Part shown: in pieces, positions 1 to 63,565 of the stretch | Layout: each line of letters begins with the position of its first letter | How positions within the stretch are numbered: the first letter of the stretch is position 1 | Source of the DNA: a virus | Direction: 5' to 3' (one strand) | DNA: 63,565 nucleotides | Virus record (IMG/VR): IMGVR_UViG_3300021478_000029 | Coordinates: 1-63,565 of that record | Notes under the pieces: generated by a model | What the model saw: the letters and a program-made list of their open reading frames with translations, nothing else | Databases searched by the model: none | What the model was told of the DNA's origin: nothing | Made by a program: the position numbers and the translations under genes

Positions 1-2
1 GC

Positions 3-290
3 AAATGTATCGCGCTGACACAACTCAAGGACGGGAATCCTGCCGCGACGATGGAAACGGCCAGGTGTCTCCGATGCGGTCCCTCTGCCGCAGCGGAGCG
101 CACTTACGATAATGTCCAGTTGCTATGCCGCCGATGCAATCGTCATAAGGGCGCCTCACGGATAGTCGGTCAGTTGCCGCTTTTCCCGAGGCCTACGCCG
201 GAGATCATCATTCGTGCGCGCTTGCCGCGCTCCCACCTCTGGCGGTCAGCCGCGGGTCCCGCGCTCCCCGTTAGCGCGTCGTCCGGTTGA
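3..290 (+). CDS. C-terminal part of an HNH-type protein, open at the window edge
   Basis: The reading frame is open from the first base, so the N-terminus lies outside the window or across the junction if the map is circular. Residues around positions 105-160 read DNVQLLCRRCNRHKG, the typical C-terminal half of an HNH endonuclease domain (Asn, then CxxC of the zinc knuckle). The expected DHxxP histidine core is not visible in this frame; a weak DAVPL-like trace sits in the -1 frame just upstream, so the gene may be frameshifted or degenerate. The tail after residue 55 has no recognisable domain. Confidence 0.4.
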   Translation, partial: KCIALTQLKDGNPAATMETARCLRCGPSAAAERTYDNVQLLCRRCNRHKGASRIVGQLPLFPRPTPEIIIRARLPRSHLWRSAAGPALPVSASSG

Positions 291-458
291 ACCGCCTTGG
301 TCAAACGGACTCCCGGAAAGATTGGCGCTCCGCCGCCGGGAGCTCACCTTGCAGGACGGGCAAACGGAGCCGCGGTCACGCGTGGCGAACGGCCGTGTGC
401 ACAGTGAGCAAGTGCGCTTGGTCATTCCCGGCGGAGGTGTCCAGTCATCGCCTTCCAT
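246..458 (-). CDS. Small zinc-ribbon protein (70 aa)
   Basis: Two cysteine knuckles (CSLC and CPSC) about 16 residues apart make a zinc ribbon; the C-terminal half is basic and low complexity. The start at 458 was chosen because GGGAG lies a suitable distance upstream. It ends the leftward block, 4 nt after the CxxCxxCC gene, and runs antisense over the end of the HNH fragment. Function unknown; nucleic-acid binding is possible. Confidence 0.5.
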   Translation of the reverse strand: MEGDDWTPPPGMTKRTCSLCTRPFATRDRGSVCPSCKVSSRRRSANLSGSPFDQGGSTGRRANGERGTRG

Positions 459-462
459 TGCG

Positions 463-1125
463 CTACGCTCCCGCTGATGCAGCGTGGTCAACCATCCCGC
501 CGACCACCGCCTCAATTTCCTCCGGGGAGTGTTCTTCCTCCCGCATCATGACCCGGTCATCAAACTCATGCCATGCGCCGTCCTCGCACAGTGGCGGCGC
601 GGCCAGGACGATGCCGGTCCGGTTGTCAAAGCGCACGAGTGCAGCGCACCGCCACCGCTCCGCCTGGCGCACGAGCCACGCGCGGAGCTCCGGGTCCCGG
701 TGCGCGTTCCGGTGCGCCGGGTCGCACCATATCTGGATCACGGGGACCTTGGCGGAGCTCCCGTCATCATTCTGCCGGACGATGAAATCCAAGGTCATGT
801 CGATCACGTAGTGGGAGCGGTCCGGGCGGCGGAGGCCCGCCGTTGTTTCGTCAATGAGCCACCGGCAGGCCCATGTGGCGCACGCGACGGGACGATCAGC
901 GTAGATCGAGCAACCCTTGCCGAAGCGGGCATACTGACACCGCTGGCCGGCGGCCTTGTTGAGCGGGACGGGGACGGGGACAAGCGTGCAACAGAGTGTG
1001 CACGTGCCGCACACTCGGCCGGAGGCCTCCCGGTTGAATGTGAGCTCCATGGAGCCGTCATCGTGCTCCACCATCTTCATGTGATCGCCGGCCAGTTCAT
1101 AATCCGGTGCTATGCGGGGCGGCAT
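463..1125 (-). CDS. CxxCxxCC cysteine-cluster protein (YkgJ-like)
   Basis: The 220-aa product has the signature C39-x2-C42-x2-C45-C46 followed by GCSIYADRPVAC, matching the zinc/iron-chelating CxxCxxCC family. Members are small metal-binding proteins of unknown role in bacteria and phages. The C-terminal half carries no second domain that I recognise. Its ATG overlaps the stop of the upstream 57-aa gene (ATGA), so translation is probably coupled. Confidence 0.65.
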   Translation of the reverse strand: MPPRIAPDYELAGDHMKMVEHDDGSMELTFNREASGRVCGTCTLCCTLVPVPVPLNKAAGQRCQYARFGKGCSIYADRPVACATWACRWLIDETTAGLRRPDRSHYVIDMTLDFIVRQNDDGSSAKVPVIQIWCDPAHRNAHRDPELRAWLVRQAERWRCAALVRFDNRTGIVLAAPPLCEDGAWHEFDDRVMMREEEHSPEEIEAVVGGMVDHAASAGA

Positions 1126-1298
1126 CAGGTGCGCCCTTCAATTTCCGCCAGGGTCCGCCGCGCCAGGTCACAGAGCGTTACCGTGGTCGCCTCCGTGGCG
1201 CCGGCCAGGGCCTCCCACGCGGCTCTATCCTCGGGGGACCATGGTCCGCCGCGGTGGAACAGTAAGACGGCCCGTGCAAGGCGCTCAGCCGGCGTCAT
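1125..1298 (-). CDS. Small hypothetical protein (57 aa)
   Basis: An uninterrupted frame starting MTPAERLARAVLLFHRGG with codon use like its neighbours. It lies tightly between two leftward genes, with its stop overlapping the next start (ATGA). It is predicted helical and acidic. No family recognised; support comes from packing and codon bias. Confidence 0.55.
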   Translation of the reverse strand: MTPAERLARAVLLFHRGGPWSPEDRAAWEALAGATEATTVTLCDLARRTLAEIEGRT

Positions 1299-1316
1299 GG
1301 TCCGGGCCGGTGTCGC

Positions 1317-1583
1317 TCATGCCGGCGGCCTCCCCGTCCCGAACCCCTGATACTCCCAACCCTCTTTGCGGAGCCGGCGCAGCAAGTAGGGGAATTGCGC
1401 GAGCAGGTTCAGCAGTGCGGCGGCCTCCCCGGGGACCGTGGTCGCGCCTTGTGCCCAACGCTCAACGCGTCGGCGGATCGTAAGCGGCTCCGCGGTGTCC
1501 CCAAGGTGTCCGAGCAGGCGCGCCAATGCCCCTTGTGACAGTTGCAGCGCGTCCAAGGTGCTGCGGAATTCGTCCGTTGTCAT
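1317..1583 (-). CDS. Small helix-turn-helix (XRE/antitoxin-like) protein
   Basis: The 88-aa product begins with a likely HTH: MTTDEFRSTLDALQLSQGAL, then ARLLG and a helix with RRVERWAQG, the usual recognition-helix spacing of XRE or antitoxin-type DNA-binding proteins. GGAGAG lies about 6 nt upstream of the ATG and the conserved leader hairpin lies immediately 5' of that. It may be a regulator in the early block; target unknown. Confidence 0.55.
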   Translation of the reverse strand: MTTDEFRSTLDALQLSQGALARLLGHLGDTAEPLTIRRRVERWAQGATTVPGEAAALLNLLAQFPYLLRRLRKEGWEYQGFGTGRPPA

Positions 1584-1602
1584 GGTTCTCTCCGGCGCTC
1601 CG

Positions 1603-1619
1603 CCGGCGCCAATCGCCGG
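1603..1619 (-). promoter_or_regulatory. Conserved leader hairpin, copy 1
   Basis: On the minus strand the sequence is CCGGCG-ATTGG-CGCCGG: a 6-bp stem and 5-nt loop, 19 nt before the ATG at 1583. There is no promoter palindrome here, so this copy sits inside the transcript. One of six copies at near-constant spacing from a start codon. Confidence 0.7.
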
Positions 1620-1635
1620 CGGTTCCGCTTTCAGT

Positions 1636-1971
1636 CTAGTGCAGATATTCCGCTAGACCCATCCGGGTGACGGCCTCGATGATGGGCGTGGAGCACATGC
1701 CGTCTATACCAATGAAATAGCCGGCTTGCTTCTGCCACTCACAGGCCTCCCGGACCGCGGTCACGAATTCCGCCGCATCAGCGCACTCCGTCACCACGAC
1801 ATCGCCCTCAGCGTATGAGCAAAGCCGGAGGGTGAGGGGATTGATCCAGTTGCCGTAATACCAAGCGTCTTGCTTGGTATCGAGTTGAGCCCAGCCGTCC
1901 CTGAAATGGCACAGCTTGAAGTCATAGCGGTATCGGTCGCCCATAGGCTCAAAGGCGCGCGTGACCTTCAC
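1636..1971 (-). CDS. Hypothetical phage protein (111 aa)
   Basis: The protein is rich in aromatic residues (RYRYDFKLCHF, DAWYYGNWINP) and contains a short acidic helix before a C-terminal segment. No signal peptide, membrane segment or known motif is seen. Its start overlaps the stop of the upstream gene by 4 nt, placing it as the second gene of the unit driven by the promoter at 2355-2383. Confidence 0.55.
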   Translation of the reverse strand: MKVTRAFEPMGDRYRYDFKLCHFRDGWAQLDTKQDAWYYGNWINPLTLRLCSYAEGDVVVTECADAAEFVTAVREACEWQKQAGYFIGIDGMCSTPIIEAVTRMGLAEYLH

Positions 1972-2306
1972 CGGCCGGCCCTCCGGTCCTGGCGGCGCAT
2001 GGAGCGCAGCACGAGGCTCGCCGCGGTTTCCGGTGACAGGTTGAGGCGCTTCTCATTCAACCAATCCGCCACGGCCCGCATGGTTGACTCGTCACCGAAT
2101 GCAAACCGTTCCGGTAGAGGATAGTGGCCGGTCACGCCTTCAATAACTATGGACAGGATATAAGCGCCGCGATCCATAGTGGCCGTGAAGCAAAAGGGCA
2201 CACGTCCGCGGCCGTTCATTTCGAGGACCCGGTTTTCCAGGGCAGTGCAGAGCTCGTCGGCCGGGAGGGCGGCAGGCTCAGCGTTGACGGGCAATTTGTC
2301 AGACAT
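1968..2306 (-). CDS. Hypothetical protein, first gene of the P1 unit (112 aa)
   Basis: Start at MSDKLPVN (2306), supported by GGAG about 8 nt upstream and by the leader hairpin ending 20 nt before it; a longer frame would run through the hairpin and promoter. The product is a soluble mixed alpha/beta protein with a C-terminal helix rich in Arg. No family recognised. Likely controlled both by the palindromic operator and by the hairpin. Confidence 0.6.
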   Translation of the reverse strand: MSDKLPVNAEPAALPADELCTALENRVLEMNGRGRVPFCFTATMDRGAYILSIVIEGVTGHYPLPERFAFGDESTMRAVADWLNEKRLNLSPETAASLVLRSMRRQDRRAGR

Positions 2307-2326
2307 TGGAGGCTCCACAAGTTCCA

Positions 2327-2343
2327 CCGGCGCCAATCGCCGG
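2327..2343 (-). promoter_or_regulatory. Conserved leader hairpin, copy 2
   Basis: CCGGCG-ATTGG-CGCCGG on the minus strand, ending 20 nt before the start at 2306 and lying just downstream of the promoter at 2355-2383, so it forms the 5' end of that transcript. Confidence 0.75.
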
Positions 2344-2354
2344 CGGCAGTGAGT

Positions 2355-2383
2355 ATAATACCAACATTTCATTGGTATGTCCA
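2355..2383 (-). promoter_or_regulatory. Sigma70-type promoter P1 with 21-bp palindromic operator
   Basis: Minus strand: -35 TGGACA, 17-bp spacer, -10 TATTAT. The palindrome at 2358-2378 (arms ATACCAA and TTGGTAT) overlaps both elements, so a bound dimer would block RNA polymerase. It drives 2306 leftward. Confidence 0.8.
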
Positions 2384-2419
2384 GTGAACTTGCGGCGCGC
2401 ATCAAACGGAGCTCCGCTT

Positions 2420-2608
2420 ATGGACCTGTTGCTGATTATCGTCGTGTTGTTCCTGCTATTCGGCGGAGGCGGGGGACTATACCGTTACGGGTCACGCGCC
2501 AGTTGGGGACCGTCATACTACGCCGGCGGCGGCCTGGGGCTGATCCTGCTGATCGTGTTGGTTGTGTTGCTGCTCGGTGGCGGCGGCCTTCCGCACTGGC
2601 GCTACTGA
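2420..2608 (+). CDS. DUF3309-like small membrane protein (62 aa)
   Basis: Two hydrophobic segments (residues about 2-14 and 39-53) flank a Gly/Tyr/Trp-rich linker, the pattern of the DUF3309 family of tiny alphaproteobacterial membrane proteins. The ATG at 2420 is preceded by GGAG at about 9 nt. It is transcribed against its neighbours and its 3' end overlaps the end of the convergent gene by 7 nt, which suggests a separately acquired host-type gene. Role unknown. Confidence 0.65.
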   Translation: MDLLLIIVVLFLLFGGGGGLYRYGSRASWGPSYYAGGGLGLILLIVLVVLLLGGGGLPHWRY

Positions 2609-3231
2609 CGCGTCAGGACCTCAAGCGGCTCCACCTGCAAGCCCATTTCCTTCAACTCTTCCAGGAGCGCTTGAGCCGCGCGCTTCTCGGCGTCAGTGGC
2701 CAGGCGGGCCGGCAGAATGTTGATGATTTCACCCTCGACCCTCCCGCCGTGTATTGAGACTTTCCGGAGGCCGGTAGGCATGCCGCTGGCGCGCCGCTCA
2801 ATCTCCCGCATGTCCTGGATTGTCCGCCGCTCGCCAGTGGCGTTATCACGCCAAGTCAACATGCACCATATGACCTCTTTTCGATCTGACGCCTTGCTTG
2901 GCGGGAGCTCCGTGGCGCGCCGTTTATGATCCGCGTCAGTCTCGCCGGGCAGTTGCCCCACATCACGAATCCACGCCTCACCGATTGAGCACAGTGCGAC
3001 CGCATCATGGATGACGCAGAGCAACCGGAGCACACGATAGAAGTTTTGCTTGTCATGCAGCATCAGTGCCGGGATCACAAGCGGCCCCTCCGCCCGGTGC
3101 AGTATGAACATCGGGAGGACCTGGCCTTTATCGAGCAAGATTTGCCGGGCAAATGTCACGTCGAATTCGACCTGCTCTTGCCAGCGCTCGGGCACGTTGG
3201 CGCCTCCCGCGCTCCGTGGCCGGACGGTCAT
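2602..3231 (-). CDS. Hypothetical protein (209 aa)
   Basis: A soluble, predicted alpha/beta protein. Visible segments include FDVTFARQILLDKGQV near the N-terminus and a C-terminal amphipathic helix (ATDAEKRAAQALLEELKEMG). The pattern resembles phage proteins of unknown function in early accessory blocks. The start overlaps the stop of the upstream CxxC protein by 4 nt. No catalytic motif recognised. Confidence 0.55.
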   Translation of the reverse strand: MTVRPRSAGGANVPERWQEQVEFDVTFARQILLDKGQVLPMFILHRAEGPLVIPALMLHDKQNFYRVLRLLCVIHDAVALCSIGEAWIRDVGQLPGETDADHKRRATELPPSKASDRKEVIWCMLTWRDNATGERRTIQDMREIERRASGMPTGLRKVSIHGGRVEGEIINILPARLATDAEKRAAQALLEELKEMGLQVEPLEVLTRQ

Positions 3232-3449
3232 AGCTCGTCCTCCGCGGCCGGTTCATACGCGTCATCGAATATCTCAACCGCCGGCATGCCCAACTCCGCA
3301 CGCTTCTCGTTGATCTTGTCCATGCAGGACCGGCACACCGGCTCCCGCGTCCCGGTGAACGCCGTCGTGCTCGGGACACGGACCGGATTGTAAGAAAACA
3401 CTTGATGGCACGTGATGCACGGACCCATGCAGAATACGAATCCCATCAC
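3228..3449 (-). CDS. CxxC zinc-finger-like small protein (73 aa)
   Basis: Cysteine pairs C-x2-C near residues 11-14 and CRSC near residues 39-42 suggest one zinc-binding site; the C-terminal third is acidic (YEPAAEDEL). Coupled by overlap to the downstream 209-aa gene. Function unknown. Confidence 0.55.
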   Translation of the reverse strand: MMGFVFCMGPCITCHQVFSYNPVRVPSTTAFTGTREPVCRSCMDKINEKRAELGMPAVEIFDDAYEPAAEDEL

Positions 3450-3469
3450 TAATCCTCCCGTTTGATGTT

Positions 3470-3706
3470 TCAGGGTAGCGCCTCCGCCTCCCGCCGGCGC
3501 CAGCTCGTGTAGTTTGCCACGTCAACCGCGAGTTGCCGGGCAAGCTGGTAAGGGCGGTAGAGCGCGTCCTGCTCTTCCCGCGGCTTGTCGAAGTCAACGC
3601 GTTGATCGTACTGCTTGAACAGGCGCCACGCGTCCTCAATACACTTGTCCGCGTGCCAGCCTGACCAGTTCTCCGGGTCCTTTGGAAGCCTGACCATAGC
3701 CGTCAC
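3470..3706 (-). CDS. Small hypothetical protein (78 aa)
   Basis: A helical, charged protein (MTAMVRLPKDPENWSGW...) with many Trp, Arg and Asp residues and no membrane segment. It overlaps the stop of the upstream gene by 4 nt, consistent with a translationally coupled cluster. No family recognised. Confidence 0.5.
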   Translation of the reverse strand: MTAMVRLPKDPENWSGWHADKCIEDAWRLFKQYDQRVDFDKPREEQDALYRPYQLARQLAVDVANYTSWRRREAEALP

Positions 3707-3924
3707 TCCGGCAGGCTGAGCGTGGCACTGTAGCGCCGCGCCAGGTCCTTCGCCGCCTTCACGGCCGCGGACTGCGATCGAAAAAACTGCTCGGACACCG
3801 TGCGGCCGAGTGCGTTGAAATCATCGTCCGGCAGGCCGAAACAACGGACCCGCCAGCCACGGCCGCTCCCGCGGTAGCCTCGCGGTTGCGTCCAATCAGT
3901 GACCGTCACTGTGTAGTGCATCAT
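3703..3924 (-). CDS. Small hypothetical protein (73 aa)
   Basis: The N-terminal half looks like beta strands (MMHYTVTVTDW, GWRVRCFGL), followed by one amphipathic helix (SQSAAVKAAKDLARRY). A similar strand-then-helix layout is seen in the 70-aa protein at 4681-4893, so the two may be distant paralogues. Overlaps its neighbours by 4 nt on both sides. Confidence 0.5.
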   Translation of the reverse strand: MMHYTVTVTDWTQPRGYRGSGRGWRVRCFGLPDDDFNALGRTVSEQFFRSQSAAVKAAKDLARRYSATLSLPE

Positions 3925-4082
3925 GACACGGCTTCCATCAGTTTTAACTCAGCGGACAACAGAGCAATGTGCTCACGGCTCAACGGCTCAACCGGAGCCG
4001 GCTTCCACGGGCCGCGGGTCAGTGAAAGCAACGCGTCAATTTCCGCGTCCGTCAACGGGATTAGTTTTGTATCACGCATCAT
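3921..4082 (-). CDS. Small hypothetical protein (53 aa)
   Basis: The frame reads MMRDTKLIPLTDAEIDALLS and onward; a strong GGAGG lies just upstream of the tandem ATGs and its stop overlaps the next start (ATGA). Helical and acidic; no family recognised. Confidence 0.6.
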   Translation of the reverse strand: MMRDTKLIPLTDAEIDALLSLTRGPWKPAPVEPLSREHIALLSAELKLMEAVS

Positions 4083-4093
4083 CTTGCCCTCCG

Positions 4094-4282
4094 TCAGCTA
4101 TCCGCTTGGGCGCGGTAGTAATCACGCATCAACCGCAAGGTTTCCAAGGCTTGCGTGATATTGCCGATCTCCACGTGTGCGACCAGCAGACCCAACGTTG
4201 TCGCTAGCATCATTTCGAGATGGCGGCGCGTGCGTTGTATTTCGACCAAAAGGCGGCCGATCTCTTCATTGAGTTCCATCAC
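4094..4282 (-). CDS. Small coiled-coil-like protein (62 aa)
   Basis: Nearly all helix: MMELNEEIGRLLVEIQRTRR has heptad-like hydrophobic spacing, followed by a second amphipathic helix. Start overlaps the stop of the gene upstream. No family recognised. Confidence 0.5.
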   Translation of the reverse strand: MMELNEEIGRLLVEIQRTRRHLEMMLATTLGLLVAHVEIGNITQALETLRLMRDYYRAQADS

Positions 4283-4620
4283 CGCTTCCCGCTCATGAGG
4301 TAGGTCATGCCATACGGGCCGCAGCCTGACAGTGGCTCAGCGTTGTGGAGGTTGCCGCGCGGATGGCGTGCCGGCGTCTTCCAACCGTCCGACTTCAGCA
4401 GGTTGCCGGTGGCGATCTCGATGAAGCCATAAGCGTATCGGCTTGATGGATTGTCCTCCACGACGATCCGGGAGTAGCGCGCGCCAGGCATTATCAGCAC
4501 GCGCGGAGGCGCGCCGACATTCCGGTTGGTAGTGTGATGCGCGGCCAGCATTGCCTCAAGGGCGGCGCGGAAGGCTTCGATTTCCGCCGCCGTCACTGGC
4601 GGGATAGAGCTCTGTGTCAT
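4279..4620 (-). CDS. Hypothetical protein (113 aa)
   Basis: Start MTQSSIPP at 4620 is set by GAGG upstream and by the leader hairpin ending 20 nt before it. An N-terminal helix (AAEIEAFRAALEAMLAAHH) is followed by a strand-rich region containing RYAYGFIEIATGNLL. The latter resembles small phage proteins that begin with a similar strand pattern, but I cannot name the family. Confidence 0.55.
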   Translation of the reverse strand: MTQSSIPPVTAAEIEAFRAALEAMLAAHHTTNRNVGAPPRVLIMPGARYSRIVVEDNPSSRYAYGFIEIATGNLLKSDGWKTPARHPRGNLHNAEPLSGCGPYGMTYLMSGKR

Positions 4621-4640
4621 GGGGAAATCCTCAAATCCCG

Positions 4641-4657
4641 CCGGCGCCAATCGCCGG
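4641..4657 (-). promoter_or_regulatory. Conserved leader hairpin, copy 3
   Basis: CCGGCG-ATTGG-CGCCGG on the minus strand, ending 20 nt before the ATG at 4620. No palindromic promoter is adjacent, so this copy is internal to the P2 transcript; this argues that the hairpin acts independently of transcription start. Confidence 0.75.
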
Positions 4658-4680
4658 CGGCAGGCACGGCACGGCACGGG

Positions 4681-4893
4681 TCAGGTCAGGACCCGGACCA
4701 CCACGCAGCCGTTGAAACCCTTGGGCGCCATCTGCTTGATCGTCCGCCGCATCCAAGCCTTCGCAGCGCTATAGGTGCTTGAGGGAGCCCAAATCGGATC
4801 AGAGCCATCAAAGGAGAAGGCCCAACCGCCATAACCGCGAGGCTCGCGGCTGTGGGTCCAAACGTAGGTGACTGTGTCAAATTCAAAGGTCAT
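4681..4893 (-). CDS. Small hypothetical protein (70 aa)
   Basis: First gene after promoter P2. Strand-rich N-terminus (MTFEFDTVTYVW) then a helix (SAAKAWMRRTIKQMAP) and a final strand. Layout similar to the product of 3703-3924. Preceded by the leader hairpin variant with a 6-nt loop. Confidence 0.55.
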   Translation of the reverse strand: MTFEFDTVTYVWTHSREPRGYGGWAFSFDGSDPIWAPSSTYSAAKAWMRRTIKQMAPKGFNGCVVVRVLT

Positions 4894-4914
4894 GGGGAAG
4901 GGTCCTCAATGCCA

Positions 4915-4932
4915 CCGGCGCCTATTCGCCGG
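4915..4932 (-). promoter_or_regulatory. Conserved leader hairpin, copy 4 (6-nt loop variant)
   Basis: Stem CCGGCG/CGCCGG retained with loop AATAGG on the minus strand; ends 21 nt before the ATG at 4893. Stem conservation despite loop change supports an RNA structure. Confidence 0.7.
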
Positions 4933-4942
4933 CAACAATTGG

Positions 4943-4971
4943 AATATACCAACATAACGTTGGTATGTCCA
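4943..4971 (-). promoter_or_regulatory. Promoter P2 with palindromic operator
   Basis: Minus strand: -35 TGGACA, 17-bp spacer, -10 TATATT; operator 4946-4966 with 8-bp arms ATACCAAC/GTTGGTAT. Drives the 4893-and-leftward genes. Confidence 0.8.
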
Positions 4972-4991
4972 GCGCAATCATCCAGCCTCTC

Positions 4992-5351
4992 TCAAATCAT
5001 GCCGAAAATCAGCAGCCAGGACGGAGCTCCGTCCGGACCCGTGCCGTCCGGTTCGACACGGTCGCCGGTGGGAGTTTCACAGACGCCGTCACTGACCCAT
5101 TCTTCCAGGCACGCCATGGAAGGAAGGCACTTCACGTCGCGGCGCCACGCCGGCAGTGATTCAACAAACGCAACTTTGCGCGCGCGCCACTCCGCCAACG
5201 TAAGCTCAGCCTTCTTGTGGCCAAACAGTTTCCAGGTCCGGTCATAGACGGACTTGCAAAGCACAACGCCGTCCTCGCGCGCGCTCAGCAAACGGCCGCC
5301 CTTGCCGATGTAACGGGCAAACTCGGGACCGTGGGCAGATAGTTTGGCCAT
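4992..5351 (-). CDS. Hypothetical protein (119 aa), first gene of the P3 unit
   Basis: Start MAKLSAHGPEFARYIGKGGR at 5351 chosen from its position 21 nt after the leader hairpin; the longer frame would be translated through hairpin and promoter. The sequence has a central basic segment (FGHKKAELTLAEWRARK) and an acidic C-terminal half. No family recognised. Likely under the same operator control as the divergent rightward operon. Confidence 0.6.
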   Translation of the reverse strand: MAKLSAHGPEFARYIGKGGRLLSAREDGVVLCKSVYDRTWKLFGHKKAELTLAEWRARKVAFVESLPAWRRDVKCLPSMACLEEWVSDGVCETPTGDRVEPDGTGPDGAPSWLLIFGMI

Positions 5352-5372
5352 GGAAGGCACTCCCTCAAGCCA

Positions 5373-5389
5373 CCGGCGCCAATCGCCGG
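5373..5389 (-). promoter_or_regulatory. Conserved leader hairpin, copy 5
   Basis: CCGGCG-ATTGG-CGCCGG on the minus strand, 21 nt before the start at 5351 and directly downstream of promoter P3. Confidence 0.75.
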
Positions 5390-5400
5390 CGGACAAATGA

Positions 5401-5429
5401 AACATACCAACATTCCATTGGTATTGCCA
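5401..5429 (-). promoter_or_regulatory. Promoter P3 with palindromic operator
   Basis: Minus strand: -35 TGGCAA, 17-bp spacer, -10 TATGTT; operator 5404-5424 (ATACCAA/TTGGTAT arms). It faces left, back to back with P4, making 5401-5506 a divergent control region. Confidence 0.75.
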
Positions 5430-5477
5430 GTTTAATCGCTATGCATCGGCGGAGTGTCCAGCGTGCGCTGATAACGC

Positions 5478-5506
5478 ATGACATACCAACTGAATGTTGG
5501 TATAGT
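5478..5506 (+). promoter_or_regulatory. Promoter P4 with palindromic operator (rightward)
   Basis: -35 ATGACA, 17-bp spacer, -10 TATAGT; operator 5483-5503 with 8-bp arms. The only plus-strand member. A transcript would start near 5513 and reach the AAGGAGA ribosome site before the ATG at 5533; no leader hairpin is present here. Confidence 0.8.
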
Positions 5507-5532
5507 GTTTCCTGTAAGAAGGAGACACGCAC

Positions 5533-5745
5533 ATGACCACCGAAACCAAGTTGACCTGGCGCCGCGCATCAAAAAACAACGGCTTCTATGCCAAGGGTCC
5601 CGACGGTGAGTTCCACGTCTATCGCGCCGAGAAGGGGCGCCGCGCACATGAGGCCACGTTGAATGGTGAGGTCATCGGCAAGTGGAACGACGCCGCTGAC
5701 GCCATGGCGGACATTGAGCGCAGCCTCCGCGTGGAGGCCGAGTAA
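5533..5745 (+). CDS. Small hypothetical protein, first gene of the modification operon (70 aa)
   Basis: Strong AAGGAGA ribosome site. The sequence is strand-rich and charged (LTWRRASKNNGFYAKGPDGE, then GKWNDAADAMADIERSL). No family recognised. The stop overlaps the start of the next gene by 1 nt, so it is the promoter-proximal gene of a tightly packed operon of five further genes. Confidence 0.6.
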   Translation: MTTETKLTWRRASKNNGFYAKGPDGEFHVYRAEKGRRAHEATLNGEVIGKWNDAADAMADIERSLRVEAE

Positions 5746-6134
5746 TGGCCTCCCGCCGCACCTGGATTGACGTTTGCGCGCACTGCGGCCGGACCGCTGA
5801 TACCAACGTCCCGCCGATCCCTCCGGAAACCGCCTGGGGCGGCGTCTGCATGGCGTGCAACGCCAAGCACGGATTGAGCGAGGCCTATACCGCCTGGCGC
5901 ACCGCGTGGATCGCCACCGCAAAGGCGGAGTCCCGGGCCAAGGGTGAGGCCGTTTGGCAGGCCAAGGGGATCAAGGTCGGGGAGCGCGTGCGCGTGTGGG
6001 GCCGGTCATTGCTCGGCGCGTTCCCGATCACCGGCATTGCCCGCGTCGGCGCCTCCGGCGCCTATGTCCAAGCGAAAGGGTATGGCCGCCTTGACCCGCG
6101 CGGCGCTCAGCGCGTGGAGGACCCGCAAGCGTGA
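5745..6134 (+). CDS. Zinc-ribbon protein with C-terminal beta domain (129 aa)
   Basis: CAHC at residues about 11-14 and CMAC near 35-38 form an N-terminal zinc ribbon; a helix follows (YTAWRTAWIATAKAES), then a strand-rich region (GIKVGERVRVWGRSLLG) reminiscent of an SH3-like barrel. Could bind DNA or act as an accessory to the enzymes downstream. Overlaps both neighbours by a few bases. Confidence 0.5.
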   Translation: MASRRTWIDVCAHCGRTADTNVPPIPPETAWGGVCMACNAKHGLSEAYTAWRTAWIATAKAESRAKGEAVWQAKGIKVGERVRVWGRSLLGAFPITGIARVGASGAYVQAKGYGRLDPRGAQRVEDPQA

Positions 6135-6844
6135 ATGATGCGATAGTCGAAATTCAAAACCCGCCCGTCGCCGCGGCGCTCGTGGCCAGCGGCTTTGATG
6201 GCATCGCACCACGCTATGACAGCGTGTTTCATTCGCGTCGTTGCTGCGCCGAGGACCGGCTCTTGGCCGCCAGGCTCCGCCCGTTCCTTCGCGGCTCCAT
6301 GGGCCAGCTCTTGGATGTCGGTTGCGGCACTGGCGCACTATTGCGCCTGGTCACGTGGCCGGTGTGGCGATACTCCGGCATTGACGTGTCAGCCGGCATG
6401 CTGGCGGAGGCCTCGCGACAGTATCCGGGCGCCGAGTTCTTTCGGGCCTCCGTGGAGGCCATGCCGTTCGGTGATGAACAGTTTGAGCGAGTAATCTCGA
6501 TCTTCTCCGCGCTCTCCTACGTCTCCGGACCTGCAAGGGCAGTCCGCGAGATTTATCGTGTTCTGCGGCCTGGCGGCCGGTGCCTCGTGATGGTTTATGC
6601 GCCGCGGTGGTATCGCCGCAACGCAGACTGTGCCGGTGACCTGCATGTGCACCTGGCGCCGGCCGCGTGGAGCGCATGGCAAGCCATCACGAGGTTCCGT
6701 GTGGCCGGCTTTGATCCGGGCTCCATCCGCCTGTCAGCGTTCTCGATCCTGCCGACGCCTCTGCTGTGCTTTGACGGCTTGCTAGCGCGACGGTTCCCGG
6801 AGGCCGGTCGCTATCTCATCATTGAGGCCGCGCGTCCGGCATGA
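6131..6844 (+). CDS. Class I SAM-dependent methyltransferase (Methyltransf_11 type)
   Basis: Motif I LLDVGCGTG at residues about 60-68 binds S-adenosylmethionine; SGIDVSAGML gives the acidic residue at the end of strand beta-2, and AMPFGDEQFERVI plus LRPGGRCLVMVY are the usual post-motif regions. The family methylates small molecules, proteins or RNA rather than DNA bases directly. The GTG start overlaps the upstream stop (GTGA). Lying in one operon with a PP-loop protein, a DNA methyltransferase and ParB, it may act in a DNA-modification pathway; substrate not predictable. Confidence 0.75.
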   Translation: MNDAIVEIQNPPVAAALVASGFDGIAPRYDSVFHSRRCCAEDRLLAARLRPFLRGSMGQLLDVGCGTGALLRLVTWPVWRYSGIDVSAGMLAEASRQYPGAEFFRASVEAMPFGDEQFERVISIFSALSYVSGPARAVREIYRVLRPGGRCLVMVYAPRWYRRNADCAGDLHVHLAPAAWSAWQAITRFRVAGFDPGSIRLSAFSILPTPLLCFDGLLARRFPEAGRYLIIEAARPA

Positions 6845-8004
6845 CTAAGTCGCGGTCACGGACCGGGCTTGATGTGTTTGAGCAAGCCTTGCAGCGGCTC
6901 CATGAGCTCTACGCTGGCGGGCACACCGTGGTCGTGGCGTTCTCCGCCGGCAAGGACTCCGGAGTGTGCCTTGAGCTCGCCATCATGGCGGCCAGGATGA
7001 CCAATCGGCTCCCGGTGCACGTCTCGATGCGTGATGAAGAGGTCATGCTCCCGGGGACGTTTGAATATGCGGAGCGGGTCGCCGCGCGGCCCGAGGTTGA
7101 TTTCCGGTGGTGCGTGGCCAACCAACCGATTGTCAACGTATTCAACCGGCGCGCGCCGTATTGGTGGGTGTTTGACCCGGAGCTCCGCCCGGACCAATGG
7201 GTGCGTCAACCGCCGGAGTGTGCGACCCGGATTGACGCTCTCGACATCACGCGGATTATCACGCGGCAGACGTATCCTACGGCGCCAGGTAAAGACATTT
7301 ACGCGGTCATTGGTATCCGCGCGAGTGAAAGTCAAAACCGGCGCTACAGCGTGTTCGCCGCCGGCGGGCACCTGACCAAGCCGAACGCCATGGGGACCCG
7401 GAATTGCCGGCCGATCTATGACTGGCAGGACGCGGACGTGTGGCGCGCGGTCCGTGACAACAAGTGGGATTTTAATCAGGCCTACAATACCATGATCCGG
7501 TTCAACATCCCTCTGTCGAAAATGCGGATCGCACCGCCCACGCTCAACTCCGCTTCCGTGTATCTGTTGGAGATGGCGCGGAAGGCCTGGCCGCGATGGT
7601 TTGATAAGGTGGAGGACCGGCTCCCCGGCGTCAAAACCATATCGCAGTTCGGCGCGCGCGCCGTCATGCCGCACCGGCGCATTGATGAAACCTGGCATGA
7701 CACCTTCATGCGGGAGTGCATCACGGAGGCGCCGGCGCCGTGGATCGCGGAGCGCTCAACGAACGTCATGCGCGCGCTGCTATCACTCCACGGCCAACAC
7801 TCGACGGCACCGTTCCCGGACGTGAAGCCTTGCTATATGTGCGTCGGCAACATGGGCGCCTGGCGCTCGCTGGCGATGGCGCTTTACAACGGGGACCCGT
7901 TCGCACTGAAGACGCAAGGGATCGGCGGCAACCGCGCGATGGAACCGGAGTTCTTCCGCCACGGCGCGGGCAGTTGGGGCGGTCACTCACCGACCTGGTC
8001 ATGA
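6841..8004 (+). CDS. PAPS reductase / DndC-like PP-loop protein
   Basis: FSAGKDSG at residues 34-41 is the PP-loop that binds ATP or the adenylyl-sulfate moiety, and the 387-aa length fits phage PAPS-reductase-family proteins. Downstream signatures include GIRASESQNR and a CRPIYDWQDADVW segment typical of the family, with a late CYMCVGN pair. True PAPS reductases feed sulfur assimilation; DndC members act in DNA phosphorothioation, but the partner genes dndB/D/E are absent. Phage versions beside DNA methyltransferase and ParB genes are of unresolved function. Start overlaps the upstream stop (ATGA). Confidence 0.75.
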   Translation: MTKSRSRTGLDVFEQALQRLHELYAGGHTVVVAFSAGKDSGVCLELAIMAARMTNRLPVHVSMRDEEVMLPGTFEYAERVAARPEVDFRWCVANQPIVNVFNRRAPYWWVFDPELRPDQWVRQPPECATRIDALDITRIITRQTYPTAPGKDIYAVIGIRASESQNRRYSVFAAGGHLTKPNAMGTRNCRPIYDWQDADVWRAVRDNKWDFNQAYNTMIRFNIPLSKMRIAPPTLNSASVYLLEMARKAWPRWFDKVEDRLPGVKTISQFGARAVMPHRRIDETWHDTFMRECITEAPAPWIAERSTNVMRALLSLHGQHSTAPFPDVKPCYMCVGNMGAWRSLAMALYNGDPFALKTQGIGGNRAMEPEFFRHGAGSWGGHSPTWS

Positions 8005-8672
8005 ATTGGCATTACGCCTCCACCGGAGGCCTCAACTATCCGGTTCAACCTGGCGAAGTGTGGCGTGCTGATCACCACGTGATCGCATGCGGGGATTTGG
8101 AGGCCGGGGATGGGCTCCGGCTCATTGACCGGTTCGGAGCTCCGGACCTGGTCTATTCCGACCCGCCATGGAATGACGGCAACGCCGGCGCGTTCCGATC
8201 GAAAGCCGGGATACCGCGTAAGGTGAACTTCACCGAATTCCTGGATCAGTTGCTCACCGTGGTTCGGATGGCGCGCCGTGACGTGTTCCTGGAAATGGGG
8301 ATCGCCAACACGCCGCATCTGATGGACCTGGCGGAGCTCCACGGCGGGGAGGTCGTCCGGCGCTGGCCGATCACCTATTACCGGCGGCATCCCTGCATGC
8401 TTCTGCATCTGCGCTGGCAGGGTCCGGCCGCAGACGTGGACGGGCTCGCCGGGATGGATGACGAGGATACGCCAGGGGCAGCGCTCAAGGCCTGCATGCG
8501 GCCCGGCGACGTCGTAATGGACCCTTGCACCGGCCGTGGCCTGACCGCCTTCACGGTGGCTACGGCGGGCCGCACGTTCCATGGGCTTGAGCTCTCGCCG
8601 TGGCGCATGTCGTGCACGCTGACGCGCCTGGCGGCGGCAGGTTGCACCATCGAGCGTGAAGGACCCTTGTAG
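8001..8672 (+). CDS. DNA methyltransferase, beta-class, DPPW motif
   Basis: Catalytic motif IV DPPW at residues about 53-56 comes first and the SAM-binding region (DPCTGRGLTAFT, about residues 173-184) near the C-terminus, the order of beta-class N4-cytosine or N6-adenine methyltransferases. At 223 aa it is compact, with a small target-recognition region. The start at 8001 overlaps the upstream stop by 4 nt; longer in-frame starts would run deep into the PP-loop gene. No cognate restriction enzyme is adjacent, so it is probably an orphan modification or anti-restriction enzyme. Confidence 0.8.
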   Translation: MNWHYASTGGLNYPVQPGEVWRADHHVIACGDLEAGDGLRLIDRFGAPDLVYSDPPWNDGNAGAFRSKAGIPRKVNFTEFLDQLLTVVRMARRDVFLEMGIANTPHLMDLAELHGGEVVRRWPITYYRRHPCMLLHLRWQGPAADVDGLAGMDDEDTPGAALKACMRPGDVVMDPCTGRGLTAFTVATAGRTFHGLELSPWRMSCTLTRLAAAGCTIEREGPL

Positions 8673-9479
8673 ATGGCGAAACGCGCCGGAAAGAAAACTC
8701 CGCCGATCAAAACCAACGTGGCACTGGAAACGCTGGTCATCGAGTATGTGCCAATCGAGTCAGTGAAGCCGAACGAATACAATCCCAACCGGATGTCAGA
8801 GAAGGACTTTGAGCTTCTGCTGCGCTCCATGCGGGAGGACGGTTTCACGCAACCCGTCATCGTGCAACGCGAGACGCGGGTCATTGTTGACGGGGAGCAC
8901 CGCTGGCGCGCCGCGGCGCATCTCGGCATGACGACGCTCCCGGTCGTGCTGGTGAGCATGTCCCCGGAGCAAGCGCGGATCGCCACGCTCCGTCACAATC
9001 GAGCTCGTGGCGCCGAGGACCTGCAACTCTCCGCGGAGGTCCTCCGGGACCTGGAAAAGCTCGGCGCGCTTGAGTGGGCCGCGGACAGTCTGATGCTCAG
9101 TGACGCGGAGATTGAAAAGCTACTCGCAGACGTGCCGGCTCCGGACGCGCTGGCCGGCGCTGAATACTCAACGGCATGGGCGCCCGGGGAACGGCCAGAG
9201 GACGCGGAAATCACGGACCGCGCCACCGACACGAACGGCTCCGGGATTGTCCAGACATCCGCCGCGTCAGTGAATGCGCTTGAGGTGCAGCGGCGCCAGG
9301 AAGCGGCAATGGCGACGGCACGCACGGAGGAAGAGCGGGAGCTCGCCCGGAAGGATGGCACGTTCTACCGCATCAACCTGATGTTCGCAGATGATGAGGC
9401 GAAGGTTATCAAAACGGTGCTCGGGGACCGGCCCGCGGAGCGCCTGTTGCAAATCTGCCGGGATCTCGTGCCGGCTTAG
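8673..9479 (+). CDS. ParB/sulfiredoxin-domain protein
   Basis: The N-terminal domain has the ParB core: PIESVKPNEYNPNRM, QPVIVQ and DGEHRWRAA at about residues 74-82. The middle and C-terminus lack an obvious ParB HTH. No parA is near, so chromosome-type partition is unlikely. Phage members of this fold include nucleases and ATP-dependent kinase-like enzymes in DNA hypermodification, usually next to methyltransferases as here. It starts one base after the methyltransferase stop. Confidence 0.75.
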   Translation: MAKRAGKKTPPIKTNVALETLVIEYVPIESVKPNEYNPNRMSEKDFELLLRSMREDGFTQPVIVQRETRVIVDGEHRWRAAAHLGMTTLPVVLVSMSPEQARIATLRHNRARGAEDLQLSAEVLRDLEKLGALEWAADSLMLSDAEIEKLLADVPAPDALAGAEYSTAWAPGERPEDAEITDRATDTNGSGIVQTSAASVNALEVQRRQEAAMATARTEEERELARKDGTFYRINLMFADDEAKVIKTVLGDRPAERLLQICRDLVPA

Positions 9480-9485
9480 TGCAAC

Positions 9486-9647
9486 ATGGTGCGTTCACTA
9501 TTTTCTCACGACAACCGCCTTATGGTAGGCGGAACTTGGTTTGGGATGGCCATAATGCACACGCTTGAAGGCCGCTTTCTCTATGGCGCCATTACCTTTG
9601 GGGTGGCCATGGTGATTCTGCCTTACGCGCCGACCAATCGCACCTAG
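9486..9647 (+). CDS. Putative small membrane protein (53 aa)
   Basis: The frame MVRSLFSHDNRLMVGGTW continues with a hydrophobic C-terminal segment (ITFGVAMVILPYAP). No clear ribosome site is seen. It fits the gap between ParB and the convergent gene, whose stop it overlaps by 4 nt. Low support beyond an open frame with a membrane segment. Confidence 0.35.
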   Translation: MVRSLFSHDNRLMVGGTWFGMAIMHTLEGRFLYGAITFGVAMVILPYAPTNRT

Positions 9648-9979
9648 GCCGCAGCGTCGCCGCCCTCGGGCTTTGCGAAGTCCTCCGGCTTTACCGGGAT
9701 GTCCCGGTTGATGATTTTGCTGATCGCGAGATTGGTCGTCATGGCCCAATACTTGAAGCCGTCGCCGAGCTCCAAATACTTGTTCTTCCGGCCGCGAAAG
9801 GTGCCGGTGTAGCCGTGCTGATGGATGGCATGGAACAGGCGGACATAGACCGCCTCAATCTCCGGGCTCCGCATGATATACCAATGGGGAACCTCCGGCA
9901 TGGTCTTAGCGAATCGGAACGGGAGGCCTTTGACGGCCTCCCGCAGCTCAACGATTTCCGGTAGCTCTGCTATTTCCAA
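9644..9979 (-). CDS. Conserved-looking phage protein (111 aa), TTG start
   Basis: Motifs PHWYIMR, HGYTGTFRG and GFKYWAMTT with INRD near the end resemble a recurring but unnamed phage family with a WY...YW...INR pattern. The TTG at 9979 is preferred because GGAGG lies 7 nt upstream; it overlaps the end of the next gene upstream by 10 nt. Soluble, alpha/beta. Function unknown. Confidence 0.55.
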   Translation of the reverse strand: MEIAELPEIVELREAVKGLPFRFAKTMPEVPHWYIMRSPEIEAVYVRLFHAIHQHGYTGTFRGRKNKYLELGDGFKYWAMTTNLAISKIINRDIPVKPEDFAKPEGGDAAA

Positions 9980-10833
9980 GGCGGCGCCTCCAATCCGGTT
10001 GTGGTCACGCAAACCTCACCGTTCGCGCTGTTACCGCGGAGTTCTATCATACCGCGGCGGCGGAGTGCACCGGTCAAACCGGGCAACTGACCTTTGGCCA
10101 GGTTGTGCGGCGTGTTGCTATCGTGGATGGCCTTGTATTTGACCCAAACGCCGGCCCGCTCTTTGAGCGGCTTGTCCGTCAGTGCCTTGCAGTCAATCAG
10201 CGCCATCAACAGGCGATCTTGCTCGGGCGTGAGGCCTTGAGCGGCGCCAGCTAATGACACGGGCTTTGACGCCGGAGCCGGCGTGGCGGGCGCCTCACTC
10301 GGGCGCTTTAGGCCAACGATGCCAAGAAAAGGACCGGTTGAGTTCGCCGGAGCGGGAGCGGCCAGGTGGCCGAGGCGGGTCCGGGCACGCTTGGCAACCT
10401 TGGCCGCCTCGCGCTCTAGCCGGGCCTGGCGGAGCTCCTTCACCGAGTCCTTGGCAATCTTGGCCGCGGCCTTTTCCGGATCACCCTCAACGGTCCGGAT
10501 CGGACCATGCAGTGACCGGAGCTCCACGATGTTCCCGCTCACCGCGTCAATGGCCGTGGGGACAAACGCCGCGGCGCGGACTTCTACGACTGCGCCATGG
10601 CGCTCAACGCCATCCGCTACCGCCTTCTTGAGCGCCGCCAGCGGTACATTCACCGGGACCGCGAGGCCTGCTCGCGCCATGGCAACCGGCGCCGTGACGT
10701 TCATGCGGTCAAGCTCCGCAATAGTCAGCGCCAGGGCGCGCGCATGGGATTCAAACTTGCGGACCGGCTTCTCGCGGTCCGTCACCGCGTTGAACACTTT
10801 GACCAGTTGCGCGGCAGAGAGTTTGTCAAGCAT
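9970..10833 (-). CDS. Hypothetical DNA-binding-like protein (287 aa)
   Basis: The N-terminal segment (SAAQLVKVFNAVTDREKPVR) matches a short phage/bacterial N-terminal module that precedes DNA-binding regions in other proteins. The middle is basic and helical (KELRQARLEREAAKVAKRAR), followed by a Pro/Ala linker and a C-terminal region resembling a winged helix (GLTGALRRRGMIELRGN). A role in replication, packaging or regulation is possible but unproven. Start at 10833 is set by AGGAG and by the leader hairpin 23 nt upstream. Confidence 0.55.
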   Translation of the reverse strand: MLDKLSAAQLVKVFNAVTDREKPVRKFESHARALALTIAELDRMNVTAPVAMARAGLAVPVNVPLAALKKAVADGVERHGAVVEVRAAAFVPTAIDAVSGNIVELRSLHGPIRTVEGDPEKAAAKIAKDSVKELRQARLEREAAKVAKRARTRLGHLAAPAPANSTGPFLGIVGLKRPSEAPATPAPASKPVSLAGAAQGLTPEQDRLLMALIDCKALTDKPLKERAGVWVKYKAIHDSNTPHNLAKGQLPGLTGALRRRGMIELRGNSANGEVCVTTTGLEAPPWK

Positions 10834-10856
10834 CGGATAGCTCCTAAACGCGTCAT

Positions 10857-10872
10857 CGGCGCCAATCGCCGG
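10857..10872 (-). promoter_or_regulatory. Conserved leader hairpin, copy 6
   Basis: CCGGCG-ATTGG-CGCCG on the minus strand (5-bp stem; last pair lost), 23 nt before the start at 10833 and downstream of promoter P5. Confidence 0.7.
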
Positions 10873-10881
10873 CAACACCCC

Positions 10882-10909
10882 CTTATACCAACGTTCCGTT
10901 GGTATTCAT
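10882..10909 (-). promoter_or_regulatory. Promoter P5 with palindromic operator
   Basis: Minus strand: -35 ATGAAT, 17-bp spacer, -10 TATAAG; operator 10885-10905 with perfect 8-bp arms ATACCAAC/GTTGGTAT. Confidence 0.75.
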
Positions 10910-11003
10910 ACATCAATCGTTAATCATGCCATGCGACTGACGCTTTTATGTGCGGCACTCACTGCATGGCACCGATCCACGCGGCAATGAAGCGGTGCAA
11001 CAA

Positions 11004-11600
11004 ATGAAGGCAGGACGGAAACCAACACCGGCGGCCCTACTCAAATTGAAGGGCACAGAGAACGTCACTAGGGCGCGTGAGCGCGGCCCGGAGCCGGAGG
11101 CGCCGGGGGACTTGCTGGCAGAGCCGCCCGACTGGCTCTCAGACGGCCAGGCGGCTTCCTGGCGCTATGCCGTTGAGCATGCGCCGCGAAGCATCCTCCG
11201 CTTGATCGACCGCGGCTTGCTCACCGTCTGGTGCGAGGCGGAGGACCGCCACCGGCGGGCCACGGAAGCACAAGCGATGCTCGACAAGCGCTCCCCGCGT
11301 CTACCGTTCATGATGTTACGGCGCAAAGCGCCTCCCAAGGCCAAGAAGGGGGACGATGACGCCAAGAAGGACGGTGAGGCCGCGCCGGCGCCGGCGGCAG
11401 AAATGCCGGAGCTATCGGTGAGCCCATATCTCTCGATCATCAACCAAGCGGCGCAAGTCATGATCCGCGCCGCGTCGGAAATGGGCTTCGCGCCGGCGGC
11501 ACGGCCGCGCCTGGCGGAGACGAATCCCGGGGCGGCCGTGCCGAACGACTCCCCGTGGCACAAGCTCCGGGTCCTGCAAGGCGGCCGTGAGAGCGCTTAG
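11004..11600 (+). CDS. terS: Terminase small subunit (P27-like)
   Basis: Begins MKAGRKPTPAALLKLKGTEN, the typical basic N-terminus of P27-family small terminases, followed by PPDWLSDGQAASWRYAV and a helical core that recognises viral DNA. A charged Lys/Asp/Ala-rich insert (about residues 110-130) separates it from a final helix (SIINQAAQVMIRAASEMGF). A GTG at 10950 could extend the protein by 18 residues. It lies 5 nt upstream of the large subunit. Confidence 0.8.
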   Translation: MKAGRKPTPAALLKLKGTENVTRARERGPEPEAPGDLLAEPPDWLSDGQAASWRYAVEHAPRSILRLIDRGLLTVWCEAEDRHRRATEAQAMLDKRSPRLPFMMLRRKAPPKAKKGDDDAKKDGEAAPAPAAEMPELSVSPYLSIINQAAQVMIRAASEMGFAPAARPRLAETNPGAAVPNDSPWHKLRVLQGGRESA

Positions 11601-11605
11601 CGGTC

Positions 11606-13333
11606 ATGGCGCGCCGCTCCCGTAGCCGACCGATCGACGTAACCGGCTATCCGCCGGGCGTCATCAAGGGCATTCGCTACGCGGCCTCGCTTGAGAGCGG
11701 GGACATTCCGGCCTGTAAGCTGGCCATCGCCGCGGCGCGCCGATTCCTAGGTGATCTGCGGAAGGCGGAGGCGGGCCGCGGTGAATGGGAGTTCCGCGCC
11801 GGTGCCGCCGAGGCCTCCATGCTGTTCGCGTCCTTACTGCCGAACATCAAGGGTCCGCTCGCCGGCAAGGCGCTAATCTTGATGCCGTGGCAATGCTTTA
11901 TCATGGCCAATTTGTTCGGTTTCTACGAGCGCGGCACTGATGCGCGACGCTTCCGCCAGGCGGTGATATTTGTTCCGAGAGGGAATGGAAAAACTTCATT
12001 AGCCGCTCCGGTGGCGCTCTATCTGACCTTCTGTGAAGGGGAGGGCGGAGCGGAAGGATACGCCGCGGCCGTCACGCGTTCACAGGCACGCATCCTATTC
12101 GACACCGCTCAAGAAATGGTCCGACGCTCCCCGGAGTTCCGGAGCGAGTATGGCGTTGATACCCTGACCAACGCGATATTTCAACAGCGCTCCGCCTCCA
12201 AGTTCGTGCCGATTTCCAGTGACGCAAAGGCCTTGGACGGGTTGAACGTGCACGTGGCCGTCTGCGACGAGATAGCGTCACACCGCACGTCACACGTCTA
12301 TGACGTGCTGCTCACTGCCATGGGGAAGCGGCTCCATCCGCTGCTCATTTCGATCAGCACCGCCACGGCGAACAATTCAGGGATCGGGCGGAGCCTCTGG
12401 AATTACGCCGTGCGCGTGCTTGAGGGGCGCCAGGCGGACCCGCGGCTCTTCGCGCTGATCCATTGCGCGGATGATGATGATGACATCTGGGATGAGCGGA
12501 CCTGGGTCAAGGCAAATCCGAACTGGGGAGTCAGTGTTCAACCGGACGCGATCCGCGCCATCGCGCGCCAGGCCCGTAACAACCCGGTGCAGGAGTCGGT
12601 GTTCAAAACCCGTCATCTCAACCTATGGGTCGGCGCCGATGATGCGTTGTTCTCCATGCGGGCCTGGCGGGAGTGCGCGCGTCCGCTGAAGCTTGATGAC
12701 TTCGTTGGGCAGCACTGCGACATCGCGGTTGATTTGGCGGCAAAGACGGACCTGGCGGCCGTGCAGCTGACGTTCTCGCGGGAGGACCCGGAAACCGGGC
12801 AACTCCGCTACAGCACGTTCGGCCGATACTACACGCCGGAGGCGGTCATACTTGAGGCGCGCCAGGCGGAATATGCGGCATGGGCGGCCGGTGGGCACAT
12901 GGTTGTCACGCCTGGCAATGAAATCGACTTCACGACCATTGAAGAGCACCTTCTGGAAGACTGCGCTCGGTTCCAAGTGGGCTCCGTGGCCTATGACCCG
13001 TGGAGCGCAACACAGTTGGCGCAGCGGCTCAGCGCGCAAGGTGTGCCGGTCATCGAGTTCCGGCCGACCACGCAGAATTTCTCGGAACCGACCAAAGAGC
13101 TCGACGCGGCCATGCAGGCGGCCAGGATTGAGCATGACGGCAATCCGGTCCTGGAATGGTGCATCGGCAACGTGGTCGGTCACTATGACGCGCGCGGCAA
13201 CGTCTATCCCCGGAAAAATCGGCCGGAACAAAAGATCGACGGCGCGATTGCGCTCATCATGACGTTGGGCCGCGCGATGACCGCGCGGGAGGAAATACCA
13301 TACGGGGACGGTCGCGGCCTGCTGATCGTGTGA
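11606..13333 (+). CDS. terL: Terminase large subunit
   Basis: The 575-aa ATPase-nuclease packages DNA into the prohead. Walker A VPRGNGKTS lies at about residues 123-131, Walker B VAVCDEI at about 217-223, and the nuclease begins near DIAVDLAAKTD (about 372-382), where the first metal-binding Asp is expected. The length and motif spelling fit the HK97/P27 terminase group that commonly generates cohesive ends. It sits between the small subunit and portal, the standard order. Confidence 0.92.
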   Translation: MARRSRSRPIDVTGYPPGVIKGIRYAASLESGDIPACKLAIAAARRFLGDLRKAEAGRGEWEFRAGAAEASMLFASLLPNIKGPLAGKALILMPWQCFIMANLFGFYERGTDARRFRQAVIFVPRGNGKTSLAAPVALYLTFCEGEGGAEGYAAAVTRSQARILFDTAQEMVRRSPEFRSEYGVDTLTNAIFQQRSASKFVPISSDAKALDGLNVHVAVCDEIASHRTSHVYDVLLTAMGKRLHPLLISISTATANNSGIGRSLWNYAVRVLEGRQADPRLFALIHCADDDDDIWDERTWVKANPNWGVSVQPDAIRAIARQARNNPVQESVFKTRHLNLWVGADDALFSMRAWRECARPLKLDDFVGQHCDIAVDLAAKTDLAAVQLTFSREDPETGQLRYSTFGRYYTPEAVILEARQAEYAAWAAGGHMVVTPGNEIDFTTIEEHLLEDCARFQVGSVAYDPWSATQLAQRLSAQGVPVIEFRPTTQNFSEPTKELDAAMQAARIEHDGNPVLEWCIGNVVGHYDARGNVYPRKNRPEQKIDGAIALIMTLGRAMTAREEIPYGDGRGLLIV

Positions 13334-13348
13334 TGGAGGGCCAGGCCG

Positions 13349-14683
13349 ATGGCAGGTTATTGGTCCCGGATCGCAGACGCGATTCTTGGCAAAGACGCGG
13401 ACGATAACGGCTCCGGGCTCCCGGACGGATTTGGCGAGTGGGGCATGTCAGAGGCCGGAGCTCCGGTCAATTCATGGTCCGCAATGCATCACGGGCCGGT
13501 CATGGCGGCCGTGTCGATACTGGCGGAGGACCTGGCGAAAATCCCAGTAGGTGTATACCGCCGCCGGGATGACGGCGGCAAAGAGCCTGCGACGGACCAC
13601 GTGCTCCACAAGCTACTCAAGAAGCCGAACGATTATCAAACGGGCTTTGAGTGGAAGGAAATGATGCAGGCGGCGCTTGTCCTCCGGGGCAACGCCTATT
13701 CAGTCATAGTGCGGAACGGACGCGGGGAACCTCTTTCCCTCGTGCCGATCCATCCCGACCGGGTCATGCTTTGGGAGGCGCCGAACGGCGATTACTTCTA
13801 CCTGGTCACGCGCAACGGCTTGCATGAAATGGCAATGCTGCGTTCCATGCCATCGCTCATTCCGTCTGAGGACATACTGCATCTGCGATGGATGCAGTTC
13901 TTTCATTCGTTGATGGGGAGCTCCCGCATCAGCCTAGGCCGCGAGCCCATAGGCCTCGGCATGAGCCTGGCGGAGCACCATAGCCGCTTCGCCGGCCAGG
14001 GGACGCGGCTTGCCGGCTACCTCTCCACCGACAAAAGCCTGCCGGATGACGCGCGGAAGGACCTGAAGAGCGCTTGGGAGAAAAACTACGCCGGCCCGCG
14101 CTCGGCCGGGCGGACGGCGGTCCTGGAATACGGCCTCAAATGGCAGCAACTCGGCATGAGCATGGTCGATGCCGAATTCATGGCGTCCCGGGAGTTTCAG
14201 CTTCGTGAGGTCGCACGCGTGTTCGGCCTCCCGCCTTACAAGCTCGGCATCATGGGCGCTGACAGCGGTCCGTCGCTTGTGCAGCAAGGCCAGGAATATC
14301 TCAACGGCCCGATGTCTGGATACTGTGAACGGTGGAAGGCATCGCTGGAACGGCAATTCGACATAGACGGAGACGACACCTTCATATTTTGGGACTATTC
14401 GCATTGGTTGCGTGCAGACATTCAAACGCGCTTCACGGCTTATCGTCAAAGCGTCGGCGCGCCGTGGATGGCCGTCAATGAAGCAAGACGCTCGGAAGGC
14501 CTGCCGGAGCAAGAGCACGGTGACGACGTGTTGCAACCAACCAACCTCGCACCGCTCGGATGGGAGCCGCCGGAAAAGCCCGCCGGCGGTGCATCGGGCA
14601 GTGATCAAACGGGCTCACCAGGCCAGGGCGGGGACGGGGACGCGGACAAGCTCCCTGGCGAAGAGCCGGCGCCAACCAACTGA
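13349..14683 (+). CDS. Portal protein (HK97 gp3-like)
   Basis: The dodecameric portal forms the DNA channel at the capsid vertex. Recognisable segments are SILAEDLAKIPVGVYRR, HVLHKLLKKPNDYQT, LVLRGNAYSVIVRNGRG and VARVFGLPPYKLG, which define HK97-family portals. Length 444 aa is usual. The C-terminal 50 residues are Gly/Pro-rich and disordered. It follows the terminase by 15 nt. Confidence 0.9.
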   Translation: MAGYWSRIADAILGKDADDNGSGLPDGFGEWGMSEAGAPVNSWSAMHHGPVMAAVSILAEDLAKIPVGVYRRRDDGGKEPATDHVLHKLLKKPNDYQTGFEWKEMMQAALVLRGNAYSVIVRNGRGEPLSLVPIHPDRVMLWEAPNGDYFYLVTRNGLHEMAMLRSMPSLIPSEDILHLRWMQFFHSLMGSSRISLGREPIGLGMSLAEHHSRFAGQGTRLAGYLSTDKSLPDDARKDLKSAWEKNYAGPRSAGRTAVLEYGLKWQQLGMSMVDAEFMASREFQLREVARVFGLPPYKLGIMGADSGPSLVQQGQEYLNGPMSGYCERWKASLERQFDIDGDDTFIFWDYSHWLRADIQTRFTAYRQSVGAPWMAVNEARRSEGLPEQEHGDDVLQPTNLAPLGWEPPEKPAGGASGSDQTGSPGQGGDGDADKLPGEEPAPTN

Positions 14684-14694
14684 AGGAGTGAGCT

Positions 14695-15144
14695 ATGAGT
14701 GATACGAAAGCCGCCGCTGACAAACAGGCCGCTGACCGCACGGCCGCCGACAAAGAAGCCGCTGACCGCCAGAAGGCCGTCAAAACTGATCCCAAGCAGG
14801 ACGCATTGCATGATGCGTTCGGGCACGTGGATAACGCGCTAGCCGGCGGACGTGACGGTGACGTGCGCTCCGTGGCCGCGGCCGTCGTGCATCTGGTGAA
14901 TATCATGCGGTTGCATCTGTGTCCGGATACCGTTGCCGCAAAGGCAGAGGCGGACGCGAAGGCCGCGGATGATGCCGCGGCAAAGGCGGACGCGGAGACG
15001 AAGGCAATCCAGGAAGAGGCGGAGCGCATCGCAGCGCAGGCGGAAAAGGATCGTAAAACCGCACTGGCGCAGGCGGAGGCGGACCGCATCACCGCCGCGG
15101 CGCAGGTGGAAGCGGACCGCCAGGCGGCCTCACAGGCGGCTTAG
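14695..15144 (+). CDS. Ala/Lys-rich coiled-coil protein (149 aa)
   Basis: Extreme Ala, Asp, Lys, Glu composition with long helical heptads (residues 1-30 and 80-149) around a short non-repetitive centre (DAFGHVDNALAGGRDGDV). Located between portal and protease, so it could be a head-morphogenesis or scaffold-like protein, but no family is recognised. SD GGAG precedes its ATG. Confidence 0.55.
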   Translation: MSDTKAAADKQAADRTAADKEAADRQKAVKTDPKQDALHDAFGHVDNALAGGRDGDVRSVAAAVVHLVNIMRLHLCPDTVAAKAEADAKAADDAAAKADAETKAIQEEAERIAAQAEKDRKTALAQAEADRITAAAQVEADRQAASQAA

Positions 15145-15165
15145 CATACGCTATCCCAACATTCC

Positions 15166-15199
15166 TACGGACTGACGCGGTGGTGAGACACCGCGCCAG
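15166..15199 (+). repeat. Long inverted repeat (hairpin) before the HNH gene
   Basis: GGACTGACGCGGTG pairs with CACCGCGCCAGTCC with one mismatch around a 6-nt loop. No T-run follows, so it is not a standard terminator. It lies at the left edge of the compositionally different HNH segment and may mark its insertion point or isolate its expression. Confidence 0.5.
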
Positions 15200-15235
15200 T
15201 CCTGACCGATCAACCCGCTTATACGGAGCGAGGCA

Positions 15236-16141
15236 ATGGCTGCGTTGCAACTTACGCTCGACTTGCGCTGTGATGAAGTCCCATCCCTTCGAGTCAGGTC
15301 CCGCACCGGGGCTAAAGTGCCATGTGATCATTGCGGCAGACTACATTGGCGCAAGAAACGGAGACTCAATAGGAACAACACTCCCGCAAGACTGCATCCA
15401 AGCAGCGGAGGATGGTTCTGCTCTAGACAATGCCGAGGAAAGGCAGAGAGAAGCAAAAGGATACGCCTTACCTGCCTTCACTGCGGAACGCCCGTTGAAC
15501 GGACCACAAGTCAAGTGCGCAAGAGGACCTTCTGTTCTCGATCTTGCAAGGACACTTACGGCCTATCAGAGGTTAGGTGTTGCTGGCCCGGATGCGTGAT
15601 CATGTTGCCTTGTCGTATCACGGACGGAGTAGATCGGCACGGGCAGCCACTTCGAGAACATAAAACCGTGCTGCTCAAGCGCGGCGTCTATGTAAAGCAT
15701 CCTATGTGCTCGAAACACAGACGAATTGCTTTTGAATATCTAGGCCGCAACTCTCGTGTCACGACCGGACGCACAAGATTGGGATACGGGGAAGAATACG
15801 ATACGAGAGGGGCATCCAGCCTGTTTCTCCGCATGGTGCTGTTCGAGAGGGCAGGGAAGCGATGCGAGGAATGCTCAATAGCGCTTGAATTCACGGCGCC
15901 TAAGTCCTGGCAGACCGATCATATAGTTCCAGTATTCAAGGGCGGCCGGACTACGCTGACTAACCTAAGAACCCTCTGCAAAAAGTGCCATGATGTGAAA
16001 ACTGCGGCAGAAAAATCAGAGGCCGCACTTGAACGCCATCAAAATACCAAATTGCATCGGTGGATGACCCACTATCAAAAGGACCGCTTGATTGAAAGGC
16101 TCCGCGCCCGTCTATCAGAATTAGGGGCGCCGACGGACTGA
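15236..16141 (+). CDS. HNH homing-type endonuclease with extra zinc fingers
   Basis: The C-terminal domain has CEEC...TDHIVPVFKGG...NLRTLCKKCHD (about residues 210-262), a complete HNH nuclease with the catalytic His in DHI and two zinc knuckles. The N-terminal part contains CxxC and FCSRxC repeats typical of FCS/MYM-like zinc fingers for target binding. A good ribosome site (GGAGCGAGG) precedes the ATG. G+C and codon use fall below those of neighbours, and it splits the portal-protease gene pair, both signs of mobile insertion. Confidence 0.8.
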   Translation: MAALQLTLDLRCDEVPSLRVRSRTGAKVPCDHCGRLHWRKKRRLNRNNTPARLHPSSGGWFCSRQCRGKAERSKRIRLTCLHCGTPVERTTSQVRKRTFCSRSCKDTYGLSEVRCCWPGCVIMLPCRITDGVDRHGQPLREHKTVLLKRGVYVKHPMCSKHRRIAFEYLGRNSRVTTGRTRLGYGEEYDTRGASSLFLRMVLFERAGKRCEECSIALEFTAPKSWQTDHIVPVFKGGRTTLTNLRTLCKKCHDVKTAAEKSEAALERHQNTKLHRWMTHYQKDRLIERLRARLSELGAPTD

Positions 16142-16167
16142 GGTCCTTTGCGCGCGAGAGGAAAGAC

Positions 16168-17373
16168 ATGACAGCCCTGATCAGCGTCGAACAATTCCGC
16201 AAGGATGCGAAGGCAAAGCGAGACCCAAGGCCAGTCTTTCGCGTAAGTCTGGAACCTGCCGCGGATGTAGAGGGTGCGTCCCGCACGAAGCGGTTTTGTT
16301 TCAGTGACGGTTCTATTGATAGAATGGGCGACACAATCGACCCGGCAGGATGGGACCTCACTGATTTCACACTAAACCCGGTAGCGTTGTGGGCTCATTC
16401 CTCGATGGACCCGCCGATAGGAAGGGCAAGCAACGTAGCGGTCGAGGGCCAGCGGTTAATGGGCGATATCGAGTTCGCGCCAATCGAAACTTATGCGTTC
16501 GCCGACACGATATTTCGTCTCGTTGACAGCAAGTTTATCAGCGCGTGTTCAGTGGGATTCCTTCCTGTTGAATACTCATTCGTCGAGAATGACCCAGAGC
16601 GAGGATGGGGTATTGATTTCAAAATGCAACAATTACTTGAGATAAGTTTGTGTCCGATTCCTGCCAACCCGAACGCACTGTTGGAGGCCCGGAACAAAGG
16701 TATTGACCTCCGTCCACTCTTTGAATGGGCTGAACGCACGCTTGACAGCGGCGGGATGAGCGTCCTGCCACGTGCTGACCTTGAGAAGCTACGGAAGGAT
16801 GCAGCCATGACCACAAAACGGACGCCAGGCAAGCCGCGTCTCCGCGCGGATGACGAGAACCCGGATGACAAGCCGCCGGAGGACAAGGTTCAAGCCACAT
16901 GCGGACGCAAGGCGGACGCGGAGTGCGGCCTCAAAGACGCGTCCGAGTGCGCGATCCACGGCAAGGCGGAGGACCCGGGCGATAAGCCGGATGACAAGCC
17001 GGACGACGAGAAGCGGCTCCGGGCGCTTCTGTTGCGCTTGCTCGGCGGGACCGCGCCGGTGCGCCGCGAGGCGGACCCGGATGACCTGCCGATGGAGCAC
17101 CATGACGCCATCCGGCTCGCGCACAAATCCATGAAAACGTGCAAGTCATTCCTCGGGGAAGCGATGGGTCACTACGCTAAGGCGATGGACCTGATGGGGC
17201 CGGTCGTGGAAGCACTCAACGAGGGAGCCAGCAACGGGGACGGTGACGACGACTCCGGGAACGGCAACGGAGGCGGCGGCAACGGGGACGGCGATAAACC
17301 GGATGACGCTGACAAGGCGGCGCAGTTGCGTCGTGCTGCGGAGCTTCGCGCGCGGATCAGGCGAGCGGCCTGA
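16168..17373 (+). CDS. HK97-type prohead protease with long acidic C-terminal extension
   Basis: Residues about 35-170 match the U35/HK97 prohead protease: GDTIDPAGWDLTDFTLNPV, LWAHSSMDPPIGRA with the catalytic His, and FISACSVGFLPVEY with the catalytic Ser region. It trims capsid and scaffold during maturation. The C-terminal half (about 210-401) is Asp/Lys/Gly-rich with a CxxxxxxC cluster and may supply a scaffold function, since no separate scaffold gene is seen. The 5' half (to about 16800) has lower G+C than the 3' half, matching the adjacent HNH gene. Confidence 0.85.
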   Translation: MTALISVEQFRKDAKAKRDPRPVFRVSLEPAADVEGASRTKRFCFSDGSIDRMGDTIDPAGWDLTDFTLNPVALWAHSSMDPPIGRASNVAVEGQRLMGDIEFAPIETYAFADTIFRLVDSKFISACSVGFLPVEYSFVENDPERGWGIDFKMQQLLEISLCPIPANPNALLEARNKGIDLRPLFEWAERTLDSGGMSVLPRADLEKLRKDAAMTTKRTPGKPRLRADDENPDDKPPEDKVQATCGRKADAECGLKDASECAIHGKAEDPGDKPDDKPDDEKRLRALLLRLLGGTAPVRREADPDDLPMEHHDAIRLAHKSMKTCKSFLGEAMGHYAKAMDLMGPVVEALNEGASNGDGDDDSGNGNGGGGNGDGDKPDDADKAAQLRRAAELRARIRRAA

Positions 17374-17440
17374 GCGGGGCTGACACATTCCGCCTTTTCG
17401 CCCTTGGGCAAGGCTTCGGACAATTAGGAGAGACAAAGTC

Positions 17441-18811
17441 ATGGCTACACTCGCGTCGCTCCGCCAGGCCCTCGGCAAGGCGGTTGATGAGCTTCCTGAC
17501 CTGGCGGGCACAAAGGATTTCGCCGAGGCGGAAAAGGCAATCGACGCGCTTGAGCGCCAGATTGCGGACCTTGAGCGGGCGCAGCGGCGCAGCGCGGCGC
17601 TGGCGCGTCCTGCCGGCGCCACCGGCTCCCTCGGCGCCGTTGATGAAACGAACCCGATGGAGCGGACCCTCACGCAGATACGCGCGATGGAGCCGGCCCG
17701 CGGCAAGCTCCGGGGCTTTGATGATTACCTGGCGCTGGCGCGCAAGGGGCTTGAATTCACGCCGGCACGTGACACGCACTACCGGAGCCTCGGCGAGCAG
17801 CTTCAATCCATTGCCCGGTATTATCTCGGCAAGGGCACTGATATGGACCCGCGCCTCGTCCGTGCGCCAACCGGCGCCAGTGAGGTCGATCCGACCGGCG
17901 GCGGCTTCCTTGTGCAAGTGGATTTCGCCGCGGCCATCTTCATGCTCGCGCACGACATGGGGCACCTGTTGGCGGAGGTGAACAAAATCCCGATCAGTGC
18001 CGGGTCCAATGGCCTGAAAATCCCCGGCGTTGATGAAACGTCCCGCGCCACCGGCTCCCGTTGGGGCGGCGTCACGTCAACCTGGATCGGGGAGGGGACA
18101 ACCGTCACACCGTCGCGGCCGAAATTCCGCATCGTGGAGTTCGACCTGAAGAAAATGATGTCACTGATGTATGTCACTGATGAGTTGCTTCAGGACAGCA
18201 CCGCATTGACCGGCATCGCTTCGCAGGCCTTCGCGGAGGAAATTGTCTGGATGACGGAGGACGCCATTTTCGAGGGGAGCGGCGCCGGTATGCCGCTCGG
18301 GATCATGGGGAGCGGCGCCAAGATCGCCGTGGCGAAGGATAGCGGCCAGCTCACCGGCACGTTCACGGCTTCCAACGCCATGAATATGTGGTCGCGTCTC
18401 TGGGCGCGGAGCATGTCAAACGCGAAGTGGTATATGCAACAGGACGTTCTACCTCAGTTGATGGGCATGAGTGTCGGCGTCAGCACCGCCGGCGGTCAGT
18501 TGGTTTACATGCCGCCGGGCGGACTGTCCGGAGCTCCCTACGGGACCTTGATGGGCCGCGAAGTGATCTTCACTGAGTATGCCAACGCGCTCTCCACGGA
18601 GGGGGACGTGATGCTCGCGGACCTGTCGCAATACACGCTCGTTGATAAAAACGGCGTCCAGGCCGCAACGAGCGTGCACGTGGCCTTCAACACTGATGAA
18701 ATGGTTTTCCGCATCACGTATCGCGTCGATGGCAAGCCGATGTGGTATTTGCCGTTAACGCCGGCCAAGGGCGCAACCAAGAGCCCGTTCATCACGCTGG
18801 CCACACGCTGA
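17441..18811 (+). CDS. Major capsid protein (HK97 fold)
   Basis: At 456 aa, it has an N-terminal coiled-coil delta-like domain (residues 1-60) and a capsid body with SEVDPTGGGFLVQ, PRFRIVEFDLKKMM-like strands, VTDELLQDS and EDAIFEGSGAGMPLGI, all hallmarks of HK97-family capsids. The protease upstream probably removes the N-terminal delta domain. SD TTAGGAGA precedes the ATG. Confidence 0.92.
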   Translation: MATLASLRQALGKAVDELPDLAGTKDFAEAEKAIDALERQIADLERAQRRSAALARPAGATGSLGAVDETNPMERTLTQIRAMEPARGKLRGFDDYLALARKGLEFTPARDTHYRSLGEQLQSIARYYLGKGTDMDPRLVRAPTGASEVDPTGGGFLVQVDFAAAIFMLAHDMGHLLAEVNKIPISAGSNGLKIPGVDETSRATGSRWGGVTSTWIGEGTTVTPSRPKFRIVEFDLKKMMSLMYVTDELLQDSTALTGIASQAFAEEIVWMTEDAIFEGSGAGMPLGIMGSGAKIAVAKDSGQLTGTFTASNAMNMWSRLWARSMSNAKWYMQQDVLPQLMGMSVGVSTAGGQLVYMPPGGLSGAPYGTLMGREVIFTEYANALSTEGDVMLADLSQYTLVDKNGVQAATSVHVAFNTDEMVFRITYRVDGKPMWYLPLTPAKGATKSPFITLATR

Positions 18812-18922
18812 ATCCGGCGCGCCTGGCGCCGCTTCCCGCAATACTTTGACTGACGCCGGCGCGGCTCCCCATCGCGCCGTTTTCAATTTGCCGCTTTGGG
18901 GGGCGGTAGGAGTAACAGTCAA

Positions 18923-19411
18923 ATGGCTCGGCAATTCTCACTGGTCGCACAAATCCCGCCCGTCATGCTCTTGGCACCGGCCGCGGATGCCGCGGGGCGT
19001 GCGGCTCCGTTCCGCTCGCTCCGCAACGCGCTCAAGGCCTACATCGTCGCGCATATCAACCAAGGCGCCGCGAACACCGTGCAGCTTTCCGTGATGCAGG
19101 CAACCAACGTCGCCGGCGCCTCCGGCAAGGCCGTGACCGCCGTGCCGATCTGGTCAAACCTCAACACCGCGACGAATGATACGCTCGCCGCACGGACCGC
19201 CGCGGCTACCTACACGACGGACGCCGGCCTGACGGACAAACTCGTGGTCTTTGAGATAACGCCGGAATCCTGCATGGACCTGGCCAACGGGTTTGACTGC
19301 ATCAGCTTGAGCACCGGCGCGTCAAACGCCTTGAACATCACTGAGGCGCAACTCCACGTGCTCGGCAGCTTCCAGGGTGCAACGCCGATCAACACCTATA
19401 CCGACATCTGA
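18923..19411 (+). CDS. Putative capsid-associated structural protein (162 aa)
   Basis: Immediately after the capsid gene. Thr/Ala/Asn-rich with a strand-heavy C-terminal half (CISLSTGASNALNITEAQLH). This position often holds a decoration or minor head protein; no signature confirms it. The start at MARQFSLVAQ is favoured over an upstream in-frame start by the AGGAG site. Confidence 0.5.
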   Translation: MARQFSLVAQIPPVMLLAPAADAAGRAAPFRSLRNALKAYIVAHINQGAANTVQLSVMQATNVAGASGKAVTAVPIWSNLNTATNDTLAARTAAATYTTDAGLTDKLVVFEITPESCMDLANGFDCISLSTGASNALNITEAQLHVLGSFQGATPINTYTDI

Positions 19412-19413
19412 CA

Positions 19414-19569
19414 ATGAAGGGCGGGGACTATGAGGACCGCATGATGCGGTCCTCCCGCTACCTGACCAAGAAGGGCAAGGGCAAGGCAACGCGCGAGGCG
19501 CTGAAGGCGCAACGCAAGTCGGGCCGTAAGGGCGGAGCTTCACCGCCAGGCCAGCCGGAGCGGCGCTAG
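19414..19569 (+). CDS. Very basic small protein (51 aa)
   Basis: MKGGDYEDRMMRSSRYLTKK and onward: over one third Lys or Arg, no hydrophobic core. It starts 2 nt after the preceding stop and its stop abuts the connector ATG (TAGATG). It could bind packaged DNA; no family recognised. Confidence 0.55.
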   Translation: MKGGDYEDRMMRSSRYLTKKGKGKATREALKAQRKSGRKGGASPPGQPERR

Positions 19570-20214
19570 ATGCAGCGCGCGGTGACCATCAAAACGCCTC
19601 CCACGAACGAGCCGGTCACACGGGAAGTTGCCAAGCAACACGCGCGCATCTTCCATGATTCTGATGACACGCTGATCGACGGCTATTTGACCGCGGCGCG
19701 CGTCATGGTGGAGGCGCATACCTCACGCGCACTGGTCACGCAGACACTCACATGGTTGGAACAACCGGAGAACCCGCTCCGGCCCGTTGAGTGGCACTAT
19801 TACCGCCGCGGACGGCCTTTGATCTTCCCGCGCGCGCCAGTGCAAGCCGTGAACAGCGTTACCGTCACGGACCTGCTCGGCAACGCCTCCACCATTGCGC
19901 CGGCCGCGCTCCCGATTCCGCCGCCGACCTTGTTGAACGGCTACGCCACGGACCTGTTGATCTCACCGCAATGGTTGCGGTTCGGTCCGCAAACAGTCCT
20001 CGCGGACGGCCGCGCGCTCTGCCAGGTGAACATGGCGCACCTGGCCGTGGAGTTCATCGCCGGCTATCCGGACGGGACCGCCATCCCGCAACCGATCATT
20101 CAGGCGATCCTGCTCACCTTCGCGTTCCTCTATGAACACCGGGGTGATGCGGTGGCGGAGCTCCCGGACGCGGTTCAATGGTTGCTGACGCCGTATCGCC
20201 TGTTCTGGACCTAG
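19570..20214 (+). CDS. Head-tail connector (HK97 gp6-like)
   Basis: Segments VTREVAKQHARIFHDSDDTL, LIDGYLTAARVMVEAHTSRAL and a C-terminal helix before LLTPYRLFW are diagnostic of the gp6-like connector, which forms a ring below the portal. At 214 aa it is of normal size. Starts directly after the preceding stop. Confidence 0.85.
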   Translation: MQRAVTIKTPPTNEPVTREVAKQHARIFHDSDDTLIDGYLTAARVMVEAHTSRALVTQTLTWLEQPENPLRPVEWHYYRRGRPLIFPRAPVQAVNSVTVTDLLGNASTIAPAALPIPPPTLLNGYATDLLISPQWLRFGPQTVLADGRALCQVNMAHLAVEFIAGYPDGTAIPQPIIQAILLTFAFLYEHRGDAVAELPDAVQWLLTPYRLFWT

Positions 20215-20320
20215 CCGACCGGATCAGCCTGCTTTCGGTTCATTGCCCGATTTGCAGCTGATGGAGGCGGCGGGACTGCCGCGGTCCCGCCGTCCTCTCT
20301 TCATTGATGGAGTGTTCCCC

Positions 20321-20635
20321 ATGACGGCACCGCGCCTCGGCGTCCTGCCCGTCGCCGCTGACTTGCCGACAGAGGTCCGCGCCTTGCTCCCGCCAGGCCA
20401 TGCCATCGTCGGGGAGGACCGGGCGGGGGACCGCTCAGTGATCCACCTGCTGATCGAGGGTCCGGACATGCCGGAATTCAAGCGTGAGGACCCGGCAACG
20501 GTTCTGCTAATGATCTTGCGTTTGGAGGCCGGGCCGCCGCGCCGACGCTTCGCCAGGTGGGAGCACCTGCCGGCGAAAGAGTGGGAGCTCCCGGCAGATA
20601 CCGTCCTGCATGGCTCACCGCTCCGGGAGGATTGA
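20321..20635 (+). CDS. Hypothetical protein in the connector block (104 aa)
   Basis: Start MTAPRLGVLPVAADLP chosen because GGAG lies upstream; in-frame starts at 20243 or 20261 are possible. Acidic centre and a basic stretch (GPPRRRFARWEHL). No known family; position suggests a minor head or joining protein. Confidence 0.5.
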   Translation: MTAPRLGVLPVAADLPTEVRALLPPGHAIVGEDRAGDRSVIHLLIEGPDMPEFKREDPATVLLMILRLEAGPPRRRFARWEHLPAKEWELPADTVLHGSPLRED

Positions 20636-20641
20636 GACGCC

Positions 20642-21031
20642 ATGCGAGTTGACCATTACGTGCACTTTGATCCGCTGATTATCACGGAGCAATCCGCGGC
20701 CTCCGTTGATGCGCTTGCCGCTCTCACCGCTGCGGTCAATGACTTACGAAAGGACATCGAAACTATGTCGGCAACTCAAAGCCAACTCGACGCTGATATT
20801 GCGGACCTGCAATCCAAGGTCGCCGCAAACACGAGCGAATCGCAATCCGCTGTCACGCTCATGAACGGTATCCCGGGCATGATTTCTGATGCGGTCAGCA
20901 AGGCGGTTGCAGCCGGCGCGTCCCCGACGCAACTGGCGGCCATCACAGCGCTTGGCGACGCGCTCGCCGCCAACACGACCGGCCTTGCCGGCGCCGTCAC
21001 GGCGAACACGCCGTCAGCGCCGACGGCATAA
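20642..21031 (+). CDS. Coiled-coil protein (129 aa)
   Basis: After a short strand-like N-terminus, residues 20-75 form a clear heptad helix (LRKDIETMSATQSQLDADIA), then an Ala/Thr-rich tail. Likely an oligomeric structural protein; family not recognised. Confidence 0.5.
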   Translation: MRVDHYVHFDPLIITEQSAASVDALAALTAAVNDLRKDIETMSATQSQLDADIADLQSKVAANTSESQSAVTLMNGIPGMISDAVSKAVAAGASPTQLAAITALGDALAANTTGLAGAVTANTPSAPTA

Positions 21032-21040
21032 CCCTCCGGC

Positions 21041-21217
21041 ATGGAGGTGTCGGACGTGCCGCCACCGCCGCACCTGGCGGAATTTGAGGCGACTATCATG
21101 GCGGACACCTATCCTGCCGTCATCATGATCGACCGTGATCTGGCGCGCCACCTATTGCGGTATGTCCGTGACGTGGAGCGGCGGCTCACGGCCGCTGAAG
21201 AAGGGTCCTTCTGGTAA
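21041..21217 (+). CDS. Small hypothetical protein (58 aa)
   Basis: MEVSDVPPPPHLAEFEATIM then two short helices ending RRLTAAEEGSFW. Its stop and the next ATG share a base (taATG). Packing and codon bias support it; function unknown. Confidence 0.55.
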   Translation: MEVSDVPPPPHLAEFEATIMADTYPAVIMIDRDLARHLLRYVRDVERRLTAAEEGSFW

Positions 21218-21582
21218 TGGCGGACCCGTTTGAAATCGGCCAACTTCGGCATCCCGTCACCATCGCGGAGCGAAACCAAGCCGCCGCGGCCGGTGGCGGG
21301 ATCTCGGAAACCTTGACCAACCTGGCCTCCGTGTGGGCTCAAATTGAGCCGGTTGGCGCGCTGACGTTCTACTCCGGCGTTCAAGTGGATACGCCGATCA
21401 CTCATAGGGTCCGGCTCCGTTGGATGGACTGGATTGACACGACACACGTGTTGATCCGGGAGCTCCGCCGCCCGGACGGCACGATCCGGACGGAAACCTA
21501 TCGAATCCGCCGCGTCAAAGAGGACAGCACGGCCGGGCTCCGGTGGAGCGATCTTGAGTGTGAATTGGAAAAGCGGGAATGA
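21217..21582 (+). CDS. Head closure / head-tail adaptor protein
   Basis: The 121-aa product fits the Phage_H_T_join family (SPP1 gp16-like): IGQLRHPVTIAERNQAAA at the start, a YSGVQVDTPITHRVRLRW strand pair, then a C-terminal DLECELEKRE. It would seal the head after packaging and carry the tail. Confidence 0.8.
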   Translation: MADPFEIGQLRHPVTIAERNQAAAAGGGISETLTNLASVWAQIEPVGALTFYSGVQVDTPITHRVRLRWMDWIDTTHVLIRELRRPDGTIRTETYRIRRVKEDSTAGLRWSDLECELEKRE

Positions 21583-21592
21583 GGCCTAGGCC

Positions 21593-21775
21593 ATGAGTGA
21601 GCTATCTGACCAACTCATTGCCGGCCTAGAACGGCTAGGCAGTGACGCCTATCGACTTGAACTCGTGGCACTCAACGGCAGTGTGCCGGAGGATGTTCGT
21701 AAGCAGGTAAGTGACATCGCTGGACGCCTGGCGGTGGGAATCGACGCGTTACGGACGCTTGCCGGGGGAGCGTGA
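21593..21775 (+). CDS. Small helical protein (60 aa)
   Basis: MSELSDQLIAGLERLGSDAY followed by an amphipathic helix; acidic. Sits between adaptor and neck genes with no recognised family. Confidence 0.5.
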   Translation: MSELSDQLIAGLERLGSDAYRLELVALNGSVPEDVRKQVSDIAGRLAVGIDALRTLAGGA

Positions 21776-21778
21776 CCC

Positions 21779-22303
21779 ATGGCCTCCGGCCTCAAGATCG
21801 TCGTCCCCGCCTATACCCTGAGTTACGACCGGGCCGCGCTTCGTAAGGTTCTCCGGAGCGCTGGCGCTGAAGTCGCCGCGCTGGCGCGCTCCATGATCCG
21901 GAACGCGAGCGGCGGGGGGCGAACCTACTCAAAGCCCGGCGGAGGCCGCTACAGCGCGTCCGTGGCGGGCTCACCGCCGGTTTCCCGGACGGGAGCGCTG
22001 GCGAGCTCCATCCGCGTCCAGACGCGCTCGAAAGGGCTTTCCGTGCGGATCATTGATGCGATGTTCTACAGCCGATTCCTGGAAACCGGCGCGCAAGGCG
22101 GCGGGGGCGCGAAGGGCTCACGCAACGTCCGCAAACGGGTCAGCGGCCGGCGTGGCAAATACGTGCTGATGCAAGTGGTCGGCCGGCGGCAGATGGCGCC
22201 GCGGCCGTTCCTCTCCGTCGCCATGGAGCAAAAGGGCGATTCGATCAGCGTCCGCGTCCGGGACGCCGTGATCCAGGGTATTGCGTTCAAACGCCAGAAA
22301 TGA
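21779..22303 (+). CDS. Neck / tail-completion protein (HK97 gp10-like)
   Basis: RSAGAEVAALARSMIRN near the N-terminus, SPPVSRTGALASSIRV, SRFLETGAQGGGG and RPFLSVAMEQ match the gp10-like neck family linking the connector to the tail. 174 aa, basic. Overlaps the next start by 4 nt. Confidence 0.8.
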   Translation: MASGLKIVVPAYTLSYDRAALRKVLRSAGAEVAALARSMIRNASGGGRTYSKPGGGRYSASVAGSPPVSRTGALASSIRVQTRSKGLSVRIIDAMFYSRFLETGAQGGGGAKGSRNVRKRVSGRRGKYVLMQVVGRRQMAPRPFLSVAMEQKGDSISVRVRDAVIQGIAFKRQK

Positions 22304-22866
22304 ATCTCGTCACCGTCATCGACCAGGTCCGCACCTATTGCCCGGCGCTCGGCGGACGCGTGTCCGGGGCGGCTGACTTCGCCGCCGGTCTGGAAAGCAC
22401 CGTCAACCTGGCGCTTCCGTCCGCCTTCATTCTCCGCCTTGAGGATGCGGTCACGGACAATGACCAGCAACCCGGGCTTCAACAGTTGGTCACGGAGCGC
22501 ATGGGCGTTGTCGTGGAGTTTGACAACACGACCAACGGGGACGCGGACCGCCGGACCGGCTTCGCCGGCACGAATCAGACGGATGATATGCGGGGCGCGC
22601 TATGGGCAGCGCTGCTCACCTGGCTTCCGCCGGAGCTCACGGGGCGGGCGCGTCAGGGCTTCAGCTATGGCGGCGGGCACCTGCTCGACTTTGACCGCGC
22701 GCGGCTTTTCTGGCAATTTGAATTCACGTTGGAACTCACACTGACTGACGCGGACGGCTTCCCGCTCCGTGGCGATCCGCTGAGGGACGCGCAAGGCACC
22801 ATCACGGTCGCCGTTAACGCGCCTGCTGTGCCGGTCATTACCTTCGACGTTCTTGTGCCGCCGTGA
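22300..22866 (+). CDS. Tail terminator-like protein
   Basis: In the usual terminator position. The fold signature is NQTDDMRGALWAALLTWLPP within a protein whose first half contains FILRLEDAVTDNDQQPG and whose C-terminus is strand-rich. Terminators cap the tail tube and join it to the head. The assignment rests on order and these segments. Confidence 0.7.
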   Translation: MNLVTVIDQVRTYCPALGGRVSGAADFAAGLESTVNLALPSAFILRLEDAVTDNDQQPGLQQLVTERMGVVVEFDNTTNGDADRRTGFAGTNQTDDMRGALWAALLTWLPPELTGRARQGFSYGGGHLLDFDRARLFWQFEFTLELTLTDADGFPLRGDPLRDAQGTITVAVNAPAVPVITFDVLVPP

Positions 22867-22887
22867 CCCCCTAAACGGAGCTCCACC

Positions 22888-23121
22888 ATGTATGTCAAAC
22901 CCGCGCCACGTCCGGAGCACCTGAAGACGCCGGAGGCTCCGGACCATCTGATCGTGCGCGACCCTGTCAGCGGCCAGGTCATGCCGGCAGAGGGCCGCCA
23001 CGTGCCGGACAATGACCTCTACTGGCACAAGCGCTTGCTTGAAGGGGACATCATCGAGGCGAAACCGCCGGCCGCTCCGGAGCCGGAGCAAGAGCCGGCC
23101 GCGCCGTCAGACAAAGCATAA
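22888..23121 (+). CDS. DUF2635-like Mu-type tail protein
   Basis: MYVKPAPRPEHL, RDPVSGQVMPAEGRHVPDND and YWHKRLLEGDIIE reproduce the DUF2635 pattern, a small protein always found just upstream of Mu-like sheath genes. A GGAGCTCC octamer serves as its ribosome site. The C-terminus is Pro/Glu-rich. Confidence 0.75.
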   Translation: MYVKPAPRPEHLKTPEAPDHLIVRDPVSGQVMPAEGRHVPDNDLYWHKRLLEGDIIEAKPPAAPEPEQEPAAPSDKA

Positions 23122-23133
23122 GGGGACCGCATC

Positions 23134-24618
23134 ATGGCCGCGCTCGGGTTCAAATACTTTCCCGCAATGTCCTGGCGCCCGAGTGGCGTCTATGCGGAGT
23201 TCGATCCAAGCCAAGCGAACACCGCGCCGCAAAACATGCGCGCGCTCATCGTGGGGCAAATTCTGGCGTCCGGGAGTGCCGTCCCGAACGTCCCCGTGTT
23301 GGCCTACAGCCAAGATCAGGTCAACGCACTTTGCGGCCCGTTCTCCATGCTGGCGCTGATGTATGCCGCCTATCGGTTGCAGGATCAGTATGGCGAGGTT
23401 TGGATACTGCCGGTGCAGGACGCGGGCGCCGGCGTAGCCGGCACGCAGACTTTGACACTCGGCGGGACCGCTACCGGCGCCGGCACGCTCGCGCTCTATA
23501 TCAACGGCGTGCCGCTCCCGGTTGCCGTCAACAGCGGGGACACTGCCGCCGTCGTCGCCGGCAACGTCCTGCTCGCCGTCAATGCCGCGGCCGTCCCGGT
23601 CACCGCCTCCGCCGCCGGGCCGATCATAACCCTGACATCCGACCACAAGGGCCTGGCCGTCGCGGACATGGATGTTCGCGTGAATTACTACGGGATCGCT
23701 AACGGGGAGGTCCTGCCGGCCGGCATCACGGCCGCGGTCGCCGCCGGCGTTGCCGGCACGACCAACCCAACATTCACCACGGCTTTCGCCAACCTCGGGA
23801 CGCAGCCTTTCGATTTCATCGTGTTCCCCTACACGGACGCGGTATCAATGATCGCGGTGGAGGGCCTGCTATCCGATCAAAGCGGCCGGTGGAGCGCGGT
23901 TCAAATGCTCTACGGTCACGCCTTTACTGCCACGCGCGGCACGGTGGGGACCCGTGCGACGTTCGGCAACACGCGCAACAGTCAGCACGTCACCTGCCTC
24001 GGCTATTACGATTCCCCGACGCCGATCTATATTGCAGCGGCGGACTTCGCCGGCGCGCACGCGGCGCGCCTCCGGGTCAATCCCGCGCAAGGCGTGGCGG
24101 AGCAATCCCTAAACCTGCTCGCGCCTCCGCTGGCCTCGCAGGACTCGATTGGCAACCGAAACACCTTGCTATGGGATGGCATCTCGACATTCTACGTCGA
24201 CTCCGCCGGACAGTGCCGGATCGACCGCTCCGTGACGATGTATCAGAAAAACGCAGCAGGGAGCTTTGACGACTCCTACCTCAACACGAACCTGCTCTTC
24301 CAGGCGGCCTATGCGGCACGCTACATCGCGGCCCGCCTCGCGAGTGAGTTCATTCAGCCCGGGCGCATCCTGGTCGCGGACGGCACGAGCATCCCCATGG
24401 GAGCTCCCGCCACAACGCCGTCACTGATCTTTCAAGCGGTGTGCGGCTATTACTCCTACCTGACGAGCATCTTCATTGTGCAGAACCTTCAGACATTCTC
24501 GCGCAACGGCTACGCTCAACCTGGTTCAAAAGGGCAGGTGCAGTTGTTCTTGCCGTTCGACTTCAGTGACCAAGTAATACAGATTGCGGCTTTAATACAG
24601 TTCCGTCAAAGCACGTAA
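23134..24618 (+). CDS. Contractile tail sheath protein (Mu gpL-like)
   Basis: The 494-aa sheath has PSGVYAEFDPSQANTAP with PVLAYSQDQVNALCGPFSM near the start, a strand-rich inserted domain (about residues 105-190), and a C-terminal polymerising domain ending QLFLPFDFSDQVIQIAALIQ. It defines the virus as a myovirus. Upstream DUF2635 and downstream tube confirm the Mu-like order. Confidence 0.9.
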   Translation: MAALGFKYFPAMSWRPSGVYAEFDPSQANTAPQNMRALIVGQILASGSAVPNVPVLAYSQDQVNALCGPFSMLALMYAAYRLQDQYGEVWILPVQDAGAGVAGTQTLTLGGTATGAGTLALYINGVPLPVAVNSGDTAAVVAGNVLLAVNAAAVPVTASAAGPIITLTSDHKGLAVADMDVRVNYYGIANGEVLPAGITAAVAAGVAGTTNPTFTTAFANLGTQPFDFIVFPYTDAVSMIAVEGLLSDQSGRWSAVQMLYGHAFTATRGTVGTRATFGNTRNSQHVTCLGYYDSPTPIYIAAADFAGAHAARLRVNPAQGVAEQSLNLLAPPLASQDSIGNRNTLLWDGISTFYVDSAGQCRIDRSVTMYQKNAAGSFDDSYLNTNLLFQAAYAARYIAARLASEFIQPGRILVADGTSIPMGAPATTPSLIFQAVCGYYSYLTSIFIVQNLQTFSRNGYAQPGSKGQVQLFLPFDFSDQVIQIAALIQFRQST

Positions 24619-24631
24619 CGAGTAGGTAATA

Positions 24632-24949
24632 ATGCGCCTAGCATTGCTCACGTGTGTCCTGGCGGTGGCGTGCTCCACGGCGCAACAAGGGCAGATGACT
24701 TCAGCACTCGATACTCCGCCCGGGCAACTCTTCTGCAAATTACAGACAAACGGCGGTGGCGCGCTGATCGTCGCGGTGGTGAATGTTGCCGTGTCAGCCT
24801 ATGCGGCGCCGGTGGCGCCGATGGCAGTCATTGCCACCGGAGCGACCAAGGCAACGGTAGATCAAGCCTGCAATCAAGCGGGCGGCGTGCCAGTGCCGCC
24901 GCCGCCTGATCCGGCCAGCGCGCCGAAAGTTCTAGTGTCCGTCTCCTAG
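24632..24949 (+). CDS. Putative lipoprotein inside the tail operon (105 aa)
   Basis: MRLALLTCVLAVACS is a signal peptide with lipobox LAVAC (Cys14). After it come a short hydrophobic region and a Pro-rich tail. It lies between sheath and tube, where Mu has no gene, so it is more likely an accessory membrane function (for example superinfection exclusion) or a misplaced lysis gene than a virion part. SD is weak. Confidence 0.55.
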   Translation: MRLALLTCVLAVACSTAQQGQMTSALDTPPGQLFCKLQTNGGGALIVAVVNVAVSAYAAPVAPMAVIATGATKATVDQACNQAGGVPVPPPPDPASAPKVLVSVS

Positions 24950-24967
24950 GATTGAAAAGGCAAGGTC

Positions 24968-25369
24968 ATGTCAGGAACACTCGCACCGTCTACCCCAACC
25001 AATCGCAGAGTTGCAGGTGTGACTAGCTTCTCGGTAAATGGAAGCATGTTCGCCGTTACTGAGTTTGCGTGGGACCCGGGCACGATCCAACGGGAAACCA
25101 TGACATCCCTCTCCGGTGTGGACGGCTACCGTGAGACGCCAATCTCGCCCTACATCAGCGGTAAGTTCCGTGACAGTCAAAACGTCAACGTCACCGGCTT
25201 CGTCGGACTGACCAATGCAACCGTGGTCGTGCAGTTGGCGAACGGGAAGCAGGTCGTGGGTCATAATCTTTGGTTCGTCGGCCGTCCTGGCGTCAGTGGA
25301 GCGGATGGGACGTTTGATTTTCGTTTTGAGGGCACCGCCGGGACGGTCACTGAGCTCGGTAACGCATGA
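24968..25369 (+). CDS. Tail tube protein (Mu gpM-like)
   Basis: 133 aa with FSVNGSMFAVTEFAWDPGTI, ETMTSLSGVDGYRETPISPY and DGTFDFRFEGTAGTVTELG, the pattern of Mu-type tube proteins that stack inside the sheath. It is followed by the chaperone gene with a 4-nt overlap. Confidence 0.85.
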   Translation: MSGTLAPSTPTNRRVAGVTSFSVNGSMFAVTEFAWDPGTIQRETMTSLSGVDGYRETPISPYISGKFRDSQNVNVTGFVGLTNATVVVQLANGKQVVGHNLWFVGRPGVSGADGTFDFRFEGTAGTVTELGNA

Positions 25370-25740
25370 TGGATACAGCGGTCCTCGCCACGCCGGCGGC
25401 GGATGACCTGCCGGCTTACCAAGCGCCTCCCGAGCCCGTCACCTGGACATTTCCCTCGCCGATCCAATTCGGTTCCGCTTCCTACACGTCATTGACGCTC
25501 CGGGCGCCGACTGCGGCGGAGGTCCTGAAAGCCAACGCGCTCCCGGGCACCGCGCCGCTTGATATGACCGTGCGGCTGATCTGTGCCGTCAGTGGCGACG
25601 CCATCCCCTATGAGGCCGCGATCCTGTTGCCGGCGTGGATCATCGGCCAGATGGCGGACTATATGGACAGCTTCGCCGGAGCTCCGTTGCCGGTCCCTTT
25701 GGAAATCTGGCGCCGGGCTCGCGTCGCCGCGTTGCGCTAG
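25366..25740 (+). CDS. Tail assembly chaperone, upstream frame
   Basis: Mu gp41-type chaperone of 124 aa; PSPIQFGSASYTSLTLRAPTA and EVLKANALPG begin the conserved part. A slippery heptamer C-CCT-TTG at 25695-25701 lies near its end in the correct phase, so part of the ribosomes should shift -1 into the downstream frame. Starts with tandem ATGs overlapping the tube stop. Confidence 0.85.
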   Translation: MMDTAVLATPAADDLPAYQAPPEPVTWTFPSPIQFGSASYTSLTLRAPTAAEVLKANALPGTAPLDMTVRLICAVSGDAIPYEAAILLPAWIIGQMADYMDSFAGAPLPVPLEIWRRARVAALR

Positions 25741-25937
25741 AGCGCATCCCGTTCGCCTTCGCGCCGATGCCGGTCCTCCGCCTCGCGGTGGCGGATAGCG
25801 GCCTGGCGGCGGCGGCGGCCGTGGTCGGGCGCTTCTACGGTGAGGGCTTGCTATGGGCGCTCCACCTGCCGCTCCCGGAGCTCATCGCCTGGCGCGCGCT
25901 GATCCCCGCAGTGCGGAGGGCCGAAAATGTCTGGTAG
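25635..25937 (+). CDS. Tail assembly chaperone extension read by -1 frameshift
   Basis: This frame has no ribosome site of its own and continues the chaperone after slippage at 25695-25701, giving a fusion whose new part reads PMPVLRLAVADSGLAAAAAV through HLPLPELIAWRALIPAV. That segment resembles GpE-like second chaperones. It ends 10 nt inside the tape-measure gene. Slippage frequency cannot be read from sequence. Confidence 0.75.
   Translation: MDHRPDGGLYGQLRRSSVAGPFGNLAPGSRRRVALERIPFAFAPMPVLRLAVADSGLAAAAAVVGRFYGEGLLWALHLPLPELIAWRALIPAVRRAENVW
25695..25701 (+). promoter_or_regulatory. -1 ribosomal frameshift slippery heptamer
   Basis: CCCTTTG in phase X-XXY-YYZ (gtC CCT TTG), exactly in the overlap of the two chaperone frames, about 40 nt before the zero-frame stop. 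Confidence 0.75.
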
Positions 25938-28062
25938 GTCCGGCTTCGGCATTTCGATCAGCGCCACGGACAGCGGCGCCAGTGCGGTAATCGACAAGCT
26001 CAACAAGGGTATTCAATCCCTCACCGCCTCCGGTGAGCGGACCGGCAAGGCACTGGAAAAGTTCGGTGAAGTATCCGGGATCAACAAACTCAATGAAGGC
26101 ATGCAGGGCCTTCGTCGGACCGCGACGGACACATTCCGCGCGATTGACCAAACCGGGAGCTCGCTTGGCGCACTGATCGCGCCATTGACTGTTGCCGGCG
26201 TCGTGGAGCTCACGCGCCGGTGGGGCGCCTTCGGTCAGAGCATGACCAACATGGCATACCGGCTCCAACTGCCGGTGGAGGCCTTGAGCCGTCTACAGAA
26301 CGCGGCGCGACTAGCTGGCGTGCCAGCGGAGGCGATGACGGGTGCGCTCGCGGCGTTGCAGGAAAAACTCTACGGCGCCGCGTGGAATACTGACCCTGCC
26401 GCCGTGCACATCCTCCGGGACGTGCTGAAGATTGACCCGGGCGCACCTGGCCACGTGAAGAATACCGCCGCGGCATTTGCCGAGGTTGCGGAGGCACTGA
26501 AGAAGGTTGGCGATCCGCATACCAAACAGTTGATCTTAGATGCGCTTGGTTGGGACCGCGCGCTTATACCACTGCTTGATAATTACCAAAAGTTCCAAAA
26601 GGACGCAGACGCCACCGGCGCGAACATTACGAAGGATCAAGCCGCGCACGCCACGGCACTGATGGAGTCATGGGATCGGCTAAGCCTGGACTTGGAAGGT
26701 ATCTACAACAAAATTCTCGATAGTTGGTCAGGCACGATTACCAAGGCCGTCTCCGCAAGCTCCACCTGGATTGAGGCCAACAAGGAAACGGCAAAGAGCA
26801 TCACGGAAATCGGCTCCGCCGTTGGCGCCATCGCGCTACTGAAGCCCGCGGCCTGGGTCCTCCGGTTGCTTGGGCTTGGCGGTGTGGCTAGTGCGGCGGG
26901 GACCGCGGCCGTGCTCGCGTCACCGCTGGCTCTTAGTGGCAGCACGGCGCAGGCCGATATGGGGCCGAAAGACCTGGCCGAGAAGGCCGGAAAGGACTGG
27001 TCAAAGCTATCTGATGCGGAAAAGGAAGTTTACCGCAAAGGATACAATGAGCGGCCGGGTGTCATCAGCCGCGCATGGGAAGGCTCTTGGTTGCAGCGGG
27101 GGCTCCACGGCCTCGGTGATAGGTTGCTCCACGGGCCGGAAGACGTGCGGCGTGAAAGCGAGCGCCAACGCCAACACAGTGACGCCGGCAGGCCTACTGG
27201 CAATCAGTTCGCCGGTCCCGGCGTGCCGACCGGGGATCTCGGACCCGGCAAGAGCTACGTGAGTTGGAACCCGTCACGCTGGTATCATCCGCCCGGCATG
27301 GTTGATGAAACGCAAAAGGAAATGGGCGAAGACCTCAAGCGGATCGGCGACACGTTGGAACGTATGGAGGGTGAGGGCGGACTTGGCGGCGGCGGGCGCC
27401 GCGGTGGCAGCGGTGGCAGCGGTATAGGGTCCTCACCTTTGACGGTCCCCAAGGGGCCTACCGCGGCGGCCGGCAATATGCGGACGATCCATGATTATTT
27501 CCGCGGCAAGGGCATGTCTGAGCAGGAGATCGCCGGCGTTCTGGTAAACGCTAGTGCGGAATCCGGTTTTGATCCTAGTGCTTGGGGTGACAACGGCACG
27601 AGTTACGGCGTTTTTCAACATCACGGATCACGGCTTGAGGCTATGCAACGGTGGTCAGGCTCTCAAACGCCATCACTTAATCAGCAATTGGACTACACGT
27701 GGATGGAGCTTCAAACATCCAAATCCGGCACGCTCGCCGCGCTGCATGGGTCAACAAGTTCCGGCCAAGCCGGCGCCGTCTGGTCCTCCGGCTTTGAGGC
27801 GCCCGGCGGCGGCGCGGCAGAGGGCTTCCGCCGCGGAGCCGCTGCGCCTCAGTTTGAGTCAGCCTTTCAACCGCCCCCAGCCGCGCCACACGTCGGCGCA
27901 TTGCCATCGTCACCGGCGGGTGCTCCCGGCGCGACGGGCCACGTGCAAGTGGACGTGCACCTTCGCGGAGCTCCACCGGGAACGCAGGCCAACGTGACCA
28001 CATCCGGCCGCGTGCGCGCCGCGCCGCCTCGCGTCGAAACGCCTCTACCGCACGCGGCGTAG
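25927..28062 (+). CDS. Tape measure protein with C-terminal tail-lysozyme domain
   Basis: At 711 aa, helix-rich residues 1-300 hold the tape-measure region (YRLQLPVEALSRLQNAARLA is typical), with hydrophobic segments near 295-340. A Gly/Ser-rich linker near 480-510 leads to a lysozyme-like domain (about 516-625) with NASAESGFDPSAWGDNGTSY and YGVFQHH; the Glu near 544 is the likely catalytic residue. The enzyme domain would open peptidoglycan during DNA entry. Tail length would be short to medium, on the order of 100 nm. Confidence 0.85.
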   Translation: MSGRSGFGISISATDSGASAVIDKLNKGIQSLTASGERTGKALEKFGEVSGINKLNEGMQGLRRTATDTFRAIDQTGSSLGALIAPLTVAGVVELTRRWGAFGQSMTNMAYRLQLPVEALSRLQNAARLAGVPAEAMTGALAALQEKLYGAAWNTDPAAVHILRDVLKIDPGAPGHVKNTAAAFAEVAEALKKVGDPHTKQLILDALGWDRALIPLLDNYQKFQKDADATGANITKDQAAHATALMESWDRLSLDLEGIYNKILDSWSGTITKAVSASSTWIEANKETAKSITEIGSAVGAIALLKPAAWVLRLLGLGGVASAAGTAAVLASPLALSGSTAQADMGPKDLAEKAGKDWSKLSDAEKEVYRKGYNERPGVISRAWEGSWLQRGLHGLGDRLLHGPEDVRRESERQRQHSDAGRPTGNQFAGPGVPTGDLGPGKSYVSWNPSRWYHPPGMVDETQKEMGEDLKRIGDTLERMEGEGGLGGGGRRGGSGGSGIGSSPLTVPKGPTAAAGNMRTIHDYFRGKGMSEQEIAGVLVNASAESGFDPSAWGDNGTSYGVFQHHGSRLEAMQRWSGSQTPSLNQQLDYTWMELQTSKSGTLAALHGSTSSGQAGAVWSSGFEAPGGGAAEGFRRGAAAPQFESAFQPPPAAPHVGALPSSPAGAPGATGHVQVDVHLRGAPPGTQANVTTSGRVRAAPPRVETPLPHAA

Positions 28063-28063
28063 C

Positions 28064-29467
28064 ATGTCCTTTACGTCCCTCACCGGCTTTGCCGGCGGCT
28101 CCGTGGGCTCCGGCTTCATGGGTGCGCTGCAAAAGGCCTACTGGCGCGGTGTGCCTTTCAGCGTGACGGGTGAGGTCACGCGCAAAGGACGCAAGGTCGC
28201 GGTGCACGAATATCCGTTCCGTGACGGCGGTTGGGCGGAGGATATGGGGCGCCAGATGCGCGTCTTTTCCTTCACCGGCTACCTGACCGGTGACATCGCG
28301 CCGATTATGCAGATGCTCTTGGACAGTGCCGCGGAGGCGCCAGGCCCGGGGCTCTTGCTGCATCCGACCATCGGCATGCAGCGCGTCATGCTTCTTTCCT
28401 GCTCAACCGCGGTCCGCAAAGAGGCGATGCGGGTCATCGAGTGCCAGTTTGAATTCATTGAGGCGGGTGAACCGAATTTCATAATGAGCCTGGTCGCCAC
28501 GGCGATTCAGGTTGTTTCCGCCGCAACGTCCGGACTGACGTCCTTCGGCGGCTCCATCGGCTCCGGCGCCGGTCCTGCCGCAACTGCGGGCTCCGCCGTG
28601 ATCGGGGAGGGTGTGGCCGTCACGCGTGCATTTGGCACCGTGTGCACGATGGCCGCGATGGACCCGGGCGGCCTGGTCAGCTTGGCAACCGGGATCAACG
28701 TGCCGGACCCGGACCGCTCTCTCGGTCGCTATCAATTCGGCAACGTCTCCGTCATGACGCCGTGTGACCTTGACGTGAACGGCAACCCGGACGTGGCACA
28801 AACCGTCGCGGACATGACCGCCACCGTCGCCGCGGCCCGCGCAACCCTTGTGCAAGCCGTCGCCGCCTCCACCGTCGCCGCGGCCGTGTTCTCCGCCGCC
28901 TCCGGCGCCGCCATGGTCACCGCGCTCGCCGCAGTCACGGAAGCGGTGCGCGCGACCATGGTTGACCCTGCCGACCAGGTACGCGTGTTCACCGGCCTGG
29001 CCGCGTGGAGCTATGCCGACTCCGTTGCAAACGCCGGGCTCACCGGGCTTCCGGCCTACATGGCAACCATGCGCGATTCCATGGCCGCCACGGCCCGCCG
29101 CGTGGCGCTGACCAGCCTGGCGCAAGCCGCGGCATCCTACAGGCCCGTCTCCTACGAGGACGCTCTCAGCGTGCGGGAGGCGGTTTCCGGGGCCATTGAA
29201 ACGGAGATGGTCGCCGCCGGGGACGCCGGGGACGATGACGCATATGCGGCGCTCCGGTTGCTTCGCCTCGCCGTGTGGCAGGACCTGACCACGCGGGGCG
29301 CCACACTGCCGCAAGTGGTCACTGTGACGCTCCCGGCGCCCATGCCGGCGCTGACGGTTGCGCAGCGGCTCTACCGGGACGCCTCCCGCTCGGACGAGGT
29401 GACGGCCGCGGCCAACGTGCCGCATCCGGCCTTCCTGCCGACCACCATGCAGGTCCTCGCGCAATGA
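28064..29467 (+). CDS. DNA circulation / baseplate protein (Mu gpN-like)
   Basis: The N-terminal DNA_circ_N domain is clear: YWRGVPFSVTGEVTRKGRK, VHEYPFRDGGWAEDMG, FSFTGYL and LLHPTIGMQRVMLLS. The Ala/Val-rich remainder forms helices. In Mu this protein is part of the baseplate hub despite its historic name. 467 aa; starts one base after the tape-measure stop. Confidence 0.85.
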   Translation: MSFTSLTGFAGGSVGSGFMGALQKAYWRGVPFSVTGEVTRKGRKVAVHEYPFRDGGWAEDMGRQMRVFSFTGYLTGDIAPIMQMLLDSAAEAPGPGLLLHPTIGMQRVMLLSCSTAVRKEAMRVIECQFEFIEAGEPNFIMSLVATAIQVVSAATSGLTSFGGSIGSGAGPAATAGSAVIGEGVAVTRAFGTVCTMAAMDPGGLVSLATGINVPDPDRSLGRYQFGNVSVMTPCDLDVNGNPDVAQTVADMTATVAAARATLVQAVAASTVAAAVFSAASGAAMVTALAAVTEAVRATMVDPADQVRVFTGLAAWSYADSVANAGLTGLPAYMATMRDSMAATARRVALTSLAQAAASYRPVSYEDALSVREAVSGAIETEMVAAGDAGDDDAYAALRLLRLAVWQDLTTRGATLPQVVTVTLPAPMPALTVAQRLYRDASRSDEVTAAANVPHPAFLPTTMQVLAQ

Positions 29468-29480
29468 GCGGCGGCACGCC

Positions 29481-30725
29481 TTGAGTGGCCTGCTTAGCGT
29501 GTTCTCCGGTGCGCCAGGCGTGCCGGCCGGGGCGGACCCGGACGAGGTATCAATCCAGGTTGGCAACCGCCGTATCACGGGCTGGCAGACGGTTGGGATC
29601 ACGCGAAGCGTGGAGGCCATCCCGAACAGCTTTCAGGTGACGGCCGCGGACCAATATCCGACTGATCCGACCCGCGTGATCTTCTATCCCGGGCAGACCG
29701 GAGGGGAAGAGCTCACCATTCGCATCGGCACGGACCTGGTCATCACCGGCTATGCGGACCGCTATGCAATCCAGATCGGGCCGCGCCAGCATGAGGTCAT
29801 TATCAGCGGCCGGGGCAAAACGCAGGACCTCGTGGATTGCTCGGCGGACGTTATCAAAACGCCGGACCTGCAAGGCGCCTCGCTCAGTGCGCCAAATCTC
29901 CGGGACCTGGCACAGCGGCTATGCCGTCCGTTCGGATTGACGGCGCGCTCCGCGGTGGAGGACCTGGGCAAGCCGATTCCAAACTTCACCGTCGCCATCG
30001 GTGAAACGAGCTATGAGATATTGGAGCGCATCGCGCGCTTTGCCGGCTACCTGATCTATGAGGACGAAACCGGCAACGTCGTGCTTGATCGCGTGGGGAC
30101 CGCGAAAATGTCCTCCGGCTTCGTCATGCCGGGCAACATTGAAGGCGCGTCCTCCACCTTGGCGATTGACGGCCGTTTCAGTGACTACACCGCGGTCTGG
30201 CAGTCAGTGAACGCCTATGCGGAAATCAATCCGCTCGGCAACCAACGCGCCACGGCGCACGACAAAACCATGCCGCGCTACCGGCCGCGGATCATGGTCA
30301 GTGAACAGACAGACAATGACGCGACCCTGGCGCAGCGGCGCGTTGACTGGGAAATGGCGCGGCGCATCGGGCGCAGTCAAAGCATCTATCTCACGTGCGA
30401 TTCCTGGCGGGACACCGCGGGGCGCCTCTGGACGCCGAATCGTCTGGCGAAGGTTTCCGCGCCGTATCTGAAGCTCAAAGACGTGGAGTGGATCATCGGC
30501 AACGTGACGTTCCGGAAGGATCAGAGCGGGACGCATGCGGACCTGATCCTGATGCCGCCGGATGCTTACGCCGTGGAGCCGGCGCCGCTCTACCTCTGGA
30601 ATCGGGAGCTTGAGCAAATGCCGCCATCCTCGCAGGCGCCAAATCCGGCGGGAGCCGTTGCACAAACCGCTCCCGCTCCGGCTTCGGCAGGACTTCCGAC
30701 TCAACCCGCACCATTTAATCATTGA
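29481..30725 (+). CDS. Baseplate hub protein (Mu gp44/gpP-like), TTG start
   Basis: SIQVGNRRITGWQTVGITRS at the start, ELTIRIGTDLVITGYADRY and DLAQRLCRPFGLTARS are features of the gp44/late-control D family that forms the trimeric hub gripping the spike. The TTG at 29481 is the only start that keeps the conserved N-terminus; an ATG at 29464 is out of frame. The last 50 residues are Pro/Ala-rich. Confidence 0.82.
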   Translation: MSGLLSVFSGAPGVPAGADPDEVSIQVGNRRITGWQTVGITRSVEAIPNSFQVTAADQYPTDPTRVIFYPGQTGGEELTIRIGTDLVITGYADRYAIQIGPRQHEVIISGRGKTQDLVDCSADVIKTPDLQGASLSAPNLRDLAQRLCRPFGLTARSAVEDLGKPIPNFTVAIGETSYEILERIARFAGYLIYEDETGNVVLDRVGTAKMSSGFVMPGNIEGASSTLAIDGRFSDYTAVWQSVNAYAEINPLGNQRATAHDKTMPRYRPRIMVSEQTDNDATLAQRRVDWEMARRIGRSQSIYLTCDSWRDTAGRLWTPNRLAKVSAPYLKLKDVEWIIGNVTFRKDQSGTHADLILMPPDAYAVEPAPLYLWNRELEQMPPSSQAPNPAGAVAQTAPAPASAGLPTQPAPFNH

Positions 30726-30734
30726 GCGTGACGC

Positions 30735-31268
30735 GTGGATTTGGAAGCGCGAGTCGCTCTGCTAGAGCGAGAGCTTGCACGGCTGACGCGCCAGCGCGGC
30801 CAGGCGATCAGCTTCGCGCGAAGCACCATGGCGCCCGTTGACACCGGGGCCGTGCAGACATCGCAAGGGCAGTTTGACGCCTTGAGCATTCGGGACGCCA
30901 TGCCGGTCCTGCAACACTACGGATTTGCCTCCGCCATGCCGGTGAACGGTGACAAGGTTGTGGCGCACATTGGCGGTCAACGCTCTCTGGCGGTGGTCAT
31001 CGCCACCGGGCATCAAACCTACCGCCAGCGCAATCAAGCGGTGGGAGAGGTCACGCTCTACGATATGTGGGGCCGCACCATCCGCCTCACGTCAACCGGC
31101 ATCACGATAAACTGCGGCGCGGTTCCCATGACGATCACGGGCAATTTGCGTGTGACCGGCTCCATCACTGCCGGCTACGGCGGCGCCGATCAAGTGGGCT
31201 TGCAGTCGCACCGCCACGGAACGGGCGCTGCGGCGGCCGGAACCTCAATCCCCACGGCGGGGACCTAA
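30735..31268 (+). CDS. Baseplate spike protein (Mu gp45-like)
   Basis: 177 aa with a GTG start. After an N-terminal helix comes an OB-fold-like part (GQFDALSIRDAMPVLQHYGF, YGFASAMPVNGDKVV) and a repetitive beta stretch (IRLTSTGITINCGAVPMTIT). The C-terminal QSHRHGTG supplies an HxH pair of the kind that binds iron at the tip of Mu and P2 spikes. It would pierce the outer membrane. Confidence 0.82.
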   Translation: MDLEARVALLERELARLTRQRGQAISFARSTMAPVDTGAVQTSQGQFDALSIRDAMPVLQHYGFASAMPVNGDKVVAHIGGQRSLAVVIATGHQTYRQRNQAVGEVTLYDMWGRTIRLTSTGITINCGAVPMTITGNLRVTGSITAGYGGADQVGLQSHRHGTGAAAAGTSIPTAGT

Positions 31269-31271
31269 CCG

Positions 31272-31754
31272 ATGTCGGACCTGCCGCCGCAAGGTGACGT
31301 TAGGCTGTCATGGGACCCGGTTAATGCACGGGCGGACGTGACCATGTTTGCCTCCGGGTCATTTCTGGAAACCGGGCACGATCTAGAAAGCGCAGTGCTA
31401 ATCAGCCTGTTCACGGATCAAACGGCGGACCCGGATGACGTGCTCCCGCCGGACATGGTCAATGACCCGCGGGGCTGGTGGGCTGACACTTACACCGGCG
31501 ATCTCATCGGTTCAAAGCTCTGGCAGGTTTTGGGGCGCGTCCGCAATCAGGACACACTCAACTTTGCCGGTGACGCGACGCGCAAGTCGCTAGCGTGGAT
31601 GCTCACTGATGGCGTGGCGAGCTCAGTGGAAGTGGTGCCGAGCTTCTACGGCTCCGGAGGCCTCCGCCTGGATATTGCCATCACGGGGCCAACCGGGATG
31701 ACGAGCCGCTTTTCATTCGTGTGGCAGGCGCCGGCGGGGCTCAGGCTCCCATAG
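31272..31754 (+). CDS. Baseplate protein (Mu gp46-like)
   Basis: GDVRLSWDPVNARADVTMF, then ESAVLISLFTDQTADPDDV, and DPRGWWADTYTGDLIGSKLW followed by LGR are diagnostic of the Phage_GP46 family, a wedge or hub-to-wedge component. 160 aa. Confidence 0.85.
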   Translation: MSDLPPQGDVRLSWDPVNARADVTMFASGSFLETGHDLESAVLISLFTDQTADPDDVLPPDMVNDPRGWWADTYTGDLIGSKLWQVLGRVRNQDTLNFAGDATRKSLAWMLTDGVASSVEVVPSFYGSGGLRLDIAITGPTGMTSRFSFVWQAPAGLRLP

Positions 31755-31784
31755 CTGACCGCGCACGCAGCCGGAGCACGTGCC

Positions 31785-32903
31785 ACGCCATTTTCGCGAC
31801 CAACCTTAACGGCATTACGCCAACAGGCGATGCAGGATGTCACCGCGTCCGATTTACCGGGCGCGGACGGCTTCTTGCGTCGCTCCGTGTTGCGCGTGCT
31901 CGCTTGGGTTCAAGCCGGCATGGCGCATCTGCATTACGGCTATCTGGACTGGATCAGCAAAGAGTCGATCCCGATCACGTGCGATGCGGAGTTCCTGGAA
32001 GCGTGGGCAGGCCTAAAAGGTGTAGTGCGGGAGCCGCCGACCTTCGCTACCGGCACATGGTCCGGGACCGGGACCGTGGGAACGGACCTGCCGGCTTTAA
32101 CGCCGATCCTCCGTAATGACGGGTTTCAGTATCAAACGACCGCGGATGCAACGGTCGGCGGAGGGAGCACCGTCACGGCGCCGATCATAGCGCTAACGGC
32201 CGGGAGCTCCGGCAATGCGGACGCCGCGACGCCGCTCAACCTGGCCCTGGTCATCGCGGGCCTCAACACCGTGGGCTCCGCCTCTGGTGCAATCATTGGC
32301 GGGGCGGACCTGGAAACGGACGACTCACTCCGGGCGCGCATGTTGGCGATCTATCAGTATCCGCCGCAGGGCGGCTCCAAATCAGACTATGTTGAATGGT
32401 GCATGGCTGTGCCAGGCGTCACGCGTGCATGGTGTGCGCCGATGCTGGCCGGCGCCGGGACCGTTACCGTCTATACGATGTGGGATGTCGTGGAGGCGGC
32501 GCACGCGGGATTTCCGCAAGGCACGAACGGCGGAGCAACCGGGGAGTCGCGCAACACGGACGCCACCGGGGATCAACTCATTGTTGCGAATTATATCTAC
32601 CCGCGTCAGCCCGTGACGGCGCTGGTCGATAGCCGGGCTCCGGTGGCGCAGCCGCTCGCGTTCACGGTGGCCGGGCTCATTCCGTCCAATACCACGACGC
32701 AGGCGGCCGTCACCGCCGCACTGCAAGGCATGCTCTACCTGAAGGCGTCCCCGCTGGCAGATACGCTGATAGATCAAAGTGACGCGGATGCCGCGATCAG
32801 TGCCGCACCTGGCGTTGTCTCATTCCGTGTCACCGCGCCGACATTTCCGCAGACGCCGACGGCGGGAAACATTTTCACGCTCGGCGTCATCACTTGGGCG
32901 TAG
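31785..32903 (+). CDS. Baseplate wedge protein J-like (Mu gp47), probable ACG start
   Basis: Mu gp47 homologues begin MPFSRPTLTxLRxxA. Here that sequence is present in frame but its first codon is ACG at 31785 (ACG CCA TTT TCG CGA CCA), with GGAG 8 nt upstream. The first in-frame ATG is at 31830, 15 codons later, after PFSRPTLTALRQQA. Downstream, RRSVLRVLAWVQAGMAHLHY, then GYLDWISKESIP and later domains confirm baseplate J. Either a non-AUG start is used or the protein is slightly shortened. Confidence 0.78.
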   Translation, partial: TPFSRPTLTALRQQAMQDVTASDLPGADGFLRRSVLRVLAWVQAGMAHLHYGYLDWISKESIPITCDAEFLEAWAGLKGVVREPPTFATGTWSGTGTVGTDLPALTPILRNDGFQYQTTADATVGGGSTVTAPIIALTAGSSGNADAATPLNLALVIAGLNTVGSASGAIIGGADLETDDSLRARMLAIYQYPPQGGSKSDYVEWCMAVPGVTRAWCAPMLAGAGTVTVYTMWDVVEAAHAGFPQGTNGGATGESRNTDATGDQLIVANYIYPRQPVTALVDSRAPVAQPLAFTVAGLIPSNTTTQAAVTAALQGMLYLKASPLADTLIDQSDADAAISAAPGVVSFRVTAPTFPQTPTAGNIFTLGVITWA

Positions 32904-32906
32904 CGC

Positions 32907-33455
32907 ATGGCAGGACCCGTTTTTGATGATGATGACTACACGCAAGCGATGGCAAACCTCCTGCCGCGCGGACGCGCCTGGCCGCGGGACCCGGACGCCT
33001 TTCTCATGGCGCTCTTGCGGTCCCTTGCGCCGACCTATTCCCGGAGCGGCGCAGCGGCGGCGGGCCTTATCGATGACGTGTTTCCCGCAACGACCAACTC
33101 ATTCCTAACTGAGTGGGAGGAATCACTCGGCCTGCCGGACCCGTGCACCGTATTGGGCGCGACGGTCACGCAGCGGCGCAACTCTGTGCTGGCGAAGCTG
33201 GTCGGCAATCCAGGACAGACGGAGGCCTATTTTATCGCGGTCGCCGCGGCGCTTGGTTTCACCATCACGATCACTGAGGGCGCCGCTGGAACGCATCAAT
33301 GGACGATCCACGCGTCATTGAACAACATCGTGTATTTCAAGGCGGGCATCTCCGTTGCCGGTGATCCTTTGGCGTCATGGGGCAACTCAGAATTGGAGTG
33401 TCGATTGAACATGCTCAAGCCGGCGCATACGCAACTCTTGTTCGCCTATACCTGA
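32907..33455 (+). CDS. Baseplate/tail protein (Mu gp48-like, DUF2313)
   Basis: DYTQAMANLLPRGRAWPRDP, FLTEWEESLGLPDPC, then QRRNSVLAKLVGNPGQTEAY are standard DUF2313 signatures. The protein sits between wedge J and the fibre. 182 aa, starting 3 nt after the wedge stop. Confidence 0.85.
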   Translation: MAGPVFDDDDYTQAMANLLPRGRAWPRDPDAFLMALLRSLAPTYSRSGAAAAGLIDDVFPATTNSFLTEWEESLGLPDPCTVLGATVTQRRNSVLAKLVGNPGQTEAYFIAVAAALGFTITITEGAAGTHQWTIHASLNNIVYFKAGISVAGDPLASWGNSELECRLNMLKPAHTQLLFAYT

Positions 33456-33467
33456 CGCGGGCGCTCC

Positions 33468-34289
33468 ATGTATCGCATCGACAATGCAACCGCGGTCCCG
33501 TCCGGAAGCGGCATACCGGCGCCAGCGGCGCCAGGTCCGCGGCCGAACGGGTATTTCACGGTGGGCAATCCATCTGGACCCGTGCCGGCGACGGTCGTTG
33601 ATGCTGACTGGCTCAACTGTATCCAAGAGGAAATCTGCACCGTCATTGCGGCCGGCTCCATCGCGTTGAGCAAGGGCTCCCAACGCAACCTGCTTGATGC
33701 GCTATTCGCCATGCACGGCGTTCAAGTGTTTCATGCAACTGGCACATTCACGGTGCCGGCCGGCGTGACCAGATGCGATGCTGAAGTATGGGGCGGCGGC
33801 GGTGGTGGCGGCGCCTCGTCAGGCGCTAATTATGGCGGCGGCGGGGCCGGCGGAGGGTATTCACGCAAATTATGCACAGTGACGCCGGGACAGGTTATTA
33901 CGGTCACAGTCGCCCCAAGCGCAATCGGCGGCGCTGCCGGAGGGTTTAACGGTGCCGGCGGAGCAACATCCTCCTTCGGCGCATTCTGCACCGCGACCGG
34001 CGGGGCTGGCGGTTTCGGTTCGACGGCGGGCGGCGGTCCGAGCACGGTCGTTGGTGTCGGCGCCAGCGGCGATATAAATTTCAACGGCACGTCCGGCGGT
34101 GACGGTAGTTTGGCGCTCGGCGGCGGCGGCTTCAGTGGCGCCTCATTCGGCGGGGCCAGTTCGCCGCAGGTGTCCTCTGGATCAAAACCGCAGACGGCGG
34201 CCTTTCCCGGTGTTGGCGGGAGAGGGGCGTCAAACGGCTCAGTGGCCGGTGGTGATACGGCCGGCGGCCTTGTCGTGGTAAGGTGGTGA
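33468..34289 (+). CDS. Glycine-rich tail fibre protein
   Basis: Residues 1-75 form a tail-proximal domain (MYRIDNATAVPSGSGIPAP, DWLNCIQEEI), residues 84-115 a strand pair (VFHATGTFTVPAGVTRCDAE), then VWGGGGGGGAS begins a long Gly-rich region to residue 273. Phage fibres with this Gly-rich fold (as in S16-like adhesins) carry host-binding loops at its tip. It is the likely receptor-binding protein. Confidence 0.75.
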   Translation: MYRIDNATAVPSGSGIPAPAAPGPRPNGYFTVGNPSGPVPATVVDADWLNCIQEEICTVIAAGSIALSKGSQRNLLDALFAMHGVQVFHATGTFTVPAGVTRCDAEVWGGGGGGGASSGANYGGGGAGGGYSRKLCTVTPGQVITVTVAPSAIGGAAGGFNGAGGATSSFGAFCTATGGAGGFGSTAGGGPSTVVGVGASGDINFNGTSGGDGSLALGGGGFSGASFGGASSPQVSSGSKPQTAAFPGVGGRGASNGSVAGGDTAGGLVVVRW

Positions 34290-34294
34290 ACGCC

Positions 34295-34822
34295 ATGGCG
34301 GATTACGCTCGCATTGCTGATGGCGTCGTAGCGGAGCTCTTCACGCCACCGCCAGGCGTTGTGATCGCTGACTGCTTTGTGGTTGAGGTCGCACGGACCT
34401 TCGTTGAAGTTCCGGCCGGTGTGACGCCGGAGCAAGGATGGACGTTCAACGGCACATCCTTTGCTGCTCCCGTTGTGACGCCTCCGCCTCCGCCGACCTT
34501 GCAGCAACAGGCCATGGCGCTATTGGCGGGGCCGGTCAACGTAGCATGCGCCAGCGTGCCAGCGCTCAACGGGAGCTATCCGCTTGACGCGGTGAGCCAA
34601 GCGCAGATCACCGGCATTGCGTCAGCGATTTCCGCCGGCCTCGGCCTGCCATCCGGAGCGGCCACATTCAACTGGCCGGATGCTTTCGGAGCTCCGCACG
34701 CCTGGCCGGCGCCGCAGTTCACCGCGTTCGCCAAGGGCGTGATGCAGTTCCTCTACGCGGCGGCGCAAGTGGCGCAAGGCCATAGCACGACACTACCCTC
34801 CGCCACGCTCACGCTGACGTAA
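34295..34822 (+). CDS. Tail fibre-associated protein (DUF4376-like)
   Basis: N-terminus YARIADGVVAELFTPPPGV and QGWTFNGTSF resemble fibre-assembly/short fibre proteins; the C-terminal half (NGSYPLDAVSQAQITGIASA) matches the DUF4376 pattern. The ATG at 34295 has AAGGTGG upstream. 175 aa; may assist folding or attach to the fibre. Confidence 0.65.
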   Translation: MADYARIADGVVAELFTPPPGVVIADCFVVEVARTFVEVPAGVTPEQGWTFNGTSFAAPVVTPPPPPTLQQQAMALLAGPVNVACASVPALNGSYPLDAVSQAQITGIASAISAGLGLPSGAATFNWPDAFGAPHAWPAPQFTAFAKGVMQFLYAAAQVAQGHSTTLPSATLTLT

Positions 34823-34833
34823 CGGCTCCCGCA

Positions 34834-35289
34834 GTGCCATCCCTATCCCGCACCGTCGCCGTGCCGCTCCCGTCCGCGGCCTACGGGCACAAGATCAACC
34901 GCGGCCCGATCATCCTACCGGCGCAGAGCCCGAGTGATCTTCTGGATTACACACTGGACTTGAGCGCCTGGCTCGGAGACGCCAATGACCAACTCGCGTC
35001 CGCCTCCGTTGTGCCGCTCGCTGTCAATCCTTTGGCCATCGCGATTCAAACGCTGACGATACAGGGGAGCGCGATCACCGCGTGGATCACGGCGGGAGCT
35101 CCGGGCATTTGCTATGCAATGGAGTTTGAGATTGTGACACGGAACGGCCGTGTTTTGATCCTAGAGTGCAGTATTGACATCATTGATGGGCCGCTGGCGC
35201 CTCCGGCGGCAATGCCGGTGTGGACGCCGGCAGGCGGTATGGATTTCCGCTCCGCGGTGAATATCGCGAATTACCCGCTCATTCTCTAG
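34834..35289 (+). CDS. Phage fibre-tail adaptor-like protein (151 aa)
   Basis: A GTG start. The layout PAQSPSDLLDYTLDLSAWL, ITAWITAGAPGICYAMEFEI and VTRNGRVLILE follows the fibre-tail adaptor family, an immunoglobulin-like beta domain that links fibres to the baseplate. Confidence 0.6.
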   Translation: MPSLSRTVAVPLPSAAYGHKINRGPIILPAQSPSDLLDYTLDLSAWLGDANDQLASASVVPLAVNPLAIAIQTLTIQGSAITAWITAGAPGICYAMEFEIVTRNGRVLILECSIDIIDGPLAPPAAMPVWTPAGGMDFRSAVNIANYPLIL

Positions 35290-35307
35290 CTTCAAAAGGG
35301 GCCGCGA

Positions 35308-35736
35308 ATGCCGCAGACGACAACCTCCGTGGAAATTTATGACGCGGCCGGAGTGCGCCAGAATTTTGTCGTTGAGAGAGACAGTGCAACGGGCACGTTT
35401 ACGCCGCATCATGTCACGACCGCACCTGTTATCGCCTCGACCGCTCTTGAGGGCTCACACGTGTTCGCCGTGGGGGAGGCAAATGTTTTTGCCGTAACGG
35501 CAACCGGCCTTTCAGCGTTCGCATGGTTGATGCTCTTTGACGCGGCTGCCGTTCCGGCGGACGGCCCGGTGACGCCGCTGGCGGCAATCCAGGCAACCTC
35601 ACTGGCAGTCGTTCAAATAGCGTGGGGCGGTGTCGCGGCCTCATTGGGGGCCGGCGTCGTGGCCGTGCTCAGCACAACCGGGCCGTTCACAAAGACGGCC
35701 GGGCCGACCGGCTTCCTGTCCGCGCTCGTAGCCTGA
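35308..35736 (+). CDS. Beta-rich structural protein (142 aa)
   Basis: Strand-rich and Ala/Val/Thr-rich: SVEIYDAAGVRQNFVVERDS and repeating AVTATG-like turns. No signal peptide. Probably a fibre accessory by position; family not recognised. Confidence 0.5.
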   Translation: MPQTTTSVEIYDAAGVRQNFVVERDSATGTFTPHHVTTAPVIASTALEGSHVFAVGEANVFAVTATGLSAFAWLMLFDAAAVPADGPVTPLAAIQATSLAVVQIAWGGVAASLGAGVVAVLSTTGPFTKTAGPTGFLSALVA

Positions 35737-35740
35737 CCAC

Positions 35741-35905
35741 GCCGCACCCTCGACCGGAGACGCCTGCATGATCCGATGGCTTCTCGCTGCGCTGGCGTTG
35801 CTGGCGCTTGCGCTCCCCGCCGCTGCACAACCGAACGCGCCTCCGCCGAGCGCTCAAAACCCGGTCTATACCTATTGTTGGAACGGAACGGCGATGGCGG
35901 TGTGT
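35741..35905 (+). repeat. Duplicated 5' module, copy A
   Basis: About 165 bp from the shared leader GCCGCACCCTCGACCGGAGA through the signal peptide and the YTYCWNGT segment. Closely similar, by eye about 85%, to 37692-37856. The ATG lies 27 nt in from the left edge in both. Confidence 0.85.
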
Positions 35906-36229
35906 GGCTCGCCGATCATCGGCACTTACGCGAACGGTGCCGTAGCGATGTCCACGGCCGCGGCTCAAGTGTTCCCGGCAAACGCGGCGCGCGTGCGGAT
36001 CAAGCTGCTCAACAATAGCGGCATCGGCACGGCCGGCGGAACGGCAATCGTCATCTGGTGCCGTTGGGGCACGGTTGGCGCCGCGCCAGCGGTGCCAGGC
36101 GGCGTCGGTTCATTCGCCCTACAGCCGAACGGCGGCGGGATTGATGACCAAGGGCCGGGCATAAATCAGTCCGCGCTGAACTGTGCCTCTGAAAGCGGGA
36201 CGCCAACACTTTATGCGGAGCAATACTGA
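35768..36229 (+). CDS. Small exported protein A1 (153 aa)
   Basis: MIRWLLAALALLALALPAAA is a Sec signal peptide with cleavage before Gln. The mature part begins with a conserved module (SAQNPVYTYCWNGTAMAVCG) shared with the protein at 37719, then a beta-rich domain of unknown function (VFPANAARVRIKLLNNSG). The last base of its stop is the A of the downstream esterase ATG, so the pair is translated together. Confidence 0.7.
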   Translation: MIRWLLAALALLALALPAAAQPNAPPPSAQNPVYTYCWNGTAMAVCGSPIIGTYANGAVAMSTAAAQVFPANAARVRIKLLNNSGIGTAGGTAIVIWCRWGTVGAAPAVPGGVGSFALQPNGGGIDDQGPGINQSALNCASESGTPTLYAEQY

Positions 36230-37521
36230 TGAAGCGACGCAAGCTGCTATCTGGGGCTGCGGCCGTAGCGGCGGTCGCTGGTTTGCCGCGTGACGCTCGG
36301 GCGGCAATCGTAAATCCGCCGGCGCCGCCTATCCCGCCTTTCGTGACGACTGCGGCAAACTTGGCGCCAGTTTATCGTAACCTCGCGACCAAATGTGCAT
36401 TTGCGAATGCCGGGGCCGTCACAGGCAACACCAACTACCGCGGCAGGATAAGGCTTACCGCTGTAGCGGATATCGTCGATCCGGTGGTGGTATATGGCAA
36501 CTTCTCGGGGGGGCTTCTACCCGAAGTAGACCCTGTCAATAATGGGATCACGTTCCGCGCCGCCATCGAGTACCCGATTGGAACGGGCCTTACGCCACTC
36601 TGGTACAACGGCTCGCGGGATATGGTGCTTGCCCCCGGTGGGCAAGGCGGGTTCGACGCAGCCGGCATTCTGATCCCGGCAGGCTCAGCATTCTACGCCC
36701 ACACGCGGATGATCGTTGGGACAACCGGTGAGACGATCGGCCCGACCAGCACGATCATTCAGGGCACAACGGACGGCTATCAGCTAGATCAACTCACGAC
36801 TGACAATACGTCTACGATCGGCGCGACCTACGCGACGACAAATCAAAACTTTAATATTGGCCCTTTGGCTGTTCTTGGACGCCTCCGCGCCTCCGTAGGA
36901 GTTCCGTCCGTGCTCATCCTTGGGGACAGCATTGCGGCGGCAACAGGCGATACCAATAGGGATTACTCAGGCTTTATCGCGCGCGGCATCGGAGCGACGT
37001 TGCCTTTTATGACGTTAGCAAAATCGAGCGCGCAAGCGAACCATTGGACCGCCTCTCGAATTTACTCACACGTCGCGGCTGCGGCTGCTTGCGGGGCGAC
37101 GCATGCGATTAGTGATATGGGCACTAATGACCTCGGAGCCGGGCGCACGGTCGCGCAAATTCAAGCTGATCTGATCGCCTTTTGGACGTTGTTCACGTCA
37201 CGCCGGATCAAAGTCTGGCAGACGACGCAGACGCCGCACACAACCAGCACTGACACGTGGGCCACTTTGGGCAACCAGACGCCCCTTGCGGCTTATTCTA
37301 CGAACAACGCCTGGGCGACGCTCAACGACTGGATCAGGACGACGCCCGCGCCCCTCTCGGGTTACATCGAAGTCGCGGATACCGTGACGCCATCACGCAA
37401 CACTTGCGCGTGGAATGTAGGCTCCGTCTATCTCACGGACGGATTTGGTCTACACCCCAGCCCGGCCGGGCACGCGGCAATGGCCGTCCCCGTTGCTGCT
37501 GCTGTAGCGACCTTCACCTGA
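36229..37521 (+). CDS. Exported SGNH/GDSL-type esterase
   Basis: Residues 1-25 form a signal with MKRRKLLSG, possibly Tat. An N-terminal beta domain (about 30-215) precedes the hydrolase: ILGDSIA with nucleophile Ser234, MGTNDLG with Asn300, and DGFGLHPS with Asp404 and His409. The family removes acyl, often acetyl, groups from polysaccharides or lipids. With a glycanase two genes away it may deacetylate an exopolysaccharide or cell-wall glycan. Phage tail enzymes normally lack export signals. Confidence 0.8.
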   Translation: MKRRKLLSGAAAVAAVAGLPRDARAAIVNPPAPPIPPFVTTAANLAPVYRNLATKCAFANAGAVTGNTNYRGRIRLTAVADIVDPVVVYGNFSGGLLPEVDPVNNGITFRAAIEYPIGTGLTPLWYNGSRDMVLAPGGQGGFDAAGILIPAGSAFYAHTRMIVGTTGETIGPTSTIIQGTTDGYQLDQLTTDNTSTIGATYATTNQNFNIGPLAVLGRLRASVGVPSVLILGDSIAAATGDTNRDYSGFIARGIGATLPFMTLAKSSAQANHWTASRIYSHVAAAAACGATHAISDMGTNDLGAGRTVAQIQADLIAFWTLFTSRRIKVWQTTQTPHTTSTDTWATLGNQTPLAAYSTNNAWATLNDWIRTTPAPLSGYIEVADTVTPSRNTCAWNVGSVYLTDGFGLHPSPAGHAAMAVPVAAAVATFT

Positions 37522-37691
37522 TGCATTTGATGTGGCTACCGTGGCCAACGTCATAGCGACGGTCACGCTGACCCCCATTTGAAGGATAAATTTCCGTGAG
37601 CGGACTGTTCTTAACTGACGCCGGTCGGCGCGGGGCCGATCAAAGCATGGTTGGGTTAGTCCCGTCAGTAGCGGGTCATTGATGCCCGCGC

Positions 37692-37856
37692 GCCGCACCC
37701 TCGACCGGAGACACTTGCATGATCCGATGGCTTCTAGCCGCGCTGGCGTTGCTGGCGCTTGCGCTCCCTGCCGCTGCGCAACCGACCGCGCCGCCAGTGA
37801 GCGCTCAAAATCCAGTCTATACCTACTGCTGGAATGGCACATCGGTCGCAATCTGC
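37692..37856 (+). repeat. Duplicated 5' module, copy B
   Basis: Second copy of the 165-bp module, upstream leader included. Differences are mostly third-position changes, implying selection on the encoded peptide. Confidence 0.85.
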
Positions 37857-38645
37857 GGGTCACCGGGCACGTCACCGTCTGTTGGCGTGCTTCAGCAAGG
37901 CCCGTGGACGCTTTCTCAGCCGGATGCCGATGTCGGCCTCGATCAGACCTATACGGCGGCATTCACCACAACCGCGCAGTCTCTCACATTCGCCACGACC
38001 GGCTTCGGCTCGATCAGCGTCGTTACCGACTTCACCTCCGGTGTGGGAACCCTAGCATATCAGGAAGGACCGACGAACAGTGGCCCATGGTCCAACACAC
38101 GGTGCCTTACTGACAATGCCAACGCCAACATATCGACCTCGGCATCCGTCCTCTCGTCTACCGTCACGACATCCATCACCTGTCCGGTACAGTCGCTTTA
38201 TTTTCATATCGTCGCCAACCCGGTAACATCCGGCACGATCAACGTCACGGCAATGGGGCGCTTCGTTCCGAAGCAAACCGCGATCCAGGTACTTAAATCG
38301 CCTGCGACATTCACGCGTATAATGAGCGCGGCCACTACCAACGCCACGCCCGTGGCAGGTTCTCCGGCCCTTCTGTATCAGATATTTGCATGCAACTCGA
38401 ATGCCGCCGCGCGCACAGTCCACGTCTATAATACCAACGGGACTCCAACGGCAGGATCAGGAACTCCGGTTATCTCGGTTCTAGTGCCTCCGGCGAATTG
38501 TTCCCCCACGTTTGGCGTCGATAGAAGCGTCTTGTTCCCGAGCGGAATAGGCTTGACGATAACTGCGGGATTTGTCGATAGCGACGCGGTTGCCGTTGCA
38601 GCAGGAGATGTCTCGGTCACTGTTCTGTGGGCCACTTCGCCATGA
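37719..38645 (+). CDS. Exported beta-rich protein A2 (308 aa)
   Basis: The same signal peptide and NPVYTYCWNGT module as A1, then an unrelated, longer region with repeating Thr/Ser-rich strands (for example SLTFATTGFGSISVVTDFTS) like adhesion or carbohydrate-binding jelly rolls. Its stop overlaps the GH5 start by 4 nt. It could bind the glycan that the partner enzyme cuts; that is inference. Confidence 0.7.
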   Translation: MIRWLLAALALLALALPAAAQPTAPPVSAQNPVYTYCWNGTSVAICGSPGTSPSVGVLQQGPWTLSQPDADVGLDQTYTAAFTTTAQSLTFATTGFGSISVVTDFTSGVGTLAYQEGPTNSGPWSNTRCLTDNANANISTSASVLSSTVTTSITCPVQSLYFHIVANPVTSGTINVTAMGRFVPKQTAIQVLKSPATFTRIMSAATTNATPVAGSPALLYQIFACNSNAAARTVHVYNTNGTPTAGSGTPVISVLVPPANCSPTFGVDRSVLFPSGIGLTITAGFVDSDAVAVAAGDVSVTVLWATSP

Positions 38646-40006
38646 GGAACGCAATTGCGCTGTTGCTGGCAATGGGTCTGCTGACCGGAACAGCCCATGC
38701 CTATTGCGCGGGACCATCGCGCGCCTCTGGCAACATCACCGTTAGCGGTGCCACGATCCTGAAGGACGGCACCCCGTGGATCATGAAAGGCACGACAGTC
38801 CTGGGGGCGCAGGGCACGAATGCCTACAACGCGACCGATGCTGGCATAGCAGCATCTGTGGCGGCATGGGGACAGGCTGAGATTGCTGCCATCAAGGCAA
38901 TCGGCGTCGATACGGTCAGGGTACAGGTGCAGCAAGTCTATGCCGACCCAGGTTCGGCGCATTACGACGCCGCCTATCTCGCGCTTGTGATCTCTGCCAT
39001 TAGGCAACTACGTGATGCCGGTTTTGTCGTCATGCCGACGATGTTCTGGCTGCACGTCGATGCGAACAATATCGGCACGCCGGACGGACCAAGCCCGGCA
39101 ACCTGGCGAGCGTGGCGCGCGGTGATGCCGCAGTTCGCCTGCGATCAGGGCGTTGTGCCAGATATCGCCAACGAGCCGCTGGCCGAGGCGGACAGCATCC
39201 CGCAATCATGGTGGGCATGGCAGGCGCAACATCAGCCGATCGTCGATATGTTCCGCTCGTGGGGAGCGAAGAACGCCATCATCGTCGAGGGCATGCTCGA
39301 TGCCGGCTACATGACCGGAGCCAATGCTGCGACGGCCGGGACAGGCTACGTCGTGGGCGATGTGCTGTCGGCTGTCGGTGGTACCTACGGCTATCCCGCG
39401 AGGTTCTCGATCACGACGGTGGATGGCGGCGGCGGATGCGTAACGCTGACGCTCAAAAGCAAAGGCTCGTACTATCCTGGGGCGTTCTATCTGCCAATCA
39501 ATCCGGCCGCTACGACAGGCGGCCACGGCAGTGGGTGTACGCTGACGCTGTTGCCGACCACGCACGCGGCATTGAGCGGGCAGACAGCCACGGCGGCAAC
39601 GCTGGCCCTGGTCGGCGTCTCGGGCCTCGCTGACCCCCGCAAGAGCCTGATTTATTCGATTCACCTCTATGTCAATGCCGGACTTGGGACGCCAGATACA
39701 TGGGCTGCGCGGTGGACCTATCTGTCCGGGGTGCTTCCGGTGCAGATCGGCGAGTGGGACCTTGCGTCGCAGTTGGCATGCAATACCGATCTGGCGACGT
39801 ACGTCACGACGTTTCTACAAACGGTACAGTCTGCCGGGTATGGCCTATCCGTCTGGGCCTACGATCAGACGCCGGAAATGGTGACTGACCTCGCGACGTT
39901 CACACCGACAACCTACGCCGCGTTTGCCTGCGGCGGCGCGAACGTCGGCGGTCCCGGCAATACGATCTCGAACTACTGGAAGACGGGAACAGTGACCATC
40001 CAATGA
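38642..40006 (+). CDS. Exported GH5-like glycoside hydrolase with inserted phage beta domain
   Basis: MRNAIALLLAMGLLTGTAHA is a signal peptide. The barrel contains GTTVLGAQGTN, VRVQVQQVY, the acid/base IANEP (Glu178), YSIHLYV (His341, Tyr343), nucleophile VQIGEWD (Glu371) and a late Trp405, the GH5 cellulase/mannanase layout. Between acid/base and nucleophile, residues about 226-306 (GTGYVVGDVLSAVGGTYGYP, then GSYYPGAFYLP) form a repeat common in phage fibres, so the enzyme is built around a beta insertion. It probably cleaves a beta-glucan or similar host polysaccharide; linkage not predictable. Confidence 0.78.
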   Translation: MRNAIALLLAMGLLTGTAHAYCAGPSRASGNITVSGATILKDGTPWIMKGTTVLGAQGTNAYNATDAGIAASVAAWGQAEIAAIKAIGVDTVRVQVQQVYADPGSAHYDAAYLALVISAIRQLRDAGFVVMPTMFWLHVDANNIGTPDGPSPATWRAWRAVMPQFACDQGVVPDIANEPLAEADSIPQSWWAWQAQHQPIVDMFRSWGAKNAIIVEGMLDAGYMTGANAATAGTGYVVGDVLSAVGGTYGYPARFSITTVDGGGGCVTLTLKSKGSYYPGAFYLPINPAATTGGHGSGCTLTLLPTTHAALSGQTATAATLALVGVSGLADPRKSLIYSIHLYVNAGLGTPDTWAARWTYLSGVLPVQIGEWDLASQLACNTDLATYVTTFLQTVQSAGYGLSVWAYDQTPEMVTDLATFTPTTYAAFACGGANVGGPGNTISNYWKTGTVTIQ

Positions 40007-40034
40007 GCACCCCAACAGTGTCATCCTTCTGGTG

Positions 40035-40148
40035 ATGAGCGGGACAGTGGTGACGTGCCTGTTCCAATCGCGCCCCGTTGCATGCCAAGCCGTCAAGCAA
40101 TGGGTTCCGCCGCGATTGCTGAAGGACATTCCAAGCTCCTGCCAATGA
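40035..40148 (+). CDS. Possible small protein between GH5 and receiver domain (37 aa)
   Basis: MSGTVVTCLFQSRPVACQAV followed by a Lys/Pro-rich end, with three cysteines. A 10-codon frame from 40003 overlaps the GH5 stop and ends at the start of this one, so coupling is possible. Support is only an open frame. Confidence 0.25.
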   Translation: MSGTVVTCLFQSRPVACQAVKQWVPPRLLKDIPSSCQ

Positions 40149-40155
40149 TGGATTG

Positions 40156-40503
40156 ATGATGCCAGCGCGTCGCATTCTGATAGTTGAAGACGATTTGATG
40201 CTCTCTGAGATGCAGCGGGACTTGCTGACCAGGGCCGGCTTTGAGGCAACGGTCCTGGGGAGCCTGCTTGACGCCTATCAGCGCGAGACATGGACCGGCA
40301 TCGACATCGCCATCGTTGATCTATGGTTGCCGCCGCCGATGAAGGGCACAGAAGTTATGGCCTTCCTGGCGTCAAATTTTCCGGCGATCCGGCGCGTCAT
40401 GGTCACCGCTGATGATGAGGCACCGCAGACGGCGCGCGATCTTGCCCACGTCGTGCTGATCAAACCTTATACCGGGCCGGTCCTGATCGGGGCGCTAGAG
40501 TAA
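40156..40503 (+). CDS. Stand-alone response-regulator receiver (REC) domain
   Basis: 115 aa, exactly one CheY-like domain. The acidic pocket is ILIVEDD (Glu11-Asp12-Asp13), the phosphoacceptor Asp55 lies in AIVDLWLP, the switch Thr84 in VMVTADD and Lys103 in VLIKPY; all catalytic positions are intact. No output domain or phage histidine kinase is seen, so it should tap a host kinase or sequester phosphoryl groups. It lies between the exported enzymes and the lysis genes. Confidence 0.85.
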   Translation: MMPARRILIVEDDLMLSEMQRDLLTRAGFEATVLGSLLDAYQRETWTGIDIAIVDLWLPPPMKGTEVMAFLASNFPAIRRVMVTADDEAPQTARDLAHVVLIKPYTGPVLIGALE

Positions 40504-40506
40504 CGC

Positions 40507-41004
40507 ATGGCCGAGCCTGAAGACCGCGCCAGCTTCGCCTCCCGCGCCGAGGCGCAGCGGATGGAGTTGCTGGCTGAATTGCGCCAGCAGCTTCAGCCCG
40601 AGAACAAGAAATGGCTCAACTTCTCCACGCGGATCGATCTCGGACACTTGCTGACGGCGCTGACAATCGTGGTCGGCGCATTGGTCTATGTGCTAGGCTA
40701 TGCCAACAAGACTGATGAGGCGATCAAGACGGCGAATGATGTGAAGGTAACTGTTACATCCCAGATCACGGAACTAAAGACGACGATCAATGACGGCAAC
40801 AATGAGATCAAGCGTCAGATCGCCAATTTGCCGGACGTAGCAGCACGGCTCCACGGGGCCGAACAGCGGCTTGATCAGAATGAGGCGGACCGCCACCGCA
40901 TTGACGGTGAGATTTCCCGGCTCGGCATCGTCGCAGCGCAAAATCGGTCAGACATCGACAACCTCATGCGGGCATCCTCGTATCCGCTTGGTCCGCGCCG
41001 GTGA
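40507..41004 (+). CDS. Inner-membrane spanin-like protein with coiled coil
   Basis: One transmembrane segment (about residues 46-65, GHLLTALTIVVGALVYVLGY) is followed by a long coiled coil (about 66-150, for example LHGAEQRLDQNEADRHRIDG). The topology fits an i-spanin (Rz-like) and the overlapping downstream lipoprotein supports this. A holin is another possibility but the long periplasmic helix argues against it. 3 nt downstream of the REC gene. Confidence 0.55.
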   Translation: MAEPEDRASFASRAEAQRMELLAELRQQLQPENKKWLNFSTRIDLGHLLTALTIVVGALVYVLGYANKTDEAIKTANDVKVTVTSQITELKTTINDGNNEIKRQIANLPDVAARLHGAEQRLDQNEADRHRIDGEISRLGIVAAQNRSDIDNLMRASSYPLGPRR

Positions 41005-41309
41005 GGCGTTTGCTGATACTGTTGCTGCTCGCCGGTTGCCGCACTGATCCGCCGCCGGCGCCGCGGGCACCGCCGCCGCCGCAGATTGATCTACCGTCTG
41101 ATCTACGGACCTGCTCGGGGACCGTGCACAAGCCGCCGGTGCCTCCCCGCATCCGGACGATAGAAAGCGTCGTGGTCTATGCCAACGCGCTTGAGGCTGC
41201 ACTGATGCAGTCGGAAGACGTGCGAACCGCATGCGCCCGCCGGCTCAATCGCGTCATCGAGAAGGTCGATGCCGCCAATGCCGCCGCCGCAGAGAGGACA
41301 CCGCAATGA
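41001..41309 (+). CDS. Lipoprotein, candidate outer-membrane spanin
   Basis: MRRLLILLLLAGC gives a lipobox (Cys13) followed by a Pro-rich segment (PPPAPRAPPPPQIDLP) and a helical C-terminal part. The GTG start overlaps the upstream coiled-coil gene by 4 nt, the usual arrangement for o-spanins. It is longer than typical Rz1. Confidence 0.55.
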   Translation: MRRLLILLLLAGCRTDPPPAPRAPPPPQIDLPSDLRTCSGTVHKPPVPPRIRTIESVVVYANALEAALMQSEDVRTACARRLNRVIEKVDAANAAAAERTPQ

Positions 41310-41863
41310 CCGTTGACGCCTTCACGGTGTGGGGGGCTTTCCTTATGACCGCGGAGGGGGAGCTCAGCACGGACCCGCGCGACGCCGGGAATTGGACTTC
41401 CGGCATGTGCTTCATCGGGACATGCAAGGGGACAAAATTCGGGATCTCAGCCGCCGCCTATCCGGACCTGGACATCGCCAACCTAACGTCTGAAGCCGCG
41501 CTCGCTCTCGCCAGGCGGGACTATTGGACGCCGTGCCATTGTGACGCGTTCCCGCCAGCGCTCGCCGTGGTCGTCGCAGACGCGGCCTACACGTCCGGGC
41601 CGCTCACGGCCAAGCGGGCACTTCAGCGCGCGCTGCTCGTGACGGCGGACGGTATTATCGGACCGGAGACGCTAGCCGCGGTCGCCAGTGCCGCGGTGGC
41701 GCATTCGGTCGCCGGGCTCCGCTCTGGCTTGGAGGACCTGCTCGTGGAGTTCATGGCGCAGCGTGAGGTTTACGAGACGGGCCTATCGAGTTTCCGGACC
41801 TTCGGCCTCGGATGGACCCGGAGGAATGCGCGAGCGCTCATGGTGGCGTGCACCTTGCTCTAA
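41306..41863 (+). CDS. Endolysin, GH108 muramidase with PG-binding domain
   Basis: 185 aa. The N-terminal GH108 motif is AEGELSTDPRDAGNWTSG with catalytic Glu17, followed by FGISAAAYP and DYWTPCHCDAFP. The second half has the PG-binding-3 pattern DGIIGPETLAAV. It cleaves peptidoglycan at lysis. The ATG overlaps the lipoprotein stop (ATGA). Confidence 0.85.
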   Translation: MTVDAFTVWGAFLMTAEGELSTDPRDAGNWTSGMCFIGTCKGTKFGISAAAYPDLDIANLTSEAALALARRDYWTPCHCDAFPPALAVVVADAAYTSGPLTAKRALQRALLVTADGIIGPETLAAVASAAVAHSVAGLRSGLEDLLVEFMAQREVYETGLSSFRTFGLGWTRRNARALMVACTLL

Positions 41864-42202
41864 CTCCGGCGTCATGGCCTCTGACAGCGTATATACGGCA
41901 TCAAGCCTGTAGGACGGGCCGTGAAGGCCTCTTCACTGTCCAGGTATCAGCGGGACCGGGACTAACAAGGGCATTCACGGGGGCCGTCAACTACCCTCCC
42001 ATTTGCGTCAGTTAGTCCGACATCAGCTGGCGTAACTACGCCCACTCTACACTGTCGTATATACTAAGTTCAAGTTGTCACTGCGGCACAGGGGTTACTT
42101 GCGTTTGGATTTTGTCAAATCGTGTTATTTCATGTTAATTCGGGGCCGGCGGGGCAACCTGCCGGCCTTTTCTTGTGCCCGGGCTCCGGGCAGAATCACC
42201 GC
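41864..42202. other. Gene-free gap after the lysis genes
   Basis: No supported gene. The centre (42040-42140) is A+T-rich with possible -35/-10 pairs such as TTGCGT...TGTTAT, then the terminator hairpin at 42144-42171. It separates the rightward late operon from the convergent leftward block. Confidence 0.6.
42144..42173 (+). terminator. Rho-independent terminator of the late operon
   Basis: GGCCGGC and GCCGGCC pair around a 10-nt loop; TTTTCTT follows directly. Stem of 7 G:C pairs, extendable into the loop. Confidence 0.75.
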
Positions 42203-42511
42203 ATGCCAGACCTCATTCCCAACTTCACGACGCCGGAGGGCCGCGAGCTCGGCCGCCACATGGCGCGGCTCTGTGACGTGGAGCTCCTCGGCAAGCCGGA
42301 TCGCCGGTGTGCAACGTGCGCCTTTCGCGCCGGGGATCACTTGGCGAACGGGTCCCCGATAACCTTGATGTGCGCGCTCAAGTGTTCATTGGAGGGGACG
42401 CCGTTCTACTGCCACGAGGCAGACCGGCCGTGTGCCGGATGGTCCGCGATGCACGCGCGGCCGGGCAAGGCTATCCGGACTCTGTGGGAGCACTGCTGCG
42501 GATTCGATTAG
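42203..42511 (+). CDS. Cys-rich hypothetical protein (102 aa)
   Basis: MPDLIPNFTTPEGRELGRHM, then CATCAFRAG, CALKCSLEG, FYCHEADRPCAGW: about nine cysteines, so probable zinc binding. It lies just beyond the terminator, with no strong ribosome site. Family not recognised; similar cysteine-rich proteins of about 100 aa occur in alphaproteobacterial phages. Confidence 0.5.
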   Translation: MPDLIPNFTTPEGRELGRHMARLCDVELLGKPDRRCATCAFRAGDHLANGSPITLMCALKCSLEGTPFYCHEADRPCAGWSAMHARPGKAIRTLWEHCCGFD

Positions 42512-42541
42512 GGCGGGTTCGCGAATCGGGAATGGCGGGGA

Positions 42542-43060
42542 TCAACCCGAGTCATTGCGCCGTTTTTCTTGCCACCGCCGGGCAAGTTCCGCCTCTCGTC
42601 GCCGCGCAATCGCCGCCAGGGAGGGCAGGGCGGGGCCGCCGCGCCACTCAGGAGCCTCTTCCTTCCTAAAACTTACTTGCTTCCTTGCGGGCGCGTTCTT
42701 GCCACCATAGCGGAGCCGCACGTCCGGCCGCGGGATCGCCGGGCCGTTGGGCATGGTGCGCTCGTAGATATTGGCCTCCCGCCTCCTGAGAACGCCGTCA
42801 GCGGCCGTGCGGTAGGACCGGCGCCAGTGTAGCAGGCCAAGGGCTCCCGCCCGCCGTAGCGCCTCCCCTACGGTCCGCCGGTGGCAATGCGTGGCCGCCG
42901 CAAGCTCCGCGTGGGTCACCTGGCAGTGCCCGGCGTCCGCCATGTCCGCGACCAGGCTGATAATCACCCGATGGTTCTCGGTGATATTGTGGAGCGCCCG
43001 CTCAATCTGAAGCCGGAGCCGCCAGGTAAACAGGGTATCCGTCTCAAGCGAATATAGCAT
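42542..43060 (-). CDS. Winged-helix DNA-binding protein (172 aa)
   Basis: Residues about 20-90 form a wHTH: ITENHRVIISLVADMADAGH, VTHAELAAATHCHRRTVGEA (recognition helix), then LRRAGALGLLHWRRSYR. A basic, low-complexity tail follows. The start at 43060 has AGAGGGG upstream and is preferred over a longer frame from 43306. Resembles replication-initiation or transcriptional regulators of plasmids and phages. Confidence 0.65.
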   Translation of the reverse strand: MLYSLETDTLFTWRLRLQIERALHNITENHRVIISLVADMADAGHCQVTHAELAAATHCHRRTVGEALRRAGALGLLHWRRSYRTAADGVLRRREANIYERTMPNGPAIPRPDVRLRYGGKNAPARKQVSFRKEEAPEWRGGPALPSLAAIARRREAELARRWQEKRRNDSG

Positions 43061-43573
43061 CCGTCCCCTCTTCCGAGGGCGGCCCGCAAGACGTGCTCCA
43101 CCGCGGCAAGCTCGGGGCTTGCTTTTCCGGCCGGGGGATGGCACATGGATCGCCTGGTGTTGGCGATGTTCCCCGCTTCCAACGGGGGCGTGCTTTTCCG
43201 GAGACGGAAGCGGTGGGCGGTCTTTGTTGGGCCGCCCTACGTTTTTCAGCGCATTGCTATGACATCCTCTACCGCAGAATCGGCCGCGGGTCGCAAACCC
43301 TTGCACAACCGCAGGATTCTGGCGAGAGGCTATTCAATGGTGCGCGAGCGATACGTCCCGCCAGGCGCCGCGGCGCCACACTTTCACGCCGGCGTTGATC
43401 TAGATCAATGCCAAATCAACCCAGACGCGCTACGGTAGCGGCGTATTCTATATTCCGGCGCCGCGGGCCTACTCGGTTCGCTTCCGGACACCGGCCGGAT
43501 CGGCTATGAGCGCCGGTCGGCTCGCGGCGCTGCACTCCCGATCCATAGGCGTTCCGGCCATTGTGGCGTCCTC
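43061..43573. other. Sparse region between two leftward units
   Basis: Only two tiny frames: 43337-43438 (+, 33 aa, GAGAGG upstream) and 43469-43561 (-, 30 aa). It holds a weak plus-strand terminator-like hairpin at 43215-43248 (GGGCGG/CCGCCC then TTTTT) and a perfect 14-bp palindrome at 43395-43408 matching an FNR-type box. Confidence 0.5.
43395..43408. promoter_or_regulatory. FNR/FixK-like palindrome TTGATCTAGATCAA
   Basis: Perfect match to the TTGAT-N4-ATCAA box. A possible -10 (TATTCT) lies to its right at 43443-43448 but no convincing downstream gene is seen, so function is doubtful. Confidence 0.35.
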
Positions 43574-43849
43574 TCACTCAGGCGCGGTAACAACCGGGGC
43601 GATGCGGTCCGCCTTGACCAGCACGGCCGCGCGCGGGTCATCATCCCACGCCACGAAATAGCCGATGCCAGCGCGTCCGCCGTCAACGGAGCCGAGGACC
43701 GTGGCCAGGGTGCCGTCCGGGTGCCCGTCCCGCGGCTCACTGTTGACCTTGCGGACCCGACTCCCGTTGCGGAGTGCGCCAGGCGCTTCATCGCGAACGT
43801 GGAGGCCTTGCCAGCCCGGGAACAGCCGAAACGGGAGCTCCGCCATCAA
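43574..43849 (-). CDS. Hypothetical phage protein (91 aa)
   Basis: The last clear gene of the long leftward block. A strand-rich core (GSRVRKVNSEPRDGHPDGTL, then YFVAWDDDPRAAVLVKADRI) resembles a small beta barrel. Overlaps the upstream gene by 4 nt. Confidence 0.55.
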   Translation of the reverse strand: MMAELPFRLFPGWQGLHVRDEAPGALRNGSRVRKVNSEPRDGHPDGTLATVLGSVDGGRAGIGYFVAWDDDPRAAVLVKADRIAPVVTAPE

Positions 43850-44184
43850 CCGGCCGTTGGCGGCACATAATCCGCCGGCGGCCGGACGAAGAGCGTTCCG
43901 TCATCCTCCGCAATCCATCCCTGCTCACGGCAGAATTTGGTGATGTCCTCACCGGCGGCCTCATGGAGCATCATCAGCATTTTCGCGTGCTCCAGTGGAA
44001 ACAGGGCGATCACACGGGACACGTCTTTCGGCACGTGCTGAAGCACGGCGCGGCGCATCGCGGCGAAGCCGGAGGCCTGGCCGGCGTTCAACATGGTCAC
44101 GATCGCCTCTTGGGATAGGCGCGGGTCCGTGGTCGTCACCTGCAACATCACCGCGAAGCTGAAGCGCTTTTCACTGTCCGCCAT
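43846..44184 (-). CDS. Hypothetical protein (112 aa)
   Basis: Helical core (EAIVTMLNAGQASGFAAMRR, LFPLEHAKMLMMLHEAAGED) with a strand-like N-terminus (FSFAVMLQVTTT). No family recognised. A GGAGCTCC octamer lies in the leader. Confidence 0.5.
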   Translation of the reverse strand: MADSEKRFSFAVMLQVTTTDPRLSQEAIVTMLNAGQASGFAAMRRAVLQHVPKDVSRVIALFPLEHAKMLMMLHEAAGEDITKFCREQGWIAEDDGTLFVRPPADYVPPTAG

Positions 44185-44199
44185 TGGATTGGAGCTCCC

Positions 44200-44511
44200 C
44201 TATTTCACCGCCTGATAGAGCGCGTCGAGTGCGCGGACCGCCGCCACGTAAAGCCGAAACACGTCCGACGAGGCGTATTGCAGGCCGCCTTTCGCCGCTT
44301 GAAGTCGAACTATCCCGTCCGCCGCCGCGTCCCCGAGGTTGTGGAGGACAAGCGCAGTGACCAACGCTCGCTCTTCCGCTGTGGCCGGCGCGTCGGTGTG
44401 CGGGTCAGGCATCGGCAGGCGCGCACCGCGGCCCTTGCCGTTCTCGCCGATGTGTTCCCACGTCGCCCAGAACTTGCACGAGTGGCAGGCTTCACCGCTC
44501 GGGTTTCGCAT
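44200..44511 (-). CDS. CxxC-containing hypothetical protein (103 aa)
   Basis: N-terminal CHSCKFW with WATWEHIGE resembles small zinc-knuckle phage proteins; the C-terminal half is helical (YVAAVRALDALYQAVK). Function unknown. Confidence 0.5.
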   Translation of the reverse strand: MRNPSGEACHSCKFWATWEHIGENGKGRGARLPMPDPHTDAPATAEERALVTALVLHNLGDAAADGIVRLQAAKGGLQYASSDVFRLYVAAVRALDALYQAVK

Positions 44512-44553
44512 CGTATCCCCTTCTATAACTTGAGCGTTTGCAGGCGTGCCCCA

Positions 44554-44730
44554 TCAGTCAGGCGCGGTAAGTGTCGGAGCGGCCTGTAAGGTGCGACGCT
44601 TCCAGGCGATGAACTCCTCAAGCCCGTCGAGCATGTGGTCGTCCTGCGCACCGCGGACGATCAGCCGGATGTAGTGCCCCTCTCGCGCCTCAACGCGGAA
44701 CACTTCTCGCTCTCCCTGCTCATTCGCCAT
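44554..44730 (-). CDS. Small hypothetical protein (58 aa)
   Basis: MANEQGEREVFRVEAREGHY continues to a helix and KRRTLQAAP. Starts at the base before the upstream stop ends. Charged, soluble. Confidence 0.55.
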   Translation of the reverse strand: MANEQGEREVFRVEAREGHYIRLIVRGAQDDHMLDGLEEFIAWKRRTLQAAPTLTAPD

Positions 44731-44925
44731 TCAGCCCCTCCCTTGCATCCCGAGCGTTTGCAGGTCGAGTAACCGCTGTTGCTGCTGGTAATCGAGCCGC
44801 CCATTGGCTGCCTTCCCGCAAGCGAACGCGATTTCATCCATGCCGATCCGCGGCACCGTCCCCGCCTTCAGATCGGCGTGCAACTGGTCCGCCACCGTTT
44901 CGGCTATCTGCCGCAGGTCATCCAT
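44731..44925 (-). CDS. Small helical protein (64 aa)
   Basis: MDDLRQIAETVADQLHADLK, then QQQQRLLDLQTLG. GGGGA lies upstream of the chosen start. Overlaps the next gene upstream slightly. Confidence 0.5.
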   Translation of the reverse strand: MDDLRQIAETVADQLHADLKAGTVPRIGMDEIAFACGKAANGRLDYQQQQRLLDLQTLGMQGRG

Positions 44926-45151
44926 CGGACTGTCCCCTGTATGGCAGCAACCAGTCGGGGCAAGCATCTGGCGGCAGGACATTCGCGACGCGGCTACGTA
45001 GGCTGTCCAGCCCATCGTTTGACCAGTTCGCACCCTCGTCAGTCAGAGCATCGGACAGGGCCGCAATTAGCTGCCAGTGCGTCCGCATCATCTGCCAATG
45101 TACTGCGCTTGCTCGCTGTCTGTTGCGCGTCTCATATTCAATGTTACCCAT
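44918..45151 (-). CDS. Small hypothetical protein (77 aa)
   Basis: MGNIEYETRNRQRASAVHWQ and a helix with LIAALSDAL. Start at 45151 is set by GGGAGTAGGC immediately upstream, a translation signal almost identical to that of the next gene. Confidence 0.5.
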   Translation of the reverse strand: MGNIEYETRNRQRASAVHWQMMRTHWQLIAALSDALTDEGANWSNDGLDSLRSRVANVLPPDACPDWLLPYRGQSDG

Positions 45152-45155
45152 CAGC

Positions 45156-45416
45156 CTACTCCCTCGGCTCGGGCGGCGGCGGCAGCGGCATCCAATGTGT
45201 TGGTTCCGACCATGGGGGATTGCCGTCTTTGGCAAACACCCACATGCCAGGACGATCCCGGCGCCAGATGTCCCATAGCAAGATCCCCCACCAATGGTCG
45301 CCCGCCACGACGCCGCGTTGCGCATCGGGCGGCGAGCCAGTGTGGCGGCCGTAAAAGAGTGCAGCATTGCCGTCCTTCGGGGCAGTCTCGATCGGCTGCC
45401 AGGGCGTTTGAATCAT
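45156..45416 (-). CDS. DUF551-like protein (86 aa)
   Basis: MIQTPWQPIETAPKDGNAAL at the start and HWMPLPPPPEPRE at the end are the DUF551 signature, a common phage protein of unknown function. The middle is Trp-rich. Preceded by GGGAGTAGGC. Confidence 0.75.
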   Translation of the reverse strand: MIQTPWQPIETAPKDGNAALFYGRHTGSPPDAQRGVVAGDHWWGILLWDIWRRDRPGMWVFAKDGNPPWSEPTHWMPLPPPPEPRE

Positions 45417-45483
45417 CGGCCTACTCCCTATCGGACACTCGCAATTCGGCCACGGGCACACCGTAGGATGCTGGCAAATTCGC

Positions 45484-45744
45484 TCACAGGCGCAGCAGCC
45501 AGGACACAGCGAGCACGCCACCGATGAACCAGACAGGCCACCAGTAGGTGGCCCATGAAAAGAAGTCGTTGCGCGGCGGTCGCCACCAAGCGGTCTTGTG
45601 CGGGCAATCCGACCACGGACATCCTGGCCCGACGTCCTTCATGGTGATGTAGCAGGTGGAGCACCATGGACCGACGCCAGCAGGCTTGCGCGGGGCAATC
45701 AGCCGCTTGGCAAACTCTGGCGTGATTTCCTTCCTATCGCTCAT
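45484..45744 (-). CDS. Small membrane protein with cysteine pairs (86 aa)
   Basis: N-terminal soluble part with CSTC and CPWSDC, then a C-terminal transmembrane segment (about residues 62-84, SWATYWWPVWFIGGVLAVSW). Topology suggests a zinc-binding membrane-anchored protein; role unknown. Confidence 0.5.
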   Translation of the reverse strand: MSDRKEITPEFAKRLIAPRKPAGVGPWCSTCYITMKDVGPGCPWSDCPHKTAWWRPPRNDFFSWATYWWPVWFIGGVLAVSWLLRL

Positions 45745-45807
45745 GGTGTCTCACAAATCTATCTGACGTTTGGAAACGGTCGGTTGCGCAGGCATTGTGA
45801 ATCTGGC

Positions 45808-46062
45808 TCATCGCAATGGCGGCCCGACGCGGACCAGGATCAGGCCCATCAAGTGCGGATTTCGGTCGATGATCCGGATGCCAGGGAACTTCGCTTGGAG
45901 CTTTCTGATGTAGCGGTCGGCCTTGGCGTCATCTTCGACCACAAAGCCGTTCATGGGCGGCTTGTCGGCTGAGGTATCCGGAGCGTCCATAACCGACCTG
46001 CCAATCATCTCGATGCGCTGATCCTCGCTCAGACGATGGGTGTCCAGGAACGCCTTGACCAT
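45808..46062 (-). CDS. Small hypothetical protein (84 aa)
   Basis: MVKAFLDTHRLSEDQRIEMI then an alpha/beta part (DDAKADRYIRKLQAKFPGIR). Ribosome site GGAGTGGCC directly before the ATG, repeated at the next two genes upstream. Confidence 0.5.
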   Translation of the reverse strand: MVKAFLDTHRLSEDQRIEMIGRSVMDAPDTSADKPPMNGFVVEDDAKADRYIRKLQAKFPGIRIIDRNPHLMGLILVRVGPPLR

Positions 46063-46089
46063 CGGCCACTCCTTCAATCGCGCTGGGCA

Positions 46090-46233
46090 TTAGACAACCA
46101 ACGGAGTTTGCGGCTTCGTCTCCATGCGACGCGGCCACGCTGGATCGTGCGGACAGGTTGGCGGTAGCGCCTCGTCGATCCAGATCGGAAAGGCGTTCGG
46201 ATCGCCGCAGACCGGGCAAGGTAGCTTGGCCAT
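46090..46233 (-). CDS. Tiny zinc-knuckle protein (47 aa)
   Basis: MAKLPCPVCGDPNAFPIWID and TCPHDPAW: CPVC and CPH supply a zinc site. AAGGAGTGGCTGATG is almost the same initiation sequence as its neighbours. Confidence 0.55.
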   Translation of the reverse strand: MAKLPCPVCGDPNAFPIWIDEALPPTCPHDPAWPRRMETKPQTPLVV

Positions 46234-46243
46234 CAGCCACTCC

Positions 46244-46462
46244 TTATGTCGGCGGGTCCTGTTCCTCCACCGTGCCGTCGGGCCAGATCAGCCTGATCTT
46301 GACCGGGCAGCCGATCTGCTTGGCGAGTGGCGGAATGTAGACGTTCTCTGCCCTTTTTATCGTCCGCTCCCACACGACCGTGCCATCGCGTGTGCTGAGA
46401 GCCTGGACCACGAACGGAAAGCAGTCTTGCGGGAGGTCGTGTCTGGCTACCGGCAATGCCAT
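46244..46462 (-). CDS. Small hypothetical protein (72 aa)
   Basis: MALPVARHDLPQDCFPFVVQ and a C-terminal strand pair (KIRLIWPDGTVEEQDPPT). Starts 14 nt after GGAGAAGTGG. No family recognised. Confidence 0.5.
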   Translation of the reverse strand: MALPVARHDLPQDCFPFVVQALSTRDGTVVWERTIKRAENVYIPPLAKQIGCPVKIRLIWPDGTVEEQDPPT

Positions 46463-46492
46463 CGGCCACTTCTCCAATCGTTCATTTGTGCA

Positions 46493-46711
46493 TCACTTGT
46501 CCAACTGGCGAACCAGTCGATAGACCCGCACGCGCGGCCATGGTCGGTCAGCCCATAAACCGACGATCGCGCCGCGCCGCTCTAGTCTCATCAGTGCCGG
46601 ATAAAGGGTCCCGGGAAGCCAGATTTTCGCGGTCGAAGCCAGCCTAACGGCGGATGCCGGTCCATCTTCGAGAGCTTTCAGCAAGCGGGCCTCCACGCGG
46701 TTGATCGCCAT
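46493..46711 (-). CDS. PadR-like winged-helix regulator (72 aa)
   Basis: MAINRVEARLLKALEDGPAS, then a helix with RLASTAKI, LPGTLYPALMRLERRGAIVG and a wing RVRVYRLVRQ reproduce the PadR core (GTLYPAL-LxRLE). It lacks the usual C-terminal dimerisation helix, being only one domain. PadR proteins bind palindromic operators as dimers. It is a candidate, with the XRE repressor, for control of the palindromic promoters, but nothing visible links them directly. Confidence 0.6.
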   Translation of the reverse strand: MAINRVEARLLKALEDGPASAVRLASTAKIWLPGTLYPALMRLERRGAIVGLWADRPWPRVRVYRLVRQLDK

Positions 46712-46864
46712 CGGCAGGCGAGCTATCAGGAATGCGCTGTGCCAGAGGCTTTTCCGCAGCTTTTGCAGAGTCCTAGGCTGTTGGCGACTTCGGCAGGATC
46801 GTGGTTCATGTGTTCCGCTCCGTGATTGCGTGGGCACCATCGCCCTATGCTGCATTGTGCGGTC

Positions 46865-47245
46865 TCAGCAGTCTTTCGGCATTTTCCGTTTCAGCGTGGT
46901 CGCAATGGAGGACTCCGCGTCCGCCAATTGGCGCCGGAGGCCCGCCACGATTTCCGCGTGACCGACCTCCGCCTCTGCCCATGACGTGTATCGGCGTTGC
47001 TCTCCGGTTTCCCCGGATTCCTCATCACTGAAGACTAGCGTCTCAAAGAGCACCGGCGGTCCGTCCTGAAACATGCTGTGGTCAAGCGCGAGGAACACGG
47101 TGGAGACGGAGAGCCCCGGCATAATCACGTCTGAGGCCACGCGACGACCGGCACTGTCCTCAAGGACGCGCTCCGCTTCTTCCGCCGTGCATGGGACCGG
47201 CAGGCGGCCGATCAGGCGATACCAGGTGGACCGCCCGCGGCTCAC
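46865..47245 (-). CDS. Hypothetical phage protein (126 aa)
   Basis: Starts MSRGRSTWYRLIGRLPVPC; strand-rich middle (VSTVFLALDHSMFQDGPPVL, FETLVFSDEE) and C-terminal helices (AEIVAGLRRQLADAESS). The central pattern is common in phage proteins of unknown function. Overlaps the upstream gene by 4 nt. Confidence 0.55.
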   Translation of the reverse strand: MSRGRSTWYRLIGRLPVPCTAEEAERVLEDSAGRRVASDVIMPGLSVSTVFLALDHSMFQDGPPVLFETLVFSDEESGETGEQRRYTSWAEAEVGHAEIVAGLRRQLADAESSIATTLKRKMPKDC

Positions 47246-47709
47246 GGCGGGGCAGACCTTGCCGATGCCGGTTCGAACGCTTGGAGCTCCGCACAGACGG
47301 CGCGCCTCGCCATCCGTTGCGCCTTGCTGTCCTTCCCGTCCGGCGTGAGCTCACACGCCAGACGCGCGAGCGTGGCCAGGTGCGCCAGGCGGCCCGGCGG
47401 AGCACCGTCATTCGCCGGTAGGCCGGGCAGGTTATGATTGTTAGGCCCTACGGTGAGCATAGTGCGACCTGTTGCCCGCGGCGGCGGGAGCACGGCGTTG
47501 CCGGCTTCTTGGGCGTCAAGCAGGTCAAGGGCGCGGCCGACGCGCTCCCCGATGGGCTCCCCGCGCTTCGCCGCACCGTTGCGGGCCTGCATCTTGCGAT
47601 GCAAGGGCACGTTCTTGATTGTCCAGTTGGCGCGGTGGTTCAGGTTGGCGTCATCAAGTGGAACACCATCCGCCTCGTCCGGGTCCGGCGCCAGGTCAGC
47701 CGCGTCCAT
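47242..47709 (-). CDS. Ribbon-helix-helix-like DNA-binding protein (155 aa)
   Basis: Residues about 24-60 read NLNHRANWTIKNVPLHRKMQ, then GEPIGERVGRALDLLDA, the strand-helix-helix layout of Arc/CopG-type regulators. A Pro-rich linker and a helical C-terminus follow. GGAGGG precedes the ATG. A 13-bp palindrome TATGACTGTCATA lies at 47726-47738 just upstream and could be its operator. Confidence 0.6.
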   Translation of the reverse strand: MDAADLAPDPDEADGVPLDDANLNHRANWTIKNVPLHRKMQARNGAAKRGEPIGERVGRALDLLDAQEAGNAVLPPPRATGRTMLTVGPNNHNLPGLPANDGAPPGRLAHLATLARLACELTPDGKDSKAQRMARRAVCAELQAFEPASARSAPP

Positions 47710-47725
47710 CTTAGGCCCTCCAAGT

Positions 47726-47738
47726 TATGACTGTCATA
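47726..47738. promoter_or_regulatory. 13-bp palindrome before the RHH-like gene
   Basis: TATGACTGTCATA is a perfect palindrome about 17 nt upstream of the ATG at 47709, a likely autoregulatory site for a small dimeric regulator. Confidence 0.4.
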
Positions 47739-47780
47739 CCTAGCCGGGTGTAACCATAGGAGGACCGCGCCGCAAGCGCC

Positions 47781-47981
47781 TCAAATCCACCGGACCGCCA
47801 CGACGAAAATCAACGGCGGGCAGTGCAGCGCTGCGAACTCCGCCCGGGCGTCGCGACCCTTGGCGCAATCCACAAGCTCCACGTAATCCCATGCAGCCTC
47901 GTCCCAAACACGGAGGCGGGCGAACGTGTTGCGCTCCCCGCCAAGCTCCCCGCGCTTCACGGGCTCCGCGGTGGCGCTCAT
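47781..47981 (-). CDS. Small hypothetical protein (66 aa)
   Basis: MSATAEPVKRGELGGERNTF then strands with WDYVELVDCAKG. Its ATG overlaps the upstream stop. No family recognised. Confidence 0.5.
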   Translation of the reverse strand: MSATAEPVKRGELGGERNTFARLRVWDEAAWDYVELVDCAKGRDARAEFAALHCPPLIFVVAVRWI

Positions 47982-48199
47982 TTGCCGAACATGGCGCCGG
48001 CGGCGCCGGCAAGCTGAAGGCCGAACAGGAACCAACCCCAAGCGTTTGTCGGCGTTCCGACCGCGAGCGCCTGGCCAGCAGTGATCGCCAGGGCAGTGAC
48101 GCCGGCCATGGTGGAGCCCGGGTGCGCCATGACGTTCGCCGGATGAAAAGCTGGTTGCTGCGCCGTCGCTTGCAGTGCCGTGGGCAGTGTCGCGCTCAT
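47978..48199 (-). CDS. Small membrane protein (73 aa)
   Basis: Two hydrophobic segments: one around residues 31-46 (MAGVTALAITAGQALA) and one near the C-terminus (GWFLFGLQLAGAAGAMFG). Holin-like topology, but it lies in the early block far from the endolysin. Confidence 0.5.
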   Translation of the reverse strand: MSATLPTALQATAQQPAFHPANVMAHPGSTMAGVTALAITAGQALAVGTPTNAWGWFLFGLQLAGAAGAMFGK

Positions 48200-48212
48200 G
48201 GTGCGTCCTTCC

Positions 48213-48479
48213 TTACTGGATCAGGTCCGGTTGCGCTCCGGTCCCGGTGGAGCTCCCGGCGGCGGCCTTCTTGCCGCGCCGCGTGACCGGCGGCGTGCGC
48301 TGCTCGGGACCCTGCAACACATCGACCGTGCTCCAATGGATGCGCGGACCCTGCCCGTCGCCCTCAATGTGCTCAGTCCCGCCTTGGCCGATCAGCCGTT
48401 GCAGGCGGGGCTTGAGCTCTGCGAGGCCGATCTCGTCATCAACGGCCAGGATGACGCGGACGGAGAGCAGTTTGGTCAT
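48213..48479 (-). CDS. Small hypothetical protein (88 aa)
   Basis: MTKLLSVRVILAVDDEIGLA begins an alpha/beta domain; the C-terminus is basic and Gly/Thr-rich (TRRGKKAAAGSSTGTG). It overlaps the end of the ATPase gene by 4 nt and may assist recombination. Confidence 0.5.
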   Translation of the reverse strand: MTKLLSVRVILAVDDEIGLAELKPRLQRLIGQGGTEHIEGDGQGPRIHWSTVDVLQGPEQRTPPVTRRGKKAAAGSSTGTGAQPDLIQ

Positions 48480-49777
48480 GGGATCAGTGCACCTTGCGTT
48501 GGGGCGGCTTTCGGGTCCGTGCGTTTCCAGGACGCCTTCAGCGCGGGCTCAATAACGTCAAGCCACAGCGGGCGTCGGTGCTTCTTGATCCACTCAAAAC
48601 TGCCGCGCGTGTCTTTGTCATCGACCAGCCGCAAATGGTCCGTCCGGGTTTTAGTGGCCTTAAACAGCTCGGCAATCTCAGCGGCCTTGCGCGCGATCCG
48701 CGCCTCGGCCGGGTCCTCCGGCGGGTCCGGGTCCTCCGGCGGACCGCCGGGCGGAGCTCCGTCACCGGGTGCGGCGTCCTCTGGCGGCGGCGGGTCCTCC
48801 GGGGGATTCCCTCCCGGCGTTCCGCTAAGCGGGGCGTCACCGCCGCTTGACGGCCCGGCACGGGGCACATCACCGCCTGGCGGAGCGGAGTCGGCCGAAT
48901 CGAGCGGGCTTTGACCGCCAGGTGCCGCAGGCTCAGTCTTGCCGCTCTTGGAGTCGCTATTATCCTCCCCGAACCTACGGCCCGTCACCGGAGCGGTGGC
49001 GGGTCCTTTTTCACCGCGGGACCATGCCAGGATCGCGGCGCCGGTAGCCTCATCAATAGGCCTGTCCAGGCGGATGATCGGCTTTAGTGCCGTGAGTAAC
49101 GCCTTGATCGGGACGGGGACGCCTGGCGCCTTCACGTCCGGGAGCATGACGCTCAACGTCATTGCCCATGGGATGTCCTGGCCGCAAATGGGCTGAAGGC
49201 CCTGGTCAACCGGGATCGTCTTGCCGCGGTCCTTTCCCTCCGTCTGTTTGACCATGGCCATCTTGCGCTCTGCGCCAACAGCCAAGATCACCGGCATATT
49301 CAACTGATACAGCCGTTCGCGCATCCGCTTGTGCGCGGCTTTGGGCTCGATCCACGCCAGCATCTTCGTTGACTCCAACTTTTCAGCGTTCCCGCGCGCC
49401 ATGCGGATATTGATTTCGTTATGCCAATCCAACAGGCCGCCAGGTCCGGCGTGCTCAGCCATGAAGTTGTCTATGACCAGGACCGTCGCACCTTGCTTTT
49501 GTGCCTGGCGCGCCGCTTCCTCAAAGATCATCGGCCGAAACGGCTCATGCAGGTTCAAATGCTCAAACTGGAAATCATCAGCATAGAACAAAGCGCGGCC
49601 GTTATCTGTATCAGCGTAACAAATCTTCCCGCCGTGCGCGAGGCCGGTGGCCAGGCGGAGCGCGGAGAGAGTTTTCCCCGTGCCGGGCGGCCCGGAAATC
49701 ATAATCAACGGAGCGGTCGCGCCGCGGACCGCGCGCTTGTAAACGTAGCTATCCTGGATCGTGCCGCCGTCAGGCAT
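48476..49777 (-). CDS. Sak4-like RecA-fold recombination ATPase
   Basis: Walker A SGPPGTGKT (residues 28-36), Walker B VLVID (99-103), and a conserved YADTDNGRALFYADD near 54-68 match AAA_24/Sak4-type single-strand annealing ATPases. The domain ends about residue 265; the rest is Pro/Gly/Glu-rich and disordered, possibly a protein-interaction tail. It lies with a PD-(D/E)XK exonuclease in one leftward unit, the usual two-part phage recombination system. Confidence 0.8.
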   Translation of the reverse strand: MPDGGTIQDSYVYKRAVRGATAPLIMISGPPGTGKTLSALRLATGLAHGGKICYADTDNGRALFYADDFQFEHLNLHEPFRPMIFEEAARQAQKQGATVLVIDNFMAEHAGPGGLLDWHNEINIRMARGNAEKLESTKMLAWIEPKAAHKRMRERLYQLNMPVILAVGAERKMAMVKQTEGKDRGKTIPVDQGLQPICGQDIPWAMTLSVMLPDVKAPGVPVPIKALLTALKPIIRLDRPIDEATGAAILAWSRGEKGPATAPVTGRRFGEDNSDSKSGKTEPAAPGGQSPLDSADSAPPGGDVPRAGPSSGGDAPLSGTPGGNPPEDPPPPEDAAPGDGAPPGGPPEDPDPPEDPAEARIARKAAEIAELFKATKTRTDHLRLVDDKDTRGSFEWIKKHRRPLWLDVIEPALKASWKRTDPKAAPTQGALIP

Positions 49778-49994
49778 GGGCTCGGTTCGGCGGGCTCAAC
49801 GGGTCCGCCCGGGTCAAACGGTTGTCCTCAATCCACGCGCGGTTTGAGTTGCCGTTGTGCAGATACGCGACCTCCACTTGGAGAGGTCCGTCAACGCGCC
49901 AGAGGAACGCCGTAATCGTGGCCGTCAGTGACGTATCCGCGTCAATGTGCACAAGGTCCCCGAATGCGTGCACCGTGCTGAAACGGGCTCCCAT
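49770..49994 (-). CDS. Small beta-rich protein (74 aa)
   Basis: MGARFSTVHAFGDLVHIDAD and FLWRVDGPLQVEVAYLHNGN: mostly strands with Trp and Tyr. GGGAGGGTAG upstream. Overlaps the ATPase start by 8 nt. Function unknown. Confidence 0.55.
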   Translation of the reverse strand: MGARFSTVHAFGDLVHIDADTSLTATITAFLWRVDGPLQVEVAYLHNGNSNRAWIEDNRLTRADPLSPPNRAHA

Positions 49995-50016
49995 GTGGCC
50001 TACCCTCCCAGAGCCG

Positions 50017-50259
50017 TTAGAACGTGATTGCCGCCTTGGTGGCGGAACTAAACTTGTCAGGCTCCGGCTCTGGCTCCGCGACATCTGCCATGGCGATATT
50101 GTCCAGCCACGGCGTCTGGTACTCGATCACATAGTACGGCCCTTGGTAGCCGTTCTGCTTCACCGCTTTCATGCGTGAGGCAATGTCCAGTAGTGCTACC
50201 GCGTCAGCTTTCTCGACCGTGTAATCCTGGCATCCAATCCGCACGATAAACTGCTTCAT
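50017..50259 (-). CDS. Small hypothetical protein (80 aa)
   Basis: MKQFIVRIGCQDYTVEKADA, a helix (VALLDIASRMKAV) and a strand pair (GPYYVIEYQTPWLD). 3 nt downstream of the exonuclease. Possibly an accessory of recombination. Confidence 0.55.
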   Translation of the reverse strand: MKQFIVRIGCQDYTVEKADAVALLDIASRMKAVKQNGYQGPYYVIEYQTPWLDNIAMADVAEPEPEPDKFSSATKAAITF

Positions 50260-50262
50260 GTC

Positions 50263-51231
50263 CTACCCTCCCATATTTCCCGCTTTTATCATCCGCTCGA
50301 TCAAGCCCGGGTCCTCCACGGCGCGCCCGATGCCGCCGATCTTGGTTTCCTCCCATGCGCGCACGACCCACGGCGGCGGGAGAATCCATTCAATCTCTGG
50401 TGGATAAGACGGCCAGGCCTCCGCCGGGTCCTGGCGGAGCTCCACGCGTGCACGGTGCTCACGGAGGCACTGCGACCATGCAGCGCGGGCCGCCTGAGAC
50501 TTGGCACGGCCGACCTCTTCCGCCACCGGGTCCATCCCGAACACGCGGACCGCATGCGGCGGGCTCGTTTCTACGACCACGAACAGGACGCCGGCGGGCG
50601 GCTCCCCGCGGATGTGCTCCACACCGCGGGGATACATTGACGCTTGGATGTCGGCGCCGTGCTCGAAACAGGCGCGTCCCCACGCTTGGGGCGTCGCCAG
50701 GCCGCCGGTCGTTTTCAAATCGAGAAGCGGCGCCGCCGGATCATCCGGCAACCAATCAAGCCGAGCCCGGCACCATAGCTCCGGGTCCTCTTGCCAAAAC
50801 ACGCTCTGCTCAGCCTTGCCATCTGTGAACATGCCAGTCCGGGCCTGCCATTTCCGCAACGCTGAGATGGAGCGCATGGCGTTATCATAGGCCGCCGTCT
50901 TGAGCGGTATCTTGCCGGCGGCCAGGGCGTCCGCCTTCATGGCCTTGGCCGCATTGCTGCGCCAGGCGTCAACCGGGCAGTGCGCTATTCGATCCTCACC
51001 CTGAAGGAACGCGGCATGGATCGCGCTCCCCACATCCATGTCTTCGTCGCCGGAGCCGATGGACGTTTTGGGAGTTCCACCGAGGCGCGGATGCTCAGCG
51101 TAGGCGTGCGCCGGGCTCGCCCCGATGATCGTCACGGCAATGGAGCGTGACAGTGACGGTAAAACGCACGGGTCCGCGTGATATTCCAGTTCCTTCATGC
51201 CGTCATAGATGCCCGGCGCCGTGATGGTCAT
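50263..51231 (-). CDS. PD-(D/E)XK recombination exonuclease (RecE/DUF3799-like)
   Basis: 322 aa. GSAIHAAFLQ (His72), Glu141, Asp159 in CRARLDWLP, LLDLKTT (Asp171 and Lys173) and the QxxxY motif QASMY (Gln196, Tyr200) give a full PD-(D/E)XK site as in RecB/RecE-type nucleases. It would make single-stranded ends for the Sak4-like ATPase downstream. Confidence 0.82.
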   Translation of the reverse strand: MTITAPGIYDGMKELEYHADPCVLPSLSRSIAVTIIGASPAHAYAEHPRLGGTPKTSIGSGDEDMDVGSAIHAAFLQGEDRIAHCPVDAWRSNAAKAMKADALAAGKIPLKTAAYDNAMRSISALRKWQARTGMFTDGKAEQSVFWQEDPELWCRARLDWLPDDPAAPLLDLKTTGGLATPQAWGRACFEHGADIQASMYPRGVEHIRGEPPAGVLFVVVETSPPHAVRVFGMDPVAEEVGRAKSQAARAAWSQCLREHRARVELRQDPAEAWPSYPPEIEWILPPPWVVRAWEETKIGGIGRAVEDPGLIERMIKAGNMGG

Positions 51232-51479
51232 TGCGGCGCCTCCGCGAGCATGTCCGGTTGCGTGGCGGTTGGCTGACCAGTGAGCGCGCGGAGGGTGTCC
51301 AGGACCGCTTGCATATGCCACGCCTCGCGCGTGGCTTCCTCGACGGTCATGCGGCCTTGGCTGACGAAGCGCGGATAGACGCGCCGGCGCATCGCAAGCT
51401 CACGCGTGACGCACGCCATTTGATCCCGGAGCGGCACAGTATCGCCGGCGCGCACGGGTGCAGCCGCGTGCTTCATCAC
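51228..51479 (-). CDS. Conserved early phage protein (83 aa)
   Basis: RDQMACVTRELAMRRRVYPR, then RMTVEEATREAWHMQAVLDT is a helical pattern common in recombination/replication blocks of phages, function unnamed. Overlaps the exonuclease start by 4 nt. Confidence 0.6.
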   Translation of the reverse strand: MMKHAAAPVRAGDTVPLRDQMACVTRELAMRRRVYPRFVSQGRMTVEEATREAWHMQAVLDTLRALTGQPTATQPDMLAEAPQ

Positions 51480-51928
51480 CGGAGCGCCTGGTCGGTGGAT
51501 AGCAGGCGCGTCACGTCAGCATCCGGCACGGCGAGTTCGTCCAGGACCGTGCGGACATCAACAGAGCGGAGCTCCACCTCAAGCAGTGCTTTCAGGTCCG
51601 GGTCAGAAGCCGCAATCGTGCAGATAAACGCGCCGATCATGAGGCCCTTGCTGGAGCGCCCGAGCCATAGCCGGGCCGGCGCACCGTTGGCCTCAATGAT
51701 CTTGTCCGTTGGTTGCACACGGATAGTCGCGTGGGGCTCCGCGAGTTCCATGGCCAGCATGCGCCGGGTCATGTCGGCGGAGAGCACGTAAACCGGCGGG
51801 ACCGCGATGATTTCCGCGATAAAGGCGATACCAAGCTCCACGCCGTCCCCGCCCATGACGCGCCACAAGGCAACCGGGAGATCGCCAACGAGTGCCGTGT
51901 TCAGGGTCCGCTCTAGCTGAAGTTCCAT
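51476..51928 (-). CDS. Hypothetical protein, first gene of the leftward early block (150 aa)
   Basis: MELQLERTLNTALVGDLPVA, strands (GIAFIAEIIAVPPVYVL) and a helical C-terminus. No known domain. The promoter-proximal gene after the A+T-rich control region. Confidence 0.55.
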   Translation of the reverse strand: MELQLERTLNTALVGDLPVALWRVMGGDGVELGIAFIAEIIAVPPVYVLSADMTRRMLAMELAEPHATIRVQPTDKIIEANGAPARLWLGRSSKGLMIGAFICTIAASDPDLKALLEVELRSVDVRTVLDELAVPDADVTRLLSTDQALR

Positions 51929-52337
51929 CTGTGCCCATCTCTGCCAGTTGAGGCTGTGCTTGCCGGGTGCAGCCGCGGTGGCCTTGACGGTTGCAATCCG
52001 GCGGCAGCGCTTCCATCAGTGTGAAACCGCCGGTATCATCCGTCAACGGCCTGATTGACGCCGGTCGGATAGAATTAATAATGCGGTATTTCTAAGATAA
52101 TAACAGAATGTAGTTACGCAAGTCATAGTAATGTCTATGATTAACACAAATATAACGGAAGTAAGTCACGCTTGTCGGCATGCTGGAACCGGCGCACACT
52201 CTTGACTTGTCGCAAAGTTTATAAGGTGGAACAGTTAGCGGGCCGCGGCGTCAATGGCGCAGCGTCAAGGTATGGGAAGGAAGGCAATATGGCTCAAGCG
52301 CGCGCGCTCAATGCGTCGGAGGCGTCTGCCGAGTCGC
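51929..52337. other. A+T-rich control region
   Basis: Much lower G+C (about 52060-52170) than anywhere nearby. On the minus strand TTGCGT, a 16-bp spacer and TATCTT (about 52088-52116) make a possible promoter for the leftward block; CATAG-N6-CTATG near 52124-52139 is an inverted repeat. Confidence 0.5.
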
Positions 52338-52630
52338 TTACCGGCACATATTGCCGTCATGCTGAGGCGTGTGATTGCTGGCGTCGGAAGCGGAACCGGA
52401 TTGGTCAACGTCTGACGCTGATTGTGTATCCGGAGCCTGGTCTGTCACTTCCCGGAGTTCCGGATGGGCCGCCAGCAGAGCGGTCAGGAGTTTGGGCTCA
52501 ATACTGTCCGCCAGGCTCCCAAGATACAGAAAATCCAGGGAAATCCCGAAGCGAAGCGCGGTTTCAATCCCGATCCGTACGGGGACCGGGTCAGTCCCGT
52601 CCTCATACCGCTGCCATTGATCCGGCGTGA
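52289..52630 (+). CDS. Possible antisense protein over the repressor 3' end (113 aa)
   Basis: AAGGAAGG lies 4-5 nt before the ATG, unusually strong for a shadow frame. Residues 1-30 precede the overlap; most of the frame is antisense to the repressor and is Pro/Arg/Ser-rich. It may be spurious. Confidence 0.2.
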   Translation: MAQARALNASEASAESLTGTYCRHAEACDCWRRKRNRIGQRLTLIVYPEPGLSLPGVPDGPPAERSGVWAQYCPPGSQDTENPGKSRSEARFQSRSVRGPGQSRPHTAAIDPA

Positions 52631-53006
52631 CCTGCATCACGTGGGCAATCCGCTCAATCGACGGCTCCAATAGTCTCCGGGTCCATCGCAGACGCATCCC
52701 GGGCGTGATTTCCTCGTGACTGGGCGTGACCAGGTCCGCCACGCCGGCGGGGAGGCCGCAGATCAGGTAATCCAGGGAAATCCCGGTCAGCCGGCGCACC
52801 GCGGCCAGGACTTTCATCGGCGGCTCGATGCGTCCGTTGTCGTACCGGCGGTATGCGGCGGCCGTGATGTGGATACCAAGCGCGCGCACGAAATCCGCTT
52901 GAGAGAGCCCGGGCTTTCCCTGAGAAGCACCGTAAACAGCGCGCACCTGGCGCAGCCGGCGAGCAAACCCGCTCCGAAGTGACTCCGGCTTTGTGATGCG
53001 ACCCAT
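52338..53006 (-). CDS. Tandem-HTH phage repressor
   Basis: Starting at MGRITKPE, two XRE domains are visible. First: FARRLRQVRAVYG, GLSQADFVRALGIHITAAAY, RRYDNGRIEPP, and ISLDYLI. Second: PGMRLRWTRRLLEPSIERIA, TPDQWQRYEDGTD, and ISLDFLY. About 45 polar residues end the protein. No S24 peptidase region, so SOS-type self-cleavage is unlikely. It diverges from a Cro-like gene, the classic immunity layout. Confidence 0.8.
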   Translation of the reverse strand: MGRITKPESLRSGFARRLRQVRAVYGASQGKPGLSQADFVRALGIHITAAAYRRYDNGRIEPPMKVLAAVRRLTGISLDYLICGLPAGVADLVTPSHEEITPGMRLRWTRRLLEPSIERIAHVMQVTPDQWQRYEDGTDPVPVRIGIETALRFGISLDFLYLGSLADSIEPKLLTALLAAHPELREVTDQAPDTQSASDVDQSGSASDASNHTPQHDGNMCR

Positions 53007-53039
53007 GGCCGCAATGTATGGAACAGCCGGTAGCAATCC

Positions 53040-53075
53040 TGCAAGGGAGGCCGACTCGAAATCGTCCCTCTTGCA
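53040..53075. promoter_or_regulatory. Inverted repeat operator in the immunity region
   Basis: TGCAAGGGA (53040-53048) faces TCCCTCTTGCA (53065-53075), a 9-bp inverted repeat with one inserted base. It lies between the divergent repressor and Cro-like genes and touches the rightward -35. Confidence 0.55.
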
Positions 53076-53100
53076 TTGGCACGGTGAGTTTCAATACGAT
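53071..53100 (+). promoter_or_regulatory. Rightward early promoter
   Basis: -35 TTGCAT (53071-53076), 18-bp spacer, -10 TACGAT (53095-53100). Transcription would begin near 53107, one base before the ATG at 53108. Confidence 0.55.
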
Positions 53101-53107
53101 GGGCTCC

Positions 53108-53371
53108 ATGGACCGGGAAATCATCTATACGGTCCCGCTGAAGGAGATATTGGAACAGCGGGGAATATCCGGCGAACTCTTCGCCGTCGCGGCGGGCGTC
53201 ACAATGGCGTCCTATCGGGCCTACTGCCGCGGCGTCCGCCAGCCATCCCCGGAGACGGTCATCACCGTGGAGCGCTTGCTTAAAATCGAGCGGTATGAAT
53301 TGCGGCCGGACCTATGGCCGCCTCCCAAGGGCCAACGAACCAAGCGAACGGCTTGCCGTAAGGCCGCCTAG
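53108..53371 (+). CDS. Cro-like HTH regulator (87 aa)
   Basis: MDREIIYTVPLKEILEQRGI, then FAVAAGVTMASYRAYCRGVR and QPSPETVITVERLLKI form an XRE-type HTH of the Cro/YdaS kind. An upstream ATG at 53099 is possible, but the promoter position favours a nearly leaderless start at 53108. First gene of the rightward early operon. Confidence 0.7.
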   Translation: MDREIIYTVPLKEILEQRGISGELFAVAAGVTMASYRAYCRGVRQPSPETVITVERLLKIERYELRPDLWPPPKGQRTKRTACRKAA

Positions 53372-53405
53372 CCGACCAGCCACATCAAACCGGGGAGGGT
53401 ACCCC

Positions 53406-54029
53406 ATGGTCGCGTCACTCGCAGAAACTCAGTCGCACAACGTGCCGCCGGAGACCTTCCTCCGCCATTACCGGACGATCCGTGACGCCGCCGCTGCCCA
53501 TAAAGACAGCGGCATGGCTCTGGCGCGCTGCAAGAAGGCCGCCAAGGGGGACGGGATCGACCTGGACGCGCTGAGGCTCATGCAGGGCTTCGCTCGCCTC
53601 GACTCGGACGAGGCGGAGCTCCAATTCCGCAACCTGATCCGCTACGCGAAGTGGGCCGAAATACCGCTCGGCACGCAGGCCGATATGTGGGGGGAAGACT
53701 CCTACCCGAAGGTCCCCGACTCGGCGCGGGCGGATCAACAGGAATGGGAGGCCGGTGACGCAGGCCTATCGGCCGGGCGCTCCGGACGGGAACGGACCGA
53801 GAATCCGCACCTGGCCGGGTCACGCGAGCATGTGGCTTGGGATCGTGAATGGGCGAAGGGTCATAAGACATGGCTCGCCGGGCAAAAGCAGCTCGCCGGG
53901 GAGCTCGGCGCGAATGCCGGCGTGCCAGCGGACAAGGTCAAGCTCAACGGCGCGGTCAATGGCGCCAGCAACGGCAAGGGGCGTAAGGCCAAGCCTGCCG
54001 CAGTTGAGGAAGCGCAGCTTCCCGTGTAG
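53406..54029 (+). CDS. GapR-like / RMF-like protein (207 aa)
   Basis: Residues about 30-85 (MALARCKKAAKGDGIDLDAL, then LMQGFARLDSDEAELQFRNL) resemble GapR/DUF2312-like nucleoid proteins, and NPHLAGSREHVAWDREWAKG near 130-150 resembles the ribosome modulation factor motif seen in alphaproteobacterial phages. A basic Gly/Asn tail ends it. GGGGAGGGT precedes the ATG. Possibly DNA topology or host translation control; inference only. Confidence 0.55.
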   Translation: MVASLAETQSHNVPPETFLRHYRTIRDAAAAHKDSGMALARCKKAAKGDGIDLDALRLMQGFARLDSDEAELQFRNLIRYAKWAEIPLGTQADMWGEDSYPKVPDSARADQQEWEAGDAGLSAGRSGRERTENPHLAGSREHVAWDREWAKGHKTWLAGQKQLAGELGANAGVPADKVKLNGAVNGASNGKGRKAKPAAVEEAQLPV

Positions 54030-54035
54030 CGCGCC

Positions 54036-54461
54036 GTGTCGGCGCGCGCTCCCCTCGTGCTCGTCCCCGATATGCCGGACGAGCATGAGCTCCAAATCCA
54101 GTGTTCCGATATGTTCGCGATCATCCTGTTGCCGGAGGTGTGCTGGCGCGCGGTCGATCACGCGCACACGCTCGACATGCGGATCGGCCGGCATGGCGTC
54201 CCCATTGGCGTCTTAGAGGCCAAGAAGCGGCTACGCCGAGGGATTCGCGGCGGAATTCTAGATTATCTGTTCTGGCACCGGAGCCGCGGGTTTGCGCTTG
54301 AGCTCAAAGTCGGGGACGGCAAGCTGACTGATGGCGAAACGGATTTCATCCAGGACATGATCCGGGCGGAGTGCGAGTGTAAAGTCTGCTGGAATAAAGA
54401 CCAGGTCTTTGAGACGGTCCGGGCGTGGGGCCTGACCCGTCCCATGCAGGTGATGGCGTGA
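54036..54461 (+). CDS. VRR-NUC domain nuclease
   Basis: GTG start. EHELQIQCSDMFAIIL, GIRGGILDYLFWH and FALELKVGDGKLTDGETDFI give the VRR-NUC layout: Glu/Gln helix, G-I-x-D-Y-L-F, then E-L-K. These are stand-alone structure-specific PD-(D/E)XK nucleases for branched DNA. 141 aa, typical size. Confidence 0.82.
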   Translation: MSARAPLVLVPDMPDEHELQIQCSDMFAIILLPEVCWRAVDHAHTLDMRIGRHGVPIGVLEAKKRLRRGIRGGILDYLFWHRSRGFALELKVGDGKLTDGETDFIQDMIRAECECKVCWNKDQVFETVRAWGLTRPMQVMA

Positions 54462-55057
54462 TGGCGCGTGCGGTCCCTCACCTAATGCCGGTCGATCTCA
54501 CCGGCATCCCGCGCGCCGACGCACAGATACAGCGCACGATTGAGACGTTGCGCGTTGCTCAGTTCGACCAGGACCCGCTTTTCGACGCCGGGGATAGCTT
54601 CCGCGTTTCCCTCTGTTCGTCCGCTGTCAAACGGGAAGGCGCCATCATTGAGGCGGCCATTATGGACGCCGTTGAACAGGCGGCGCATTTACGATTACTC
54701 CCGGTCAATCGACGCTTGCAGCGCGTCCCGGATGTTCAATTTGAAATACTCGATGCCGGATGGCTGGTCGCATTGGAGGTCAAGCGCGGCACGTTGCATG
54801 ACTCCGGCGCGCTCCGACGCTTCAGGACTGACTTGACTGCCATCCCGGCGTTGCTTCGCACGTCCCTGCCGTTGTTCCCGGCGGAGTGCGTTCACTATCA
54901 CATCGTGTTCGTAAGTGGTGAGCCTCCAATACGCGAAGGCCTGCGCCTGGATGATTTGGGCGGGCTCTATGACCTGCATGTGCGCTCCCACATCATGACC
55001 GCGCGGCAACGATATTCATTTGCCATCAAAGCCATCTTGCGGGAGCGCGGACTATGA
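54461..55057 (+). CDS. PD-(D/E)XK-like nuclease (198 aa)
   Basis: KREGAIIEAAIMDAV provides the first Glu, VPDVQFEI the Asp and LVALEVKRGTLHDSGALRRF the E-x-K core, in correct order and spacing for a PD-(D/E)XK fold. No named family matches. The ATG overlaps the VRR-NUC stop (tgATG), so two nucleases are made together. Confidence 0.55.
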   Translation: MARAVPHLMPVDLTGIPRADAQIQRTIETLRVAQFDQDPLFDAGDSFRVSLCSSAVKREGAIIEAAIMDAVEQAAHLRLLPVNRRLQRVPDVQFEILDAGWLVALEVKRGTLHDSGALRRFRTDLTAIPALLRTSLPLFPAECVHYHIVFVSGEPPIREGLRLDDLGGLYDLHVRSHIMTARQRYSFAIKAILRERGL

Positions 55058-55069
55058 CGGGAGGCTACA

Positions 55070-56098
55070 ATGCCTGACGGCTCAATGACCGCGCATGATC
55101 TAGATGATCTATTCCGGTGGCGTGGTGAAGCTCGTGAGAGGGTCCTTGAGCTACCACGGGGCATGTCACTCAAGCAGTGGAGAGAGGCCGGGCAAATCAT
55201 AGGTGAGCTCCATCGCGGCGTCGGCTGGCTCGTCGGTGAATGGTGGCTATATGGGCCATGGGATGAGGCGGATCGTGTAGCAACCGTCACCGCGGATGGA
55301 TGGAGCGGACCCGCATTAACAACCTGCAAGCTGGCGGCGCAATGTTGCAAAACCTTTCCGAAGGCCCGACGTCGAGCCTTGGTTCCGTATTCCCATCATC
55401 TTGAGGTTCTAAGTCTCTCAACAGTTGAGGCGGACCAACTGTTAGATCAGGCGCAACAGAAAGCGTGCGAGACCGGCAATCCTCCGGCGGTGCGGGCGGT
55501 CCGCAATGAGGTCAAACGCCGCAAGCGCAAGCAACGTGAGCAAGAGCTCGCAGGCGCTACGGAAGCCGCCTCCGCGGAGCTCGGGAGTAAAGTGTTCGGC
55601 GTGGTCTATGCTGACCCGCCGTGGCGTTTTGAGCCGTATTCCCGTGACACCGGCATGGATCGTGCCGCGGACAATCACTACCCAACGGAGCCGGTTGAAC
55701 GCATCTGCGCCATGCAGGTGCCCGCGGCGGATGATGCGGTGCTCTTCCTCTGGGCCACAACGCCGATGCTACCCCAAGCGCTCACTGTTATGGAGGCGTG
55801 GGGCTTCACCTATAAATCCCATTGCGTCTGGCGGAAGGACCATGACGGGACAGGTTATTGGTTCCGCAACCGCCATGAGCTCTTGCTTGTAGGGACCCGC
55901 GGCAACGTGCCGGCGCCGGCGCCAGGTGAACAGTATTCCTCCGTGATTGAGGCCGCACTTGGCCGGCACAGTGAGAAGCCGGCCGCGTTCGCGGAAATGA
56001 TCGAAGAAATGTTCCCCAACGTCCCTGCCGTGGAGCTCTTCGCGCGCGGCCCGCGGCTTGGTTGGGCCGTGTGGGGCAATGAGGCGGTGTCGGCGTGA
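55070..56098 (+). CDS. MT-A70 N6-adenine methyltransferase with N-terminal HTH-like region
   Basis: The C-terminal half is an MT-A70 enzyme: YADPPWRFEPYSRDTG (DPPW, residues 182-185), NHYPTEPVERICAMQVPAAD, LFLWATTPMLPQALTVMEAW and HELLLVGTRG. The N-terminal 150 residues resemble the ParB/KorB-type HTH region found in front of some phage methyltransferases. It methylates adenine N6 in DNA (or RNA). Well-placed ribosome site GGGAGG. Confidence 0.85.
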   Translation: MPDGSMTAHDLDDLFRWRGEARERVLELPRGMSLKQWREAGQIIGELHRGVGWLVGEWWLYGPWDEADRVATVTADGWSGPALTTCKLAAQCCKTFPKARRRALVPYSHHLEVLSLSTVEADQLLDQAQQKACETGNPPAVRAVRNEVKRRKRKQREQELAGATEAASAELGSKVFGVVYADPPWRFEPYSRDTGMDRAADNHYPTEPVERICAMQVPAADDAVLFLWATTPMLPQALTVMEAWGFTYKSHCVWRKDHDGTGYWFRNRHELLLVGTRGNVPAPAPGEQYSSVIEAALGRHSEKPAAFAEMIEEMFPNVPAVELFARGPRLGWAVWGNEAVSA

Positions 56099-56292
56099 CC
56101 CTCCCGTGGCAAGAGCCGGCAATCTGGCGCCGGCCGTCCGGGCTTGTGGCCGATGCGCCGATGGCATGCGTCGTCTGCGGTTGCACGGATGATGACTGCA
56201 CCGGATGCATTGAACGCACCGGAAAGCCGTGCTTCTGGGTCCGGGACAATCTGTGCAGCGCGTGCGCCAACCCGGACACCGCGCCACCATGA
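56095..56292 (+). CDS. Cys-rich zinc-ribbon protein (65 aa)
   Basis: CVVCGCTDDDCTGCIERTGK and CSACANP: six or more cysteines typical of a small phage protein family with C-x2-C pairs. GTG start overlaps the methyltransferase stop. Confidence 0.65.
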   Translation: MTLPWQEPAIWRRPSGLVADAPMACVVCGCTDDDCTGCIERTGKPCFWVRDNLCSACANPDTAPP

Positions 56293-56591
56293 CGGCCGCG
56301 GCGCGCATTGCGGGTCCGGACTGCGCCGCTCTCGCCACCTGGCAAGCGGAGCTCACCGCACAATTCACCGCGCGTCGCTGTAAGTGTGGAGCTCCCGCCA
56401 CCTGGATCAAGCCCGGGCAGGCCTATGCGCGCGAAACCGTCCCGGGCGGCTTCACCATCCGCGGCCGGGACCGTCCCGACACCGGGCGGTGTCTCACGTG
56501 CGCCTTGGTTCGACATAGGGCCTACAGTGCTAACTCAGAGGGCCTACCGGCTTCGAACCGCCTCCCGACCCGCCGGAGGATCAGCGCATGA
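56289..56591 (+). CDS. Zinc-finger-like protein (100 aa)
   Basis: RCKCGAPATW near residue 30 and CLTCALVRHR near 69 give two metal-binding pairs. ATG overlaps the previous stop (ATGA) and its own stop overlaps the next ATG. Confidence 0.55.
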   Translation: MTAAARIAGPDCAALATWQAELTAQFTARRCKCGAPATWIKPGQAYARETVPGGFTIRGRDRPDTGRCLTCALVRHRAYSANSEGLPASNRLPTRRRISA

Positions 56592-57421
56592 CCAAGGCGC
56601 CGCGCGGCCGGCACGTCAGCGCCAAGACGACCGCGGGCAAGCTCTGCTATTGCGGTCGCGCGTTCGGCCATACCGGGCGGCACGTCAACTCTCCCGTCAA
56701 GATTGATCCTGGCGCCAGGCTTCTCGACAAGGCGCGGGCGGAAATCGACCGTCACCATGCGGCCATCGCCAAACTGAAAAGCGAGATACGCGAGCGCCAA
56801 GACGCGTTGCTCACGGTGGAGTCACGCCTCTCCCCGCTCGTGGAGTTCGTCTCCGCATGGGCGGATGTCCCCGCGCTCTCGGCGCCGAGGCTTATGGCCG
56901 CACCGCCGGCGCCGGTCGTTAACCGGGCGCCGGCGGACGTGGCGCCGCCTGGCCTTCACGTGCAACCCGTTGAGGAAAGCCGGTCAAGCCCATCAAGCGT
57001 TCCGGCAGTAGCCGCACCGGCACTCAAGTGTGACGGACCCGACGCGACACCGCTCACGGTCACTGACCCGCATGTGCCAACCGTGTCAACACGGTGCAGC
57101 ACGTGCCGGCGCTTCCGCCCGGGGATCGAGTTCATTGAGGGTATCGGCAAGTGCGCCGACTGCCGCGCCAAGGCGGGAAAGACGGCACCCGGCGCCAGCG
57201 CCTTCAGGACGGTCGTGCCGGCGGCGGCCGAGCCGGCGGACCCGGTGGAAGCCGGATTTGAGGCCGTTGCCGCATGGGCAGCACCGCGTGGGATTTCGTT
57301 ACTCAGTTGGGAGGACCTGCCGCGGGTCAACCGCAAGCGCGAGGATCTCGGATTGGCACTGTTCAAGCGGCAAATGGCAAAGGTCCGCCCGGGCCGCCTG
57401 GCCGCGGCCATGGCGCTATGA
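56588..57421 (+). CDS. Zinc-finger protein with coiled coil (277 aa)
   Basis: CYCGRAFGH near residue 20, a helix with heptads (ARAEIDRHHAAIAKLKSEIR), an Ala/Pro-rich linker, then CSTCRRF and CADCRAK near 172-196 and a helical end. Possibly a DNA-binding assembly factor; no family recognised. Confidence 0.55.
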   Translation: MTKAPRGRHVSAKTTAGKLCYCGRAFGHTGRHVNSPVKIDPGARLLDKARAEIDRHHAAIAKLKSEIRERQDALLTVESRLSPLVEFVSAWADVPALSAPRLMAAPPAPVVNRAPADVAPPGLHVQPVEESRSSPSSVPAVAAPALKCDGPDATPLTVTDPHVPTVSTRCSTCRRFRPGIEFIEGIGKCADCRAKAGKTAPGASAFRTVVPAAAEPADPVEAGFEAVAAWAAPRGISLLSWEDLPRVNRKREDLGLALFKRQMAKVRPGRLAAAMAL

Positions 57422-57720
57422 CGGCCTCTCCGCGGGGCGGTTATCCGCCGGGCGGCCGTGACGCCGCTGAGCAAGCCGTCAGCGGTCCTGGCGCGGCCGT
57501 TTGCGGGCTCCGCCCGTTTGCTAGTGAACGTGACCCGTTCCACGGCGCGCACCTGTTCGTTGAGGCGGGCAACCGCATTGTGGAGCTCCATTGGCACGCG
57601 TCAACGCTCACCGTGCGGACGCCGAACGGTTGCGTCCGGCTCACACCGGCCAGGGCGCGTGAGCTCGGGGAAGAGCTCCGGCGCATGGCGGACGCGGTGG
57701 AGCGGGAGGTTTTAACGTGA
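57418..57720 (+). CDS. Hypothetical protein (100 aa)
   Basis: A Gly-rich start then strands (HLFVEAGNRIVELHWHASTL) and a helix (ARARELGEELRRMADAVERE). Overlaps both neighbours by 4 nt. No family recognised. Confidence 0.5.
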   Translation: MTASPRGGYPPGGRDAAEQAVSGPGAAVCGLRPFASERDPFHGAHLFVEAGNRIVELHWHASTLTVRTPNGCVRLTPARARELGEELRRMADAVEREVLT

Positions 57721-57923
57721 AGCCGCGGACGCGCGCGGAGGTCACCACGATGCGCCAGGTGGAGCACCGTGGGGAGAAGCGTCGCGCCACTATCGCTGAC
57801 TACATCCGCCGTGAGCATGAGGCCGGGCGCGCCACGCCGACGGTGGCGGCCGTAGCAGCGCTCTTCGCTATGTCGCCGCTCCGCGTGGCGTTCCATTACC
57901 GCGCGCTCGGACTGCCGTCATGA
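57717..57923 (+). CDS. Small winged-helix-like protein (68 aa)
   Basis: RRATIADYIRREHEAGRATP then TVAAVAALFAMSPLRVAFHY, an HTH pattern with a possible recognition helix at 50-62. GTG start overlaps the previous stop. Confidence 0.5.
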   Translation: MKPRTRAEVTTMRQVEHRGEKRRATIADYIRREHEAGRATPTVAAVAALFAMSPLRVAFHYRALGLPS

Positions 57924-58210
57924 GCGGCCAGGACGCGGAAGAGGCCAAGATTGCGGACGCCATGGAGCTCTACAACTTGTTGCAGATGGCATGCGCCGGC
58001 TTAGAGCCGGACGTTGCGCTCTGTGCTCATGGTGAGAGCCTTGGCGCCATCATCGCCTTTGCATCGAACACTCTCGCGGACGCGGACGCCACAATCGACA
58101 AATGTCCGCAACAGTTGCGGCGCGTCGTGCGTGAACGATGGGGTGAAAGCCGCACGGCTCGCGCCGCCGCAGTGCACGTCAGCAGTCCGGCGGCCGGGAG
58201 GCCGAACTGA
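57920..58210 (+). CDS. Small helical hypothetical protein (96 aa)
   Basis: MSGQDAEEAKIADAMELYNL and DADATIDKCPQQLRRVVRER. Helical; no family recognised. Overlaps the preceding gene by 4 nt. Confidence 0.5.
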   Translation: MSGQDAEEAKIADAMELYNLLQMACAGLEPDVALCAHGESLGAIIAFASNTLADADATIDKCPQQLRRVVRERWGESRTARAAAVHVSSPAAGRPN

Positions 58211-58211
58211 C

Positions 58212-58703
58212 ATGCCATTGGTTCAATCCATCCTCCGTGATCCGGTTGCGCCGTCCGTGGCAACGTCAACGCCGGCGTCACGCATCCATTGGATCAGAGA
58301 GTGTCACCGCCTCTATGCGCGGGACCTCGCGGTGGAGCACCTGCTCGCGCCACGGGACCCGGAATTACTCACCTGTAGAACGGAGGCCTTCACCGCCGCC
58401 CTTGGTTTCGGGGAGCAATGCCAGGCGACGGACCATGAAATCATCATGGCGGCTGACGCTGAATGGGCAGACGCCATGCGCGCCGCAACGGAGGGCGTTG
58501 AATTGGTGCGCCGGTGCACCTGGCGCTTGTGCGCCTCCGGCATGCCGGCGGAGGCCATCCGCAGAGCGGCGGAGGACGCTTGTGAGCGCCGCGGCATTTG
58601 GATTGTGGAGGAATTGCTCGCGCCATTGCTGACTTCAGTTTGGAAAGCCGCACAACCGCGGCGACGTGGAAAATTGGGGGTGAGTTATGGCCGCTCCGCC
58701 TGA
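58212..58703 (+). CDS. Hypothetical protein before the replication ATPase (163 aa)
   Basis: Starts MPLVQSILRDPVAPSVATST; helical throughout, with RIHWIRECHRLYARDLAVEH and Cys residues in the middle. It overlaps the start of the ATPase by 17 nt. It could be a helicase-loading partner by position only. Confidence 0.5.
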   Translation: MPLVQSILRDPVAPSVATSTPASRIHWIRECHRLYARDLAVEHLLAPRDPELLTCRTEAFTAALGFGEQCQATDHEIIMAADAEWADAMRAATEGVELVRRCTWRLCASGMPAEAIRRAAEDACERRGIWIVEELLAPLLTSVWKAAQPRRRGKLGVSYGRSA

Positions 58704-59916
58704 TTTCACGACCAAGCCCGGACGCATCGAAAGCAAAGAGCAAGCGCACCTTGAGGTTGTCCATCCGCCGGGACCGTTCCGCTTGCAGGCGGCGCACATG
58801 AAGGACCCGCGTGACATTCCGCCGCGTGATTGGATTTACGGCACGCACCTCGTGCGAAACTACGTCACGTTGCTTGTGGCCGCCGGTGGGACTGGCAAAT
58901 CCTCACTCGTGCTCGCGCTCTGTGTTTCCATAGCAATCAACCGGCCGTTGCTCGGCGTCAAAATCCACGAACAATGCAACACGGCATTATTGAACCTTGA
59001 GGACCCGGAGGAAGAGGTCGATCGCAGGCTCGCGGCGCTCGGCAAGTATTACAACGTCAATGACACTGACCTGGCCGGGCGGTTCTTTATGTCCCCGGCG
59101 GATCAGACAGTGACCATAGCCTCTGCGTCCGAGGACGGCTTTGAGGTCATTCACCCGGACCAGAACGCCATCATTGACCGCGTGTTGCGGGAGAATATTG
59201 GCGTCCTCGCGGTTGATCCGTTCGCGGAGTCTCACTCGTTGGAAGAGAACAGCAATCCACAAATGGTCAAAGCGGCGGCGGCCTGGCGGCGCGTGGCCAG
59301 GCTCGGCAACTGCGCCGTCCTCCTATGCCATCACGTCCGCAAGGGCGTCATCGAGTCGATTGAGGCCGCGCGCGGCGCCAAGGCGCTGTCCGATAGCGCT
59401 CGCGTCGGCCTGTTGCTGACGCCAATGGTGGAGGCGGAGGCCGAAGGCCTCGGCATCCCGGCGGACGAGCGCTTGTCCTACGTGAGGCTGGATGACGCCA
59501 AGGCGAATTTGGCGCCGCGGGCCGGGACCGCTTCATGGTTCCACCTCAACACCGTCGCCTTGGACAATGGCACCGAGAAGCATCCTCACGGGGACAGCGT
59601 CGGCGTCATTGAGCGATGGCGCCCGGAATCCCCCCTAGAAAACCTCTCAACCGCTGATTGCAACCTGGCGCTCGACCGGATCGCGGCAGGCATGGAGAAC
59701 GGTGATGCATACACATGGGCGAAACAATCAAAGCGTTGGGGCGGCCGTGTCCTCTGCGACTTGTTCGGTAAGACGGACGGCCAGGCGGCGGAAATCATCC
59801 GCATCTGGCTCGCCAACAAGGTGCTCTTTCAGGACCGGAAATGGACCGGATCACGCAACAGTCGCGGGGCGCTCCGGGTCAATGAGGTCAACCGGCCGGG
59901 CACCTCCTACGACTAG
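58687..59916 (+). CDS. RepA-like AAA/RecA-fold replication ATPase
   Basis: 409 aa. Walker A AAGGTGKSS (residues 65-73) and Walker B GVLAVDPFAES (Asp177) fit the AAA_25 family, as in plasmid RepA helicases and phage helicase-loader proteins. NLEDPEEEVDRRLAAL is a typical strand-helix between the two. It lies right beside an iteron cluster, so it is probably the replication initiator or helicase. Confidence 0.78.
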   Translation: MAAPPDFTTKPGRIESKEQAHLEVVHPPGPFRLQAAHMKDPRDIPPRDWIYGTHLVRNYVTLLVAAGGTGKSSLVLALCVSIAINRPLLGVKIHEQCNTALLNLEDPEEEVDRRLAALGKYYNVNDTDLAGRFFMSPADQTVTIASASEDGFEVIHPDQNAIIDRVLRENIGVLAVDPFAESHSLEENSNPQMVKAAAAWRRVARLGNCAVLLCHHVRKGVIESIEAARGAKALSDSARVGLLLTPMVEAEAEGLGIPADERLSYVRLDDAKANLAPRAGTASWFHLNTVALDNGTEKHPHGDSVGVIERWRPESPLENLSTADCNLALDRIAAGMENGDAYTWAKQSKRWGGRVLCDLFGKTDGQAAEIIRIWLANKVLFQDRKWTGSRNSRGALRVNEVNRPGTSYD

Positions 59917-59919
59917 GGA

Positions 59920-60078
59920 GACTGACGAAAAGAATGACGATGGACTGACGATTTGCCCGGGAAACAGCCCCGGCGGAGGGGTTCTTCGTCAGTCTATGGC
60001 CGTAAAGGCCATTGAGACTGACGAAAGACTCCACCTCGAAGCCGCAGACTGACGACTGAGACTGACGAACACTGACGA
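59920..60078 (+). repeat. ACTGACGA iterons, candidate replication origin
   Basis: Perfect ACTGACGA at 59921, 59944, 60017, 60048, 60061 and 60071, one inverted copy (59986-59993) and one near-match at 59933. All fall in the 175-bp gap after the RepA-like gene, with little else in it. Spacing is uneven (10-73 bp). Confidence 0.6.
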
Positions 60079-60091
60079 TGGAGGGGCGGCA

Positions 60092-60556
60092 ATGGTAACG
60101 CCTAGCGGATGGCACGAGGACGCTCTCCGGCGGGATGCCGGGCATGATGCAATGCACCTGGCGGTGTGGCGGTTCCATTCGATCCCGGACAGTTACGGGT
60201 CATGGACCCGGGATGTTCATTTTGAGTGGCCTGTCTTGGCCCTCCGTGGCGGAATACGGGCGTTCGCGGACATCGCTGAAATCTATTGGTCGGGAGCTCC
60301 GCCGCCCGGACGGTCCTATAAACAGTGGGTTCGTGTTTACCTCTATGAAATCAAGCCTACTGTTAGCACGGTCGGCGGCATCGTGCGCCAGTGTGCCGCC
60401 TTGGAAGCCGCCGCAACTCCCTATGTGCGGAGATTGAATGGCCGCGTAGAGCTCTCCGTAATGCCAGTCATCCCGCATGATAACGGGATGCTCAGGGAGC
60501 TCTTGGAAGTCATCGACTGCTACCGTTGGGATAAAGACGCCGGGCGGTTGCTATGA
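60092..60556 (+). CDS. PD-(D/E)XK-like (MmcB-type) protein (154 aa)
   Basis: The order FADIAEIY (Asp) then VYLYEIKPTVSTVGGIVRQ (E-x-K followed by a Gln helix) resembles MmcB-like nucleases. The N-terminal part (AVWRFHSIPDSYGSWTRDVH) gives further strands. GGAGGGGCGG precedes the ATG. Role in DNA repair or processing is inferred. Confidence 0.5.
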   Translation: MVTPSGWHEDALRRDAGHDAMHLAVWRFHSIPDSYGSWTRDVHFEWPVLALRGGIRAFADIAEIYWSGAPPPGRSYKQWVRVYLYEIKPTVSTVGGIVRQCAALEAAATPYVRRLNGRVELSVMPVIPHDNGMLRELLEVIDCYRWDKDAGRLL

Positions 60557-60822
60557 TGTCCTGGGATCGCCGGCAGGCTCAGCGGGGCGCGAACATGGTG
60601 GTCATGCGTCCGCCGCCGGAGCACGTCCCGGATCAAGGCTGGCACCGCCTCCGGACCCATCTCGGGGAGCGCGTGCTTCTGTGGCATCCCGGGATTGACG
60701 TCTGGAAGGACCGGGATGGCCAACGATGGACGGCGGAGTTCGCCGGCGATCTGAAGTGGCAATGGCTCAGCCTGGCGGAGCCGCCGGCCGCCGCAACCTT
60801 GCCGAGAGCTCGTGCGCCATGA
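60553..60822 (+). CDS. Small Trp-rich protein (89 aa)
   Basis: MMSWDRRQAQRGANMVVMRP then beta-rich WHRLRTHLGERVLLWHPGID. Overlaps neighbours by 4 nt. No family recognised. Confidence 0.5.
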   Translation: MMSWDRRQAQRGANMVVMRPPPEHVPDQGWHRLRTHLGERVLLWHPGIDVWKDRDGQRWTAEFAGDLKWQWLSLAEPPAAATLPRARAP

Positions 60823-61013
60823 CCGCCGGCCGGGACCATGAATGGATAGAGGTCGGGCTCCGGCGGTGGTGCACCGGATGCGACGCTTTCCAGGTGCGTC
60901 GCGCTCATGGCGAGTGGACGCCACGGTTCGGTGAGGATTGTCCGTGCTCAACGCCGCGTGCGAAGCGGCGCGTCAATGGCGCGGAGCCGGAGCCGGCGAA
61001 GGCCGGACCATGA
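60819..61013 (+). CDS. Small zinc-binding-like protein (64 aa)
   Basis: RRWCTGCDAFQVR and DCPCSTPRAKRR supply a possible zinc site. ATGA overlaps on both sides. Confidence 0.55.
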   Translation: MTAGRDHEWIEVGLRRWCTGCDAFQVRRAHGEWTPRFGEDCPCSTPRAKRRVNGAEPEPAKAGP

Positions 61014-61159
61014 CCCGATGCCGCAAAGGGCACGCGCTGCACCGGAAAAACACGGTTGAGGTCCGGCATTCACGGACGGGCAAGCGCTGGCGCCGTTGCT
61101 TGATCTGTCACGCGGAACGCCAACGGCAATTCCGCGCGCGGCGTCGGGTGTCACTATGA
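61010..61159 (+). CDS. Tiny zinc-knuckle protein (49 aa)
   Basis: MTRCRKGHALHRKNTVEVRH with WRRCLICHAERQRQ; C...C..C and very basic. Probably a nucleic-acid-binding zinc ribbon. Confidence 0.6.
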   Translation: MTRCRKGHALHRKNTVEVRHSRTGKRWRRCLICHAERQRQFRARRRVSL

Positions 61160-61344
61160 CCCGCCCGGAGCTCATTGCCGCCTATCACCAGGCGCTCAAG
61201 GGTGCGATGGAAGCCAAACATGATGACGCGGCTTTCGTGCTTGGCGTCCGGCTCCGGAGCCTTGAGCTCGGCCTCGGTGCTGAACCATCGGGTGAACAAC
61301 CTGGTGGGAAGCCTGCCACCATCACGGAGCCTGCCCATGACTGA
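61156..61344 (+). CDS. Small hypothetical protein (62 aa)
   Basis: MTRPELIAAYHQALKGAMEA, then a polar C-terminus. Overlaps the upstream stop by 4 nt. No family recognised. Confidence 0.5.
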   Translation: MTRPELIAAYHQALKGAMEAKHDDAAFVLGVRLRSLELGLGAEPSGEQPGGKPATITEPAHD

Positions 61345-61600
61345 GGACATGACCGTGCACATTGCGCGCCTTGAGCCGGCGCCAGGCGCGATCGGGCTCT
61401 ACATCATGCACAGCAGTAGGCTGGTCTCCGCGGAAACCGCGGCTCACTTCAGGCGTGCGTGGCAAGCCGCGTGGGAAAGTGCCGGCCGCCAGGCGCCCGG
61501 GCTCTTAATCATGGATAGCAGCCTGACCATCGAGACGCTGGCGGACGGGGACCTGAAGGAGCTTGGCCTCATGCGTATTCCCGGGGACGGCACGCCGTGA
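61337..61600 (+). CDS. Small hypothetical protein (87 aa)
   Basis: MTEDMTVHIARLEPAPGAIG, then FRRAWQAAWESAGRQAPGLL, alpha/beta. Overlaps neighbours. Function unknown. Confidence 0.5.
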   Translation: MTEDMTVHIARLEPAPGAIGLYIMHSSRLVSAETAAHFRRAWQAAWESAGRQAPGLLIMDSSLTIETLADGDLKELGLMRIPGDGTP

Positions 61601-62505
61601 CGGAGTTTCGAACCGTTGTCACGCTCCGGGCACGCTTCCTTGACGGTACGCCCGAGGTCGGCGCGTTCATGGCCGCTGGCCAGGCCAATCGGCCGATGTT
61701 CTACCGGATCGTCCAGGTTGTTCGGCTGACCCGGGTCGGCTCCCCGGCGCAATCCCGCTTCAGGCTCATTTGCGCGCGCGTGACGGCCGCGGAGCTCCCG
61801 GACGGCGCGGTAGTGCATGCGTGGCGTTGGGATCGTCTGACACCGCCTCCACGGCCTGCCACGGCGGAGCCGTCGCCAGAGTCCCGCCCGGCTCCGATGA
61901 AGGCGGTCCCGTCGGCCGCCAGGTCCCGCCGGCTTGTAAAGCGCACGGTGAGCTCGGCCAGGCACAACCGGGATTGGTCGGGCGTTGACTTTGGGCCGTC
62001 CCTCCGCCGCCGTCCCGTTCGAGACCATAAGGGCAAAATCATCCGAACTCCGGACGTGGAGCTCACTGAAGGTCCGGACCCGGCAAGCCCGAACCGCCGC
62101 ATTCGACGCGCCGTCCGTGCGGACCCGTTGACCGCACTGTTGCGCGCCGGCTCCATTACCGGGGACGAAGTAGAGGCGGCGGAAATCCTCCGTGCACACT
62201 TGGAGCGCTTGTCGCCAACCATGGTCGGCGCGCCAGAGGCCGTGGGGCATGTCAATTGGTTCAACCGCCACGCCATCACGGAGATTCAGATCAAGGCCGC
62301 TGGGTTCGTGCGTCGTGCAGCGGCCAATCTTGGTGAGCTTTGGTGGCCGGTTCTATGGGTCTGCTACGGCGGCACAGTGACCGGCATGGCCGCGAAGCGA
62401 CACGTCCGGGAGGCAACCGCAAGGGCCGCAGTCCAGGATGGATTGAAGGCACTGGCGGATCATGTGGAGGGTCGGCGCCGGCCAGTCTCATCACATGCCG
62501 CTTGA
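61597..62505 (+). CDS. DUF6456-like protein, candidate late regulator (302 aa)
   Basis: The N-terminal 80 residues are strand-rich. The C-terminal domain (DPLTALLRAGSITGDEVEAA, GFVRRAAANLGELWWPVLWV, then RHVREATARAAVQDGLKALA) resembles DUF6456-type helical domains of alphaproteobacteria and phage antiterminator-like proteins. Being the last gene of the rightward early operon, it could activate late genes; unproven. Confidence 0.5.
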   Translation: MTEFRTVVTLRARFLDGTPEVGAFMAAGQANRPMFYRIVQVVRLTRVGSPAQSRFRLICARVTAAELPDGAVVHAWRWDRLTPPPRPATAEPSPESRPAPMKAVPSAARSRRLVKRTVSSARHNRDWSGVDFGPSLRRRPVRDHKGKIIRTPDVELTEGPDPASPNRRIRRAVRADPLTALLRAGSITGDEVEAAEILRAHLERLSPTMVGAPEAVGHVNWFNRHAITEIQIKAAGFVRRAAANLGELWWPVLWVCYGGTVTGMAAKRHVREATARAAVQDGLKALADHVEGRRRPVSSHAA

Positions 62506-62581
62506 CACGCGGGCCGGTGTTGCGTCACAAAAACCTATCACTGGCTCATTGCGAGCACCCGAATCCTTAGCATCCAATTTG

Positions 62582-62824
62582 TCAGTGGTCAGTGAAATAG
62601 CACCGCCGGACGATCGGGCTGGCGCCGGAGTGCCAGTAAGCCGTCTCGTTCTGGCACTGTATGCCGCCGGGCGCACTCTCCACCGTCACAGTGTAAGGCG
62701 CTTCGCCCGGGTGAAGGTCCTGCCAGGTGGGCAGCGTCGCGAACTGGTAGCCACGGTCGGGAGTTCCGGCGCAAGCCGCCAGAAACCCCGCGCTCAGCAG
62801 GGCGGCAAATGTCATCAGTTTCAT
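62582..62824 (-). CDS. Small lipoprotein (80 aa)
   Basis: MKLMTFAALLSAGFLAAC is a signal peptide with lipobox ending at Cys18; the mature part is strand-rich (GYQFATLPTWQDLHPGEAPY). Transcribed alone, against its neighbours, from a good promoter, like lysogenic-conversion genes. Possible surface exclusion. Confidence 0.65.
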   Translation of the reverse strand: MKLMTFAALLSAGFLAACAGTPDRGYQFATLPTWQDLHPGEAPYTVTVESAPGGIQCQNETAYWHSGASPIVRRCYFTDH

Positions 62825-62840
62825 GGTCCGCGTCCATAAT

Positions 62841-62880
62841 GTTGCAGTGCGACATTATACGCGCAACCTGTAACGAAGTC
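62841..62880 (-). promoter_or_regulatory. Promoter of the lipoprotein gene
   Basis: Minus strand: ATGACT, 17-bp spacer, TATAAT, then a short leader to the ATG at 62824. The -10 is a perfect match. Confidence 0.65.
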
Positions 62881-62887
62881 ATTGTTT

Positions 62888-63202
62888 ATGCCTAACCGTC
62901 CGCCTCTGCACGCTCCACCGTGGGCCGCCACCGTGCGCCAGGTAGCAGCACGGGAGCGCAATCAGCGTCGCCTCCCGTCCAACGAACGCGGCTATGACTG
63001 GGCCTGGCGCAAGTTCCGGATCGGCTATCTGTCAGCGCATCCGTTGTGCATGGACTGTGCAGAGCAAGGCATCACACGGCCAGCCACGGAGCCGCATCAC
63101 ATCCTCAAGGTGGCGGATCATCCTGACCTACGAATGGTTGAGCGCAATCTACGTGCACTCTGTCATGACTGCCACGCTATACGCACGGGCAAGGGTGAGT
63201 GA
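62888..63202 (+). CDS. HNH endonuclease (104 aa)
   Basis: GYDWAWRKFRIGYLSAHPLC, CMDCAEQGITRPATEPHHIL and RNLRALCHDCHAIRTGKGE form a complete small HNH domain (His in HHI, zinc pairs CMDC and CHDC). Such HNH proteins commonly assist terminase cleavage and lie next to terminase genes; here the terminase is 11 kb from the other end, so on a circular map they are not neighbours. Confidence 0.8.
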   Translation: MPNRPPLHAPPWAATVRQVAARERNQRRLPSNERGYDWAWRKFRIGYLSAHPLCMDCAEQGITRPATEPHHILKVADHPDLRMVERNLRALCHDCHAIRTGKGE

Positions 63203-63208
63203 GCCGTC

Positions 63209-63319
63209 ATGTTCGTAACCATTGGTCTCGCCGCTCTGGTCGCGTTCCTCGTTGGCGTTGGCGCTGGCTTCGCCTTTGGCGTGTTTATGGCTGGCTTGGA
63301 CAATGAGCCAATCCTTTGA
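63209..63319 (+). CDS. Tiny membrane protein (36 aa)
   Basis: MFVTIGLAALVAFLVGVGAG starts a single transmembrane segment with GxxxG-type repeats. Its stop overlaps the next ATG (TGATG). Function unknown. Confidence 0.5.
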   Translation: MFVTIGLAALVAFLVGVGAGFAFGVFMAGLDNEPIL

Positions 63320-63528
63320 TGCGCGTTGAGCGCCAGGCGTTGCTGCGTGCAGCGCGTGCAATGCAGGCGGCAACACGATTGCTGCGGTGTGGTCGATCTG
63401 AGGATGCGCTTGTGACGCTGGTCAATGCTCACTGGATCGCGCGGGATGATGCGCGTGAGCTCTGGCGTCGGGAGCGGCAGGGGGCACCGGCCTGTGACGC
63501 GTCACGAGGGCCGTCAGTCACCCCATAG
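63319..63528 (+). CDS. Small basic helical protein (69 aa)
   Basis: MRVERQALLRAARAMQAATR and LVTLVNAHWIARDDARELWR, then a polar tail. Helical, Arg-rich. It ends 37 nt before the window edge; if the map is circular the HNH fragment at base 3 follows. Confidence 0.5.
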   Translation: MRVERQALLRAARAMQAATRLLRCGRSEDALVTLVNAHWIARDDARELWRRERQGAPACDASRGPSVTP

Positions 63529-63565
63529 GGGGGCCTCAAAGGATCGGAAACGAGTTTCCGCAACA

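Follow-up and report, generated by a model that had tools for sequence, protein, structure and literature searches.

A palindrome within the promoters of left-arm operons in an uncultured phage and three relatives: a probable operator for one repressor, usually followed by a leader hairpin

The window, i.e., the whole analysed stretch of 63,565 nt from IMG/VR virus record IMGVR_UViG_3300021478_000029, contains five copies of a 21-bp palindrome, ATACCAAC-N5-GTTGGTAT, against a mean of 0.03 expected from shuffles (Table 1). All five had been reported by a first-pass annotation and were confirmed here; three (4946, 5483 and 10885) match it exactly and those at 2358 and 5404 have one mismatch each (ATTGG for GTTGG in + orientation). 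No further copy with up to three mismatches was found in all 63.6 kb, and a de novo scan of the window for recurring palindromes with 7-bp arms returned this family and a GC-rich hairpin, plus sub-frames of both. The five sites lie wholly outside gene calls (the non-coding share of the window is ~11%) and at promoters; many equal palindromes in unrelated positions were not seen. They head five transcription units, all in the left arm (about 0.5–11 kb). No copy with three or fewer mismatches lies between 11 and 63.5 kb, a range that includes the CI/Cro-like switch region near 53 kb, and the description of the regulon as phage-wide was therefore too strong.

At all five sites the palindrome constitutes the 17-bp spacer of a predicted promoter aimed at the next gene, four leftward and one rightward, as the annotation had noted. 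An independent sigma70 scan of positions 1–11000 gave exactly the promoters at 5483, 4946 and 2358 as its top three matches, each with 10/12 matches, a 17-bp spacer and a TG ahead of the −10. Box quality is uneven, with poor −35 boxes at 5404 (TGGCAA, 3/6) and 10885 (TATGAA, 2/6; −10 TATAAG). The right arm GTTGGTAT doubles as an extended −10 (TGgTAT) and would thereby account for the two weak −35 boxes. Upstream of some palindromes, GATTGATGT recurs.

Table 1. Palindromic sites, leader hairpins and selected genes in the window.
Feature	Position	Strand	Description
Putative operator 1 (1 mismatch)	2358..2378	-	-35 TGGACA 2383-2378, -10 TATTAT 2360-2355; heads unit g5-g4-g3-g2-g1
Putative operator 2 (perfect)	4946..4966	-	-35 TGGACA 4971-4966, -10 TATATT 4948-4943; heads leftward unit g14 to g7
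Putative operator 3 (1 mismatch)	5404..5424	-	-35 TGGCAA 5429-5424 (weak), extended -10 TATGTT 5406-5401; before g15
Putative operator 4 (perfect)	5483..5503	+	-35 ATGACA 5478-5483, -10 TATAGT 5501-5506; before g16-g21; without leader hairpin
Putative operator 5 (perfect)	10885..10905	-	-35 TATGAA 10910-10905 (poor), extended -10 TATAAG 10887-10882; before g24-g23
Leader hairpin CCGGCGATTGGCGCCGG	2327..2343	-	after operator 1
Leader hairpin CCGGCGAATAGGCGCCGG	4915..4932	-	after operator 2
Leader hairpin CCGGCGATTGGCGCCGG	5373..5389	-	after operator 3
Leader hairpin CCGGCGATTGGCGCCGA	10856..10872	-	after operator 5
Same hairpin without operator	4641..4657	-	between g14 and g13, just upstream of g13 start
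Same hairpin without operator	1603..1619	-	just upstream of g3 start; also in phage C
Rightward unit under operator 4	5533..9479	+	two small genes, SAM methyltransferase, PAPS-reductase-like, DNA-methylase-like and ParB-like proteins
g24	9970..10833	-	predicted C-terminal winged-helix protein, first gene after operator 5; best regulator candidate (autoregulation)
g3	1317..1583	-	small XRE/HigA-like protein in operator-1 unit; second regulator candidate
g90	52338..53006	-	tandem-HTH CI-like repressor facing g91 (53099-53371); control region without palindrome; disfavoured as regulator

A motif search over related phages and the host had been proposed, and it succeeded in the former: three related IMG/VR phages (A, B and C) carry 14 more palindromes, for a total of 19 (five in the window phage, W, four in A, six in B and four in C), each count covering the available contig, from which the right arms of A, B and C are missing. 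The terminases of these three relatives are 83–97% identical; the palindrome is absent from more distant terminase relatives (55–68% identical), and no close relative matched among sequenced phages (best terminase 42%). Sites are kept in synteny at g24, at a divergent pair 79–80 bp apart in W, B and C, and at g5. They also precede non-homologous genes (g15 in W, the A14/B15/C22 family elsewhere), and in phage A they go along with rearranged cassettes. This conservation supports the earlier suggestion that one operator is shared by left-arm operons of both directions, the rightward one being that at 5483.

Over the 19 sites, the eight promoter positions outside the palindrome matched the consensus at 5.0/8 in gene direction, vs 1.05 in the opposite direction and 1.81 for background, and none of 20,000 random draws was as high (1e-4 for the window sites alone); as the sites are partly related by descent, these statistics do not represent 19 independent events. 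The best spacer was 17 bp, with 4.16/6 −35 matches vs at most 2.16 at other lengths, and the over-long 19–20 bp spacer of a MerR-type activator site was not observed at the 19 sites.

A leader hairpin, CCGGCGA-N1-3-GG[C/U]GCCGG, follows 16 of the 19 sites at a distance of 11–13 nt, just ahead of the ribosome-binding site. It accompanies every leftward operator of the window, and some copies are located inside operons. The hairpins fold with −11 to −23 kcal/mol, their stem 0–4 nt from the predicted transcript start. Searches against Rfam families gave zero matches in the window at gathering score; compensatory changes in the stem were not above shuffles, as the core of the stem hardly varies. 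A role as second DNA operator was disfavoured, the loop being 4, 5 or 6 nt long while the stem is fixed. The hairpin probably shields the 5′ end and insulates translation, and with its stem near the predicted 5′ end it may be likened in function to the ompA-like 5′-terminal stabilising RNA hairpin. Both the conserved hairpin and the extended −10 within the palindrome were missed in the first-pass annotation. Where a hairpin is linked to the site (16 cases), the arms vary at a single one of their 16 positions, position 8, with C in 13 sites and T in three; the left arm ATACCAA is unchanged throughout.

We consider it likely that the palindrome is the operator of one phage-encoded dimeric repressor, most plausibly g24, which would sterically block the left-arm promoters. 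A protein site is indicated most clearly, judged from sequence, by the conserved left arm, which does not share the extended −10 role of the right arm. The half-site centres are ~11 bp apart, one helical turn by arithmetic on the sequence, which fits a dimer. TetR-, LexA- and lambda-type repressors have dyad operators between or over the −35 and −10 boxes of sigma70 promoters and repress by occlusion, a likeness here of operator placement in the promoter. A dimer bound to the dispersed operators, which fill the −35/−10 spacer of the promoters heading the left-arm units, would cover each promoter between both boxes and block RNA polymerase. Leftward accessory operons and the rightward methyltransferase/PAPS-reductase/ParB operon would thus be silenced together and released together; leftward transcripts would start a few nt before the stable hairpin ahead of the ribosome-binding site, probably leaving the 5′ end shielded and translation insulated, and g24 would be autoregulated via operator 5.

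The first-pass annotation had named a tandem-HTH repressor, a PadR-like protein and a small XRE protein as candidate regulators. The PadR-like protein is probably g24, which together with the XRE protein g3 stays on the list, whereas the tandem-HTH protein g90 has become less likely. By genomic position and structural modelling, g24 is the likeliest repressor: in 4/4 phages its promoter bears the palindrome and the gene follows right after the site. Its C-terminus was predicted as a winged helix (a 10-residue block at pLDDT 67–86; away from the C-terminus the model is weak, mean pLDDT 53), and Foldseek returned TubR/MarR/ArsR-type matches with probability up to 1.0 but E of only 0.03. That g3 is the repressor instead, autoregulating the operator-1 unit, appears doubtful. 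It resides in this unit in W, B and C (the contig of phage A ends too early for g3) and resembles HTH proteins (phrog_14076, E 0.007; HigA-2 antitoxin, E 0.01); autorepression through palindromes is common among small antitoxin-type HTH proteins, which counts in its favour. However, a 21-bp site is long for the dimer of a small XRE protein, and the distant phage D retains a g3 with 54% identity and a nearly unchanged recognition-helix region (TIRxRVERWA), yet lacks the palindrome. Phage D also encodes a g24-like protein (D41) with a different C-terminal end, the match being a single pair with a weak score (E 0.002, database of 217 proteins). This comparison leans to g24 over g3, short of proof. 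The small A14/B15/C22 protein, which follows an operator in A, B and C, was rejected as common regulator, as the window keeps the sites and has no homolog.

Two further readings appear equally improbable. The palindrome could be an activator site, or merely extended −10 promoter sequence symmetric by chance, and the TGgTAT supplied by the right arm along with several weak −35 boxes would fit; the left arm, not needed by sigma70, is nevertheless invariant. A spacer of 17 bp is already optimal, which makes untwisting of the MerR type unnecessary and such an activator less likely. Alternatively, a host transcription factor might bind the palindrome, so that the phage taps a host signal. Against this, only 2 of 385 sampled Alphaproteobacteria genomes contained it, in one copy each, the sample covering the one class of an Acidiphilium MAG and the host group itself being a guess. 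The 12 matches in other viral contigs were single copies without leader hairpin, a number of chance order for 16 fixed bases, and the operator-hairpin composite was absent from GTDB genome contigs (23 pattern matches lacked a closed hairpin). A loose combined pattern gave 100 viral matches, nearly all of them other sequences without the palindrome.

Least probable is that the right-arm CI-like g90 (or g91) is the repressor and the palindrome part of a lysogeny switch: these two stand out most clearly as regulators in the window, L5-type immunity repressors act at dispersed sites (PMC5712189), and the absence of the right arms of A, B and C from their contigs leaves some room for a right-arm regulator, but the g90–g91 control region and the entire right arm are without the palindrome (up to three mismatches), this region holds by inspection a different imperfect inverted repeat, TGCAAGGGA...TCCCTCTTGCA, and no integrase was found among the genes scanned.

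With near-identical sites beyond chance (five in the window, 4–6 per relative), located at predicted promoters or unit starts and kept in three relatives, the one-repressor system proposed here would belong to a known class, the dispersed-operator phage regulons; its hairpin-coupled cassette is unusual. In the cluster A mycobacteriophages L5/D29, one repressor (gp71) acts at many dispersed intergenic operator/stoperator sites (24 in L5); these 13-bp sequences are asymmetric, run in the direction of transcription and act downstream of promoters (PMC5712189). Many dispersed intergenic sites are common to both systems, and the single repressor known for L5 is proposed here; in contrast to the L5-type stoperator, asymmetric and outside promoters, the site described here is palindromic, spans 21 bp, lies within each promoter and occurs in one arm only. 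In mycobacteriophage BPs, gp33 has five dispersed palindrome-based regulatory regions within a single genome, and several of these are promoters, the full operator consisting of two 12-bp elements with variable spacing (PMC4557955); here, one palindrome of fixed spacing is coupled to a leader hairpin. The SPBRE of SPbeta, likewise a repeated element in phage promoter regions found in silico, proved later to be the target of a single repressor, MrpR, but is a 15-bp motif, and MrpR has a tyrosine-recombinase fold (PMC10516654); no protein of this kind was identified here. SAS/ESAS of cluster K mycobacteriophages similarly combine a short conserved leader element with an upstream inverted repeat (imperfect 17-bp arms, 4–13 bp spacer) before some gene starts in related phages (PMC3203893). 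The sequences are unrelated, the palindrome here forms the promoter spacer, with the hairpin as a separate element, and the SAS 13-mer GGGATAGGAGCCC next to the start codon is absent from the leaders read, which have GGA..CC contexts.

Nearly all left-arm operons of the window phage and its three relatives begin with the palindrome in the promoter, usually followed by the hairpin, and, as read from these sequences, one repressor probably turns them on and off together. In a phage lineage for which no cultured member was found in this analysis, one switch would tie five left-arm units, including the methyltransferase/PAPS-reductase/ParB operon, and the search for the regulator is narrowed to two or three genes that can be tested in E. 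coli. More tentatively, and rather against the odds, operator, extended −10 promoter, 5′ hairpin and ribosome-binding site may form a portable cassette set before incoming genes, with a swappable C-terminal DNA-binding half of g24 setting operator identity. New accessory genes would then come at once under a single repressor and a single RNA-level control, and such a cassette would show how phages subject the accessory genes they acquire to control already in place.

The 21-bp palindrome ATACCAAC-N5-GTTGGTAT was recovered at all five positions reported by the first-pass annotation (table), three copies being perfect and two carrying one mismatch, against an expectation of 0.03 copies from shuffled sequences. 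No further match at up to 3 mismatches was found anywhere in the 63.6 kb. All five sites lie outside gene calls, and each forms, as had been proposed, the 17-bp spacer of a predicted promoter directed at the next gene. When the left arm was scanned independently for sigma70 promoters, the top three hits were those at 5478, 4971 and 2383, in all of which TG precedes the -10 box; the promoters at 5404 and 10885 have poor -35 boxes and keep the extended -10 TGgTAT, which is part of the right arm of the palindrome. Several operators have a recurrent CATGCACTGA-like motif ~60 nt upstream.

A search of IMG/VR for exact matches returned 16 stretches, 12 of them single copies without a leader hairpin and four in three multi-copy contigs, A (L006), B (G002) and C (G003). 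These fragments belong to the same phage group as the window (W), with terminases 83-97% identical and gene order common in part, and bring the sites to 19; terminase relatives at 55-68% lacked both the palindrome and the left arm. The 16 hairpin-linked sites were invariant at all but one of the 16 arm positions (the exception being position 8 of the upstream arm, C in 13 and T in 3), and the palindrome spacer varied. Eight promoter positions lie outside the palindrome; matches to consensus there averaged 5.0 when read toward the gene, 1.05 when read the other way and 1.81 at background positions.

CCGGCGA-N1-3-GG[C/U]GCCG[G/A] stands 11–13 nt past every leftward site, ahead of a ribosome-binding site and start codon. 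The predicted hairpins fold at -11 to -23 kcal/mol, their stems starting 0–4 nt into the transcript if transcription starts ~7 nt after the -10 box. Because loop length varies (4, 5 or 6 nt) and the stem core is fixed, an RNA hairpin is a better fit than a binding site for a DNA dimer; compensatory changes showed no excess over shuffles, and no Rfam family matched. No such hairpin follows the three rightward promoters (W5483, B6660, C15916). Operator-free copies precede g3 in W and C and g13 in W, and the distant phage D carries three copies of this hairpin and no palindrome; operator and hairpin are therefore separable. Upstream of one D hairpin, ACCAACATTC precedes a TATGTA -10-like box and may be a relic half-site. 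In an unrelated phage, a leader hairpin CCGGCGATGGGCGCCGG stands right after a TATAGT box, before a start codon.

Coordinates of operators, hairpins and neighbouring features (W, window)
Feature	Record	Position	Direction	Remark
Operator	W	2358	leftward	g5-g1
Operator	W	4946	leftward	g14-g7
Operator	W	5404	leftward	g15
Operator	W	5483	rightward	g16-g21
Operator	W	10885	leftward	g24-g23
Hairpins, phage D	IMGVR_UViG_3300034170_000105 (G389; L173-L175)	22329, 23044, 23454	(-)	
Hairpin, unrelated phage	IMGVR_UViG_3300034198_006164 (L166)	10639		
CATGCACTGA-like motif	W; L142; L144	~10965; ~5110, ~12715; ~10330		
Conserved 71-aa protein after operator	L142; L006; L145	6314-6529; 8880-9095; 5666-5881		phages A, B, C (A is L006)
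PAPS-reductase-like g19, DNA-methylase-like g20, ParB-like g21	W	6841-9479		consecutive
Control region g90-g91, with inverted repeat	W	53007-53098		imperfect
MT-A70 type methyltransferase	W	55070-56098		E 2e-19
HNH-like sequence	W	1-290; 62888-63202		CxxC...CRRCNRHKG (left end); g108 (right end)

With half-site centres 11 bp apart, a dimer would occupy one DNA face over the promoter spacer and so block RNA polymerase; binding, repression and transcription starts are what we infer. With the spacer at 17 bp to begin with, an activator untwisting the DNA at the palindrome is unlikely.

As repressor we tentatively favour g24, which comes after a site in each of the four phages. For its C-terminal 85 residues a winged helix is predicted (10-residue block pLDDT 67-86, fair confidence), with TubR/MarR/ArsR-type structural matches, the remainder of the model being unreliable. 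The XRE/HigA-like g3, encoded within the operator-1 unit, is the second, less likely candidate; phage D keeps it at 54% with a nearly unaltered recognition-helix region yet lacks the palindrome; D41, the g24-like protein of D, shares N-terminal and middle stretches with g24 but differs at its C-terminal end, which favours g24, albeit through one weak comparison. Another phage gene has a somewhat smaller chance, a host factor a smaller one still, and least probable is the CI-like g90 or the facing Cro-like g91, whose own control region is without the palindrome. That region holds the imperfect inverted repeat TGCAAGGGA...TCCCTCTTGCA, likely a separate operator.

The five sites head five transcription units between ~0.5 and 10.8 kb, with none right of 10.9 kb; the regulon, earlier called phage-wide, is accurately a left-arm regulon. 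The supposed modification operon contains g19, g20 and g21; related genes in phages carry the annotation IbrB, or else co-activator of prophage gene expression, which allows another reading. The right arm encodes an MT-A70 type methyltransferase, which adds a second methylation system to those of the left arm. HNH-like sequence stands at either end of the record, which may have been cut inside an HNH gene or close to one.

Dispersed phage operators are known from the L5 stoperators (PMC5712189), phiC31 and L5 having 18–30 sites and BPs five regulatory regions (PMC4557955), and from SPbeta, where MrpR binds SPBRE (PMC10516654); the system described here resembles these in the way it works. By sequence-readable features it would belong to this broad class, whose biochemical hallmark, repressor binding, we infer here. 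Cluster K phages carry start-associated sequences of unknown function, with inverted repeats lying upstream (PMC3203893), and a non-exhaustive literature search found no description of an operator-in-promoter and 5′ hairpin cassette of this sequence. The divergent pair of sites lies 79–80 bp apart in W, B and C, and phage A retains its sites in a different cassette order. After the equivalent site stand unrelated genes, g15 in W vs the A14 family in A, B and C; g15 takes the place of the 71-aa protein, possibly a winged helix. The A14 family, being absent from W, was ruled out as regulator. The cassette looks as if it travels with, or precedes, different genes.
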